NCBI GenBank assembly: GCA_029964075.1
Contig: CM057149.1
Span: forward strand, 21,280,197 to 21,344,196
DNA from: Patiria pectinifera
Lineage: Eukaryota; Echinodermata; Asteroidea; Valvatida; Asterinidae
Direction of reading: 5' to 3'
DNA: 64,000 bases
The notes under the pieces were generated by a model, which did no database searches, was not told the DNA's origin, and saw only the letters and a list, made by a program, of their open reading frames with translations. The position numbers were made by a program, and so were the translations under genes. Of the stretch, positions 1-64,000 are shown one piece after another (within the stretch, counting starts at the first letter, position 1; each line of letters opens with the position of its first letter).

Positions 1-360
1 GCTTGAAAAACCAAGAAAAACAAAAATGATTAAGTAGTCTGGATCTCTGACTCCACTAAAGATAAAATGGATCAATTTATAGATGTCGGAAAATTGTAAG
101 GTAAGGGAACCAATAGCAAACAAAATGTGGACTGAAAAAAAATTGTAAATTTGGAGCAGTAGTTGAAAAATAGTTAGGTTTTTCCAACGGTGGTCGGCTG
201 ACCACCGTTGGAAATGTATACAAAAATACCATTTTTGTATGGTGCCATAATTTTACAGGATGCTTTAGACTGTCATTTACCAACATCGTAGTAAGGTATT
301 TCGTAAAAACTTGGTAGTTTTAATTTTTCGATGTTTGCAAATGTTCTTTATTCCCTTTAA
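1..360 (+). mobile_element. TTAA-ended MITE family, copy 1 (cut by window edge)
   Basis: Right-hand part of the element seen whole at 59139-59676, ending in TTTGCAAATGTT and CCCTTTAA. It keeps the central GGTCGGCTGACC palindrome. The left end lies outside the window. No coding capacity. Confidence 0.7.
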
Positions 361-985
361 AGGTGCATAGCTCGATTGATACGGTCGAGATACATTGTGT
401 GTGGATATGAATGAAAAATATGTCAGTATGGTACATGGTATGCCCCAAAAAATACATGTAAGAGTGCAGTGTTCCCTGGGCATGTGTACCGTACTTCATC
501 AAAATGCTTCGAATTTAAAAACGACAGCACTGATCCTTGTGAAAGAATGTTTGATTGATGGTCCTTCACACAAGGCAGAGAATGTTATCTGATGCAATTC
601 TGCCTTCCACCTTCAAACGTATTACATTTACATAAATTTAAATCTAAATGTTTATGCAGAAAAGTTAGAAGTGAGACTATCCATTTGGATTTTCAATACA
701 CCTTTAGATTGTTTAGTGACGCCTACACGAACACAGTTTGATTCATGTTATTACTGTAAACAGATCATGCAATGATTAAAGCAAAAAGAATGTATTGACT
801 GAACAATTAATTGATATTCTACAAGAACGTAAAATTGAAACTTCAAAGAAAAACATTTGGTCTCAGATCTTGATCTTGGGTAATTATGGAAAACCTACAT
901 GTAAGTTGAGTCAATGCTGATGAAGTAGGGGTGTTTGAATGTGTTAACATCATCTTACACTTTGTAATTAAGTAGCATCAGTTGA

Positions 986-1263
986 TATAAATGTTTCAAA
1001 TGACTCTCAGTCAATTTATTTCGACAAAAATAAGATTTTTTTTCAATAAGTGATTTCAATCACTGATTAAAAAACAGTTGTTTGATACAAATCACGATGT
1101 AAATCAGTGATTTAAATCTATTGGTATAAATGTTTCAAATGACTCTCAGTCAATTTATTTCGACAAAAATAATATTTTTTTTCAATAAGTGATTTTAATC
1201 ACTGATTAAAAAACAGTTGTTTGATTCAAATCACGATGTAAATCATTGATTTAAATCTATGAT
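986..1263. repeat. Two-copy tandem repeat, period 139 bp
   Basis: Two nearly identical units beginning TATAAATGTTTCAAATGAC at 986 and 1125. Each contains AATCAGTGATTT/AATCACTGATT inverted pairs. Confidence 0.8.
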
Positions 1264-1659
1264 TTGAATCAGCCAACCCTGACACTAAGAAAGACACATT
1301 TAAGATATTCTGCCACATTTCCCATTACATTTTCGCAACGAGCAAAAGTACCCAGGTGCCAATCCTGCACCAACAAATCAATTACATATTTCATTGTGTG
1401 TAAAATATCTAAACATATTTTAAAATTACAAAGCAAACTTTTCATTATTTTCATTAGTTTAATTACTGGAGTAATGATTACTTTAAGTTACACATTTGTA
1501 AAAAGTACCCAAAGTCGAACAAAATTCTGTTAGTTCTGTTAGTCTGTACAAAGCATGATATTGTGGAACATTAATGCAAACTGACTAAAACCAAACTAAA
1601 TATATACTGTTAGCGGTTAATATGTAAATCTGCTACTTACCCTGTCTTCCAACGCAGTA

Positions 1660-1665
1660 TTTAAT
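1660..1665 (-). terminator. Possible poly(A) signal for the aGPCR
   Basis: ATTAAA on the minus strand about 450 bases after the stop codon. No AATAAA occurs closer. This is a weak call, because the motif is common in AT-rich DNA. Confidence 0.25.
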
Positions 1666-2111
1666 CATAATGGCTGCATCAACTCTAACTAAGCCCTTCC
1701 CTGCTATGCTGACCAATCAAAACAATTCCTGAACACTCAACATCTTTTTTATCCTGAAGAAGAGATTTATGAAAGTTTTCAGACTCAAGTCCCTCCCTAC
1801 ACTCTAATTTTTTTTAAAGAAATTCAAAACAATTGTGCCTTATTTGATTTTAAACAAAGTAGTAAGATTAGACTGGAAACAGTCAAACTTGACTCCCAGC
1901 TATGTACAATATTAAATCAGTCAGCACAACTACTATTTCTGCTCAGCACTAACTGGAAAATCTATTGTGAACAGGAATATCATCAACAGCTCTAAAAATT
2001 GGCTTGTGTTTTCCCAGGCTGTAGTTACAAGATTTCCATTCAGAACTCAAGAAATAGAAAATTCACAGGGATGTTATAAGTGGGCTCTGACAGAAAGACT
2101 AAGGGAAAAGC

Positions 2112-2616
2112 CTAGGATTGAGTCTGACTTGCTTCGCTGAAACCGGTGGTCTTTGTACCCTTACTGGACAGCGGGATACCGCCTCGGGTACTGGAATCAA
2201 GACCCGTCCCGGACACCGCTCCACGGCGTTGGGCATCCCTCTTGCATGGGAACATTTCCCTCCAGACCTGTTGCACCTCTCTCTGTCTGGCGCAGAACAG
2301 GACGAAGATCATCAGCCCCTGTAGAGAGTTGCAGATGGCGAAGAGGACCTGGAAGGCAAAGCTGGCAGCCTGGATGACCGAGAGAAGCCCGAAGACCCAG
2401 GTCAGGCCCAGGAGGACCGAGATGGCCACGGCGTTCTGGAGCCGGCGCAGCCTCTCCTGACGCTGGCTCTTGTCTGAGGAACTCCCGATGGTCTTGCGGG
2501 CACAGGTCAGCTGGCGGGTCACCAGCGTAAAAATGACAAAGTTGAAGAGGAGCACCAAGCCGATTGGAAGCATCTGGCCGTAGTAAATGGCATTACTACC
2601 AGGCTTCAGGAAGCAG
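2112..2616 (-). CDS. aGPCR exon 28: TM5-TM7, tail and stop
   Basis: Encodes the loop-2 Cys (YCFLKPGSNAIYYGQ), TM5 (MLPIGLVLLFNFVIFTLV), TM6 with the signature VLLGLTWVFGLLSVI, and TM7 with FAICNSLQGLMIFVLFCA. A tail of about 60 residues, rich in Ser, Thr and basic residues, ends SEASQTQS and a TAG stop at 2112-2114. No C-terminal PDZ ligand is evident. Acceptor TTAAAG. Confidence 0.97.
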
Positions 2617-5600
2617 CTTTAAGGGTTAAAAGGCAAGGGTTAAAGGTTACGTAAGTATTGGCGAAACTTGGATATAAACAAAATCTGGGTCAATGGAAGG
2701 TCCTCCCACATTTGGTTTGTGTGCACTGCTCAAAGTGCTTGTGACCAAGTTTTACTTGACTACCGTGGTCACCTGACTATCGTGGTCACCTGACTATCGT
2801 GGCCACTTAGCAAAAAATCAAGATCTAATTGGTCATTATGCACAGCAGTGTGGTTGACAGGTAGGGAGGTTTCATTTAATATGTCAAAAGATTTGACAGT
2901 TTACAGGATGCTAACCAAACAAAGTGTCCGAACTTGATTTCCACACCTGAGTGAATGTTTTTGAAATTTTGGCAAGGCATTAATGAATAAATTGCATAGG
3001 ACTTACGCAACAAATTTGTTGCGCAGCTTTGCAATAAATTTACAATCGATTTAACAAACATAGTATTGCTGCGCAAGGTTTTACGACGGCTGTTTGTGTA
3101 TGATTTTGTTCGATCATGAAACATTCGTTGAATCGCCTCAGCCCGCCATTTTAAAAATAATTTCGAATCGTGCAGCAACTCTAAAGCTCGGTTACATAGC
3201 AGTGAGTGTGTTGTATCAACCTTGATAAGTTGTGCAATAACCGGCACCACGACGATCACGAATTGCTGGTAAAATAAGTCATTTTCAGTCGCTACGCCAA
3301 AACTTACGTCACTTAAAATGATTGCACAAGTTACGCTTCAATTGGTTGCACAAGGTTTACGCACTATGAAACTTTCGTGAAATTGTCATAATTAACTGAA
3401 ACGTTACACAGTGTGAAATTTTGCGCAACTTGTGCATTAAATTGTGGCGCAAGTGGTATTATGCTATTTATGCTATTGCGTAAAGTTTCATGATATCGAC
3501 TGCTGGACACCGGTAACTTCACGCAAATTTTGTTTTCTATATTTTATTTTAGTGGACACTGCTTTGTAATGTTCTGTCGTGCAGTGGAATACATTTTTGT
3601 TGTCAAAGATAAGATGATGTTGTAGATTTTCCACAAAATTGTATGTCCAAAAATGTTTAGCCCTCCCAAAATGTTTGATTTAGTAGGTAGGTGGGGGAGG
3701 GTAGCTAAATTTGGTATCCAAACGGAGGAATATGAAAGTCAAGTACAAATACTTACTAATCTGGGTGCTCATATTGGGTGTAATCAGCAGCTAGAATAAT
3801 GACCACAATCACCAATGGAAGACCTGGAAATCACAAGTGTAAAAAACAATACTTGCAAAATAAAACAACTGCTATTGCACTATGTTGTATCACTTAAAGG
3901 ACAACAAAAGTAGGAAAATAAAATCACAATGAATCTTGCCACGAGTGTTTGCAGGAAAGATGCCATGTTGTAAAGGATCTACAACCTGCAGCTACAGTTC
4001 ATTCCTTACTGATAATCGTCCAATGCACCAAGACCACATTTATTAGTTCATCATTAACAAACAAGTAAGGTGTGTTTACAAACACAAATGCCCCGCAACC
4101 GTGACTGTTTCCATGACATAACACCACTCTTTTAACATCAACTTACATGTACCTTGGTCACATGGAACATTCATCGACAGCATTAGTGTCTTCTGTAGGT
4201 TTTAAATGAATTAATCCCTAATCCCTATGTTCTCAGAATAAATACAAGATTTCTATTGTTTTAGCCACTGTGACCTTGACCCTTGACCTTTCGACCCCTA
4301 ATGTGATACGCCTATTTGGATTACCAAGAACGATCCACAAACCAAATTTGAAGTTCACTTGTAAAGTATTTCTCAAGTTATTGCGCTGACAAAATTTCTT
4401 TTGTTTTAGCCACTGTGACCTTGACCCTTGACCTTTTGGCCCCAAATGCAATAGGCTTCTTAGGATTGCCAAGGACAATCCACAAACCAAAATTGAAGTT
4501 CATATGTAAAGTATTTCTCAAGTTATCGCGCTGACAAAATTTCTTTTGTTTTTGCCACTGTGACCTTGACCCTTGACCTTTTGGCCCCAAATGCAAAAGG
4601 CTTCTTAGGATTGCCAAGGACAATCCACAAACCAAATTTGAAGTTCATATGTAAAGTATTTCTCAAGTTATCGCGCTGACAAAATTTCTTTTGTTTTAGT
4701 CACTGTGACCTTGACCCTTGACCTTTGGGCCCCAAATGCAAAAGGCTTCTTAGGATTGCCAAGGACAATCCACAAACCAAATTTGAAGTTCATATGAAAT
4801 GTATTTCTCAAGTTATCGCGCTGACAAAATTTCTATTGTTTCAGCCACTGTGACCTTGACCCTTGACCTTTCGGCCCCAAATGCAAAAGGCTTCTTAGGA
4901 TTATAAAGGACAATCCACAAACCAAATTTGAAGTTCATATGTAAAGTATTTCTCAAGTTATCGCGCTGACAAAATTTGTCCGGACACACACACACACACA
5001 CACATTCCAAAATTTGTATCCTTGTGGAGACATTTCTTTGTTCCCGTGTAGTAAAGTGTTCAATTTTGAAAGTGAATTTTCAAAATGCTCTTATCTTAAC
5101 CAGAATAAGTTTCCTGGGCTGAAATTTGGAATTAATATCTCTTTTCTAAAACTCTTCCATCTGCGACAAATAAACACACCTTGGAAATTCCTAGTTTTTG
5201 AGTAAAACCCATATATCTATTTCGTGAAAACCTTGTGGAGACCTATTCATCTATAGAAATTGCCCTGTGGAGACCTTTACAATGTTTTGTTCACTATTGT
5301 GTGTGAGTCTCCACAAGGCAGCGAATTTGTGGTCACCCACCCACCCACCCACCCACACACCCACATACCCACCCACCCGCCCACCCACGGAAGGACAAGG
5401 CGGAAACAGTATGCCCCTTCGGCTTCGCCGCGGGGCATAAAAACCTAGGGACAACGGGACACTGACGTTGACGAAATGGGAGACCGCCAACATATACAGT
5501 TTGATAGCTCAGTACTGTATTCCGTAAATTGGAGATTCGAACCCCACTTAAGTTATTCTTTGTTCAGCTAGGAATCTAAACAATGGCAAGTCTTACCCCA

Positions 5601-8600
5601 GGCAGCGATGGAGGCCTTGAGCAGGAAGTGACTGACGTTGGCGTTGAGCACACGGACAAAGAGAAGGTACATATTGGTGGCTTCCACGGCCATCCAGGCA
5701 ATGGACGCCAAGGTGAAGTAGTGGATCGAAACTGCCACAAAGGTGCAGCCTCCCCGGGAAGCTGTTGCCTCAATACCCACCAAGAACATGAAGTAGAGAC
5801 CCAGCAGGGCAAAGCACAGGCTGATCAGGATCTGCTGGGGACGCTTAGTCCGAAGTTTCCTTGTGATTCATTGAGAAAGGGACAAAACATCTTTCAAATC
5901 TTAGAGAGGAAGGTACCATCAGCCGGTACTTATTTGGCTGTACCTGAAATCTCTCATTGAGAACTACTGTCTAGGTCTTCAACAATTACAACTGCATTTG
6001 AACATGCTGAGAATAAACCTAGCCACAGCTCTGGATGCCTGTTTGAGACATGGCTGTTGTGTCTCATTGCTAAGCCAATGTATGACATTGGAGATTTTAA
6101 ATTCTCACCACAAAAGCGAGCATCGATGAGGCCCTTGGGGTCAGCGCAGATTGGAAGATTTGGATATTCCGGTTTTTCAATGGGAATCAACTTCATTTTT
6201 CAAATATATCTGACATGCACCAATGGGTAAAAAATCATATATTAGTAAAAGCTCAAGTTTATGGAGTCACGATTTGGCTAACTGAAACAGACAAGGTGAT
6301 GAAGCCCTATTTGTTAACTGAGTGGTATCACTGGCTGCAGGGACGTGAGTGATCCTGTGATTGTGAGCACTTACTTGCTGTACAGATATGTGACCAGAGT
6401 GATTATCAGAGCCACCACAGATACAGCACAGCCGATCTTGCTTATGACATCCAAAAAGACGCTGTCCTGTTGCCCATGAATGTCCTAGGAGGAAAAAAAA
6501 GGGACACAATTTCAGCTTAAGCCAAGTCAGCTTGAATTGGGCCACTATCAACCTGAACCGGGGCACCCATTTCATGGCACTGCTTAAAAGTTAACAGAAA
6601 GGTTGTGCTTACTATAGCAGAAAAACTGCGCTAACCTTAGGCAGTTTTTCATGGCGTGGATGTGCTGATGGTTGCGTGCACATGGAGATTCATATTGTTA
6701 CGTCACTGATTTATGGAACTTGTTTTCCTCTGAGGTTAAGCATGCCTTTTACTGTGCTTACTGGTTAAGGTCCCAATGACGGAGGCTCCGTTAGCAGAAA
6801 ATCCTGCTCTTATGGGCAGTGCCATAAAATTGTTGCTTTACTATTTCAAACAAATTCTGCCTCTGAACTTGGGGTGCTTTTTACTGTTTCCTGATATCCA
6901 GCCTCAATCCAATTTGGAAATATCCAGCAGCTGATAATTATTAACAGGGAAACAGTTTGTCGACTATGTTAGTGTCCAGAATGCTCTCTGTTCAGTTTTT
7001 TCGGTCACCCCAAGCCTCCTTGATTCAAATTATTCTGGCAACGCTCCTGTTTCTATTCTTACCACAATAACAGCGAAGCTGGTTAGGTGGTCACACAGAC
7101 ATCGGATGACGCCATTGGCCATGGATTCGTTTCTGCATCCCTCAGTGGACCAATCGCCGTACCCGTTATTCAGAGTGAAATCCCAGAACACGCACTCCGC
7201 ACTGCCAACCATCTCATTTTCACCGCTCACCTGAAAGCATTAAAACATGGTCATTTCAGAGAGAAATTCAAGATGATTTTGATTTTTGGGAGAGAAAACA
7301 TGGCTCATGTATTTAAGCATCTGTTCATTTTTTTTGCAAGATCCAAACTTGAAAACAGCTTTGCTGCAGTGCCTCTCAAATATATGGCCTATCAAAGCAA
7401 TTAATTCTGTATAGAGCGTGCAAGTCTCGCCAGTCCATGTGAACGTATTGGTACAAAAGACTGACAAGTCTAGTCACAGACCCGTGTTTGAATTTACCCA
7501 ATTTGTTATCTACGTGCTCAGTTGAATGAAAAGTGAGCTCAACATTTGTAATTTGATAACAGTCATCAATTCGAAATATTTTTAATATGTTGTAAAATTG
7601 TAACGCCTTCTTTCTTTCAAAATAGTGCTTTATTGCCCTTGACTGGATGGACCTAGTCATGACACGCCATAAATGAAAAAACAGGATGTAGCAAACGGTT
7701 GTAAATTTTTTAAATCAACTTGCTCGCTCCATTCAATAAGTTAACTTACATTGAGCAGACTGAACACACTTGTGACGGGCATGCGCAGATTGTTGATTTT
7801 GACGCCCTCCACAGTTGCAGCAATGACGCGGCTACCTACAGCTCGCCTCACTCCGTCCTCGGGCCTCGTCGCTTCGTTCAACGTGGGAGAACGAAACAGC
7901 CTGCTGTTCTGATACAGGAAGAAACTTATCGGAACTTGGTCACTATCGCCTGGTTTGTAGGACAGAAACAAAAAAACAACAAAAAATAAGTTGTAATTGC
8001 GGCCACTTCCAAGTTTACTTCACAGACTAATTCATTGAGATTCTGTTTCACTGGAGGAAATTGAAATGGTTTTGTTGTAAAATGAACAAAAGTACTTCCA
8101 AGGAAAGTTTTACAGCTCAGGTGACTTTCCTTACACATAATTAAATGTTTGAGATCTTCAAATGTTGCTGTCTTCTCTTTTATAATTATGGCAGCCAAAA
8201 AAAAATTTAAAAAATTAAAAAAAACAACTGAGAATTGATGCAGTGGTAGTCTTACATGTCTTACTTAATTTAATTTTGACTAGAAAATTCAGATTAGATA
8301 AGTGTCTGCTTTTCAAGGGTTGGTACTTGAATTAACTTCCACCTTGCATCTTTTGAGGCAAGGCTCAACAGGGCTCATTGTGTATCGCAGCGTTTGAGTT
8401 CAATTATCCATTAACACTTCTGCTGTCTGAACAGTCACAAACAGTCAAACAAAATCACTCCTATTCCCCTGCTATGCCTTTATACACAGTGCACTTGCCA
8501 ACAGTCAGATCACATTTCTTGTAAAGCACGTGAAACATGACTACTTTTACATAAGTGGCATTTTTTTTCAGCAACCCAAAGTGCTATTTTCATGATTTTT

Positions 8601-11600
8601 TTCAGTATTTGAAAGAAAAATCTCTCAGCTTTAATTTAATCTAATACCAAAACATAAAAAAACACCAAACCCTTTTTTTTTTAAAGCAAATGTTTTAGGG
8701 TTGCATTTTTTGGGGGGTTCACCCTACTGTATAGTCAAATTAAATTCATGGACAAAAGCAAGTAACTGGCAGGTTCAGCAGGCTTATCAATCTCCTACAG
8801 TCAAAGCATAGCTGTATCAAGTTCCATAAACAGTCACAGCCAGTCAATCCTGCTTTATGTGAACAGGGAGCTGTTAACCATTAACAACAGTCACTTGACT
8901 GTAGGTATCCAGGAACTGCACATACAGTGGAAGCATAGCATGGTTGGTGCATTTGATATTATAACACCTCACTCACAGTTCTGTGTCACGATTGGCCGAG
9001 AGCAAATCACATGATACTTTCTATTTTTGCTATCTTTCTGTGCACGGCCAAAAGTACTATACCCGTAGCAACTTAAGTATTATAACACCTCACCCACAGA
9101 TTCTGTGTCTTGATTGGCCGAGAGCGAGTCACATGTTACTTTCTAATTTTGCTATCTTTCTGTGCACTGCCAAAAGTACTATACCCGTAGCAACCAAAGT
9201 ACTATACCATTAGCAACCAAAGTACTATTTCCACGGCGCGGTATTTGTGTGCAAATGGATGCTGGTGTGCGCCTTGCGCGTAGCGCGTATTGTTCCAAAG
9301 AGAGCGCGCCGCAGACTTGGGTTCAAACATATCGTGAAGGGGTAGTTTCGAAGAGAGAAATACATTTTCCATCAATTTTGTATTGAAATTGAAATTTATT
9401 TCAACTGTGTTCGGATTTAAATAATTTAAAATATTAAAACCAAGCAGAATCTGTGGGTGAAGTGTTATAAAACAAATATTGAATGCTTTATCTCGTGGTG
9501 AAGTGAAACTAGCCTCCCTCGGTGATCCATGGACCATGCGGGCAATTCAGTTTTTGCTGCGTGGGTAGATTGATAACCTTATCAAAACAATGATGATTTT
9601 GTTTTTTGTTTTTTTACCTGTTTTAGGAATTTTGTCGAGAATTTCAGCAGGAAGGAAAATCGAGGCTTCTGTTTCCCTTGGTGGGTCTTCTTTGGTGAAC
9701 ACATAGGTCTGATTGTCAGTTAGATCGTTGGTTCCCGGGTCCCCAAGGGAAGACGCAAAGCCCAGGCCATTGGACAGGGCTCGACGGGGAAGGGAGAGGG
9801 CCTGGACGGCAATGCTGCTCTGTACCTCGGTGAAGTTACCGGCCCCGCTGTTATGCAACGCCGTGACGAAGGACTCCAGGGACAGCACGATGAGAGACGG
9901 AGAGTTGTCACGGCTTGCCTCATCCAAGATGGCTTCGTCGTCAATTTGGAGGACGTTGTTGACTATCTCGACGATTTGCACGGCAACCTACCAGACAAAG
10001 ACACCCAAAATTTGGATTATCGGTTCAAAGCAGGAGACTGGCTGTAGCAGTAGTTAAGCAGCTTTCCTGCAAGCAGCCTCCACAAAAAATGAGGATGCAG
10101 CTGAATTCATAGCACCAATATTATACTATTATTGTGAAGGTCAGATCAACGCTGAGATTTGTTGTCAAGATACTTTTGAGCTCATAGAATTTCAAAATGT
10201 TTCTCTCATCACACCCTCAATAATAAAAACCCTAGCTGCTCTACTACTACAACCACCCACATGTACCTTTCCCTTGAAATGAGAGCTTAGTATTGCCATG
10301 ATTGAAATTGTCAGTAAAAATGCAGCTTTTTTGGGGTATGAGGAGGAAAAACCATCACAAGTTTACCCAGGTGGGACCTGAACCCAAAACTTTCTTCCTA
10401 CAAGTGCACGTGTTTCGCCACTCGACCACTCATACACACCAATTCCGAGAAGTCTGTGGAGGCGGACCATGTGTTGAACTTGAACAAGGCCACTGTGCAC
10501 GGTCTGTTTGTGGTACAATTTACACTCCGTGGACACACCCCGGAGTGTTAAAATATATGAGGTTGAGGTAAAAAATATACTGCTGAATATGACTCTTGCC
10601 AATCAGTATTGTGGCGTTTGGCTGTTTATCAAAAGTTGGCTGCTATATTTTGCCTTTTTCGAAAATCTAAATTTTGGGCAAAAAAATAATCCTGTCGCCA
10701 AGTAATTTCTGCAAAATTGTAACTGCCATTGTGATTGCAACGTTGACCCTAAATGCTTCTCCAGACAATAAGGAAAATTAAACGAATGAACATTCATATT
10801 CTGGTATCATTTAGTTGTGGAAATGGAATCAGTCTTACCTCTGGGGAAGTGTTGTTGGCATCCACTAGATTCTTCAGAATTCCAGCGACAGACGTTAATG
10901 CCGCGGGACTGATGGCGCTGGCGTTAGACGTCAGGGATGCTGTCTCTTGGGCTACTTCCTCAGCATTCTCAGAAGTCACTGGCATCTGTGGGGTTCATTG
11001 GGCAAATTGACAAATTTTAGGGATTTTTCTATCCAAGGTCTAGTCAAGTAAGGGAAGAGCTGTTAAAGTTGCTCTCTATTAAAGTTGCTATCTTCAGTTC
11101 CATTCCCAGAATTAAATCGAATGGGACATCGAATAATAAAAATCTGCCGAATGGAAAATTTACTGTACAAATGTTGAATTTTTTGTGGTACGACATTAAT
11201 TCAGACCTTTCCCTTTATGCATGACCGGCACAAACGCAACATAAAACGAATCAATATCAGGTTTTTCCTGTCACGTAAAATTGTATTTTCAGAGTTTGAA
11301 AAATATCCAAAATAGATAAAAAGTGTTAATTGCCCTACCTTGCAGTATAATCTGTGCCACTGAACCACGCGCACTAAGAATCAGCCCTTAACTCTTTCGC
11401 TACGGCGAGCCGCTGACAGCAGCACACAAAAATTGTACATGTCGTACGGCAAGCCGCTGGCAGCGGCTCGGTCTGATGTCGCTGTGAATAAACAGGGGTA
11501 TCCCCATGATGTGTGCCTTATTTACATAATTTATATCGTATAACCTCTGACCCTAGTTTGACCCCCTGCCAACGGCTCTCCGTCTCGCCAGGGTCTGCGC

Positions 11601-14600
11601 TGCAGGTTATTTTGAGCAGTTAGTTTACAGAGAGACATTTAAAGATGGCGGCATCCATATCGACACACGGCGGAATTTCCAGCGATTTATTACGTACAAA
11701 CGTGAAAAAAATCGGGAAATTAAATTCAGTAGCGAAAGAGTTACGGGAGATTTCAACATATGAGGACTGCTTACTTTTGCAAGCTCATCAAGGTTTTCAG
11801 TGACGTCTCCCTCAAAGCATTTGAGAATGACCGGCTCCTTCCACTGCGGTTGAGATGTGAAGTCACCGACGCAGTCTCTGGTGGCACGAGGCATTCCCGC
11901 TAAGAGGAATCAGAACATAAAAACAATTACAGTACTTTGTACACAAGAAAATTCCTCCTCTGAGTACAGTGTTTGTTCCACAGGCCATAAATCATCAAAA
12001 CCAAGATTCCCACAGTCCTTCCACTACGCTTTAAGTGCATACAGTTTTCTTATTCAGTATCAAAACTACAACTCATATACTTATTTCAATTAGCAGTTTT
12101 GGAATATTACATTTTCATTTTTTTTATTTCAATAAAACTAATTTGAGTACACCAGCTAGCTTACTTTTTCTTACTGTTTACACATATATTTTTGAAGTTG
12201 GTCTTTCACACATGATTGTAGATTTAGTACCCATCAAGCAAGATTCAAGTAAATCTCACTGACAAGTGACAATCAAGGAGGCTTACCTCGGGTTGTGAAC
12301 TGGGGGCAGAGGTTCAGCGATTGCGCCGTCTGTCCAAGTCTGGTTTGCGGAAACGTCAGATTTCCTTCAAGGTATACCTCATGCGGGCAAGACACTGCAA
12401 AAACAATAGAACTAGATGTATTAATAATTAATACACTCTATTTACTCTGATGGAGATGTTGTTAATATTAGTGTTTTAAGAATGCAGCCTGCATTCGCCG
12501 AACTATTTCCGTGTGAAGGTTCTACATTTGATAGGTATACAGCAAACGTCCAAATTCACAATTTTGTTGACGTTTAAACCCACCTAAATTGACAACATTG
12601 ATGCTCTCAGATTCCACCATGAGCTCAGATGTTTCTCGTCTTTCCTGGATCGCTGCTGTCAACCGTTCCTGGAGTGCTAAATCTCCAGTGGGCTCGGTCA
12701 AACCGCACGGCCCTTCGCATTCCCCTCTGAATCTAGATCGGCGAAAGAAAACCACAACTTCGGCGACGATACTGCCACTCCTGAACGCAAGAATTTCAAA
12801 CTCGATGAAGTATTCCCTGCCCATTTCTTCTTGCAGGTTTCTGGTAACAGGAAACCAAAACTGTGACAAAGGGAAAAAAGCAGAACAGGGGTACAGATGG
12901 TGAATGAAAAGATTGGGGGCACCAAAATGTGTTGTTCCGAAATGCAAACAAATGAATTATTAGTAAACAGCTATTCTCGAGAACTACTTTCATGTAAGAA
13001 ACTGAAAATACAGGGAAAGTAAAAAAAAGAAAGAAGGAAACCCAAATGGCAGGACCAATTATTTAACAAAGTTCTACGTGTAGCACTTTCAAAATCTAGG
13101 AAAAATGAAAGTCTAATCAATAAGCTTTCTTTTAGTACAGGAATCATTCAAATCACTCATGTACTTTTCAAGGTACAGAATTTTAACCACAACCACCGTT
13201 TAAAGTTCTGTCCACGGATCACAAAAAGTTCTCACTTTGCTTGCTCATAAATGAATGTTCAACAAAGTATAATATAATCTGTACAAGCTAGATAGGCTTG
13301 TGCGGTATTGTATTGGAACATGAAAGTCCACCATATACAGTCACAAAAATATAGTGATATTCGGTATTATCAGGTACTTATCTGTGTTGACTATTGGCCG
13401 TCAAAAACAATAAGGCACATAGTGTTAGGGAAGGAAACTGCAAATAGGCAGCATGGGCAGAACTTATAATGCCCTGCTGGATGACTATAGTACATGTAAG
13501 TGCAATGTTCACCTTATCTAGAGACCGTGACAAGAAGGAATTTAAACATGCAGATCTGGCCAAGTAAATTCCATACCGAGGTCGTCGGTATTTTGACAAC
13601 ATAATTCGGTACTGTAAAGCATAAAAAATACTGTCACTAACTGGTATAATTGAAATATAGTCCAAGCCTTGCAAAAGCATTCTAAAATGTTGCAATCATT
13701 ATGGTATTCATTTCCATACACAAATGGATCAGTTACTTCAAAATCAGATGCTTCTGGATCGAGCTTGAAGATGCAAATAGAATGATTTGCGGTGATTTTT
13801 TTCCAATTTTCACTTTTAGCTGATGTGTTTCATATCCTATCGGTATATATATCTAAAATACAGAGTAAAAATTTCACTCACAGACCATGATTTTGCCTCT
13901 AAAGGTGTATTTTTTTAATATGCAGAAGTATATCAGTTCAAGAAATGCATATTCCAAAACTTTTAATGGGCAATTTAAAACCTATTTGACAAACAGCCTG
14001 AAAGAGGTTTTTTTTTTGACAAAACACATCACGTTTGTGGAACTTATTCTCTCATGCCTCTTTTATTTATAAAATGCCGAAGAGATTCGTTAGAAAAATA
14101 TGCCACCCACAAAATGAGTGAACGTACATTTTGTTCCAGTTCCGATCGGAGGTTCCCAAAGTCAGCGCTGTCTGTTACTGCCAAATCCTCCGTGTAGGTG
14201 CGGTTGAGTAGCTTCATTGTCACCTTGAAAGTTGTTACTTCTGCAGCATGGATATTGGAATGTACAAATGTATTTCATCTTAGAAACAACATGGTAGAAA
14301 GGGAATTCCTCTGTAGTATTATCCACAAGTTTTAAGAAAGGTGAGCTAAAACATTCTTGGCAAACCTCAAAATTATTTTCGACCTTGAAGAAGTTCCGAG
14401 TTTTTATTATAAAGTAAACTGTTTTTCTTTTGTTTAGTTCGCCACACCAAGATTATGCCATTTTGTTCGGAAATGTCTGCCTGAACAGTTTATTTCCCCC
14501 CAGTCTGAACCAAGAAATAACAGAACAAGATGACATAAGGAGTTAAAAAAAGTCTTCTCGGTACTGTTTTTTTATATTCTGACCTGTTACAGTCAATGTT

Positions 14601-17600
14601 GCGGGTTCCGTCCGCACTTTGGGCACGTTCTCATTCTCAAGAGATTTGCCCGGGATGCCCTCACAGACGTAAGCGCCTTGGTCTTGGGATCGTAAAACAT
14701 TCGTGAACACCAGCTGGTTCCCGGTCCGGATGAAAGTCTCAGAAGGGGCGGGGGCCGTCTTGTACCACCGATACTCCACGGCATTCTCAATGTAGCAGTC
14801 AAAGGTAACCGTTGCAGGCTCCTCCTCCCCAATGCCCGTCGTCACATCGGCTGATGAGGGAGACACTACAATCTGTGGATCTGTCACACAACAGTTTGGA
14901 AGAATCAAGAGAAAATCCTGAGTGAAGTGATTGGAAAAAAGGAAAGGCAATGACAGCACTTGGGCACAAACTTTTAAGGTTTTTTTATTTAAATAAAAAA
15001 CTACAGTAGATAGGTGCAATTCTGCAGAATTATAAACCTCAATGTTACAACTCCAAGAGCCATCGTTCCTTGCTCACTTTGTTGAAATGCCCTTGTTAGA
15101 CTCACCAGCCACAGAGATATTTCTGCAGATTCTGTAGGCTTCGTGAAGTGACCGGTTACTGCGGTCAGTGTCGCAGCCTGCCTGGTCGTAGCGCTGCAGT
15201 GCTTTTGACCATGGGGCTACGAGATCATCTGTGCAGGCCGGACTGGTGATTTTTGAGCAGTTTAGTGCCACTGCCTGTGGCGGTTGACCAATTATTTCGG
15301 CAGGATCATAACACGGGTATTCCTCTCTTCTCCCACCATAGCGTCGCAAATTGGGAACAGAGAAAAAAACGACCAATCCGAAGCTGGCGTTGGCCCGAAG
15401 CGGGGGCGTCAGGTCAAATTTCAGGATGGTCGCGGGATCGTTAGGCACGTACATCGAGTCGTATTGCCGTCTGTACATTTCAATGACTGGTCCACCGGCT
15501 CCTCGTCGTTTACGTTGAGGCAACGAGTTATCAGGCCTCATGTCCAGAACAACGGATACGACATCGGGTACAGCATCCTTCCCGTATTGGTTGACGAGTT
15601 GTCCACGCAGCACTGATGAGGAAACTGTGATCTGGAAAATGAACACTTCCGTCGTCCAATCCGTTAAGAGATAGGTATATCTTTCACTGGCCATTCTTTT
15701 TGAGAGGGAAAAACAACCAGATTCATCTGTGGAGAATTGGCGAAGCTCTGCAGATAGACTCGCACATTCACCGGCTGTGAACGAAAACATTGTTTTTCTT
15801 TTTATTTAGCGTTTAAATTTAATGAGATGGTATAAGACCCTGGCAATCAAAGATGGATCCCGATGATAAAATCTACTTCAAGTCAGTGACTGATCTTAGT
15901 TAAGTTCAAGAGAAAGGCATGAAACCATACTAAACCGTAAAGAATTACTTTAGCAATCGTTTGCAAAGTATTAGATCCACGTCGACACAAATACAACCTA
16001 GAACTATTACCTGCATACTAAAAGCACTAGTGTATAACCGTTGTTGCTCCAATTTACCTCCAAATGACCCCCATCCCCTATCAAGACAAGGCGTGCCTAG
16101 TAAGGGTGGTTAAGGCAAAGCACGCAACAAGCTCTGCAATTGAGCCATAATGGCTAAAAAAAAAAGTTTGAAGAATAAGCTGTAGAAGTAATGTGATGGA
16201 AACAAAAACGCCACTTATGCTGTTCGCATGGTGACTTGAATAATGGCCTACACATGTATCATGAACGTATCTGGCACAAAAACAACCTTTAGTTTTTACA
16301 ATAATCCTTGTTTGGACATTTCTCGGTGAACAAAATAATCCGAAAATATACGTTTTGTAAAGAAACTTCCGGCTTAATTTGAAACCTCATTTGGGAACAT
16401 CGCAATTGAATGCAGGGCCTGCATCACTGCCTACAATTGTGTGTTGCAATGCACATTGAAAATCTTGTTAAGTGCAACTTTTAGTTTTGGGGTTTTAGGT
16501 GCTTCAGCGCCTGTGCTCTCGTTATTTCTTACACAATGTTCCCAAGTGAGGTATCAAGTTGAACCAAAAAGTTTCCGTGACAAAATGAATGAATTTTTTC
16601 GAAATGTTTTGTTTGATTATAAATGATGATTATAAATACTGCGTAGTTTCTTTCTGTGCCAGGTGTACATGAAACAAGCGGGCTGAGCTCGACTAATGCA
16701 CCTGTCATTTTTGTAAAAATTGCTTCATCACTTCCATGAATAAGCAATTAAACCTTGTAAAGTCAGGCCATTTAATAGTCAGTTAGTCTACAAAGAGTAA
16801 ACTAGGCTGGACATCTACGACAGACAGAATCGAAGGAGAACAACTTACCTAGTGGAGAAACAGTTGTAACAGTCTCATGCATGACAGCTCGCTTAGTGTA
16901 ACGATCCAGGAAACATTGAAAACTGTAGGGGGAAAGAAGGTGTACAAAGATGACTTTACTTTCAGTAAGAAGGCGAAAACTACAGAAGGTGCAAACAATA
17001 TTCAGATATAAAACAAACAAACAAACAAACAAGCAAACAGCCATCCATGATTTTTGATTGTGTGGAAATGTATTGAATTTGGGGGAAATAAGTATGGCGG
17101 AATGAGGGGAAAAAAAATACAATTTTTTGAGCATTTGTGATGCGATAAAGCTAAATGAGTCGTTTGTTGGGAAACATGCCAAAATTGGGCCACTTCATCA
17201 CATCACTTCATCATATCTCTTGGTGTTCCCTCTTCCATAATTTTTTGTTTTTAACCAAAAAAGGCATCAGCATGCGTTTTTTACAGCAGTAATGCTGAGA
17301 TTGTGCTCTTTTCAAATCTGTAATAAAAATTGTTTGACCAGGGTCCACAAACGACTCATTAAGCTTGATCGCGTCACATTTATTAGATTTGTTAAAACAA
17401 TGCAAACATGCTTTTTATAATAAGTTAACTCATTCACATGTGATGACTCACAAATTGATTGTGATAAAATTGTTGCTTTTTTCCCCAGAGTACATTTTCA
17501 ATCCCTTGCTTGAACTGTTTGGTAAAACTGACAAATGGAAAGTTTCCAGATGGAGAGCGAAAAATGTAGAAATGTACAAATATAAAAAGACTGACTATAA

Positions 17601-20600
17601 AAATATCTTTTTTTTAAATAAAAATACACGAACGATTTTACAAGCTCCAATGAGTAATGTAACTTTACCTTTGTGGTGTGGATTCTACAGAAACCTGAAG
17701 TATTGCAGAACCATTTCCCCTGACTTGAACGACATCATTAACGTCATACCACTCGACTACCGGTTGAACAAGGCCGGTTCCCACGCAGACCAGGGACACT
17801 GACTCTCCTACGGCCGCTGTCTGGTCCGGACTGACATGTTGGAATTCAGCCGGAGCTGTGAGGAGAACAAGCTAAGCTGATTCAGCAATGACCTACAATG
17901 ACTCACTTTTTTTTAATTAAAAAAACAAAATGGACATTGTTGCTGGTTCAAAAAGAAGTATTCACTCAATTTCTCAGAAGATTGTGACACTTTGTATTGT
18001 CTTTAAAGGGAAAATACAACATTTGCAAACATCAAAAAATAAAACTACCAAATCATTTTGAAATACCTTGCTGGACTGTTAGTGAATGACAGTGTAAAGC
18101 ATCCTGTAAAATCATGGCACCTGGTATACTGTCATTTTCAAAAAAAGAGGTATTTTTGTATCAATTTCCAACGCTGGTCGGCCGACCAGCGTTGGAAAAA
18201 AACTGGGTTTTTTTCAAATACTGGCCCCAATTGACCATCGCACTTGTTTGCAATCGATTACACACCTATGAACGGATACAAGCCAGCTAGACTGGTTTCC
18301 TGACCTTACAATTCCCCAATGTATGTAAACTGCTCTGTTTCTTCTTGTATGGAGTCAGGGAACCAGACTACAGGAAAATGATTGTTTTTCTTGGTTTTTA
18401 TAGCATTTTCGAACACAAAACCTCAAAAAAGTCAGTGTAACTATATTTGCTATATATTTCCAACCCCCCAATTCCATCCATTTCTGAAAATTACAGCAAA
18501 AGCAAATGATGTATATTCCCTTTAAGCGAACTTGACTCCTTATTCGGTTGATCCATGTCAACAGTGTGATATAGTACCTAACACCATGGCCCATGGCCCA
18601 TGGCCCATACCGCACTCTGCGTATCTCACTATTCTACATGTTCTAAGATGCGTGTGCAATTTCTTTGGTGTAAAAGGACAACCCCTGGAAAGTTGTGTAC
18701 AGCGTACATTTTCCATATTTACTGTTTGCTTGAAGATATGTTATCCCACTAGCACTCGTGATCACATCTGTCATGCGTCTGTGTTTCATATGCTATTCAG
18801 CCTCGTGGTATATGGGACACAGACGCACGTTTATTCCATGTTCCACTGGTGCTTGTAAGATAAATACAACTGATACTTTTCAGGTGTTATATATCATTCC
18901 AGAAGATGAAGGTAATACTAGTTTATTATTTTTTAGGTTTTGTGATAATTCCTTGTGTAGTTTTGTAATTCGTTTGTTTTAAAGGATTCGTTTTTATCAT
19001 GCTCAAATTCTGTCTACAAAAAAATAATCTACAATGTTCAAACTCAATTTTCTTGATTAAAATCACAATGTGCAGCAAAATACACTGTTTAGTCTTAAAT
19101 TAATTTCAATAGCCTTAAGTAAATTGTTCATGATAGGCTATAAGCTACTTTCTGACATTGTTTTTTTTTTGGGGGGGGGGAATGGGTGGACTTCACTGAC
19201 TCGAATCCAACAATATCAATTATGATCAATCATTTTTATAGAGATTTTACTATGACCTCAGTATTTCAGAGTTTCTCCCACAAAAGTTTTCAGGAAATAA
19301 TTTCTGTTTGCCTCATCAAACTTAATGTAAAAGGTTTTATTTTTAGCTTGGTACAGACTTTGTAATACAAAAATACAAAAGACCCCTTTTTGGCCAGGAG
19401 GGAAAATGGAGGCGAAGCGCAGCCCTAGCGAGCGCGATTCACGGTGCATAGCAAATGACATAGTCTAGTGCTGTGCTGCACATCAATTACGCCCCGTGCC
19501 GAAGATGGCGGCAATATCCGTGAGCCTGTCCACTGTCGGGACCATCATGAAATGATAAATTTACAGGACTTACACAAGCAAGGTTTAACGATTTCTTCTA
19601 TGGCTGTGTCGTGGTTTTCCATCATGCAAGACAAATATCCAGGAAGGGGAGGTGGTCGAAGGAATTGCGACATGTCTGATCCGCCAGGTGCCTGTACTCC
19701 TTTCCACCACTGGTACGCTCGGAGACAAGTGTCTGACACCTCGCAATCAGCAGCCAGGGTTCTAAACTGAACGGACAGGCAGTCTGTACACCTGCTCTGA
19801 ATGGGCTGAGGATCATAACACGGGTACCATCTGTTCTCCACGTAACCCACCATTATTGCGATGATATCACCGGGCCGGACGGAATGCGGGACTTGGAGGG
19901 TGACCTCTGCCGTTTCTGGAGTGGTCAGTCCAGGGTAGACCTGCCAAAATTGATTACAAAGATGCACTGTCTATGCTAACTTTATTTCCGCACTAACGGG
20001 GTACAATTGACTGGAAATGTGGGATTTGAGAGGGGGACACTGGAGGGTACTGCGCCAAGCAAGATATTTTGTTGTTGTTTCCTGTGCATTCCTGAGTCCT
20101 TGATGATCATGCACACAAACAAGGACTTGCTCTGTACTTTAGAAATTGCATGGGTCATCGTATAATTACGTGCGTAACAAAGACGGAATTTTTGCTACAA
20201 ATTGACAGGACACTAATTATCATGTGCATGAATTGACCCAAATGTCATCTAATTCATATTCATAGCCCATTTAGGAGCACTGCAGCCACAGTAAACACAA
20301 TTTTGTTGGTCTTCAAGACACTTACTGGTACAGGTAATGTACATGTACATATCGTGGACAGAAATGTTGTGACAAGTTTCTGTCCATGTTGCGTACGTAA
20401 TATTCTGAACATAAAATGACATCTGAAATATATGGTACATTGTCTTGGTTTTTCAATATTTGATGAGACATTTATTATAATTATAACTTTTCTATCAATA
20501 TTAACCAACTTTCTGTCCATGTTACATACGTAGCATTCTGGGCATACATATGTTTCAGAGCAGGTGTATAGTCTATCTATTGTAGTGCTGCCAGTGCACA

Positions 20601-23600
20601 GCAAGAAAATTAAAAATAGCAACTGCCACAGAGATCACTCTTGGCCAATTTACATACAGAATCTGTGGGTGAAGTGTTATGATATTTATATAGATCTACT
20701 AGTACTGTTCATACACACAGTCAACTGGGCAAATGTAAATAAAATCAATGTGATTTATTTTTTTGGTTTAGCACAGACAATGTCACACATTGACGAAGGT
20801 TCTCATCTTTTGAAATCCAGCTAACATATTTCTACTAAGGGCTGATATTACACACATTAAAGATGCAATTGATAAAAATATTGGTCAAAACATACCCAAA
20901 AGTTTTCTACAGATTTTCTTAAGGGTGTGGATATGTCCACAAAGATGAAGACACCCCGTCTATTGCCAGTTATTTCCGGTGAATACAACTCATCAAATTG
21001 GCCCCACGCAACGCGTACCTGTTGGATATTAACAAATTTGTCATCACTCAAAAGAGAAAAGAAAATTGTGAAAAATTTAATTGTAATTTAAATAATAATT
21101 GTTCAAATCTACTTTTTGTCTTACTAAGCATTTCTGTCAGACCAGATGTACATCCGCCACAGTAAACATGTAAACCGTGCAGTCCGTGTCATGGTCGGGT
21201 CGCTGCCGACTAAGCATTTCTAGTTCATTCGTAAAGGGAATATACAACATTTGCTTTTGCTGTAATTTTCAGAAATGGATGGATTTGGGGGTTAGTATTT
21301 TATAGCAAATATTGTTACACTGACTTGTTTGAAGTTTTGGTTCATAGATGCTGGAAAAACCAAGAAAAACAACCATGTTATCATAGTCTGGTTCCCTGAC
21401 CCCAGTTAAATTGAAACGGAACAATTTATAGACGTCGGCAAATTGTAAGGTCAAGGAACCAATCTAGCTGGCTTGTACCCCTTCATAGATGTGTAATCAA
21501 TTGCAAACAGAATGCCGACTTACTAAATATGGTCAATTTGGGGCAGCATTTGAAGGAAAAAAAACAGGTTTTTTCCAACGCTGGTCGGGACCAGTGTTAG
21601 AAATTGATACAAAAATACCACTTTTCTTGAAAATGTCAGCACTCCAGGTGCCAGGATTTTACGGGATGCTTTTAGCTAGATTGTCATTCACTAACAGTCC
21701 AGTAAGGTATTTCATAATAATTTGGTAGTTTTGTTTTCTGATGTTTGCAAATGTTGTATATTCCCTTTAAATGATGAGATAATTAAGCTCTGCCAAATCA
21801 AGCAGCTGAAATGGTATTTTACTCTACACAACTACAAACTGCTGAGTCGTTGAAGATGACGGGGATATTCAGGTAACAGTTCAAACGGGGATCACAAAAT
21901 CAACAAGACAAGGTTAATCTAGTAAAGCTGTTCCCAGAGTCCACAACATTCTATTCAATTTTTTCTGAATGAACCCTAACCGCCCTGAATCCGAAGTGGA
22001 GCAATTTGGAGGACTACAGGATTGCCCTCTCAGGGACAAGCAAAAATCGGTCAAAGAGAATTACCTAGGTTCATCAAAAACTTTGCACAAAGAGTTTCAT
22101 TTTGTAACCATGCACTGCATGAAATATGTTCAATGTTATGAACGGTGGGTTTTTTTTCGGGGGGGGGGGAGATTTGGTTCTGAAAGCCATTCTATAGGCA
22201 CCAGTCTAGACGAAAGAGATTAAAAAGAAACTCACCGCAGTTAGATGAATTGAATCCTGACTGATCGCTGGCACCGCAAATCTAGAAACAAAACCGATAT
22301 CGCCTTCTGGGTAATCCGTTGCGATGGCATCTTGCCACCCGTGGGAGTCTGTGCAGGAATCCAGCAGGCCCACATCCCCACAGATCTTATCTATTTAAGA
22401 AGATCCAAAGAGAAGAGGACATGCCAAGTGCCAAGGATTGTAAATGGCAGACCTACAGCTTTTCCTTTTGTCTGTTGTAACTGCATGACTCATATACAAG
22501 CTGTGTTTGTTAAAGTTTTGCTTTGCCATAAAGATATAGTCCATCATTTGTAATTTGTGCATTTTGTTCGTTTGAAGCAACAGAAGTGTTCAAAATCTAA
22601 TGAAGGATACTGAACAACTAACCTGATGAAGTTTCAGCTCAGCTTCAGCTGTATATTCCGAGAAAAACAGCATTCTAGGATCTCAATTTCAAATCAGAAG
22701 TTGCTGAATCATGTTTTGAATTGTTTAGAATTGCAGCCATATGCGATATCGCGCAATGATCCGACGAATTATAGCAACCGCGCGCGCGTGTGCGTCGTGC
22801 CAATGCTTGCACGCGCTTCGCCGAATAACAAAACGAGCTACTAATTTAAATTTCCTATGGTGCGTCTTAAGACGCACCGTTGGAAAGCCCTTCTTTCGCT
22901 GTTTACTTCAAAATGACAGCTTGCCAGAAAGAATGATTTCAAAGGGAGTTTAGTCCACTTACTATCTTTCAACCAAGTATTTTTTTAACAATACTTACGC
23001 CAGTTACTTTTCGGATGGCTGCAAATGATATACTATAGCTTTAAATCCAGTCCTACCTTCACAGTCAGCACCGGAGAAGCCTGAACTTTCCTCATAGTCA
23101 TACCATGATGAATCATCTAAAAATCCGCTCCCCTCAGACTCGCAAAGAGACAACGTTGACGTTGGTTTGCAAACATCGCCGGTAGTCTGTGATCCACCGT
23201 CGCACAGGGTGTGATCAGGATTGCCACATTCTGTATGTTAATTGGACGGGAGAGATTAATAGGCAAAAACATTAGGGGATGATTATGATGATTGATTGAT
23301 GAATGATTAGGAGATAAAATGGTTAATGCTCATTTAAGGTTAAGATATGGGAAAAACGAAAATCCATGAAATGATCGTCAGAGGGTTTTGTTGCCAAGAG
23401 CTACATAGGGTCTATGGTATATGTTTGTAGTTGCCTTATAGGCAATCCTTACAATACTCAATCCTTTTGTTCTACATAAACTTTTTATATAGTTAAAAAA
23501 AAAACATTTATGGTAGAACCTCTGGAACTCCAAATTTCAAATGAGATTCATTCAATATCCTGAAATCAGAAAAATAACGCGGACCAAAAATCCTAAAAAT

Positions 23601-26600
23601 CAAAAAAATCCGGACCAATAAACACCTGAAATCAGTAAAAAAATCTTGAAAAAACTTTCCCCTGTCGTTTGAACAGGTGACCATGATACACTCTTGATTG
23701 AGATGAAGATGAGGTTTTAAGCAAGCCACTATATTGGTTCAAAGTCGTACAAATTTACCCTGCTCAAAACCAAAGTACCTGAACAGCGGCACATTACACG
23801 ACAGCACTATATTGGTTGCTTGGGCAAATTCAGAATGTAACATTGACTTTGTACTCCTCCTTTCCCCTCCCTTAGTCTATATGTGAGCAGATTCACTGAT
23901 TAATTAGGCTAGTCCCCACCTTTTGACCTCCTAGATTTTGACCAATCAGCGAGCGCTTTCTATATCGGGTCTTCGGTCATTCACCCGTTGCGCTTCAAAG
24001 CCAATGGATTAAAAAAAACCTGCGTTACGCGTTCTGTTATCATGTTATCAATGCGCCCGGCTGTTGTTGCATTACAAAACACTGCATTCGAATGACCAAT
24101 CAAACCATTTAGTCCTGATTTAGGAAAGAAATGACATCACAATTTAGTAAAGTCGACTCCGATTGGCTGGCACGCGGCTTGCAAATATGTATATGTCTAG
24201 ACATATCAGACGTTATACAAGAGTCTTGCTCCGTGGATAACGGGTGATACTCAGACTACCCCTCCCTCATGGCAATCTGGATCAAAGAATGAGCACACAG
24301 TCTCAAAATCTGAACACAGATGGCGAGTTTGGCAATTAATTTATGTCAGAATTATGAATCCCGATTACCCAAATATAAATAATTCAACCAGGAGTCAGGA
24401 CAGCCCCAACAAAGAGCTCCGTTTGCATTAATACAATGCTCTTTCCGCCAGTTTTCAACTTTTTGACTTAAAGTGGCAAAGTTACGTATTTTCACCCAAC
24501 AATAAAGCATGACTGAACTGGAAGAAGTACAATCTTTGGCAGCCTCAACTTCAGTGGTCTTAACAAATTTGATCAAAAACTGAAATACTAGAGTTCAGAA
24601 ACAAGACGACAATATCTGGCAATAACTCCTCATAATTGCAGAGACATTACGTAGCTCCTTGGTCACTCCATTTATTATTCTTAGGCTATTGTTCCGTGTT
24701 TGTTTCTGGTTTTTATTTGGTTGCAAAATCACCCTGGTTTGCTTCAGACTATAGTCACAACAAATCCACAAGAAATGTTCGTGTCCTAACAAGAATTTCT
24801 TTTGAATTAAACAATAAGTGATCTTGAAGTAATTTTAAAGTTTCAAACAGTAGTGGGCCACCAAATATTTCTCACAACAATTCATATGTAAAACACATGC
24901 TCACATCAGCTACATTTGAAACACTCTACCATACTCACGTGGAATAATGGTGAGATTGAAAGCGCACTTTGCAGTGTTCCTTGGATTGGACACGTCAATA
25001 AATGTGTATACAACTGGAGTGACACCGACATCGAAATAGCTCTCATAGCCAGGTACCCGTGTTTCATATGTCCTCGGTCCCTCGGCTCTAGGACTTATTA
25101 TCCCCAATCGGTTGCCTGGAGTACCTCGGATGTATTCAACGCTCAAATTGAAGCCCGCCATTGGGCAGTTTGTCACAATGATAGGCTCAACATACTCTGC
25201 ACGAAGTTAGAGAACAGAAAAAAGAGTTACAGAGTTGATACATTTACAGGGCAAAAAATACGAAACCCCAATGTCGGGACCATTATTGTAGTGAAGTGCT
25301 GCATGTAGCACTTTCAAAATCTAGGATATAAAAGCCCAATTCATAAGCTTTCATTTAGTACAAGAATCATTCAAATCACTTATGAACTTTTCAAATTAGG
25401 GAATTTTAAACACAAACATTGTTTTAAAGTTCTGTCTCCTAGGCGTGAGACAGAGACTGTATAAAGTTGCAGCGATATTACCTGCAGCCGATGTGTTCAA
25501 GACTTGGTTGGGTTGGCCTGAACAGATCAAGGGTGCAATCATATAAACAGTCGCCCTTATTCTTATTCTTAAATACTAAGGTCTTTAAGTTTATTCACAC
25601 GAATTTGAAAACCTTCAAAGACATCTTGGTCTTCTATTTCAGTTTCAATTGTCACTTATTGACCCCCACGTACACGTATTTCAGGACATCTCATTTACGT
25701 ACAGCAGTATGGGCTCCATGCGCCAACAAAGAGGGCGCCCTTTTACCTAGCAACGACGTCCCATGGGTGGGACATTTAGCTGGTTGATGCGCACCGTTCC
25801 TTGTGTGTGACGCACGTACACCAGGGGTTTTGGGGGTCCGCTCATAAGTCCGATGCCTCATAGGTCCGACGCCTCATAAGTCCGACAAAATCGTATCCCC
25901 TAACCAAATAAAGGCCCACAAGTCCGACGCCTCATAGGTCCGACGCCTCATAAGTCCGACACCTCATAGCTCCGACGCCTCATAGCTCCGACGCCTCGTA
26001 AGTCCGACAAATTAAACGCCTCGTTTTTCCGTTGTCGGACTTATGAGGCGTCGGACTTATGAGGCGTCGGACCTATGAGGCGGAATAAATAAATGTTATG
26101 CCTCATAAGTCCGACGCCTCATCAGTCCAAAATTTCGGACTTATGAGGCGTCGGACCTATGAGGCGTCGGACTTATGATACGGCCCCGGGTTTTGTACTA
26201 TGTACACGCAGTGGTATGGCCACGCATCGCGGCAAAATTGCAGTCAGGCAAGATGGTGTCTGTTGGTCATCCACAACTGTTCGTTCTTTGCCAGTGAGGG
26301 GGTACTTGTGAACGGAGCTGATAGGGGTGTGTATGGGTAAATGGTACCAGTCTGCATGTATTTTAGAATTGTTTTTTTGAAGGGGGGGGGTTTGAAGCTA
26401 CTCCCCTCCTCTTCTACCCAGGGCCCCTCCCCCACCCCCTCCCAATCCTCCTCCCCCACCTCAATTTTAATAGGCTATGTCTTGGTCCTTCCTAGCTAGC
26501 CCCCATGGCTTCAAACATTGTGGTTACAATTTACCTTCTTCCACTGTGATTCTGAAGGAGCATCTTCCAACATTGCCTGCCAAATCCTCAAACTCGTAGG

Positions 26601-29600
26601 TGACCACGGTTGTTCCAAGGGGGAAAATTTCACCGGATCGATGGCTCTGATTCCTCAGACGGACGCCCTCTGAGTCGTCCGATGCTTCAGGCTCTTCCCA
26701 ACTTGTCGGCCGCCCTTCCGCGCCCCGGGGGGCCACTCCTGTGATGTTACCTGGGCAGATTACTATTGGTGGAACATCATCTGCAGAGACGCAAAAATAC
26801 CAGTAGATCATGAAAATTCAATATTAGCCTTACAGTTCACCAACGACAAGCCTGGTGGTGGCACACTTTTAGAACTTGAAATAGGCAAAGTAACGTGCAA
26901 ACTTCTAAAATTTGCCATCAGTTATGGGCTTTTGGCACATTGATTACTTAAGAAAATCACCCTCACAGAAAAGCCTTTGTGAAACTGTTATTAGCATCTC
27001 AAACGGAAAAATATCATACATAGAGACATATCGTGCCAAAAATTAAAAACCTCTCCCTTCTGAAAACCTAAAAAGTATACTAAAATAAATCCCAGTACAC
27101 GGAGACTACTATGATGTACTTTACTGGTACCGGTGTCGTGCCAAAAACCGTCCGGTGCCAAATAGTGTCCGCTGAGCATGCGCAGTAGGCGCCAGACACT
27201 ATTTGGCATGTAATACATGCCAAATAGTGTCCGGTGCCAAATAGTGTCCGGGCGCCGTCGATCGAGGGAGAACAAGGGCGCACGTACGTACGTCCATGGA
27301 GGAAGGAACATGGTACGTCCTGCCGGACAGTACATGTATTAAGCTGGAAAAATCGGACAGTATTTTCCAGGAAAAATCGGACAGGTGAACTGACGCGCGG
27401 CGAAAAAAACACACAAAAATTTTGCACAAATACAATGTTTAAACTATTAGGGAAACCAAGTCAAATAGTTATCACAGATAACAAGGAAAACGTTAAAACA
27501 GATTGTAAAAAGCAAATTCAGGTGGAAAGAGATCTTTTTATACGATGTATTGACAGCTCGACAAGGCACGCAATAGGATGCACGCTAAGCGCGGACACTA
27601 TTTGGCAAGCGGCCGTAAACAATGTGACGTCATAGACGCATGACCAATCAGATCGCATTATGCTAATTAGCGGACACTATTTGGCACCGGACGGTTTTTG
27701 GCACGACACCGGTAGTAATGAAGCTCGGTGTAGTTTACTCATAAAAAGATGAACATTTATGGTAGTCACTGGGTTAAAACTGAATATTATATTGGAGACT
27801 AAGATCTCTTCCAGGATATACATTTTTTTTAAAATAACGTTGAAGGACTCATTAGAGTTTACAAAAAAATCCAAAGTGACTGCATCGGCTAGAACCCATA
27901 GGCTGTAGGCACATTTTCATTCTCACGCAAGTCCACGATGTGAAAACAAACTTATTTGAACAAGGAGATCTAGGGACAAAAAATTCAGGACGTGAAAGGT
28001 CGTGAGTAAAATTCATTTTTACCCATCCCCAAGTGATTTCTCATCTTTTCTTTTGTGAGGAATACCAAGATAAAATTCCAACATGCATGTTTCTTGGGGT
28101 GATGATTACGATAAAAAATCACTGTCAACAATTACAGCAAGAGAATATACCCAGTATAAAAATGCCCTAGGCAGGCCACGTGAGGGTCTGGAAGCTAGCG
28201 ACAACACCTCTACTTTAACGCCGAGTTTAGGTGATCCATTCTTGACATACATGCGTGTTCTCGTGCTCGAATGGCGGGAACACGACCTACGAACACTGCA
28301 CTCGGAACAGGATTATGCATCACCGGTACCTATCCATCCGGGTTTTGCAGGAACAATAAACCCATGTTAAGAACGGATTCAACCCTACGACTGTATGTTT
28401 GATAAATGAGGCACTTGACTCAAAGGATCCTTTTAAAGTATTGTTTGGATTTATAAATGTATTAACATAATGTCCAAGCAAGCCACTCTAAAAAAAAAAA
28501 GCCAGCTACACACTCATAAACATGCGTCGTAATATTCACACCACGTTATTTGTACTAAACCTTCTGCCCAAAATACCAGCCACATGTGTTCATTTCAATC
28601 GACTAGGCCCGACTATTAAAATCACTTGTGACTATTGCAATTCACAAGTCGCCTGAAAATCTGTGATCCAAGTAATTTAATAAATTGCCCAATAAAGACT
28701 CCTTAAAAAGATCTTTTTTGGGCCTTTTTTCAATTACTTGGGATCACAGATTTTCAGGTGACTAGTGAATTTCAATAGTCACAATTGATTGTAATTGTTT
28801 CCATGTTGTAGACAAATTACAAAGGATTTTAATCAATTTCAACTTACCAAATATGACCTCAACTGTGAAGTTACACGTTTGTAGTTGTAGAATTCCTAAT
28901 GATGGACCAACAAAATCATAGCGCACCACTGTTCGGCCGATTGGAAAGACGTCCCCAGGGCTGTGCGTACTAGTAGTGCTGCTGTCTAGGGCTGTCTCTG
29001 GTGCTGATGGTGGTGTCCATGTCACGGGCGTGGCATCCTGAGCTGTGTATGCCACAACAGGCTCAGGGCACTTTACTATTTGTTAATTTGAAAACAGAAT
29101 GATAGAATCAGAACTGGCTTGGGCCTCATTTTTTGGGGGGGGGGGTGGTAGTGGGGGATCGGGAGTGGGACACATGGCGAGAAAGCTACCACAGGCTGGG
29201 GTTGATGACAGAGGTGTCCCTCTCCATCAATTTCACCACAAAGACCACATACATGACATATAAGTCTTCCCTTTTGACTTCCACACTCCAAGTTATACAT
29301 GGTTTAAGTTGGTGAGAAGTAACATTTTCTGTCAGAATATCTTTATTTCTGGCATAAGACTGAGGTGATGAAGCAGAGTTGTAGTAGAGTCCGTCACAAC
29401 ATCACAACGAACCGTGCACAGGGTGTTGAAAACCTAGATGGGTTGAATAGACATGTAAATGTGGCCAAAAACAGAAGAAAAGTGCCCAACTTGGCAATAC
29501 TTAACAGTAATTTTCATGCCCATTTCATTATTTCCTAACCCCCTAGCAGTTCCTCAGGACTACCCTGCTAAATCCAACAGAGTCCAACTGGAGTTTTAAC

Positions 29601-32600
29601 TTCCTGCTCAATCCACTGTGCCTTGTTTTCAGTCGTCCGCTGAATCCAACGGAGCCCAGCTCGCCTTTATTACATGTATGCGGTTCAGTTGCCTGCTGAA
29701 TCCAACATTTTGCATCACTGAGGAATGTACACCAGGGGTTTACTGCTCAATCCAACAGGCCCCATCGGGTATATGATATAGTTGGATCCTGTTGGATTCC
29801 GCAGGGTTAGGGTTAAATTAATGTAGTTATCTCAAAACGCGAGTTTTGCCACTACAGACTCATTTTTGCAGAGCGGATCACATATTTGGATATAACATGC
29901 ACTGTGCCCCAACCTGGTGGAATGATCGACACAGAACGCTTTTGGCATGAAATATGACCCCCAAGGGGAAATCAGTTCATGGAAGTTGCTTGCCCTGGTT
30001 GAAAAAAAGTCAACCGTTGCACATGCATCAGTTGTCAACCAAATGGTTCTCGGTCTCTACTTCCCTTTCAAAAAACATAAATCACACAGAGCCATAATGA
30101 ATGCGAAAAGAAAAGACAAACATACTCTAATAAAAAGTACAATTGAACGTTAAACATTTAAAGTGAGAAAAAATATATTTTGGGAAACTATTATTACCTC
30201 GCGTGTCAACTGTTACTGTAAAAGAACAAGTGAAATATTCTTCTTGAGATTGTCTTTGCCACTGGTAGGTGACCACAGTGACTCCGAGGACAAACACATC
30301 CCCAGGTTGATAGTTTTGATACGACAAGCGGAACTCGGCCTGTTGCTCAGGGACGTCAGGCCAAGTGACTGAATTCCGTAGCGTACCAGCATCGGCTAAG
30401 GCAGTTACGTCATTTGGGCACGTGATCACTGGAGGGGGATCACCTGATGAAATAATAAGTACGAAATTCCAGTTGAATTCAGTAAATAAATAATGGTAGG
30501 CCCATATAGTGGTTACTGTTCTTTTTTTTGTTAAAGTTGACTAGAAAAAGGTAAATTTATTTGCCATGTCAACTGATTCATTTAGCTTTCTTTCCCCCAA
30601 ATGGGTTGTTGCCTTGCCCCTCAGACATAGACACACTCCCGATAGAGAAGATATCAACAAGTTAGAACAAATATCACCAGATCAGCAATTAAGAAACAAC
30701 TTCATTCCTAAAATGGACATTGTTGTTATGTGGTTACATTCCCAAAGATTTCAACGATCTTGTGAACGCGCAATACCAGGCTAAATTGCACAGCACCAAC
30801 CATAAACAGCGTCAAAAAATCGTAATTTCTACTCCGAAAAACTGTTGAAAATTACAAAAAAAGGTGTCATTAGAATTGAGAGAAGTCTGCTTGATAGGTT
30901 GAAAAGATAACTTTTAAATGATAAAAATAAAATCATGATCGAAACAAAACAGACTTCTTCTCTTAATTCTGATGACACTATATATTTTTGTTATTTTGAA
31001 CAGTGTCTTGGAGTAGAAAAGACAATTTTCTTACGTATGTTACGGTTGGTGCCAATTCATGCAAATTAGCTCGACTGCATCTGGTCGTACAGTACTATCG
31101 CAAGCTCTGTAGTACGGCCAAAAACACGATGATCGGTCATCAGCTCCCATGAATATCATCCCGAAAATGTTCCTCCATGCGATTTCAAAATGGCGGCTGC
31201 GTTGTAATGTATGCGGGTGCGCTTGGGCAAGATTATGAATATGCATTGCAGTTTGTGACGTTTGTCAGGCACACAGCGCGGCTGGCCATACAAACACGAG
31301 GTTATGAACTAAATAATGCATATTCATAATCTTGCCCAAGCGTGCCCGCATAAATGTATACATTACAAGTACAACGCGGCCGCCATTTTGAAATCGCATG
31401 GAGGAACATTTTCGGGACGATATATATAGGAGCTGATGACTGATCATCGTCTTTTGGCCAGATGGATGAAGATGAAGATGACTAGGAACCTTAACTTTGG
31501 AAACTTCTGTACTGGATGAGAAGATAATAATCAGTAGCAAAATCGCTACACAAGAGTTTTAGCGTTGAGGGGAGCATAGGTTGTCTGGCCGTACCACAGA
31601 GCTTGCGATAGTACTGTACGGCTAGATGCCGTCAACTGACTAATTTGCAAATCAATACGGTTTTGTGCAATCACGGTGCGTCCTGGAGATCGCCATCTTA
31701 CGCCATGGTGTTGTCGTCTTCATAGTGCTAACCTGTCAAGTCCAACATGTCTCACAACCTAAAAGTGGATTTTCACCAGGGCCCACTACACAATCGCCAA
31801 GATTTATATTCCTGACCCAAAATATATTCTTCATTATCCAGGGGACTGTCGAATCTCTCCTACTTACTGATTAATACTGTCACGTTGAAGGTGCAGCTTT
31901 CTTGACGGATTTCCCTTTTGCTGAAGGTGTACTGAACTGTTGTCGATCCTACCACGAAGCTATCCCCTGGGTTGTGTGTGCTGCTCACACGGTCCAGATC
32001 GCTCGGTGCAGTTGGCGGTGTCCAGAACAGCGTCACTGGACGCCCTGTGTCTGAGTGCGCCAGTATATTGTCTGGGCAAGCCACTGTCTGCAGCTCTGTA
32101 CAGAGCGGGAAAAAAAACAATTATTGACAATTCCATGGTAACTGAAATTATGTTTATGTAGATACATGTAGAAGGGGTCGACCGTCAACTTTTTGATGTT
32201 ATTCTCTAAAGTCAACGCATTTCCTAACAGACATGACAGAAGATTGCTGTGTAAACTGTGTGTAAACTACAAAAAGTGCCAACTAAATAAAGTTCTGTTG
32301 GTTTAGCAATAAGTTTTGTATTGGTAACTGACGTTACAAAAAGAGCCCAAAAATATTTGAATAACTCGCACCAAAAGTGGTGTGGAAATGCGTTTGTTTG
32401 TTTCGTCCCCAAGCTACTTTTTTCTTCTTCAAATGTTTGCTGATGTTGCAGATGACGCTTCGACCCTCTTAAAACTCACAAAAATATCCTTCAAAGTGGA
32501 GCTTGAGGTGACCTCAATAAGGCCATAAGGCTTGAGAATTCTGCTCCCACTTACAATCTCGACCAACATGAACACTCTTCGGGAAATTTGGATAGTCAAG

Positions 32601-35600
32601 ACAAAAATCAGAGAAAACAGCAGCGTCAGACCATAAGGCATGCCCATCTGAAAGCTAAATTATTCGTTGTTGCTATTTTTAGGAAAGTCAACCGTTGCAC
32701 GTGCATCAGTCATCATCAAGCAAATGCTTCTCGGTACTTCCTTTAAATAAGATACTACAAAGCCATGAAGAAGAAAGAAAAATAAAGTATACTTCAATAC
32801 AAAATAGGCTAGAATTTAAAAACAATTAAAGTAACCAAAAATATATTTTGGGAAACTGTTATTAATACCTTGTGTCTCAACTGTTACTGTAAAAGAACAA
32901 GTGAAAAATTCTCCTGCAATTTCAGAATGTCTTTGCCACTGGTAGATGACCACGGTGACTCCCAGGGGAAACATGTCTCCAGGGTTATAGTTTCGATTCC
33001 ACAAGCGGACCTCAGCCTGTGAGGCAGGGACGTCGTCCCAAGTAACTGGTGTCTGTTGCGTACCAGCATCGGCTAAGGCAGTTACATTAGTTGGGCACGT
33101 GATCACTGGAGGGGCATCACCTGAAGAACACAAAAATACGTATGACCATGAAATTCCAAATTTAATTTGGTAAATGACCACAGGTTGTATATGAAATTTA
33201 AATTAAAATGTTTGTGTTTGACTCAAGGGAAAGTTGATTTGGAGGTCGTTAAAAAAAATGAAATAATCAAGCATCGAAAGATGTGATCAAGTACTTGTAC
33301 TTCTATGCTGTAAGTTTCAGAATTTGAATCGGCAACTTTAAACATTTTAACGTTGTGTAATTATTGATCTCTTGTTTGCTAAGGTGACTAGAAGGTAAGT
33401 TTTATTGCCATGCCAACTGACACAGCTTTCTTACAAATTTCTCCTCAAATGGGTTGCTGCCTTGCCCCTCAGACATAGAATCCCCCCCCCCCCTTTTTTC
33501 ATTTAGGGCTGCATTAGAATTGAGAGAAATCTGCTTTGGTTTGAAAAGGTCATTTTTGAAAAATTAAAAAACACCCTTTCTCATTTAATCTAATTGAAAC
33601 TAAACAAGGAACCTACACTACACAATCGCAGATTTCTGTTAATTTTATGGAATTTTTTTTTGTAATTTTGAACAGTATGTTTGAATAGAAATTATGATTT
33701 TCGTATGCTTAAAGCATAAAGTTTTACAGTTGGTGACATATCAGGCGCCAATCTATATGGTTTTGTGGAATTTGTACATTCATGGTGCCTCCCATCCCAG
33801 AGATCCCATGAGCTTATGTCATCTTCATCTTTGTCTAAAGGCAGGCTTTTGAGGGACATTTCAGGGTAAATACTTCCAAATTTTCCTCAAAACAATCAAA
33901 AGCCTGCCTTTAGGTAAAGAGCGTTCCTGACGCCACTTTTTCATATGAATGATGGTCAGTCGTTGCAAAAGTGTTGAAAAGACATGAATCTGGGAATGAG
34001 AAACATTTCCAATTTTGTAAGAAAATACTCTGAAAATGCACTTGACTCGCCATATACTTTGTACACAAACAAATAAAAGGGGTGGGATTTGGATAGCCTT
34101 CATTCTTTCTGCATTCACACGTAGGCCCTACACTCTTGTCGGATTTAAATGTCGCTAATTACCTGTTTGGCAAGTCCAACAACCTAAAACTTTTAGTTTT
34201 TCTTCAGGGCCCATTCACTAGCTACACAACTGCCAAGATAGCTTCAATTCTGACCCAAAATATAACCTTCATCATGTCCTCGGGACTGTCAAATCTCTTC
34301 GACTTACCGATTAATACTGTCACGTTGAAGGTGCAGCTTTCCTGACGGGATCCCAAGCTATCGCTGAAGACGTAAAGAACTAGTGTCGATCCTACCCTGA
34401 ACCTATCCCCTGGGTTGTGTGTGCCGGTCACAGTGTCCAGACCACTCGGTGCATTTGGCAGTGTCCAGGACAGCGTCACTGGATCCCCAGTGGATGAGTG
34501 CGCCAGTATATCATCTGGGCAAGCCACTGTCTGCAGCTCTGTATAGACAAATGTGAAATGGATAATTATCAACAAAATTGTCTTGTACTAAGTTGTAGGC
34601 CTATCGCCTAGCCTATTGGCGCGTCAGCCCCACTTGTGTGGCATCTGTATTGCTGCGCTGTACGTTACAGGAACTGTTCCTCCTTGCTCTATGGTTATGT
34701 CAAGCGCAATTTGAGTCATCCGCGCAAGTTTAAACTTGCGCGTGCATTAATTTCCTTGCAACAAATTGCGCACGCAAGTTTAAACTTGCGCGCTTCAGCT
34801 ACATAGGTTTTTCCCATGCATACAAAGCCGCCAAACTAATTTTTTTTCCTGGTAAACTCATCCAGATATGAAGCATTATTTTTAAAAGCAGATTTGTCTC
34901 CAATTAGTAGCACCACAGTGCTTCGTGAGACAATGCCTTAATGCCTTTTTTTGAAACATTTTATTTACGGTATTATGCTAACGAGGTTGACCGTGTGGGT
35001 TCAAAGATAAGGGGTGAACAATTTATGCACTTTCATGATGTGTATTATTGTTTATGGCTCATTAGGATTTTTGTTTAACAACATATATATTCATTAATTC
35101 GAATTAATTAATTACATTAATAATCAAATTAATTAATTAAATCATTAATAAATGTGTTTACTTTCTAAAATAATTACCATTTTATACGCATAGCGTTTTT
35201 AAGTTAAAGCGCATAAACATTAATATGAATTGAGCTTGCAAGTAAAATAATTGTTTTAAGTAATACATTAAATTAATTAATTAAATTAATAATGAGTTCG
35301 TTAATTTTTTTCATATGCATTTTTGAAGGGATGATATTCTTTTACGTAAACAACGGGTTACCCCTAGGAAATTATTATTTATTTACATTTAAGAATATAA
35401 ATAAAATGCTAATTAGTTTTACATATATAAGATTTGAGGCTTTGCATGGTGGGGTATCGGTATCGTTTCGGTTTGCGGTAACACCATGTGGTAATAACTA
35501 CTGCTTAGAAGATATTAGTTCTGAAAAGAACTTGTCCTGCTTATTATCAACTTTGCTACGGTAGTTTTTTTGTTCTGATAAGAACAGTCCTGCTGTAAGT

Positions 35601-38600
35601 TCTAAACGAACTTGTCTTTGGTCTCAACGTTTCGACTAGCCTGCTCTAGTCATCGTCAGGAGACTGCTCGTCTCTCGTCTCCTGACGATGACTAGAGCAG
35701 GCTAGTCGAAACCTTGAGACCAAAGACAACTAGTTCGTTTAGAACTTACAGCAGGACTGTTCTCATCAGAACAAAAAAACTACTTAACAAAGTTGATAAT
35801 AAGCAGGACAACTTATTTTCAGAACTAATATCTTCTAAGCAGTAGTTATTACCACATGGTGTTACCGCAAACCGAAACGATAGTTTTACATATGCAAAGC
35901 AAAAAACCTCGAAGTTTGTCTCCATTTTTTGTTCACCGTGCTTATCCTAGATCACCGTGCTTATTGATTGCTTGTAATTGCCTGGTCCCTTCCCCGCCCC
36001 GCCCCCTAAAAAACTTCTCTGATAAGCACTGCTAAATCTCAATTATTCTTTTCATTGAAGCTTAAATGAATTCCACCTTTTATTTATTTCTTCGATTATT
36101 AATTTATTCCATTATTTTTAAATTTATTTCTCCATGGAGGCCTACTTGTGTACTTCCTACTATTTATTTTTCTTCATCAATGAAAATCCCGCCCGCAAGC
36201 TAGGTGATCGTCTTTGCGCAAGTTGTAACGTGCTCACGCAAATTAAAATGCCTCGCGCAAGTTTAAACTTGCGTGGGGGCTCAAATTGCGCTTGACAGCT
36301 ACACCACATATCTGGTTTCCCAATCTAATGAGTGTAGTCCGTAACTTGCACATATGAGGACTCCTCAAAGATGTCTAAATTTCTCTAAAAATATGAAGAT
36401 AGATTACCCTATCTACCAAGAGAACAAAAGATATTAAGGCATCATGAAGACAACCGAATGCAGTGGTATGTAAACAAATGCTCGGGAGCGCCAGGCTTTG
36501 GACTAAACTCCTCAGTGTGACCGAACGTACAGTCCAGCGCAGCAATACCGACGGAGGCCAGTGGGCTATAAATGTCACACATAACGCCAAAAAAAAAGGC
36601 TCCGGTTTCTGGTATGCGCGCGCGTCGCCGTAGCCATGCGCGTCGGCAAAATGAAAAAGGTTTTTTTTCAATACAAGATGATGTTTCAAAACCGCCAAAC
36701 TCACTGGTTTGACTGGAATTCTGCTGCTGCACAATTTTAACGTGTTTTTAGAAGGGGTTATGATCGAGAATAAGATTTATGTGGCCTCTCTGAACTCCCA
36801 TATATTTACACTAAGTTTAGTCGGGCACCATTTGCAGTCATCAGCCGACATTTGAAGCCAAAATTTAAAAAAAACAGCTAAAAAAAAAAAAAAGCCGCGT
36901 CGCCGCACCACTTTTGGGGCAAGCTCCATACCAGAAACCGGAGACTTTTTTTTTTTGGCCTAAGGTGTTCTCATTATTTTCCGGATTTATCAGCATTCTT
37001 CTTTATTCATTGTTGCATTTAATTTGTTTATTCTAGTTTTACTATAGCTATACATGCATCTTAATGGTTTTCATATTATTCTTTGTGTTTGATTTTTTTC
37101 TCATTATTTTGAAAATGAGGACATTTTCTTTTTCACAGATGAAAGTAATGTAAGCCCAGATTTAGAATCGCAATTAAGTTTAATTACATTATCCCCACTT
37201 ATAACCCGTTGATGTCTTTAAGATTATTTTTAATTACTTTGTGGTCCACAGAGACACCCTGTCTCCATTTGTGTGGTCACACTGGGCTCGGTCGTAGACC
37301 TGAGTGTAAAACCATATCCTAGATTCCTAGTATTTACCGTCCTTGGTCACACTGGGCTCGGTCGTAGACCTGAGTGTAAAACCACATCCTAGATTCCTAG
37401 TATTTACCGTCCTTGGTTTAATTCACTTACAGTTACGCACAATCCATTATGTTCCATTCCTGTATTTAATGAGCCCCTCTCCCCCTCAGTCCCCACTTTC
37501 CAACCTTCCACTTTCTCCTTTCACTGTCTCTCTCTCTCTCTCTCTGTCAAGCGGTTTTAGTCGGTGCTCTCAATAAACACACCTGACCCTATAATCCTTG
37601 TCACAAGTTTGATTCCTTCAGTGAAAGTTTCTTCACCATCTCCAACTTAATGATTTTGTCCGCTCGGGCTACAGTACACGCGCTACTTATACTAGGAGAC
37701 GTATCATTCTATATCTCCATGTAACCAAGACTCTAGGACTGGTACACAACCTCCTATGAAACAAATACTTGTGTTACAATTGGTAGCAGCGGTTTTTCAC
37801 CTGCCCAAGGCATCGTCACATCCACATCTGTCTCCATATCTTCATCTTCATCTTCTAGCCCCTTTATTCCGTAACTCTTGTGTGAGTTGAACTTTTTGCT
37901 GCTGAAGAGACGAAACAGAACTTCTGTTTCCCACATCCCTGCAGTCGTCGTCGTCATCCTGGCTAGAAGTTTCTTCATTTCGTCCATCCCTTCATTGTAC
38001 GTCAGGTATAAACTGCCTGATACCCCTGCAAGTTTTCGTCGTTTGCCTCTCCGGTGTCCTGTCTTCTAGCATCCGTATCTCCACTTTTCCTGCGCCTGGT
38101 CCAGCCAACATCTTCAAACTGTTCCAGCATCTTCATATTTTCCTTAGCGACTTTTCTACAACTTTCCTGCTTCTCGCCGCCATCTTCAATCTGCGTCCAT
38201 CCTGCCACCTTCTTCAAACTTTTCCAGCTGATAGCCACCTTCGCCCGCTCTTCCTGTGTCTGGCCGAAGTGTTTCCTGCGTCCTCTGAACTGTGAGTCTT
38301 CCTGCTTCACACACCAGTGCACTAGTTCACACCGTTTCGCCCTGCTCTTCTTTCCTGAACTGATAAGCCCCCCCCCCCCCTCGAGAAAACAAACCAGCTT
38401 CCCTGCGCCTCCTCCCCTCTAATAACTGAGTAGCACCGTGTTTACACACTGTGGGACAGCTTGTCCCATCATGGAGCTATTTAATCCTAAGATATCAAAG
38501 CAGAATTACTACTACCACGTGGGCACACACAATTCATGTCTATAATGGTCTCTGGCCACGTGTCGTTGCCATGGACACGGGAATGAGTGTCCTGTGTGTA

Positions 38601-41600
38601 TTTTACCCCAAACTGACCTTGAGTAGGGCCAGTCACCTTTCACTTTGTTTTATGCGGACTGTTCTTTGACCATTGGTATAGATGTTTCATTCATACAACC
38701 TGTGCCTCCCAAACCATCGCCAGCCAAGTCACAATGTCACCCCACCTTCAACCCTCGTACTCAGCTCACTGCACTCTCTGGTTCCCTACCGCTTCCAACC
38801 TCAACAGTACCCCCTACCCCACCACCCCTCCTTCCTGATCCACCCGACTTACCCCTCCTTCCTGATCCACCCGACTTACCCCTCCCACTGATTCCTCTCC
38901 GTCCTTCCCCCCAGTACTCCATCCCACACTCACCCAAACCTGGGATAGGTATTCCTCTCACTCGCACAAGAAGCGGACGCATAGTCTCCCGCCCTATCCA
39001 TCTTGGTTTTTCTGCTGATTCATATTATTAGTATGTAGTTAACGTATTTCACAGTACTTAGTTAAAGTATACCTCATTGATGTTCACTTTTTTCATGTTG
39101 TACATGTCTGCTTGATTAAACAATTTCGCTTATTTTATACTTATTTTATTTGTTTAAATGTCACACATAAGGTGTTCTTATTATTTGCCGGATTTATCAG
39201 CATTCTTCTCTATTCATTGTTGCATTTAATTTGTTTATTCTAGTTTTACTATAGCTATACATGCATCTTAATGGTTTTCATATTATTCTTTGTGTTTCAT
39301 TTTTTTCTCATTATTTTGAAAATGAGGACATTTTCTTTTTCACAGATGAAAGTAATGTAAGCCCAGATTTAGAATCGCAATTAAGTTTAATTACATTATC
39401 CCCACTTATAACCCGTTGATGTCTTTAAGATTTGTGGTCCACAGAGACACCCTGTCTCCATTTGTGTGGTCACACTGGGCTCGGTCGTAGACCTGAGTGT
39501 AAAACCACATCCTAGATTCCTATAGTATTTACCGTCCTTGGTTTAATTCACTTACAGTTACGCACAATCCATTATGTTCCATTCCTGTATTTAATGAGCC
39601 CCTCTCCCCCTCAGTCCTCACTTTCCAACCTTCCACTTTCTCCTTTCACTGTCTCTCTCTCTGTGTCAAGCGGTTTTAGTCGGTGCTCTCAATAAACACA
39701 CCTGACCCTATAATCCTTGTCACGAGTTTTATTCCTTTCATTGCAAGTTTCTTCTCCGTCTTCAACTTAATGATTTTGTCCGCTCCGGCTACAGTGTACG
39801 CGCTACTATAGGAGACATATCATTCTATACCTCAGTAACCAAGACTCTAGGACCGGTACACAGGCGACCACCACCTATGAAACAAAATCTTATGTGTTAC
39901 AATATGATTAATGTGAAAAAAATGACTACTACTATATAACTTAAACCATTTAGCAATAAACGATATCACTATGTAACGTGAGCAAGTTCAAATTTGTAGG
40001 TCAAACATCCGCTGCAGAAACCTTCCATCCGGCATGTTCAACAGAGATGGAAGGTTTCCGCTCTGCAGCGGATCATGTTGGCCCATGCTGTATGCTGTAA
40101 GCATGCAACCACGTACCGACGTGGATGGAACATTTTCGGTTAATAATTGAAGACGCGTGACGGTTATGCTTCATTTCGCATGAAAAACAGTTTTCAGATA
40201 CAAACAATTGGAAGAATATTCCACATAAGTACTGCCTTCACCGTCAAACTATAAGGGTCCTTAGGCGACCAACCCCCTCCCCTCCCCGGATATTCCAGGG
40301 TATTCATCAGATGAAATTCCATCTTCTGAACATGCAGTTTGGTTACGGATACGCAGTACCCGCTGCTGTATCAGATTCGAACCAGCCACGGCCTAGCAAG
40401 CTCGGTAGTAGAGTTAAGACGTTTGCCGCGCTAAGCATGGGGTTGTGGGTGAGGGTCCCACCAGAGCAGTCTGTGATCCCCCCATCACTCGGGACAACAG
40501 TTTTAAGTTTTATAAGAAAAAAGTACGTCTATGAAGGGCAAAAAGGAAACAGGGGTCCAAATATTCGGGTCATTTTCTCTCAATTTGTCCAGGAATTGCC
40601 ACCTTTTACTTAAAATTCATAAATACCTAAGACAGTTTACGCATTCCTATTGGTCGAGAGCCCGTCACGTGGCCGGTCTTAAACGGATGATAAAGACATG
40701 GCTAGCTGGTCTTAAACACTTTTCCAGTGTCACAATAAAATGTGGACTCCTAAAAATCCAGTGCCTCTTATCGTTTCATTGGTTGAACGTTCAAAATCCT
40801 CACGTAGGCATGCGCAACACTACCAACGAGTCAGAACATGATACGCGCGCGTCAATCTCCATAAAAGGGTTGTTTACATCTTACTCGCCAGCTGAACACT
40901 CCATTATTTTGCAAGAGGGATGTTTCAAAAAGCATAAAGTGAATTTGTTGAACGAAATCGGGATGTTTTGAACGAATTATATGATTTTTTCTTACCGAAA
41001 AGGTATTTATGAATGGGAAATTACTCCGGCTCGGGTAATTATCAGCACCCAGACTCTTCAAGGCCAAAAAAAAGTCTCCGGTTTCTGGTATGGAGCTTGC
41101 CTCAAAAGTGGTGCGGCGACGCGGCTTTTTTTACCTGTTTTTTTTTTTTTTTTGGCTTCAAATGTCGGCTGATGACTGCAAATGGTGCCCGACTAAACTT
41201 AGTGCAAATATATGGGAGTCCAGAAAGGCCACATAAATCTTATTCTCGATCATAACCCCTTCTAAAAACACGTTAAAATTGTGCAGCAGCAGAATTCCAG
41301 TCAAACCAGTGAGTTTGGCGGTTTTGAAACATCATCTTGTATTGAATAAAAAACTTTTTCATTTTGCCGACGCGCATGGCTACGGCGACGCGCGCGCATA
41401 CCAGAAACCGGAGACTTTTTTTTTGGCCTAAGTGGTCTTAAACAGAGTGATAAAAACCTCCGAAGCACACATTTATTCCCTTATCAAAACTCCATTAAAT
41501 CGCCAAAGGCATTACTAAATGTGTATTTTATTTGGGGCACAGAATAAAGACTTTATATATTGCCTTCCCGTGCGGCAATAAGGCGACAGAAATCAGGAGG

Positions 41601-42382
41601 GTTCCTTTTTCTTTCCGCATCAGTGGAAACAAAATAACGGTGGGCTTCGGGGTACCCGTCCACCAAGTTTCGGGCCATTTCGCGGTGCTGAATCGCGCGC
41701 GGCGGGCTTCACCTTGGTTATAAACCAGCCCGTGATTAAGAATTGTAAACAAGCGACAAGTCATGTTTTGGACACAATAATTGAGAGAAATTGACCCGAT
41801 ATGCCGACTGTTTGTAGCCCTGTACATTTTCAATGGACTGCTTTTGCTTTTGGCCGCCAAGCCCATTTATGCGCATGCGTGCATAATTATGAATTTATTA
41901 GTGAAAAAAGCCCATCAACATCATCGTCGCCATGGATGAGATCGAAACCAGAACCCCCACCCCCCCCCCCAAAAAAAAACCCTAAAGTGTTTCAACCATT
42001 GTCAAAAAATATTGTATAGCCGTTCGCAATATTATTTTTGAATCGCAACCTGGATAAAAAAAAATACATTATACTTGCCTGGTGTAGTGTGGACTGTCGT
42101 CGATGGAGTTTGAGTCGGCGGCCGCGGCGGGTCCGTGACTGGTGTAGTGTGGACTGTCGTCGATGGAGTTTGAGTCGGCGGCCGCGGCGGGTCCGTGACT
42201 GGTATAGTGTGGACTGTCGTCGATGGAGTTTGATTCGGCGGCCGCGGCGGGGCCGTGACTGGTATAGTGTGGACTGTCGTCGATGGAGTTTGAGTCGGCG
42301 GCCGCGGCGGGGCCGTGACTGCAGCGTACCCCAGCCTCATCACAGCCATGAAAGCAATACAGAACAACGCACGAGCATGCAT
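2112..42382 (-). CDS. Adhesion GPCR (family B2) with HYR array, two X-Ig pairs, SEA, HormR, GAIN/GPS and 7TM; 28 exons
   Basis: Predicted cell-surface receptor of 2162 residues, assembled by hand from 28 exons listed separately. Exon lengths sum to 6489, divisible by three, and all 27 junctions agree in phase. Order by residue: signal peptide 1-20; Pro/Thr stalk 22-101; seven HYR modules about 102-664; Cys-rich linker 665-722; module X1 723-937; Ig1 938-1024; module X2 1025-1247; Ig2 1248-1346; SEA 1347-1475; HormR 1476-1553; GAIN 1554-1848 with the GPS cut predicted at Leu1841/Thr1842; seven helices from about 1860 to 2100; cytoplasmic tail. Family knowledge: GAIN autoproteolysis yields two non-covalently bound fragments and a tethered agonist beginning at the GPS Thr. 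SEA, Ig pair and 7TM recall ADGRF5 (GPR116). Exon boundaries between 1-1 modules suggest assembly by exon shuffling. No frameshift or internal stop seen. Ligand and expression are unknown. Confidence 0.93.
2760..2808. repeat. Short tandem repeat
   Basis: Three copies of a 17-bp unit, GACTATCGTGGTCACCT with small changes, in intron 27. The rest of that intron (2617-3756) holds several GCGCAA/TTGCGC motifs but no coding signal. Confidence 0.7.
3757..3823 (-). CDS. aGPCR exon 27: TM4 and extracellular loop 2
   Basis: A 67-base exon encoding GLPLVIVVIILAADYTQYEH plus PDY. It supplies the missing TM4, and its phases (1 in, 2 out) join exon 26 to exon 28 exactly, giving PDYCFLKPG. Acceptor TTCCAG, donor GTAAGT. 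Too short to stand out by length alone. Confidence 0.95.
4234..4980. repeat. 145-bp satellite, five units, in intron 26
   Basis: Five units with exact 145-bp spacing. The core TGACCTTGACCCTTGACCTT begins at 4271, 4416, 4561, 4706 and 4851. Read on the receptor's strand the core is three AGGTCA-like half-sites spaced by one base. Units 2-5 are more alike than unit 1. A (CA)n run follows at about 4984-5003. Confidence 0.95.
4984..5003. repeat. (CA)n microsatellite
   Basis: About ten CA dinucleotides directly after the 145-bp satellite. Confidence 0.9.
5331..5392. repeat. (CCCA)n microsatellite
   Basis: Imperfect CCCA array, purine-rich on the other strand. It is followed by a hairpin CCCCTTCGGCTTCGCCGCGGGG. 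Confidence 0.9.
5597..5859 (-). CDS. aGPCR exon 26: TM2, TM3 and start of TM4
   Basis: Encodes KLRTKRPQQILISLCFALL (loop and TM2), GGCTFVAVSIHYFTLASIAW and MAVEATNMYLLFVRV (TM3), and LLKASIAAWG into TM4. The Cys before TM3 should pair with the loop Cys in exon 28. Starts in phase 2 after CACAAG, ends in phase 1 at GTAAGA. Confidence 0.96.
6375..6484 (-). CDS. aGPCR exon 25: transmembrane helix 1
   Basis: Encodes DIHGQQDSVFLDVISKIG followed by the hydrophobic CAVSVVALIITLVTYLYS. The residues DVISKIGCAVSVV match the TM1 consensus of adhesion GPCRs. Starts in phase 0, ends in phase 2. Acceptor CCTAG, donor GTAAGT. Confidence 0.95.
7063..7230 (-). CDS. aGPCR exon 24: GPS cleavage motif and tethered agonist
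   Basis: Phase 0-0 exon. All GPS landmarks are present: ECVFWDF, DWSTEGC, and CLCDHLTSFAVIV with two Trp and four Cys. The HL|T tripeptide predicts autoproteolysis, leaving TSFAVIV as the start of the tethered agonist. Acceptor TTTCAG, donor GTAAGA. Confidence 0.96.
7750..7949 (-). CDS. aGPCR exon 23: GAIN subdomain B
   Basis: Encodes VPISFFLYQNSRLFRSP, then VGSRVIAATVEGVKINNL and PVTSVFSLLN. The strand pattern leads directly into the GPS. Starts in phase 1, ends in phase 0. Acceptor AACCAG, donor GTAAGT. Confidence 0.92.
8958..9535 (-). mobile_element. Dispersed element of the GATCCATGG family, copy in intron 22
   Basis: Inverse copy of 50570-51095. Shared blocks include CTGTGCACGGCCAAAAGTAC, ACCGCG next to GCGCAACGCGC, and the end GATCCATGG. 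The first ~110 bp is duplicated in tandem (8963-9070 and 9078-9195). No protein recognised, so probably non-autonomous. Confidence 0.75.
9618..9987 (-). CDS. aGPCR exon 22: GAIN subdomains A/B
   Basis: Starts in phase 0, ends in phase 1. Encodes VQIVEIVNNVLQIDDEAI, SLIVLSLESFVTALHNSG and EASIFLPAEILDKIP. The last segment is the characteristic first strand of the GAIN B subdomain. Acceptor GGTAG, donor GTAAAA. Confidence 0.92.
10360..10440 (-). repeat. tRNA-derived SINE head
   Basis: On the minus strand an A-box-like TGGTCGAGTGG and a B-box-like GGTTCAGGTCC are spaced as in a tRNA gene. The acceptor stem does not pair, so I call a SINE relic in intron 21 and not a working tRNA. Confidence 0.55.
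10839..10985 (-). CDS. aGPCR exon 21: GAIN subdomain A
   Basis: Phase 0-0 exon of 49 codons with the helical, Ala/Ser/Asn-rich start of GAIN (ENAEEVAQETASLTSNA, VAGILKNLVDAN). Acceptor CCACAG, donor GTAAGA. Confidence 0.9.
11389..11743. mobile_element. Small MITE in intron 20
   Basis: Ends are inverted copies of TAACTCTTTCGCTAC. The interior is GC-richer (repeated GAGCCGCTG/CAGCAG and AAGCCGCTGGCAGC) than the surrounding intron. No coding sequence. The target duplication is not clear. Confidence 0.7.
11775..11899 (-). CDS. aGPCR exon 20: hormone-receptor domain, second part
   Basis: Continues HormR with ATRDCVGDFTSQPQWKEP and VILKCFEG: the ARxC, W and final Cys pattern. It then enters the GAIN domain at ENLDELAK. 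Starts in phase 1 and ends in phase 0. Acceptor CTCTTAG, donor GTAAGC. Confidence 0.9.
12287..12394 (-). CDS. aGPCR exon 19: hormone-receptor domain, first part
   Basis: Encodes VSCPHEVYLEGNLTFPQTRL, GQTAQSLNLCPQFTTR: Cys-Pro, aromatic-Pro-x-Thr and a second Cys-Pro, as in the HormR domain of family B GPCRs. Phase 1-1. Acceptor TTGCAG, donor GTAAGC. Confidence 0.88.
12584..12840 (-). CDS. aGPCR exon 18: SEA domain, second part
   Basis: Continues the SEA fold: NLQEEMGREYFIEFEIL then FRSGSIVAEVVVFF, which contains the Gly-Ser-Ile-Val form of the SEA autoproteolysis site (G1412/S1413). A hydrophilic, Glu/Arg-rich linker follows. Acceptor ACCAG, donor GTGGGT, ending in phase 1. Confidence 0.9.
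12841..14110. other. Intron 17
   Basis: AT-rich, with no coding signal. Bases 13079-13213 are a dispersed repeat also found at 25297-25441 in the same orientation. Confidence 0.6.
13079..13213 (+). repeat. Dispersed repeat, copy 1
   Basis: Shares GTAGCACTTTCAAAATCTAG, GAATCATTCAAATCACT and TTAAAGTTCTGTC with 25297-25441. Two copies only in this window. Confidence 0.75.
14111..14240 (-). CDS. aGPCR exon 17: SEA domain, first part
   Basis: Encodes TTFKVTMKLLNRTYTEDLAV and SADFGNLRSELEQNVRSLI, the first strand and helices of a SEA domain. The donor is taken at TTTT|GTGGGT. A donor-like GTACGT 19 bases earlier would break phase with exon 18, and the longer form restores the usual SEA spacing. 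Starts in phase 1, ends in phase 2. Confidence 0.84.
14584..14880 (-). CDS. aGPCR exon 16: Ig2
   Basis: A 1-1 phase exon holding a whole Ig-like domain of 99 residues: PQIVVSPSSADV, FDCYIENAVEYRWYK with Cys and Trp, then the DQGAYVCEG hallmark of the F strand and a G strand PATLTVT. Acceptor TGACAG, donor GTCAGA. Confidence 0.94.
15106..15774 (-). CDS. aGPCR exon 15: module X2 with RKRR site
   Basis: A single 1-1 phase exon of 223 codons. It carries the unrecognised module also seen over exons 10-12: DESGCFSLSKRMASE, TDWTTEVFIFQITV, SFGLVVFFSVP, EEYPCYDPAEI and a Cys-rich end (CTDDLV, GCDTDRSN, YRICRNIS). At about residues 1112-1115 it has RKRR followed by GAGG, a furin-type site in an apparent loop. 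Acceptor TTCACAG, donor GTGAGT. Confidence 0.9.
15775..16848. other. Intron 14
   Basis: AT-rich intron with no recognised coding sequence or element. Open frames are short and lack splice-compatible phase. Confidence 0.5.
16849..16922 (-). CDS. aGPCR exon 14: Ig1, second part
   Basis: Short 74-base exon with the F-strand Cys (SFQCFLDRYTKRAV) and the G strand (HETVTTVSPL). Together with exon 13 it completes one Ig fold. The intron in the middle of this domain has no counterpart in Ig2. Acceptor CTACAG, donor GTAAGT. Confidence 0.87.
17669..17855 (-). CDS. aGPCR exon 13: Ig1, first part
   Basis: Encodes the front of an Ig-like domain: AAVGESVSLVCVGTG with the B-strand Cys, VVEWYDV with the C-strand Trp, then NGSAILQVSVES. 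Starts in phase 1 and ends in phase 2. Acceptor CTCACAG, donor GTAAAG. Confidence 0.9.
18003..18525 (-). mobile_element. TTAA-ended MITE family, copy 2 (intron 12)
   Basis: Full-length copy in reverse orientation. It begins TTAAAGGGAAAATACAAC, ends in ATATTCCCTTTAA, and has the central palindrome of GCTGGTCGGCCGACCAGC. Confidence 0.88.
18583..18607. repeat. CCATGGCCCATGG tandem repeat
   Basis: About three copies of the 8-bp unit CATGGCCC in intron 12. Confidence 0.8.
19574..19940 (-). CDS. aGPCR exon 12: module X1, last part
   Basis: Starts in phase 0, ends in phase 1. Encodes VYPGLTTPETAEVTLQVP, then the landmark RWYPCYDP, then a Cys-rich helical-looking segment (CTDCLSVQF, CEVSDTCLRAYQWWKG, SCMMEN). 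YPCYDP recurs in exon 15, which marks the two regions as copies of one module. Acceptor TTGGCAG, donor GTAAGT. Confidence 0.88.
19941..20895. other. Intron 11
   Basis: Contains a diverged local duplication around TTTCTGTCCATGTT (about 20375 and 20510). Around 20658 is a fragment (AGAATCTGTGGGTGAAGTGT) of the dispersed element at 8958-9535. Confidence 0.5.
20896..21018 (-). CDS. aGPCR exon 11: module X1, middle
   Basis: Phase 0-0 exon of 41 codons (VRVAWGQFDELYSPEI ... GVFIFVDISTPLRKS). Alternating hydrophobic residues suggest beta strands. It aligns loosely with the DVVSVVLDMRPDNS region of exon 15. Acceptor CAACAG, donor GTATGT. Confidence 0.82.
21232..21770 (+). mobile_element. TTAA-ended MITE family, copy 3 (intron 10)
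   Basis: Terminal inverted repeats AAAGGGAATATACAACATTT and its complement. The left flank reads GTAA instead of TTAA; the right keeps TTAA. The central palindrome is slightly damaged. Confidence 0.88.
22236..22390 (-). CDS. aGPCR exon 10: module X1, first part
   Basis: Encodes DKICGDVGLLDSC then DSHGWQDAIATDYPEGDIGF and a strand RFAVPAI. The acceptor AAATAG after a pyrimidine-rich run is chosen over an AG 5 bases downstream because only it matches the phase-1 end of exon 9. The exon ends in phase 0 at GTGAGT. First third of a ~215-residue extracellular module I do not recognise. Confidence 0.82.
23057..23230 (-). CDS. aGPCR exon 9: Cys-rich acidic linker
   Basis: A 1-1 phase exon of 58 codons after the HYR array. 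It has five cysteines, starting CGNPDHTLCDGG, then an acidic/Ser stretch WYDYEESSGFSG, and ends at a Cys-Glu. I do not recognise a named domain. Acceptor ATACAG, donor GTAGGA. Inclusion is supported by phase on both sides and by an open frame. Confidence 0.75.
23231..24938. other. Intron 8
   Basis: No recognised coding sequence, element or structured repeat. Short open frames lack support. Confidence 0.45.
24939..25196 (-). CDS. aGPCR exon 8: HYR module 7 (divergent)
   Basis: A 1-1 phase exon of 86 codons. The opening Cys-Pro (VTNCPMAG) and closing CAFNLTIIP are kept, with DVGVTPVVYTFIDVSNPRNT between. The PGD turn is replaced by a longer Arg/Gly/Tyr-rich loop, so it is the most divergent HYR. 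Acceptor GTGCAG, donor GTGAGT. Confidence 0.85.
25297..25441 (+). repeat. Dispersed repeat, copy 2
   Basis: Second copy of the repeat at 13079-13213, lying in intron 7. Confidence 0.75.
25841..26180. repeat. Inverted array of 16-bp CCTCATAAGTCCGACG units
   Basis: About ten copies of the unit, with AAGT/AGGT/AGCT variants, run forward to about 26008. Then come inverse copies (26033-26090), a short forward block (26100-26128) and inverse copies again (26134-26180). The strands can fold into long nested hairpins. It lies in intron 7. Confidence 0.9.
26535..26780 (-). CDS. aGPCR exon 7: HYR module 6
   Basis: A 1-1 phase exon of 82 codons and the most canonical HYR of the set: PPIVICPGNIT, a Trp-Glu-Glu-Pro segment, SGEIFPLGTTVVTYEF, DLAGNVGRCSFRITV. 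Acceptor CTGCAG, donor GTAAAT. Confidence 0.92.
27130..27712. mobile_element. Mariner-like MITE with 44-bp TIRs (intron 6)
   Basis: Perfect 44-bp terminal inverted repeats (27130-27173 and 27669-27712) start CCGGTGTCGTGCC and are flanked by TA on both sides, as in Tc1/mariner insertions. The motif CCAAATAGTGTCCG or its complement recurs inside at about 27201, 27220, 27236 and 27594. No transposase. Confidence 0.9.
28628..28782. repeat. Foldback repeat (intron 6)
   Basis: Arms of about 50 bases (28628-28677 and 28731-28782) are inverse copies containing CTGAAAATCTGTGATCC, around a ~55-base spacer. Confidence 0.85.
28848..29075 (-). CDS. aGPCR exon 6: HYR module 5
   Basis: A 1-1 phase exon of 76 codons. 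HYR landmarks are VKCPEPVV, VTWTPPSAP, HSPGDVFPIGRTVVRYDF and CNFTVEV. The acceptor AATAG has a poor pyrimidine tract, but it is the one that keeps phase and begins the module at the usual place. Donor GTAAGT. Confidence 0.85.
29076..30197. other. Intron 5
   Basis: Contains a G-run and several degenerate TGCTGAATCCAAC repeats between about 29545 and 29805. From about 29996 it enters the duplicated block. Confidence 0.5.
30198..30443 (-). CDS. aGPCR exon 5: HYR module 4
   Basis: A 1-1 phase exon of 82 codons and duplicate of exon 3. It carries PPPVITCPNDV, YQPGDVFVLGVTVVTYQW and FTCSFTVTV. Acceptor CATCAG, donor GTAATA. Intron sequence on both sides also matches that around exon 3, so the duplication was of genomic DNA. 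Confidence 0.9.
31059..31653. mobile_element. Palindromic MITE inserted in intron 4
   Basis: Two long inverse arms share GTACAGTACTATCGCAAGCT, GAACATTTTCGGGA and AGATTATGAATATGCAT. The ends read GCAAATTAG and CTAATTTGC. The equivalent point of the sister duplicate (about 33745) lacks it. Confidence 0.85.
31868..32095 (-). CDS. aGPCR exon 4: HYR module 3
   Basis: A 1-1 phase exon of 76 codons and duplicate of exon 2. Both begin ELQTVACPD and end RQESCTFNVTVLI. The middle has diverged: the residues between PGD and ESC differ more than the ends. Acceptor GTACAG, donor GTAAGT. Confidence 0.9.
32555..32647 (-). other. Possible signal-peptide exon inside intron 3
   Basis: ATG at 32647 opens MGMPYGLTLLFSLIFVLTIQ, a typical signal-peptide shape, and reaches a strong donor GTAAGTGG after 31 codons in phase 0. 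It cannot splice in frame to exon 4 (phase 1). It could join phase-0 acceptors such as exons 11 or 12, giving a shorter receptor. Speculative. Confidence 0.25.
32869..33120 (-). CDS. aGPCR exon 3: HYR module 2
   Basis: A 1-1 phase exon of 84 codons. The HYR signature reads PPVITCPTNV at the start, YNPGDMFPLGVTVV in the middle and FTCSFTVTV at the end. Closest relative is exon 5, which shares the ALADAGT stretch and the VVxYQWQR strand. Donor is GTATTA, weaker than its neighbours; acceptor is CTTCAG. Confidence 0.9.
34308..34538 (-). CDS. aGPCR exon 2: HYR module 1
   Basis: A 1-1 phase exon of 77 codons holding one HYR module. It shows the opening Cys-Pro (VACPDD), the turn motif THNPGD, VGSTLV, and the closing Cys in SCTFNVTVLIG. 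HYR domains are Ig-like extracellular adhesion modules first named in hyalin. It is nearly the twin of exon 4, including flanking intron sequence. Acceptor TATACAG, donor GTAAGT. Confidence 0.9.
34698..36297. mobile_element. TIR element with internal foldback (intron 1)
   Basis: Ends are inverse copies of TGTCAAGCGCAATTTGAG, each followed by a perfect palindrome around GCAAGTTTAAACTTGC. The AT-rich interior contains the long hairpin at 35462-35882. No coding capacity seen. Confidence 0.8.
35462..35882. repeat. ~200-bp-arm foldback repeat
   Basis: Near-perfect inverse arms with a loop near 35662-35679. The innermost stem is CTCCTGACGATGACTAGAGC and its complement. Confidence 0.93.
36573..37778 (+). 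repeat. Left LTR, split by a MITE
   Basis: About 827 bases without the insertion. It holds an ~80-bp tandem duplication around CACACTGGGCTCGGTCGTAG (37267 and 37346), a (CT)n run, and AATAAA near 37572. Confidence 0.85.
36585..36960. mobile_element. Harbinger-like MITE inside the left LTR
   Basis: 376-bp element with inverted ends (GCCAAAAAAA ... CTCCGGTTTCTGGTATG and complement), flanked by TAA on both sides. Removing it and one TAA restores the LTR start exactly as in the right LTR. Confidence 0.9.
38645..39031 (+). pseudogene. Remnant of LTR-element polyprotein C-terminus
   Basis: Open frame rich in Pro, with LLPDPPDLP twice, ending IPLTRTRSGRIVSRPIHLGF. The TRSGR-Pro motif is typical of the end of integrase-bearing polyproteins. 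No catalytic domain remains. Confidence 0.5.
39159..39901 (+). repeat. Right LTR
   Basis: 743 bases, near-identical to the left LTR but without its internal tandem duplication and with a shorter (CT)n run. Confidence 0.87.
40003..40080. repeat. Compact hairpin
   Basis: Arms CATCCGCTGCAGAAACCTTC and its near-complement, with small bulges around a ~15-base loop. Could be a small foldback or a precursor-like RNA hairpin. Confidence 0.6.
40400..40480 (+). repeat. Possible tRNA-derived SINE head
   Basis: AGCTCGGTAGTAGAG resembles an A box and GGGTGAGGGTCCC a degenerate B box. No clear body was delimited. Confidence 0.3.
41062..41428. mobile_element. Harbinger-like MITE, second copy (intron 1)
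   Basis: Inverse-orientation sister of 36585-36960: same ends (GGCCAAAAAAAAGTCTCCGG) and same interior, such as TTGTGCAGCAGCAGAATTCC. TAA follows the right end and CAA precedes the left. Confidence 0.88.
42079..42382 (-). CDS. aGPCR exon 1: start codon, signal peptide, Pro/Thr repeat stalk
   Basis: ATG at 42382 is the first Met of this open frame and has A at -3. The peptide begins MHARALFCIAFMAVMRLGYA, a basic start plus a hydrophobic core, with likely cleavage after GYA. Four 20-residue repeats (consensus VTAPPRPPTQTPSTTVHTIP) follow, encoded by four 60-bp units: a Pro/Thr-rich, probably O-glycosylated stalk. The exon ends in phase 1 at CAG|GCAAGT, a non-canonical GC donor with otherwise perfect consensus. 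The 5' UTR limit is not visible. Confidence 0.85.
42081..42320 (-). repeat. Coding minisatellite, 4 x 60 bp
   Basis: Four almost identical 60-bp units at 42081, 42141, 42201 and 42261, in frame in exon 1 of the receptor. Each encodes one 20-residue Pro/Thr repeat. Confidence 0.97.
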
Positions 42383-42733
42383 CTTGCTGCAGCGTTGGTA
42401 ACTAATACACCCCGTCGAAACCAAATTTTTACTAAAGTGAAGACTTCATAGTACCACTGTCATCCTTGAAGAAAAATATGTAGATCAGTCACGGAATTCT
42501 TTCCTCCCCCTCTGAGTGCAACTTCCTGTGATTTTCTTCATTACACCAGTCAAGGTGGCAGATAGGTCACTAGGATTTCCTGTAAACAAATACCCATGCC
42601 ACAAAATGGCCATCGTTGGTGGTTGCTTTTTTCCAGGATCTGATTTGTTAGATATCGCTGGCAAAAAGTTTCGGGTACTGTTCGCGGATTCATGGTATCC
42701 TGCAACAAAATAATACCACTGCTTTCAGCCTAA

Positions 42734-43120
42734 GGCCCCCCCCCAAAAAAAAAAACAGTCCGTCTCTGGTCAGCCGCGCGTCGATTTTATTCATGCTCGT
42801 CAACCTTTTTTTTTAAATTGTCTGCGTTGGCTACAACAGCGCCCTCTATTGCCGCACCTCCTCACATTTTTGTACCAAGGAATGGGGAAATTGCACCAAA
42901 GCAAATAATAGAGGGCACCAAGGCAAATTATGGAGGACACCAATGTATATGAAGACACAAAAAAGCAAAAAATAGTACTCACCTTGTCTTATTCCTCCAT
43001 GGTACAATCCAAGCTTGAACCCCCCCCCACCCCCCCAAAAAAAAGAAGAAGAACAAAACCGCGTCGCTGCATCAATTCCGGAACTTTGGTCTGACCAGAG
43101 ACCGACTACTTTTTTTTGCC
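42734..43120. mobile_element. Harbinger-like MITE upstream of the aGPCR start
   Basis: Inverted ends share AAAAAAA then GTCTCTGGTCAG. Both sides are flanked by TAA (42731-42733 and 43121-43123). It lies about 350 bases upstream of the start codon, where the promoter or 5' UTR would be. Confidence 0.8.
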
Positions 43121-43123
43121 TAA

Positions 43124-44772
43124 CATGCGGATATGCACGCGTGTAGGTGGGTTGGTTATCCATTCATTAGTGTGCAATTTCAATGGGCGCGAGGACCTGG
43201 GCACTAGTCCTCGGGAGAATTTCGTGTACAAACCTTATGGGAGCTGTCAAGAAAAAGTTAGTACAAACAAAAGGAAACAAAAGAAAGAAATAGGAAATGG
43301 GCAGGTCCTCATTAGTAAAAACGAGCTGGGTGTGTGTGCGTTTGTTAATACAATGTATCACATTTTTTATACATACACTCGATCTCAATTTCATATCAAA
43401 ATAGAGGCTTATATATAGGGGCGGTTTTGGCGAAACTCTCAACCCATTCCCAGCCTCTCCCAGGCGAGATTTATGAATTTTGACAAATGAATTTTGACAA
43501 AGGTGTTCCGGTTTTTATTGTAAATGCACTACACTTGTATTATATTTTGAATGGACGTTTAATTGACTTGTAACTGGACCTGTATGTGATGGACTTGTGA
43601 TGGACTCGATTACAGTAGGCTTATATGTTGTATTGTACTATTTTAACACGTGGTTTGGCTGTGGTGCCATGGTACACATTTCCCCGACGAGCGATCTCTT
43701 TTTGAAGGGGGGGGCAGGCATGGAACCCCCCCCCCCCTCGAAATGGACCCCCTCCAAATCCGCCTGTGGCGTTTATCAGGATACCGTGAGGTTTTTCACC
43801 CTGCTTTTCCTATTAATGATTTGGCCACCTGCGCTCAAACTGACACAGGATATCGCCTCAAGGCCGAAGTAGCTACGAAATGAGCCATGAACCTTGGACA
43901 TGTTATGTTTTTCCCCAGTATGACTACGGCCATGACCATGACTGTTCAGTTGGATTTTATCATTAGTTCATAGTCGGGCGGGGAGGGTACTTCAAGGGCC
44001 CATGCAATATACATATTTTTTAATGCAATCATTGGAAGTGCACCTTATTTAAAGGGCCATGCAATGCCCTTTATTTAAAGCAGTTGTTAAAGCATTTTTA
44101 AAGCAGTTCTAGAGAATGCACCTTTGTGCCCCGTTTAAAACTTATTTTAAATTTTTATTTTCCCTTTTCAAGGCTGTTGTGGTGCCTTTTTGTTTTTTAT
44201 GCTTACGCGAATTTTCATATTTTTGAGCAAAAAAAGTTGCCAGAAATGTTTTTTGCTTTGATGATTCGTTGTTGGTCAGTACATGGCAGTAAGCCAATGA
44301 GCACATTTTTTTCTGACAAATGTTTTCGTTAAGCAAAATTTTGGGTTCACAATTTAATTACAAAACCCCTAAACGTGAAAAGTGTCTTCCTGAAATGACA
44401 TCACAGCAACAGCGCCCTCAGTTGTCTGAAAAAGCATGAACTGCATTTTTAAATGTTCCAAGTGCACTTTTCAATCACATAAACAAAAAGGGATGTCAAA
44501 TATTTTTCATACATTTGAGAAATTAGAAAGTTGCACAAAATATGTTCCTACAAAAAATTCACTTCATTGCCCCTTTAAAAGCTTTTTCAATATTCATGAG
44601 TCAAGACACAATACACATCTGTTTATTAAATGTTACAAAGGGAAGCGGACACTCTATCCCCTGCTTTTCGGATTAGCACATCATAAAACATCTATATCAA
44701 TTGGCTCCAAACTCCATACACAGGTTGAAGCACATGACTTATAGACTATAGGGGTTTCTTTTTATCCCGAAC
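43124..44772. other. Upstream flank, no gene seen
   Basis: Contains a G/C homopolymer hairpin near 43707-43738 and short open frames without motifs. Promoter elements of the receptor could not be identified. Confidence 0.4.
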
Positions 44773-45111
44773 TTAAAGGGAATATACATCATTTGCTTTT
44801 GCTGTAATTTTCAGAAATGGATGGAATAGTCTAGCTGTTGTACCCCCGTTCATATGTGTGTGTGATTTGCAAAACAAGTGTGATGGTCAATTTGGGCCCA
44901 GTATTGAAAAAAGTTTTTTTTTCGCTGCTGGTCGGCCGACCCAGCGTTTGAATTACAAAAAAACCACTTTTCTGAAAAAATGAGTATACCAGTGCCATGA
45001 TTTTTTTAGGGATGCTTTACACTGTCATGCACTAACAGTCCAGCAAGGTATTTCAAAATGATTTGGTAATTTTATTTTTTGATGTTTGCAAATGTTGTAT
45101 TTTCCCTTTAA
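44773..45111 (+). mobile_element. TTAA-ended MITE family, copy 4 (internally deleted)
   Basis: Both ends and both TTAA flanks are kept. About 200 bases between CAGAAATGGATGGA and the GTACCCCCGTTCAT block are missing relative to the full copies. Confidence 0.87.
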
Positions 45112-45360
45112 CCTAAATAACTAAATTATGTTTGTACACATGTACATACAGTGTACAAGACACAACTTTCAAAATACACTGCTTTTTACTGTTTTCCTTT
45201 CATTTGTTATTCATTTCTCTTTGAATAAAGCAAAACCTTTTTTTCTGCATTTTATTGTGTCATTTCTTCAGGTTCTGATCATAACATACATTTTCTCTAT
45301 TTTGTCATCTAGAAATAATTGAGGTAAATTGAGGTATTTGTTTCTGTGTTTCTTTATTAG

Positions 45361-46160
45361 GTAATTCAGTAGACTTCCCCACTCGAAGCGTCCCTAACAG
45401 AAATTGATGTACATGTACTTCAACGACAGGTATGTCAAAAGTGTTTATGGTTCATAACCTTTTTGTACATCACATTTTGCTCTTCATGTTTATTCAAAGG
45501 ACAAAGACAGCCTGAACATAACCAATCCAGACACATGAAATTACAACATTGAAATTGATTAACTCGCCTTTTATCGGTGGCAACACTACATTGTACCAAT
45601 ATGTTTTTGTCATTTAACTCCTATCGTTGTACTTGTACTTGTAATTAATTGTAACTGTAATTGTAATTGTAATTGTAATTGTTCTTTATTACAAATATTA
45701 TTATGTACTTGTATGCGTTGGGAAAATTAAAGATTTGATTGATTGATTGTATAGCACCATAATATACTGTACTCGACTTCTCAGTACGTGTTATGCTGAT
45801 GCGCCACAAACCCTCAATTTTCTAAAGATTTGTGTTTCCTGATATTAAAACATGCACTGTTTCTTTACTTCAGATAAATAACCACGCAAAATCAAAAGGT
45901 CAAAGTTGCATTCATGCCCTCGGAAAATGATGCGGTCATTTTTGGGAACAAAATCTTAAACAAAAAATCCACTGAAATTAAAGGATATTAACTAGACATT
46001 AAATTATGTTTGTGTTTGTTTGTATAAATAAATAATTATTATTCCTCCACACAGGACTTCCTGGCGACATCTTGAACACCACAGCTACCTACTCCAACTT
46101 CCCCAACACAAGAATCTGAAAGACAAAGAAGACTCTTCCCTGCCACAAATGCATATGGGT
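45361..46160 (+). other. Possible two-exon non-coding transcript
   Basis: A stretch from 45361 to about 45428 is bounded by TTATTAG and CAG|GTATGT. Another from 46056 follows CCACACAG. Neither encodes a sustained protein. Only splice-like signals support it. Confidence 0.15.
45639..45748 (+). repeat. LINE-type 3' tail
   Basis: A (TAATTG)n run, then TTATTACAAATATTATTATG and a (TTGA)n ending. This is the style of 3' end seen in CR1/L2-like LINEs. No coding part remains. Confidence 0.45.
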
Positions 46161-49100
46161 AACATTGCTGATCGTTATAACAACTCCATCACTCCTTTCA
46201 ATTAAACCATCGTTTCCTATTCCCAGAGTTCATGATTTGGTTTTAACAACAAAATGTGACTGTATGAAATATCATTGCATAAATTGTCTTGACCTTTGTG
46301 AGTTTTTTCCCTCCATTTGTTTGCCTTTTTATAAGTGTATAACGTCCAAAAAGTGATATCCATATTTTTTTTTGGAAATTTCCTATCCTCGCGTGACAGA
46401 CTGCACTGGATCACTCCTGCTAAAGGAGGAACCCAGGTATCTTTCAATGTTTTTTCTTCAGGATATCAATCCCCGATTTTAAATAGCCATTTTTTATTTG
46501 GTGTTATGCAAACACTTAGGCTACAACATTTGAAGTTTGTTTGAAGAACAATTATCGCATGGGATTATGCATACCGCAAAATCACATTTTTTTTCTCTCC
46601 CCGGCTCTCGATTTGAAAGTTATTCAACGGCAACAAAGTATTCGTCATATTTTAGGAGTCTCAATCCTCTTCAGAAAGTTATTCTGTTGTACGGGCAAAT
46701 GAACACCATATTATTTGTCTTACTTCCAAAAATGTCATCTTCATGAATCAAAGTATTCGATAACAAAGGATCAATATCATTCCCAAATTGCCCTCAAGAT
46801 AGACTACATTCATGTCTCTTTGATCTACATGTCAAAGTATAGTGCAATTTCTACATTATGCAGTCAATATTACTCATAATATTGTACAGTACCTTTCTTA
46901 ATTTTCCATTTTTGTAAAAAATATGCATGTAACATTTGCTGTTTTACATTTGAAGTTAAAGTTTCTCATTCGTGTCCTTTATTTTGCCTGCAATGAATAT
47001 AAGTTGTTTTTATAATGATTACCTCACTCTGCAACCCCCCAAATCATATTTCCCCCTTCCTACCAAATATCCAACCCCCACCGCCACTGGCTGCCCCCTC
47101 CCTCCTATATAGTGAGATTTATGGATACGGCGTTGAATAAATCAAACCGAGTTGTATCTAACAAACCTAATTGTATAGTTGGTGTATTACGAACTTTTGG
47201 ACGTGGCACCTCGAAAACATGATTTTCTAATTGTTAGATATAGCCTAGCATTTAATATTAATTATGACGTTTCTAATGAGACATTGCACGACAACATCGG
47301 CCAACAATACGTATAATCATTTAATTTAATTCAACTGTAGAATTCAGAGCGGGACATTCCGTTGCAGGCCTGCAAAATCAAAAAGCCTCCACAATTTGAG
47401 TGAGTGATTTTAATACAATGTATCGCCCCCCCCCCCCACAATAACAACACACATTTTTCCCCATCTAGCGCCCCACCCCCTTGCTGGCCCGCCCTTCCTC
47501 CCCTATATTGACTATTACACGAGGTTTCATCTACAATACCTGATGTCCTGCACCCTCGCACAATCTCCGCAGGTAACGCGCGCTGCGCATGTACGCGCAA
47601 ATTCAACATAAGGGCGAGACTAGCAAGCGAAAATAGGATGGCGTACAGCAGAGGGTCGACGATACGCCGGGCGTATCTGTAGAAAGAAAAAAAAAATTCT
47701 GACACAACATATTGACAAGAAATAGGTCCGAGACAACAAAGCTAACATTAATCGAAAGGTTACACGGTACATGTTCTTCAGTTCATTTCGTAGCAAGTAA
47801 CTTCAAATCTCAACATTTACTCATTCGCTCGGCTACATCCCTGGCCTTCATCCACATTACCATGTAGAAGCACACTTGAAATGCTGAAATCTTGGCAAGT
47901 CAAACCTCAACAGAACAGGTTCACAATTGGACTTAACCCGGAGTTTTTAGTTAAGCAGAGTTGTATATTAAACTCTGACATGTCTGAAGGCAATGGGTTC
48001 TTTCTTTTTTGACTTAACAGTGTTTTGAGTTATCAGAGTTTGACTTATCGAGATTTCACTGCATCAACAATACAACCAGTCAACTCCACCCATCGCGGCA
48101 TCCCTCTAGGTTTGCGACTGAGCGAATCCATTAAATAATGGGTGACAACTGACTGAATGAGAATCATGTCCCGAATGCTGATACAGGGATTGTGTCACGA
48201 GAGGGCGCAATTTAAAATATGACTCGGCAAATTTGGCATTGAAATCGAGATCCAGAGTATTGAGTTCATGTTTGTTCTGTTTTCTCGAAATACAGCATTC
48301 ACAGAGCTAAAACTTCATAAGGTTAGTTGTCATAAAGCATCCGTCTTTTGTTTCTGAGCACTTTTGTTGGTTCAAACAAAATGAATGCACACATTACAAA
48401 ATGGTCTTCTCTACCTTTAAGGACAATTGGAAAAAAAAATTGATAAATTTAATACATAGTATTAAAACTCACTTCGTTGTTAACAATGTTTGTCTATGAT
48501 TTTTGTGACTTCCTTCACTTCTGTGTCTCTTTTTCCCGTATGCTGCTGCGAGGGTATTGCATACATAGATTTCTGACGATAATCCTTAAATAAATTTTCC
48601 TCGGACATTATGAACATTCTTGATTCCCCTTTTATTATGACAATCTGTTTTTACCTATTATTGGTGGGTCTAATGTTCTATACAAATAATCTTTCAAACT
48701 TTTCACTCGTCCTTAACCCCACCCCCACTTCTGGAAAAAAATTGGGGGTTCACTAGTGAGCCTATAGATATATTCCATTTTCAATGCAGCCTTCTGACTT
48801 ACTTACAAGAGTTAAATCTTCTTGATGCAAAAAAACTGCCCTCCAAGGCTAAAACGGAACTTTTTTTTCAAGACCAATCTGACAATTTTACTCACATTAT
48901 AACTGCATATTTTGATGGAGTATTACACTTTGCCGCATCAGACACTTTTTTTCAAGCCAACGATGGCGCACTGCAGAGATACCGGTAGGATTCCTTCCAA
49001 TCAAGTGTAACTCAAGAAGATTAGTCCCAGTGTCGCAAGCAGGATGCGTTTATGTCAGGTCTCGATCCATATAGAATAAATTTATACTATACTGAGCATA

Positions 49101-49744
49101 TTTCTATTCCCCTGGATCTAATGCCATGCAGACCCCTGCAGATTACTACACTTATGAGTACCTCCTTATCGTTCCCTTGTTTTGTTCCCATTGCTTGTAC
49201 ACGAAAACCTTCAGAGGACTTGGCTCAGGCCATCGGGGTCATTGTTATCGCAAATTCTCCATTGTCACAAGTCCAGTAGTACAGGAAAACAGGATTAAAA
49301 TGTCAGGAGTACTTAGTGCAACATCTCTCACCAACCACGAACCATCATTAACTACTTAAAAAAGGCACTCCCGCCCTAACGGTTCAGTCTATATTGTTAA
49401 TTTCGAGATGCTCCCAAAGGTATAATGGCACTGACTGTAGGAACATCCATCATGAAGAAGTCGTTGTATGGAAATATTGAGATTTTCGCAGATTTGATCA
49501 TGTGCATATTTCTTTTCGGAGACTTAATCACCAGCTTAAGATTGGCCTATATTGATTTAAGACGATCTCCACGAAAGCTCCGTTAGACGAATGCAAAGAC
49601 CAGGAACCCTCTTTCATGATGCCATCCACCTTTGCTTTCCCGCCCTTCTTCATTGTTGTGTCCTCAGTGCGACCTCTATTGGCGGGGTTCAGCAGGTCAG
49701 CCATGTTGAGTTAAACCGTGTGTTCAGGCATAGGTTCTTTATAC
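45749..49744. other. Long gene-poor stretch
   Basis: Mostly AT-rich DNA with C-runs near 47040-47100 and 47427-47437. Only one weak exon candidate (47540-47676) was found. Confidence 0.4.
47540..47676 (-). other. Candidate orphan exon with a hydrophobic segment
   Basis: After a strong acceptor TTTCTTTCTACAG, a 137-base open stretch encodes YARRIVDPLLYAILFSLASL and ALMLNLRVHAQ, then reaches CATCAG|GTATTG. It looks like a membrane helix. There is no ATG and no phase-matched partner nearby, so function and reality are unsure. Confidence 0.25.
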
Positions 49745-50350
49745 ATACAAATATTGAGTGGCTCAGCGTGGAATGGGAGGAATATTATCGCAAGGTAAAA
49801 ACTGAACTTTTCCATTTCACGAGGCGAAGCTGAGTGAACTGGAAAAGTCCAGATTTTACCGACAAATGCAAAGACCAGGAACCCTCTTTCATGCATGCCA
49901 TCCACCTTTGCTGGAAAAGTCCAGATTTTACCGAGCGATAATATTCCTCCCATTTCACAATTTAAAGCCACTCAATATTTGTTTTATATAACTTACATCA
50001 TTATAGATCCGTGCCATTTGATATATTTGAACTTTTATTTCAATACAAAATTGGTGAAAAAATGTATTTCTCTCCTCCAAACCACCCCTTCACGAAAATG
50101 TTTGAACCCAACGCTGTAGCGCTGGCTCTTTGGACTGGCAATAAGCGCTACGCGCAACGCTGAACGCACACACCAGCATGCATTTGCACACAAATACCGC
50201 GTCATGGAACAAGACTGATCCTAACTGTTCAATAGTATTTCCCATTCCCCATGGACGGATAGTACTTTTTGAGCTCCGGCGTGAATGGCAGTAATAACGA
50301 ATGACACGTGATTTGAGTTCCACCAATCAAATGACAAGGATCTGTATGTC
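49745..50350 (+). mobile_element. GATCCATGG-family relative
   Basis: Shares CACCCCTTCACGAAAATGTTTG, GCATGCATTTGCACACAAAT and flanking blocks with 52975-53360, and more distantly with 50570-51095. A local duplication of ACAAATGCAAAGACCAGGA style sequence lies near 49590 and 49865. Confidence 0.55.
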
Positions 50351-50569
50351 GGTTATATAATCCTCAATGACAAAACAAATGGCGTTGTTATTCCGTTGCT
50401 TCGGTGGGCGGGGCTTGTAGCGAAATCCAGAATGGTCCATTGGAGCAGGAGGGTGGACGGACTGTGCAAATTATCAACTGTTATGCCAACTACTTACAAC
50501 CCCGAACATCTATATTTTGTTGAAGTAGAATGTATGAAGTAGTGTATGTTATACAAATATTGAATGCTT

Positions 50570-51095
50570 CGAGTGGTGTAGTAAAACTAGCCTCCCGAGG
50601 TGATCCATGGGCATTCTATTTTCCCGAGGCGAAGCCGAGGGAAAACATAATGCTCCATGGATCACCGAGGGAGGCTAGTTTTACTTCACCACAAGATATA
50701 GCATTCAATATTTGTTTTATCACACTTCACCCACAGATTCTGCTTGGTTTTAATATTTTAAATTATTTAAATCTGAACACAGTTGAAATAAACTTCAATT
50801 TCAATACAAAATTGGTGGAAAATGTATTTCTCTCTTCCAAACTACCCCTTCGCGAAATGTTTGAACCAAACTTTGTGGCGCGCTCTTAGAACAAAACGCG
50901 CAACGCGCACTCCAGCATGCATTTGCACACAAATACCGCGCCGCGGAAATAGTACTTTGGTTGCTAACAGTATAGTACTTTGGTTGCTACGGGTATAGTA
51001 CTTTTGGCCGTGCACAGAAAGATAGCAAAAATAGAAAGTATCATGTGACTCGCTCTCGGCCAATCAAGACACAGAATTTGTGGGTGAGGTGTTAT
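50570..51095 (+). mobile_element. GATCCATGG-family element, full copy
   Basis: Inverse of 8958-9535. It begins with a hairpin whose loop region is CCCGAGGCGAAGCCGAGGG, flanked by ATGATCC-type arms (GGTGATCCATGG / CCATGGATCACC). Confidence 0.75.
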
Positions 51096-51098
51096 AAA

Positions 51099-52047
51099 GT
51101 GCACTAGCGTGTGGTACCTGGGGTGCGTGCGCAGTAGCCAGATAACCTCGTGTGGAATTGCCGCGCTTTTGGACTCGTGTAGAATTTGGGAGTTGGTGCT
51201 TTAATAGCTCCATGGTGCTTGGAAGCCAGTGGAAGCGGACGTGGCTTGAGTTGCTCGTGGATCAAGGTGCTGTAAGTTGTGTGGGTGCACAACGGACGAC
51301 GTCGGAGAGACCGACTAGCTTTGGTAGCAGTGCAGTCCGTTAGTGAGGGTTGGCGTTAGCGCCGGTTATTGCGTGTGTGAGTTTAATTGCGTTAGCGTGC
51401 ATTTTATGTTAAGATCCGAACTGATAAGCACTTGTGCCACATTTGTGTAGGTTTCCCCCCACTCAACTCCCGTAGTTAATCAATTAATGTTTAAAAGTTT
51501 ATCAATTAATGATAATTGATACCAGCCTCCCGGCCGACTAAGCGCCATTTTCCGTCAAGTAAGGAAACTCAATTTCCTTTCCGGAACCCAAACATTCCTT
51601 TGAGTAACCAATATTTGCCTTAAGGAACCACTATTCCCTTAAGGAATCTGCATTCCCCTTAAGGAACTTAAACTTCCCTTAAGGAGCTTAGGGCCTAAAC
51701 TTCCCTTAAGGAACTTAAACTTACCATTGAGGAACCTAAATTCCCCTTAAGGAACCCAAATTTCCCTTTAGGATGCATTTCCATTAATTAAAGATCAAAG
51801 TAAGTTTTTCAGTGGTAGTTTGAATAAAGGGATAAACCCACTGGACTCGAATAAACCTAGCCTTTCCTTGTAAGTTATTCTGTGTGCCCAATTGAGGTAA
51901 TCCAAGCCTGCCCTACCCCTAAATTAAGAGTCACGCGCGGCGATATACGGTCTCCAGACGGACCACCCCAAGTGCTGCAGGACTGCCGCTCGCCCGAGCA
52001 GTATACCGAGTCGAGAGGATCCGGACGGGTTTTGCCACAATATTAAT
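51099..52047 (+). repeat. Probable solo LTR with internal minisatellite
   Basis: GC-richer block running from about TGCACTAGCG to GGGTTTTGCCA, between AT-rich flanks, containing AATAAACC near 51860. Boundaries and target duplication are not certain, and no partner LTR is present. Confidence 0.35.
51575..51775. repeat. CCCTTAAGGAAC minisatellite
   Basis: About nine degenerate 19-24-bp units with core TTCCCTTAAGGAACTTAAAC. The core itself is a partial palindrome. Confidence 0.85.
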
Positions 52048-52049
52048 TC

Positions 52050-52650
52050 CCGATCATGAACGTCACTATTATTCATGAATTAGAAAATATCAAAAATTAC
52101 CATCCTTACTTTGGCCGCAAAATTTCCATATTTATCTAATTGAATTCAGTGACCAATCTTGTTCAGTTTTTAGTGAACTTATACATAAAATATCATTGAT
52201 GAAGATTAATCTTGAAACATAATTTATCACTCTAGAGCGTATATCAAATTCACCATACGATCCATGAATGTTCCAGATCAATTAACTGGTGGAAATATTT
52301 GCATTGATACTGTGCCATTCAGTTCATGGAATTAAGTGATAATCCTTTGATTGTATTTTCTAAGGTTATTACTGAAAAAGATAATGGTCCCATTTTGAAG
52401 CACTACCCTAAACGACTATGGGCCATATTTTGCGCTTGAACTCTACAGTTGAGTTTGTTGATACTGAGCATTTCGGAGGTCACAGGTTCACATCCTGCTT
52501 CCTTCAATTTGTTTGTTTAACCTCAAAGTGAGCCTTCGTTCTCAATTTTGAACCAAAGGTTTGAAACTCTGGTTGTAGCAAATTTAGAGGAGAACCAATC
52601 TGGAAATGACTGTGCAGCGATCATTTCACTGCTGAATGTTTCTTAGGCTT
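52050..52650 (+). mobile_element. tRNA-derived SINE-like family, copy 1
   Basis: Body shared with 56320-56900. The tRNA-like head GAACTCTACAGTTGAG ... GGTCACAGGTTCACATCC has A- and B-box-like segments (about 52440-52500). Confidence 0.6.
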
Positions 52651-52974
52651 GGGAAAGACAAACTCGTCGGAATGATACTGTTACACCATATATTGGAGGA
52701 ATACATGTACTTGGGATTTGGTTGTTGATTCTTTGCAGGAGGAGTTAGAGAGTTGCTGGTTTGATAAGATAAGACTACCCTTTTCGTCTGACTGTACGTA
52801 AATATTTGTCTGTAACATGGAAAACAACCTAATATGTTAATAACTGCTCGACGCCATGGGGAAGAGATTGGTGGTATGTATTCATTGTATGAGTCGCACA
52901 AATGAGTTATTTGTTTAGTCCGTTGCAAATTTATTCGGAAAGTCGTGATTCTTTAGAGATCGAAGCGAATAAAG

Positions 52975-53465
52975 TTATACAAATATTGATTGGATCAGCG
53001 TGGAATTGAACGGGAGGAATATTATCGCAAGGTAAAATCTTGACTTTTTCATTTCACAATTTAAAGCCACTCAGTATTTGTTTTATATAACAGACATATA
53101 GATCCTTGCCATTTGATATATTTGAACTTTTATTTCAATACAAAATTGGTGAAAAATGTATTTCTCTCTTCCAAACCACCCCTTCACGAAAATATTTGAA
53201 CCCAACGCTGTAGCGCTGGCTCTTTGGGACAATACGCGCTACGCGCAACGCTGAACGCGCACACCAGCATGCATTTGCACACAAATACCGCGTTATGATC
53301 CTAACTGTTGAATAGTATTTCCCATTCCCCATGGGCGGATAGTATACAAACTAATATGGTTTGAGGGTGGACAGTCGATATTCGCTCCCCGAGGTATTGG
53401 AAGTTGACAAACTAGTTCCCGAGGCGAAGCCGAGGGAACTAGTTTGTCAACTTCCAGTATCGAGG
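52975..53465 (+). mobile_element. GATCCATGG-family relative with terminal hairpin
   Basis: Related to 49745-50350. It ends in a hairpin GGAAGTTGACAAACTAGTTC around the loop CCCGAGGCGAAGCCGAGGG (about 53397-53455). Confidence 0.6.
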
Positions 53466-53663
53466 TTAAGGTTATTGCACCACACTGCACCACAGATCAC
53501 CACAGGTTAAGGTTATCGCACCACAGAGCATCCACAGATGCTCTGCGGTGCGATCTGAGGCAATTTCTGACCACTTTAACCAATGTGTTTTTGAGGAAAA
53601 GATGGTGGTGTACTCATTGCCTGCCTTTATTGCGATGTCACATAAAAAAAAAATTGGTTTCGG

Positions 53664-53722
53664 GGTTTTTTTTGGGGGGGGGGCATGGCCCCCTTTGGCC
53701 CCCCCCCCCCGGATCCGCCCTT
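53664..53722. repeat. G-run/C-run hairpin
   Basis: GGGGGGGGGGCATGGCCCCC followed by a long C-run and GGATCCGCCCTTGC; strongly self-complementary. Confidence 0.7.
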
Positions 53723-54360
53723 GCATTTACAAGGACTGCATTAGAAAAAAATTACACGAGCCCTTTAACAGAAGCCGCTCCCGCTCGAATGTTCCGTCTA
53801 TATTTGTTAATTTTGAGAAATTATCAACTTTATGATGACACTGACTGAAGGAACATCAAACATAAAGAAATCTTTGCATGAAAATAGTTAGATTTTCGCA
53901 GAGTTGATCACAATTTGCTTTATAGGCCTAGACTTACCCGCTTGAGTCTGGCATAAAATGCCTTCCGAGGATCTGCACCCAAGCGCCTTGAGAACCGAGC
54001 AAAGACCAGGACCCTACTTTCCTGGCACCGACTTTCTTTGCTATCCCGTACTCCTTCAGGTTAATATTGCTGCTCCTGAAGTGTACAAAAGCACCGGATC
54101 AGATTCGACCCAAATCAGGGTCAGATTTGACGTGGTAAGACGTGGTAATACAATATCATTGTGACACCACACAACAAAATGTTCATTTGACCAATGAGTG
54201 TCGTTTTTATTGAATGTAAAATTGTCACAAAAAAAAGAAAAACATAATATTCATTAACCTGATACAAAATCTGTATATATGACCAGGTTGTTTCTTTTTT
54301 TACCAAAGCTATCCATAATTATTCAGTCGAACAATGTAGGAGAAGGTATCAAGAAGTTTG

Positions 54361-54410
54361 GTTGTTGTTGTTGTTGTTGTTGTGTTTTTTTTTTGGGGGG
54401 GGGGCTTTTC
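54361..54410. repeat. (GTT)n and G-run
   Basis: Seven GTT units, then T10 and G10. Confidence 0.9.
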
Positions 54411-54696
54411 TTGGATGGGGTAAGGAAATCGAGGGGTACGACACATCATTGAACGATTGAAGGTTGTATCTGTCTGAGTTGATGTAGCCTCAACATTTAT
54501 ATTGAGTAAAACAAAATCAATCACTTTTTTATCGATTAGATGAACCTGTAATGTTATCCTTATACGACGTCAAGAACACTATTCAGAACTTTTGGGCACC
54601 GCAAATGTTGTCGTTGTTTCGCTATAGCCAACGGAAGGAATTCTAAAGAAAAAAGTTTACCCCCGGCTGAAATTATAAGGTTGAGTGTTGTGTAAC

Positions 54697-54845
54697 CTCG
54701 ATTTGAAAGTCCCTGCGGAACGCAGGGCACTTTCAAATCTGAGTTGTACACTTCTGCCTATGTAACTCTCCTCTCTGCATCGGGCGCCCATAACGGTAGG
54801 CAGCGCGGCCAAGACCGCCAGAAATATCATCGACATCATCAACAT
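54697..54845 (-). pseudogene. Inverted, damaged copy of exon 1 of the secreted-protein gene
   Basis: From the ATG at 54845 it reads MLMMSMIFLAVLAALPTVMG, closely matching exon 1 at 60642, then SYIG. A small deletion changes the frame after SYIGR. The exon-end position is 149 bases instead of 154, so the phase no longer fits exon 2. The donor has become GTTACA. Homology runs on into the following intron. No copies of exons 2 and 3 were seen. Confidence 0.75.
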
Positions 54846-55659
54846 CGCTAGACGATCAAGATAATTGGTACCAGACGTCAACACTCTTGAAGTTTAGCAG
54901 ACAAACTAACCAAGACTTAATTGACTAATCAGAAATCATATACAATTATTACACACAATAATGTTGGACTGTACCGTTATAGGAGCTTGCCATTCTGTTG
55001 CAGAGTTGCTGACTGGTCGGAGTGACTCGGACTCGAGTCGTCGGACTGTCGCTATTTTGACTTGACTTCAGACTGACTGTAAATACCAGCTTTTTTGGAC
55101 TGACAAACAATGATGATTGATGACTTGAAAATGACTTTTTTAACAACCCAAGAACCCCCAAGTCAGACGCTAAATAAAAAAAAAAAAACTTCCCACAAGT
55201 TTCAAAAGTTAAGACTGTCAAGACAACAACAACAGTTTTCAACAGTTTTCAAGTCTCTTGTTTAATGTAATTAATGTAATGGTTTTTGAACTGAGAGGGA
55301 GCTTTCATAAAAAAGAAGCAGGCCTTTGTTTAATTGTTGTAAAAATAATACCGGATAATTTAACCCATTGGTTAGTACACATGAAAATTGAACAATAAAA
55401 AGTATAAGTATACTACATGTAGTGAGTGAGTGAGTGTTTTTTTTTTTGTCATTTTCAACATCATTTTTTACAATGTAGTAAAAATTTATTAAGTATACAA
55501 AAGGCTAATATCCCGAGATATACTGATAAACTACAAGAATAGTAATATAACAAAAAGGAAAAGGGGGGGGAGAAGGAGGCATGTTCAAAATAACTCTGAC
55601 CGTTGACTTTTCTTTTTTTAGCAGCTACAGCTGGACAAAATAATTGACGTGTTCTTGGA

Positions 55660-55837
55660 CAAAGATAGAAGTGACTTGACTTGTGTTTTGACCAAATGAA
55701 ATGACTTGAGACTGTGACTGTGACTGGACCTAATGACTTGTGACTTGACTTGTGACTGGACCTAATGACTTGTGACTTGACTTGGACTTGCAAACAATGA
55801 CTTGTGACTTGACTTGGACTTGCAAAAAATGACTTGC
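55660..55837. repeat. (TGACT/TGACTTG)n degenerate tandem array
   Basis: Repeats of GTGACTTGACTTG and GACTGGACCTAATGACTT. Similar GACT-rich DNA occurs near 55005-55085. Confidence 0.85.
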
Positions 55838-56319
55838 TGCCACCTCTGTTCTGTTGTTATGGTGGGCGGGGCTTATAGCGAAATCCAGAACGGTCAATGG
55901 GAGCAGGAGGGTAGACGGACTGTGTCAACTATCAACTGTTTATGCCGACTTCTATTTTTCCGTAAATGTTGGTTTTTATGATAAGAGCATAAACAAATTT
56001 CCAAAACACCTTTCCAATTGTCTCACGGCTACAAAAATGAGACATGTTTTCTTGCACTGTTAATGCTTTTAGAAGTCAGTCAATTTCAATGCGTACTGTG
56101 TACCACCCTGTGAAATTGTATTGATCGAATTCAATAACCGGTACCGGTATTTGTTAACATAGCTTGAAATATCTTGGTAAATTTGTCTAGTCGTCTGGTT
56201 CTGTCTTTCACTTCTGGGATTTATGTTTTGTGTTTTTCCTTTTAATTTCACTTCGTCTATAACTTCATGGTATTTGGGTCTAATCAACATTATTTCAAAA
56301 GAATATTAAACAAGAACGT

Positions 56320-56900
56320 CCTTATTATTCATGAAGTAGAAAAGACAAAATTACCATCTTTGTTTTCTCCAAAAAAAATCCATGATCATCGAATTTAATT
56401 CAGTGACCAATTTTGTTACTTTTTTTTCTGAGCCATGACTTATCACTCCTCAGTGTATTTCCAATTCACCATACGATCCATGCATATTACAGATCAATTA
56501 GCAGGTGTAAACTTTTAGCATTGACACTTTTCCTTTACTGAGTTAATTAAATTCCTCGGATTCCGGGATAATTCTTGTTTCTACTTTCTAAGGTTAAAGG
56601 CTTAACTGAAATAAGATGAGGGTCTAATTTTGTGACACTGTCCTAATGAGCCACAGTTCGCGCTTGAACTCTACAGTTGGTAGATATCTAGCATTTGTTC
56701 CGCGGGTCACAGGTACTCATCCTCCTTTACTTTCTTTGTTTAGCCTCAAAGTTAACCTTAATTTTCAACTGAGAACCTAAGGTTCTAAATTCTGGCTGGA
56801 GCAAAATTAACGAAGAAACAAGCTGGAAATGACCGTGCAGCATCATTTCACGGCTGAATGTTGCACTGCACTATACTGCTCTACACTATAAGCTCAGGCA
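56320..56900 (+). mobile_element. tRNA-derived SINE-like family, copy 2
   Basis: Shares ATTATTCATGAA, TTCAGTGACCAAT, CACCATACGATCCATG and the tRNA-like CTCTACAGTTGGTAGA head (56672) with the other copies. Confidence 0.6.
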
Positions 56901-57042
56901 GGATACAATCGTCAGAATAACACCGTGCCGCCAATCTTCGAGGACCTCGGGGGTCGGGGCAGGGAGGTTTGCTGGTTTGAGGTTGCATGGTTAGACCATC
57001 CTTTTCTTTATTCTTTTTATATACGTTTTTCTTCTACCAGTA

Positions 57043-57910
57043 CACTTCGGCACTTTCATAAATTCGATCGACTTCAGACTTAGCACGAAATTCGACCACT
57101 ACACACTAATTGTCCTAGAAGAAATTTGTCATCTTGACGTCATCAGCTGTCAGGTAACGTAACATTAAAGATATATTTTTCCCCCATAGGTTTTGTACAC
57201 GTTTTTGTAAAACCATACACTTTGGCACTTTCTCAAATCTGATCGACCTCAGACTTGGCACACACCCCTACCCACAGATGGCCCTAGAAGAAATTTAACA
57301 TCGTGACGTCCACAGGTGTCAGGTGACGTCATATTAAAGATGTATTTTCTCCAAAATAGGTTTTGTACACGTTTTCGTAAAACCATACACTTTGGCAATT
57401 TCTTTGATATCTTAAATTTCGTTAATTAGCTGTTTTGGTGTACACACCACGAAACTAAGATTTTTTTGCTGTTTCGGTGTTTAGCTGTTTTTCTTCTCCT
57501 TTCTCCTTTTTCTGACTTTTTCTCCATAGGTTTTTTACACGTTTGTTCTACCAGTCCACTTTGGCACTTCCGTGAATCCGATCAACTTCAGACTTGGTAC
57601 ATACTTAGATCACTAGCCAATGATGGTCTTTAAAACAATTCGTGATCGTGACGTCATCAGGTGTCAGGTTACGTCACATTAAAGATACATTTTTCCCGAT
57701 AGGTTTTGTACACGTTTTAAAACACTCCACTTTGGGCACTTTGGGCACTTTCGTAAATTTGATCGACCTCAGACTTTGTACACATTTAGATCACCACCCA
57801 AAGATGGTCCTACAAGGAATTCATGATCGTGACGTTATCAGGTTCCAGGTTACGTCACATTGAAGATGCATTTCCCCCCCTGGTTTTGCACACGTTTTTC
57901 TTCAAACCAT
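57043..57910 (+). repeat. ~170-bp satellite A, five units
   Basis: Unit marker CACTTTGGCAC (first copy with one change) at 57043, 57218, 57388, 57557 and 57728. Most units also carry GTGACGTCATCAGGTGTCAG and TAGGTTTTGTACACGTTT; unit 3 has lost part of the interior. Confidence 0.88.
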
Positions 57911-58289
57911 ATTTTTTTCACTTCCACTTATCAAAATAAAATCAACTATGAGAGATCTGATTTAACTTTTGACAGGAATGGACAGAATAATCCAGCATCT
58001 ATCTTCCATTTTGATATTACGTGCAAAATCACATGACCCTTTCACGTGAAATTTTCAGACGTTTGTTAAGTTTGGCCGAAGTAGAAATAATAATCTTCAA
58101 TCTTCAAAAAGAAAAAAAGACGTGCTTCTATGAGGTCCCCTATAGGGGACGTTAGGCAAGGGTGAACTTATTGGGAAGGTTGGTGCGTCGCCTGGGAAGA
58201 AAATACCAATAAACAATTACAAACCAATACCATTGACACCTCAGCCGATATTATTTGGACGATATTCTGCATAGATACATGTGTATATA

Positions 58290-58985
58290 AAAAATGTAAT
58301 TTTGCGATGGTGGCTGCTTATTTGCATATTATGCACAAATTATTTACATAATCATTGTATGAATGGCTTCAACGAAATCGTTGACCCTGAAAACATGGGT
58401 TAAGATGCCTCGTTTTAGACGATTGGACAAAGTTTTACATAATTACATCTCCATATATATATATATTAGTTAATTTTCCGATAATGGCGATGCTTATTTG
58501 CATATTTTGCAAAAATACAAACATAAACATTGTAAAATGGCTTTAATGAAATCGTTGACCCTGAAAGCATGAGTTTAGACGACTCGTTGGATCCGAGTGT
58601 ACAAATTCCTGCAGAGAAAATACATAGGTGTTATCATTATGCTCAAAAATAGCGAGTGCTAATTTGCATAATGTGCATAAAATATACAAAATCGTTGTAG
58701 AAATGGCGTTAATACATTCGTTGACCCTAAGTACATGGATTTAGACACCTCATTTGATACGATTGGACAAATTCCTGCGTAGACATAGATTAAAGTTACA
58801 TTTTTTGATAACAGCGGATGCTAATTTGCATATTATGCATAAAATGCATAAATTGGTCATTGAAAAATGATTTTAATGAATTTGTTTACAAGCTTGGATG
58901 AAATCCTGGGCGAAATCCTGTAGATATATACAGAAAACTTATATATTTTTTATGGCGGAAGCTAATTTGCATATTAATTTTTTTT
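58290..58985 (+). repeat. ~170-bp satellite B, about five units
   Basis: Unit marker GCTAATTTGCATATTATGCA with variants near 58316, 58491, 58657, 58820 and 58960, plus AATCGTTGACCCTGAAA in most units. It is unrelated by eye to satellite A next to it. Confidence 0.85.
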
Positions 58986-59138
58986 TTAAATGCTCAAGGG
59001 TGCCGAGGTGGCACCTGTCAAAATATTCATCTACAAGGTCCAAATGACAAGAAAATGCAAAAACATTTTGTGTGAAATCTAATTCACGCTTCCGTGGTCA
59101 ACCCCCGGACTAATTTGTTTTCCGAATTGTAGTAAAGA

Positions 59139-59676
59139 TTAAAGGGAATGTACATCATTGGTTTTTGATGTAATTTTCAGAAATGAACTATTTGAGGGGT
59201 TAGTATAATTATATAGATCAAATATTGTTACACTGACATTTTTGAAGTTTTTGTGTTCGAAAAGGTTGGAAAAACCAAGAAAAACAAAAATGTTTAAGCA
59301 GTCTGGTTCCCTGACTCCACAAAAGATAAAATGGATCAATTTATAGATGATGGAAAATTGTAAGGCACGGGAACCAGTCTAGCTGGCCTGCACCCGTTCA
59401 TGAAACATGTAACCAATAGCAAACAAAATTTGGACTGAAAAAATGGTTAATTTGGAGCAGTAGTTGAAAAATAGTTCGGTTTTTCCATCGCTGGTCGGAC
59501 GACCACCGTTGGAAATGTATACAAAAATACAGTTTTTTTGAAAATGACTTCACACAAGGTGCCATAATTTTACAAAATGCTTTAGATTGTCATTTACCAA
59601 CATCCTAGTAAGGTATTTCGTAAAAAATTGGTAGTTTTATTTTTCGATGTTTGCAAATGTTGTATATTCCCTTTAA
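59139..59676 (+). mobile_element. TTAA-ended MITE family, copy 5 (full length)
   Basis: 538 bases bounded by TTAA on each side. TIRs AAAGGGAATGTACATCATT / AATGTTGTATATTCCCTTT. It is the closest relative of the partial copy at 1-360. Confidence 0.9.
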
Positions 59677-59769
59677 CCTTAGGATAATAGATGCAGTGAT
59701 TTTCCCAATAACAAGTTACGGCTCAGAATCTTGGACGTTTACAAGAAAGTTGGAATCCAAACTAGACGC

Positions 59770-60130
59770 ATTTGAAATGTGGAACTGTAGAGTTCAAGTG
59801 CAAACAAGGGCCGCTTCCATAAAATAATGCCCTGATCTTGTTTCAGTTATAACCTCAGACAAATAGAAACACGGATTATCACAAAATCCGATGAATTTAT
59901 GGAAGCAAGTGTCAATGCTAAATAGCTTCAGTTAATTGATCTGTAACATGCATGGATTATATGGTGAGTATTCGCTTGGAGTGATAACTTATGGTTAACT
60001 AATTAAGCTCTTTGAGAAAATAACAAGATTGGTCACTGAATTAAATTCGAAAAATATGGACATTGTAAGAAAAAAACAGGATGGTAATTTTGATATTTCC
60101 TAATTCATGAATAATACGAACGTTCATCTT
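59770..60130 (-). mobile_element. tRNA-derived SINE-like family, copy 3 (partial)
   Basis: Inverse orientation. It keeps CTGTAGAGTTCAAG (head), TTCAGTTATAACCT, GATTGGTCACTGAATT and TTCATGAATAAT. Confidence 0.55.
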
Positions 60131-60542
60131 CAGGAATTAATATATGTTAAGCTATGTAAAAATAAAAAGAATATTAAAGTGGTCACTGAAACCGTTCAAC
60201 GAAATTTAATAAAGATACGCACAATGCACTGAAAATATCTTCCAAAAGCATTAACAGTTCTAGAACAGTGTCACAATTTTATAGCCTTGCAACAATTGGA
60301 AAGGTGCTTTTAATAATTATTTCATGTTCGTACCACAAAACTAACAACAATTATGGGGGATTGATTTTTTTTTTAAATTTGTGACGTTGTTGGCATTAAA
60401 TAGTTAAGTCGCTTAGTCTGTCCACCCTCCTGCTCCAATGGACTGTTCCAGATTGTGCTTTAAGCCCCTCCCACCAATAGTTTGGTAAAGCTATCACTCC
60501 ACCTCAAAGCGCCTGTAATGGTACAGTCCAGCCTCGTCCTGC

Positions 60543-60549
60543 TATATTT
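60543..60549 (+). promoter_or_regulatory. Possible TATA box of the secreted-protein gene
   Basis: TATATTT about 100 bases before the start codon; position plausible, otherwise unsupported. Confidence 0.25.
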
Positions 60550-60641
60550 TCTATAAGAACCACTAATTCACCAGGTCCTGGCCAGTCTGGCTACTAATTT
60601 TCGACAGTGTTGACTTCTATAGCTACCTTGATCTTCTCGCG

Positions 60642-60795
60642 ATGTTGATGTTGTCCATAGTATTTCTAGCGGTCTTGGCCGCGCTGCCTACAGTTATGGA
60701 CGCCCAGTGCACAAAGGCGAGTTACATAGGCCGATGGAAGTATGAACTGTACAACTCTGAACATGTCTGTGATAGTAGAAGGTTGTCACGAAAAG
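60642..60795 (+). CDS. Secreted-protein gene exon 1
   Basis: Signal peptide plus CTKASYIGRWKYELYNS and a Cys (EHVCDSRR). Ends in phase 1 at AAAG|GTAACA. The start is the first ATG in frame, and the paralogous copy at 54845 preserves it. Confidence 0.8.
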
Positions 60796-62146
60796 GTAAC
60801 ACAACACTCAACCTCATAAATTATTTCAGCTAGGGGTAATTTTTCTTTAGCATTCCTTCAGTTGGCTGCAGCGAAACAAAGACAAATTTTGCGATGCACA
60901 AAAGTTATGAATTGTGTTCTTGACGTGGTATAAGGATAACATATTCATCTGCTGGATAAAAAAACGATTGCTTATTTTTACTCAATGAAAATGTTGAGGC
61001 TACGTCAACTCAGCCGGGTAAAACGTTTAATGTTGTGTCGCACACCCTTCAAACAGATTGGTTGAAATAAGCAGTATATTGGTAGGATTGGTATATGTGT
61101 CCAACCAAACCCAAATTGTTCGGACACATATTTACCAATCCTACCAAAATATTGGTTTTTTTTAACCAATCTGTATTTAGGGTGTACCCTCAACACCGAC
61201 CCCCCCCCCCCCCAAATAAGACACTTCTTGATACTTCTCCAAAATTCTGTGACTAACTAATTTTACGTCCCATAAAAATGGCACCCATTGGTCGAATTCA
61301 CATTTTTTTGCTTTCATGGTGTCAAAAAATGATATTGTATAAAAACATCTTTCCGGATAAAATTTGTACCATGATTTGGGTCGAATGTGACCCTGATGTG
61401 GGTTCAATCTGACTCGGTGCTTGTGCACACTTCAGGGGCAGTTTAGCTGAAATTGTTTTGTTGTCTTGCTTTGTCTAGAGCCTGATGACATTATAAAAAT
61501 TGACCTGAAGGAGGACAGAAAGGCAATCCTGGTTGGCACAATCCCGGCTGGTGGCAGCCGGCCACAGACCAGAGGAACCTGGACCTTTGCGCCTCACATC
61601 GGCAGAATAAACGTGTCGAACGTCCTCAAAAAGCTATTTCTGCAAAGGTCAACCGGGTAAGTTACTTGAACTTGAATTTCTGATCAAATTTGCGAAAAAT
61701 AAAACCATTTCGAAGTACAAACATTTCTTTATGTTGGATTTTGATCAAGTCAGTCACTGTCAGTGTCATCACATCCGTTCAGAGAATATCGACACTTCGC
61801 CTTAAAGAAATTTGGTTGGTGAAGATTGTTCATGGTTGGCGAGAGAAGAATAATTGTAATACTGCTCTAACAACTCCTACGATTTGACGTTTTGTGATCT
61901 TAAGCCCAAGTCACACATTCTTGGTTTACCAAGAATCAATCGACCACGATGAACCGTCGAGATTCGTGGAGAAATCGACTTTCTTTATTTATTAATAAAT
62001 AAAGCAGCTTTTATAGATCCATTTTTTCCTGTTATTTTCATTTCCGCAGAACATGCGGACAAGCCTATTCTGGCGTTGTCAACGAGGCAATGACGGGCAC
62101 ACAGATAGCATGTTTTGAAGCCACCAAAGTTCCATCGGACCGTTAG
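60642..62146 (+). CDS. Small secreted protein, 142 residues, three exons
   Basis: Exons 60642-60795, 61479-61656 and 62050-62146 give 429 coding bases with matching phases (1, then 2) and consensus sites (GTAACA/GTCTAG, GTAAGT/CCGCAG). The protein starts MLMLSIVFLAVLAALPTVMD, a clear signal peptide likely cut near DAQ. The mature part is about 120 residues with four cysteines: QC after the signal, HVC, TCG and IACFE. Short features are YIGRWKYEL, IIKIDLKEDRKAILVGTIP and GTWTFAPHIG. I do not recognise the family; the GRW near the mature start only faintly recalls lipocalin-like folds. A broken inverted exon copy lies at 54697-54845. Confidence 0.8.
61479..61656 (+). CDS. Secreted-protein gene exon 2
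   Basis: Encodes EPDDIIKIDLKEDRKAIL to KLFLQRST. Charged at first, then strand-like. Enters in phase 1 after GTCTAG, leaves in phase 2 at GTAAGT. A polypyrimidine-like tract (TTGTCTTGCTTTGTC) precedes it. Confidence 0.82.
62050..62146 (+). CDS. Secreted-protein gene exon 3 and stop
   Basis: Encodes GTCGQAYSGVVNEAMTG, TQIACFEATKVPSDR and TAG at 62144. It holds the last two cysteines. Acceptor TTTCCGCAG. Confidence 0.8.
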
Positions 62147-63649
62147 TGTTATCACACTGACGTTCCATTGAACACTCGGAAATGGTATTTCCGAATGACC
62201 GTTGAAAATTGCATCTTTTCCTCACAAAATCGGGAAGTTGTGATGTCTTTCGATTTTTTTCGTAATTTTGGGTGTTACGTAGGATTTATGGAAACATAGT
62301 TTTATGCTTCCTTTTTTAAGTCACTCCAAACGTTCCTGTCTCATTCTTAATTATTTGTTAAAGGGGACTTAAAAATGCACTTGTCGATTACCGAAAATTG
62401 CCTGATTAATTTCTTTGGGTGAAAAATCCCAAAGAAATAAACAAAATTACACGTGACTGCAAGTCTGTCATAATTTATGAAACAACACGGTTTGCGCTCT
62501 CGAGCGCAGCCCATTTTGTGAAAGGTCACAGCGCGGGCACGGCACACAGGAAAGGTTCTCGAAGAGGGTGAGGTAGCATGAGCGATCGCTGGCAATTAAG
62601 CAATATTCGGAAGTCTGGTTTGCGTCAACTATCGCGCGATCAAGTTCATTGTTCAAATCTCTGGAGCGTGCGAGCAATACCAGTCAAGGCGCAGAGACCG
62701 CTCACTTTGGTTTCGTGTCCGCTTGAAACAGATCAACGACTTTACACAATGAAGATTTTGTGAAAAGATGACATATGACATGTACAAATGTGTTGAGCAT
62801 ATAAATTGTACATGTGATTGTCAACGCTTGCTGGACTGTCTCAAGCGAATAAATACTTACTGAATGACTACAGTGCTATTTCTCCGCTGTGACTCTTTTC
62901 ACAAGTTATGCACGTTGCTCTATAGTAGCGGATTGTCCTCCCAATTTAAATTTTCTTTTTCGACAAGCCGCATTGGTACATGTCAGATTGAATCTTCTCC
63001 TCATAAAAAGTATTGTCTTCCATTTTTCGTTTTTAGGTGTTGCGTAGGGCTTATGTTTAAAATTACTAGAAGAATCCGTTTCATAGAAAATCCGAAAATC
63101 TCGTCCCATTCTAAACTATTTTGAAAAGGCATTTTGAACACATGTGTCTATTATCGAAAACTATTCCAATTTGTTTCCTTGAGATAAAAAAAACCTGAAA
63201 AGAACAAAAAGTAGACATGTTTTGTGAAAAAAAAGGAATGGACTGAGGTTTAGGCTAGTGGGTTTTCTCTTAATTTGTCTTTTTCTCCAACATTGGCAAA
63301 TCAGACTGTTAACAAGTCTAACAGTTTAAGACCTTTAGTTAAATTACTGTTTCGACGGGTCAGAGGGTGCATGTACATCAGATTATTAACAAGTCAGAGA
63401 GCATGCGTTTTAATATATTTAGTTTATTAATTGTTTTGATGGTTAAGAGGGTGCATGTCAACATTTACCTGTTGATTTGTTTCGGAGGCAATCATGTTTC
63501 TTTAATTGACTGATCTAATAAAAATCAGGCATAAATAACAACAGTGTGTATGTGTTTTATCCCTATAAAACAAGTGAGAAGTCTTGGGTCACAATGGACG
63601 ACTTTATACTAAAGATATTGCAAGGACATGACTAACACTAACAAAAATC
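62147..63649. other. 3' flank of the secreted-protein gene
   Basis: A diverged internal duplication joins about 62240-62340 and 63010-63120 (TTTTCGTAATTTTGGGTGTT versus TTTTCGTTTTTAGGTGTTG). No other gene seen. Confidence 0.4.
62436..62441 (+). terminator. Possible poly(A) signal of the secreted-protein gene
   Basis: AATAAA 290 bases after the stop; another occurs near 62850. Confidence 0.4.
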
Positions 63650-63930
63650 TGCAGGTGCTCTCAGTTGAGAATTAAAGATCACTTTGAGGTAAACAAAGAA
63701 AATGATGGGATAAGGATGTGAACCTGTGACCTCCGCAACAATAGAAATGCTAGATATCTACCAGCTCAACTGTAGAGTTCAAGAGCGAAATAAGGCTCAT
63801 GAATGGTAAGGGTAGTGCTTCAAATTTGACCCTTATTTTGTGTCAGTTATAACCTTAGAAAAAAATAGAAACGAGGATTATCAGTTAATCCAGTGCAATG
63901 AAGGGGAAAGTAGTGTCAATGCAAATATTT
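63650..63930 (-). mobile_element. tRNA-derived SINE-like family, copy 4
   Basis: On the minus strand: CTCTACAGTTGAGCTGGTAG, then GGTCACAGGTTCACATCC, a good A-box/B-box pair, and the same body as copies 1 and 2. Confidence 0.65.
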
Positions 63931-64000
63931 TACACGCTGTTGGTTGGAGACTTGGTGGGTTGGTTGGTTGGTGGACAGTTTACTCGGCCATCATGCAACT

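Follow-up and report, generated by a model that had tools for sequence, protein, structure and literature searches.

An unnamed module paired with Ig units in an adhesion GPCR of Patiria pectinifera, and a motif that looks like a recent copy between its two probable forms

A receptor gene of Patiria pectinifera encodes two stretches, X1 and X2, each placed before an Ig unit and each containing the motif YPCYDP. Are they two forms of one module, does that module have a named relative, and does YPCYDP define it? The first-pass annotation had proposed an undescribed module that was duplicated together with its Ig partner and marked by this motif. We analyzed the gene in a window of 64,000 nucleotides, the whole stretch of DNA under study, and all X comparisons were made within this one genome.

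Pfam analysis, for which exon translations were joined without exact splice ends, identified the window gene (copy A) as a minus-strand adhesion-GPCR gene encoding seven HYR repeats, X1, a probable Ig, X2, a second probable Ig, SEA, GAIN/GPS, and a seven-transmembrane part (7TM). The HYR match scored 263.2 bits against a curated cut-off of 21.7. The matches to GPS (E 1.5e-15), 7tm_2 (2.6e-23), and GPR128_GAIN_subdomA (1.1e-4) were each above the cut-off. The features are as follows.

24910..34587, minus strand: seven HYR repeats, spread over separate open frames (span; Pfam HYR E 1.1e-79 over 7 stretches)
23057..23230, minus strand: short Cys-rich exon between HYR and X1, phase 1 to 1 (open frame and splice sites)
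22236..22390, minus strand: X1 exon 1 (exon 10 of the first-pass annotation), phase 1 to 0, with framework Cys 1 and 2 (open frame, splice sites)
20896..21018, minus strand: X1 exon 2 (exon 11), phase 0 to 0 (splice sites, copy B counterpart)
19574..19940, minus strand: X1 exon 3 (exon 12), phase 0 to 1, with YPCYDP, framework Cys 3-6, and Trp
17669..17855, minus strand: Ig1 first exon, phase 1 to 2 (Pfam Ig_2 E 2.5e-5, splice sites)
16849..16922, minus strand: Ig1 second exon, phase 2 to 1 (splice sites)
15106..15774, minus strand: X2 single exon, phase 1 to 1, 222 full codons (open frame)
14584..14880, minus strand: Ig2 single exon, phase 1 to 1 (Pfam Ig_3 E 8.4e-5, splice sites)
12525..14274, minus strand: span of the two open frames of the SEA domain (Pfam SEA E 9.4e-9)
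2115..10985, minus strand: span of the open frames of the GAIN, GPS, and seven-transmembrane part (Pfam)

Adhesion GPCRs of the ADGRF5/GPR116 type carry SEA, Ig, and GAIN domains. The window receptor resembles this type in having probable Ig units, SEA, GAIN, GPS, and 7TM on one chain, and its GAIN matches the Pfam model named after GPR128/ADGRG7. Compared with both ADGRF5/GPR116 and GPR128/ADGRG7, it has seven HYR repeats and two X modules in addition. In the portion of a 2026 review that was examined, HYR or hyalin repeats are not mentioned (PMC13197933). The consulted part of a study on amphioxus adhesion GPCRs describes lineage-specific ectodomains, including I-set Ig, and domains found by Pfam models, including Kringle, Somatomedin B, SRCR, and C-type lectin (PMC2246102). 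The window receptor is similar to these receptors in its shuffled extra domains, I-set Ig being among theirs, whereas X matches none of the Pfam-found domains given in that part of the study (PMC2246102).

The exon structure bore out the first-pass annotation. Open frames and splice sites place X1 and X2 at the coordinates it gave, each as a phase 1-1 unit that precedes an Ig unit of the same phases. The X1 exons have AG/GT splice sites at their boundaries, and X1 is split by two phase-0 introns, X2 by none (exon phases 1/0, 0/0, and 0/1 versus 1/1). The two Ig1 exons are joined by a phase-2 intron. The Pfam scores of Ig1 and Ig2 were both below the curated cut-offs, as were those of the Ig units of copy D (E 1e-4 and 5.4e-4). 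By a crude Chou-Fasman profile, the strand fractions of the N-terminal part, middle, and tail were 0.32, 0.33, and 0.23 in X1 and 0.43, 0.32, and 0.14 in X2. Strand content was thus higher in the N-terminal part and middle than in the tail of both, in line with the beta-rich middle that had been described.

A genome search with X2-A as the protein query found three further copies, among them B (C21:19.40 Mb) and D (C21:8.51 Mb); X1 of copy C is frameshifted. The order X1-Ig-X2-Ig-SEA is kept in B and D. X1 exons 1 and 2 are 79% and 78% identical to their copy B counterparts, and exon 3 has counterparts in B and D. Copy D also splits X1 into three exons joined at phase 0 and encodes X2 in a single exon, as in the window gene; the proposed same-phase equivalent of X1 exon 2 is at L013:1955-2065. 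The short Cys-rich exon has a counterpart in B and C (41% identity over 44 residues). The dN/dS values of A versus B were 0.53 for X1, 0.62 for X2, 0.62 for Ig2, and 1.02 for Ig1, the last over 60 codons. Fast evolution is not peculiar to X, as the Ig values are equal or higher.

Pfam gave no match up to E 10 for the four X2 and three X1 sequences, and none of 177635 distinct PDB sequences matched to E 10 when X2-A alone, the X2 profile, or the X1 profile was used. NCBIfam gave chance-level matches to unrelated bacterial models (best E 0.047 for the X2 set and 0.061 for the X1 set). X2-A found no match in phages; 32 pattern stretches in prokaryote genome contigs (X2 profile) and 21 in viral contigs (X1 profile) included no relative. 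Among the literature matches listed, which excluded subscription papers, the portions available named no such module, and YPCYDP was not found in literature of the same scope. The description of X as an undescribed module agrees with these results. X may, though this is less likely than not, be a far-diverged form of a named beta-sandwich or jelly-roll domain (e.g., C1q/TNF, galactose-binding, or DOMON) with a Cys-rich tail. The strand-rich crude profile favors this explanation, and we counted for it a PGD-plus-strand stretch in X1, which we take to be jelly-roll-like in appearance. The absence of any Pfam or PDB profile match to E 10 speaks against it, although kinship at the level of the fold is compatible with that result.

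We compared X1 and X2 by alignment. The local X1-A/X2-A score was beyond chance (0 of 1000 shuffles as good; 32 of 1000 in global mode), but this weakened when YPCYDP was masked (68 of 2000, BLOSUM62). With the same matrix, 95 of 300 shuffles were as good for X1-B/X2-B and 277 of 300 for X1-D/X2-D. Pairwise scoring of 12 X1/X2 pairs with BLOSUM62 and BLOSUM45 placed the A pair at the top. The BLOSUM62 counts per 300 shuffles were 1 for the A pair, 5 for X1-A/X2-C, 11 for X1-A/X2-B, and 19 for X1-B/X2-C; with BLOSUM45 they were 2 for the A pair and 46 for the next best. Profile comparison by hhalign was not significant either with all members (local E 0.075, global E 0.06) or without the A members (local E 0.29, global 0.081). 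Without YPCYDP, sequence or profile similarity did not place X1 and X2 in one family. As the masked alignment scores are near chance, the homology of X1 and X2 is probable, not proven.

The cysteines follow a framework, C..C ... C-x(4-7)-C-x(6-7)-W-x(n)-C-x(13-15)-C, in the seven X sequences used (X1 of A, B, and D; X2 of A, B, C, and D). All seven have the six framework cysteines. The C5-C6 spacing is 16 in six and 14 in X2-D, and Trp lies seven or eight residues after C4 in six; a deletion removed it from X2-C. The full-length pattern fits five of seven, X1-A and X2-C being the exceptions. Among 5379 ORFs from the window and loci L008-L023, the C-terminal pattern occurred in six, all of them X1 or X2; its limits had been relaxed with knowledge of X1, and it did not match X2-C, which has no Trp, or the frameshifted X1-C. 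X1-A and X1-B have three cysteines beyond the framework. Cysteine numbers are odd in copy A, where X2 gains a seventh and X1 has nine.

It is unlikely that X1 and X2 are unrelated spacers of similar length, with YPCYDP a mere 18-nt transfer and the cysteine pattern a coincidence. Such an origin would fit the non-significant X1/X2 alignment in the other copies or with the motif masked. It is opposed by the confinement of the Cys/Trp pattern to X1 and X2 among the 5379 ORFs, within limits chosen with knowledge of X1, and by the equal pre-Ig position and phase-1 ends of X1 and X2, which are kept in B and D. The proposed duplication of an X-Ig pair is supported by position, phase, the order in B and D, and the six-Cys/Trp framework, but not by the profile-profile comparison. 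X1/X2 homology is probable on the framework, the pre-Ig position, and the equal boundary phases.

YPCYDP occurs once in X1-A and once in X2-A. Its degenerate codon pattern had two exact matches in the 613.5 Mb genome, both in the window gene, and the reversed control had one. X2 of copies B, C, and D lacks the motif; X1-B has DQCLDP in its place, and X1-D has nothing resembling it. YPCYDP as a family signature is rejected on these absences, and the claim that the motif is a common property of the module is not confirmed. Two features are relevant here.

19809..19826, minus strand: 18-nt string TACCCGTGTTATGATCCT in exon 12, encoding YPCYDP in X1, the likely donor
15299..15319, minus strand: 21-nt in-frame insertion in X2, encoding YPCYDP and then Ala (gap in copies B and C)

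The first 18 nt of the insertion (15319-15302) are identical to X1 exon 12. The insertion is missing from X2-B and X2-C at the DNA level and is gapped in X2-D in the protein alignment. Sixty codon-shuffled controls gave a best exact match of 12 nt. The dS between X1-A and X2-A was about 4.4, a saturated value from an uncertain alignment. Identity over 18 nt despite silent-site saturation elsewhere points to recent short copying from X1 to X2. The YPCYDP of X2 looks like a recent copy, and a module defined by the motif is not supported. Within the X and Ig coding sequence (1785 nt), this string and a 15-nt one are the only two that recur in the window as at least 14-mers. The 15-nt string, 7 nt beyond the X1 motif, recurs once on the other strand at 20554, about as expected by chance. 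Two other insertions of A relative to B, one in X2 and one in X1, have no 14-mer in common with the rest of the window.

An ancestral YPCYDP, lost from X2 of B/C and of D, is very unlikely. X1-A and X1-B do both have Cys and Asp-Pro here (YPCYDP and DQCLDP), but two losses would be required, all 18 nt agree between X1-A and X2-A, silent sites included, in modules otherwise saturated, and four of the 18 nt differ between X1-B and X1-A. An assembly error in X2 is hardly credible, as the insertion is in frame, 21 nt long, and within an otherwise intact open exon, even though the sequence rests on one assembly.

We favor, with a probability of roughly 0.65, an explanation in which X1 and X2 are an anciently duplicated module, unnamed in the libraries searched, that heads X-Ig units, and YPCYDP was later copied from X1 to X2. 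The module would be an extracellular domain of about 200 residues, with strand-rich N-terminal and middle parts and a C-terminal part bearing the Cys/Trp framework, six cysteines in all and one tryptophan. Ancient duplication of an X-Ig unit would have given the X-Ig-X-Ig block. YPCYDP would have belonged to X1 of the window gene, and 18 nt would have been copied into X2 after the split from the nearest paralogue. We infer this direction, and the mechanism may have been conversion over a short tract or a repair insertion for which X1 was the template.

Adjoining copy D is a tandem pair of receptors, E and F, which resemble the window receptor in their matches to HYR, GAIN, GPS, and 7TM. They differ from it in that X, Ig, and SEA gave no match better than E 0.14. 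As E and F are without detectable X, Ig, and SEA, the X-Ig block behaves as a shuffled cassette; together with SEA, X-Ig-X-Ig behaves as a cassette in a subset of the HYR-type adhesion GPCRs of this genome.

The most likely role of X would be that of fast-evolving binding heads in an adhesion ectodomain. The twin modules would be stiffened by disulphides and held away from the membrane, and may relay tension, or occupancy by a ligand, to the tethered agonist of GAIN/GPS. A quite unlikely extension is that X is a new extracellular fold, restricted to a single animal lineage, forming paired ligand-binding heads, between which short-tract copying moves surface loops with odd cysteines. If so, the heads of one receptor could come to match or be cross-linked, and receptors could diversify by loop exchange inside one gene.

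The specificity of adhesion GPCRs grows by added ectodomains, and unnamed ectodomains are where novel ligands would bind. Structure work gains a defined target in a duplicated module that has a regular cysteine framework and on which the libraries are silent. The locus offers what looks like an in-frame transfer of 18 nt from one exon to another within the same gene. It also warns that when two divergent modules have a striking motif in common, the motif can stem from recent copying of nucleotides and need not mark a family.

The stretch at 15106-22390 of the window is part of a minus-strand gene, termed copy A. Its two modules of approximately 200 residues, X1 and X2, each precede an immunoglobulin unit (Ig1 and Ig2), with the following exons.

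22390-22236, minus strand, X1 exon 1, phase 1/0
21018-20896, minus strand, X1 exon 2, phase 0/0
19940-19574, minus strand, X1 exon 3 (exon 12 of the first-pass annotation), phase 0/1
17855-17669 and 16922-16849, minus strand, Ig1, two exons with a phase-2 intron between them, whole unit phase 1-1
15774-15106, minus strand, X2, one exon, phase 1/1
14880-14584, minus strand, Ig2, one exon, phase 1-1

In the window sequence, AG precedes and GT follows every one of these exons. The coordinates and phases of the first-pass annotation were confirmed, as was its statement that X1 contains two phase-0 introns and X2 none, with a phase 1-1 Ig unit after each; Ig1 is also split, and Ig2 is unsplit. Two copies of a dispersed repeat of ~530 bp, in opposite orientation (18003-18526 and 21232-21770), occupy the introns flanking X1 exons 2 and 3 on both sides. 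Elsewhere in the window, whole or partial copies lie at ~44.9 kb and ~59.1 kb, and others are close to B and D, two paralogous genes in the same genome.

Pfam analysis identified seven HYR repeats upstream of X1 and a SEA domain, GAIN subdomain, GPS motif, and secretin-family 7TM region downstream. The Pfam Ig matches of Ig1 and Ig2 were consistent yet under the curated cut-offs. The gene around X1 and X2 is an adhesion GPCR. Its first exon is probably at 42032-42445 (frame at ~42.4 kb), which by eye encodes a signal peptide and, after it, a tandem array of Thr/Pro-rich repeats (~20 residues each). A Cys-containing exon near 11.8 kb, which we take to resemble a hormone-receptor motif, gave no Pfam match.

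Up to E 10, Pfam gave no match for X1 and X2 of A (X1-A and X2-A) or for five paralogous X sequences, and PDB gave none for X2-A alone, the X2 profile, or the X1 profile. In NCBIfam, the X1 and X2 sets hit only four unrelated models at chance level (best E 0.047), in agreement with the earlier description of an undescribed module. Searching phages with X2-A gave no match, and neither prokaryote genome contigs (X2 profile) nor viral contigs (X1 profile) yielded a relative.

The whole 613.5-Mb genome was searched with X2-A as the protein query, which identified three paralogous copies (identity to X2-A in this search).

Copy B, C21 (the contig of the window) at 19.40 Mb, 71%
Copy C, small contigs C75 and C135, 73%
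Copy D, C21 at 8.51 Mb, 33%

One extra match (E 2.1, two stops) was dismissed as chance. Across long stretches, C75 and C135 share about 94-98% identity with B, and over 3.7 kb they share 98.5% with each other; copy C is thus either a second haplotype of B or a duplicate of it that arose recently. X1 exon 3 on C135 (L018:3576-4047) is frameshifted, indicating that copy C is a pseudogene or poorly assembled. Between A and B, the first SEA exon (window 14122-14271 and L009:2101-2283) is almost identical (dS 0.016, 42 codons), far below the dS of 0.26-0.29 in X1 and X2, as though homogenisation had affected parts of these paralogues, which lie 1.9 Mb from each other.

D resembles A in its three-exon X1 with phase-0 joints and single-exon X2. 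The middle X1-D exon is proposed: L013:1955-2065 was chosen from 29 open candidates flanked by AG and GT on the strength of its donor and its pyrimidine tract, its profile score not being significant. If this reading is right, the intron difference between X1 and X2 is older than the A/D split.

We compared X1 with X2. With the YPCYDP motif included, the local score of X1-A and X2-A was reached by none of 1000 shuffles, the global score was equalled by 32 of 1000, and BLASTP gave E 6e-4. With the motif masked, 68 of 2000 shuffles were as good. X1-B/X2-B and X1-D/X2-D were not above shuffles (95/300 and 277/300 as good), and local hhalign of X1 against X2 gave E 0.075, or 0.29 after removal of the A members. 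Thus, these scores do not carry the case, and relatedness rests on anatomy. Each of the seven X sequences used has six framework cysteines; in six of them the last two are 16 apart, and in six a Trp lies seven or eight residues past the fourth Cys. The C-terminal Cys/Trp pattern was found in 6 of 5379 ORFs, every one an X; an overlapping set of 3922 ORFs from the surroundings of D contained it twice, each time in an X. For comparison, 63, 60, and 11 of 20000 shuffled X1-A, X1-B, and X1-D sequences fitted it. The pattern supports rather than proves relatedness, as X1 was in view when its limits were widened, and its full-length form fits 5/7 X sequences. The first-pass proposal of a duplicated X-Ig pair is partly supported, by position before an Ig, matching boundary phases, the common framework, and the order X1-Ig-X2-Ig-SEA, kept in B and D, but not by the masked alignment or hhalign, which were not significant. 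X is probably a duplicated, unnamed extracellular module inside an otherwise recognisable receptor family.

YPCYDP was really present in X1-A and X2-A, but had been misread as a family mark, as X2 of B, C, and D lack it. X2-A carries an in-frame 21-nt insertion, missing from X2 of B and C in DNA-level alignment and opposite a gap in X2-D in protein alignment. The insertion begins with 18 nt, TACCCGTGTTATGATCCT, that match X1 exon 3 exactly and occur in the window only at these two places; a degenerate peptide pattern found no third YPCYDP site across the genome. Silent sites between X1-A and X2-A are saturated (dS about 4.4, alignment uncertain), and exact matches in 60 codon-shuffled controls reached at most 12 nt. 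Of the 14-mers in the X and Ig coding sequence (1785 nt), only those within the 18-nt string and one 15-nt string recurred in the window. The latter, at about chance expectation, lies at 19787-19801 (minus), 7 nt past the motif in X1 exon 3, and on the opposite strand at 20554-20568 (plus), in the intron preceding that exon.

The simplest account is that the 18 nt were copied from X1-A to X2-A after the A/B split. X1-B has DQCLDP at this place, differing from X1-A at 4 of 18 nt, and the motif site is native to X1; copying from X2-A to X1-A is less likely. The route may have been short-tract conversion or a repair insertion templated on X1, which are indistinguishable here. By eye, the target position is alike in both modules, past the last strand-like stretch and ahead of the Cys-rich tail, which leans toward conversion between related modules.

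The 150 kb surrounding D contain two further HYR adhesion GPCR genes, E and F, in tandem with D and upstream of it on the same strand (C21:8465355-8492196; L022, L024, and L025). E runs from HYR at ~8.465 Mb to 7TM at 8.4775 Mb, and F spans 8.484-8.492 Mb. Both matched HYR, GAIN, GPS, and 7TM; queries with X, Ig, and SEA gave nothing better than E 0.14 over them. The distance between the last HYR frame and the next receptor exon identified is only 1.3 kb in one and 1.9 kb in the other. X-Ig-X-Ig-SEA thus seems to come or go as one block, either gained by A, B, and D or lost by E and F.

Between A and B, dN/dS was 0.53 for X1, 0.62 for X2, 0.62 for Ig2, and 1.02 for Ig1 (60 codons). X1 and X2 are constrained but fast-evolving, as expected for a surface facing a changing partner; the Ig units keep the same pace, so rapid change characterises the ectodomain and is not confined to X. 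The cysteine count is odd in both modules of A (seven in X2-A, nine in X1-A), so the loop that was copied is predicted to add an odd cysteine that might pair between modules or remain free. The six framework cysteines, if paired, and the Trp-bearing tail suggest a rigid head. In adhesion GPCRs, heads of this kind attach to the matrix or to an adjacent cell and relay ligand binding or pull to the GAIN/GPS region. By analogy with this family, X1 and X2 would be putative binding heads that pass ligand binding or pull to GAIN/GPS.
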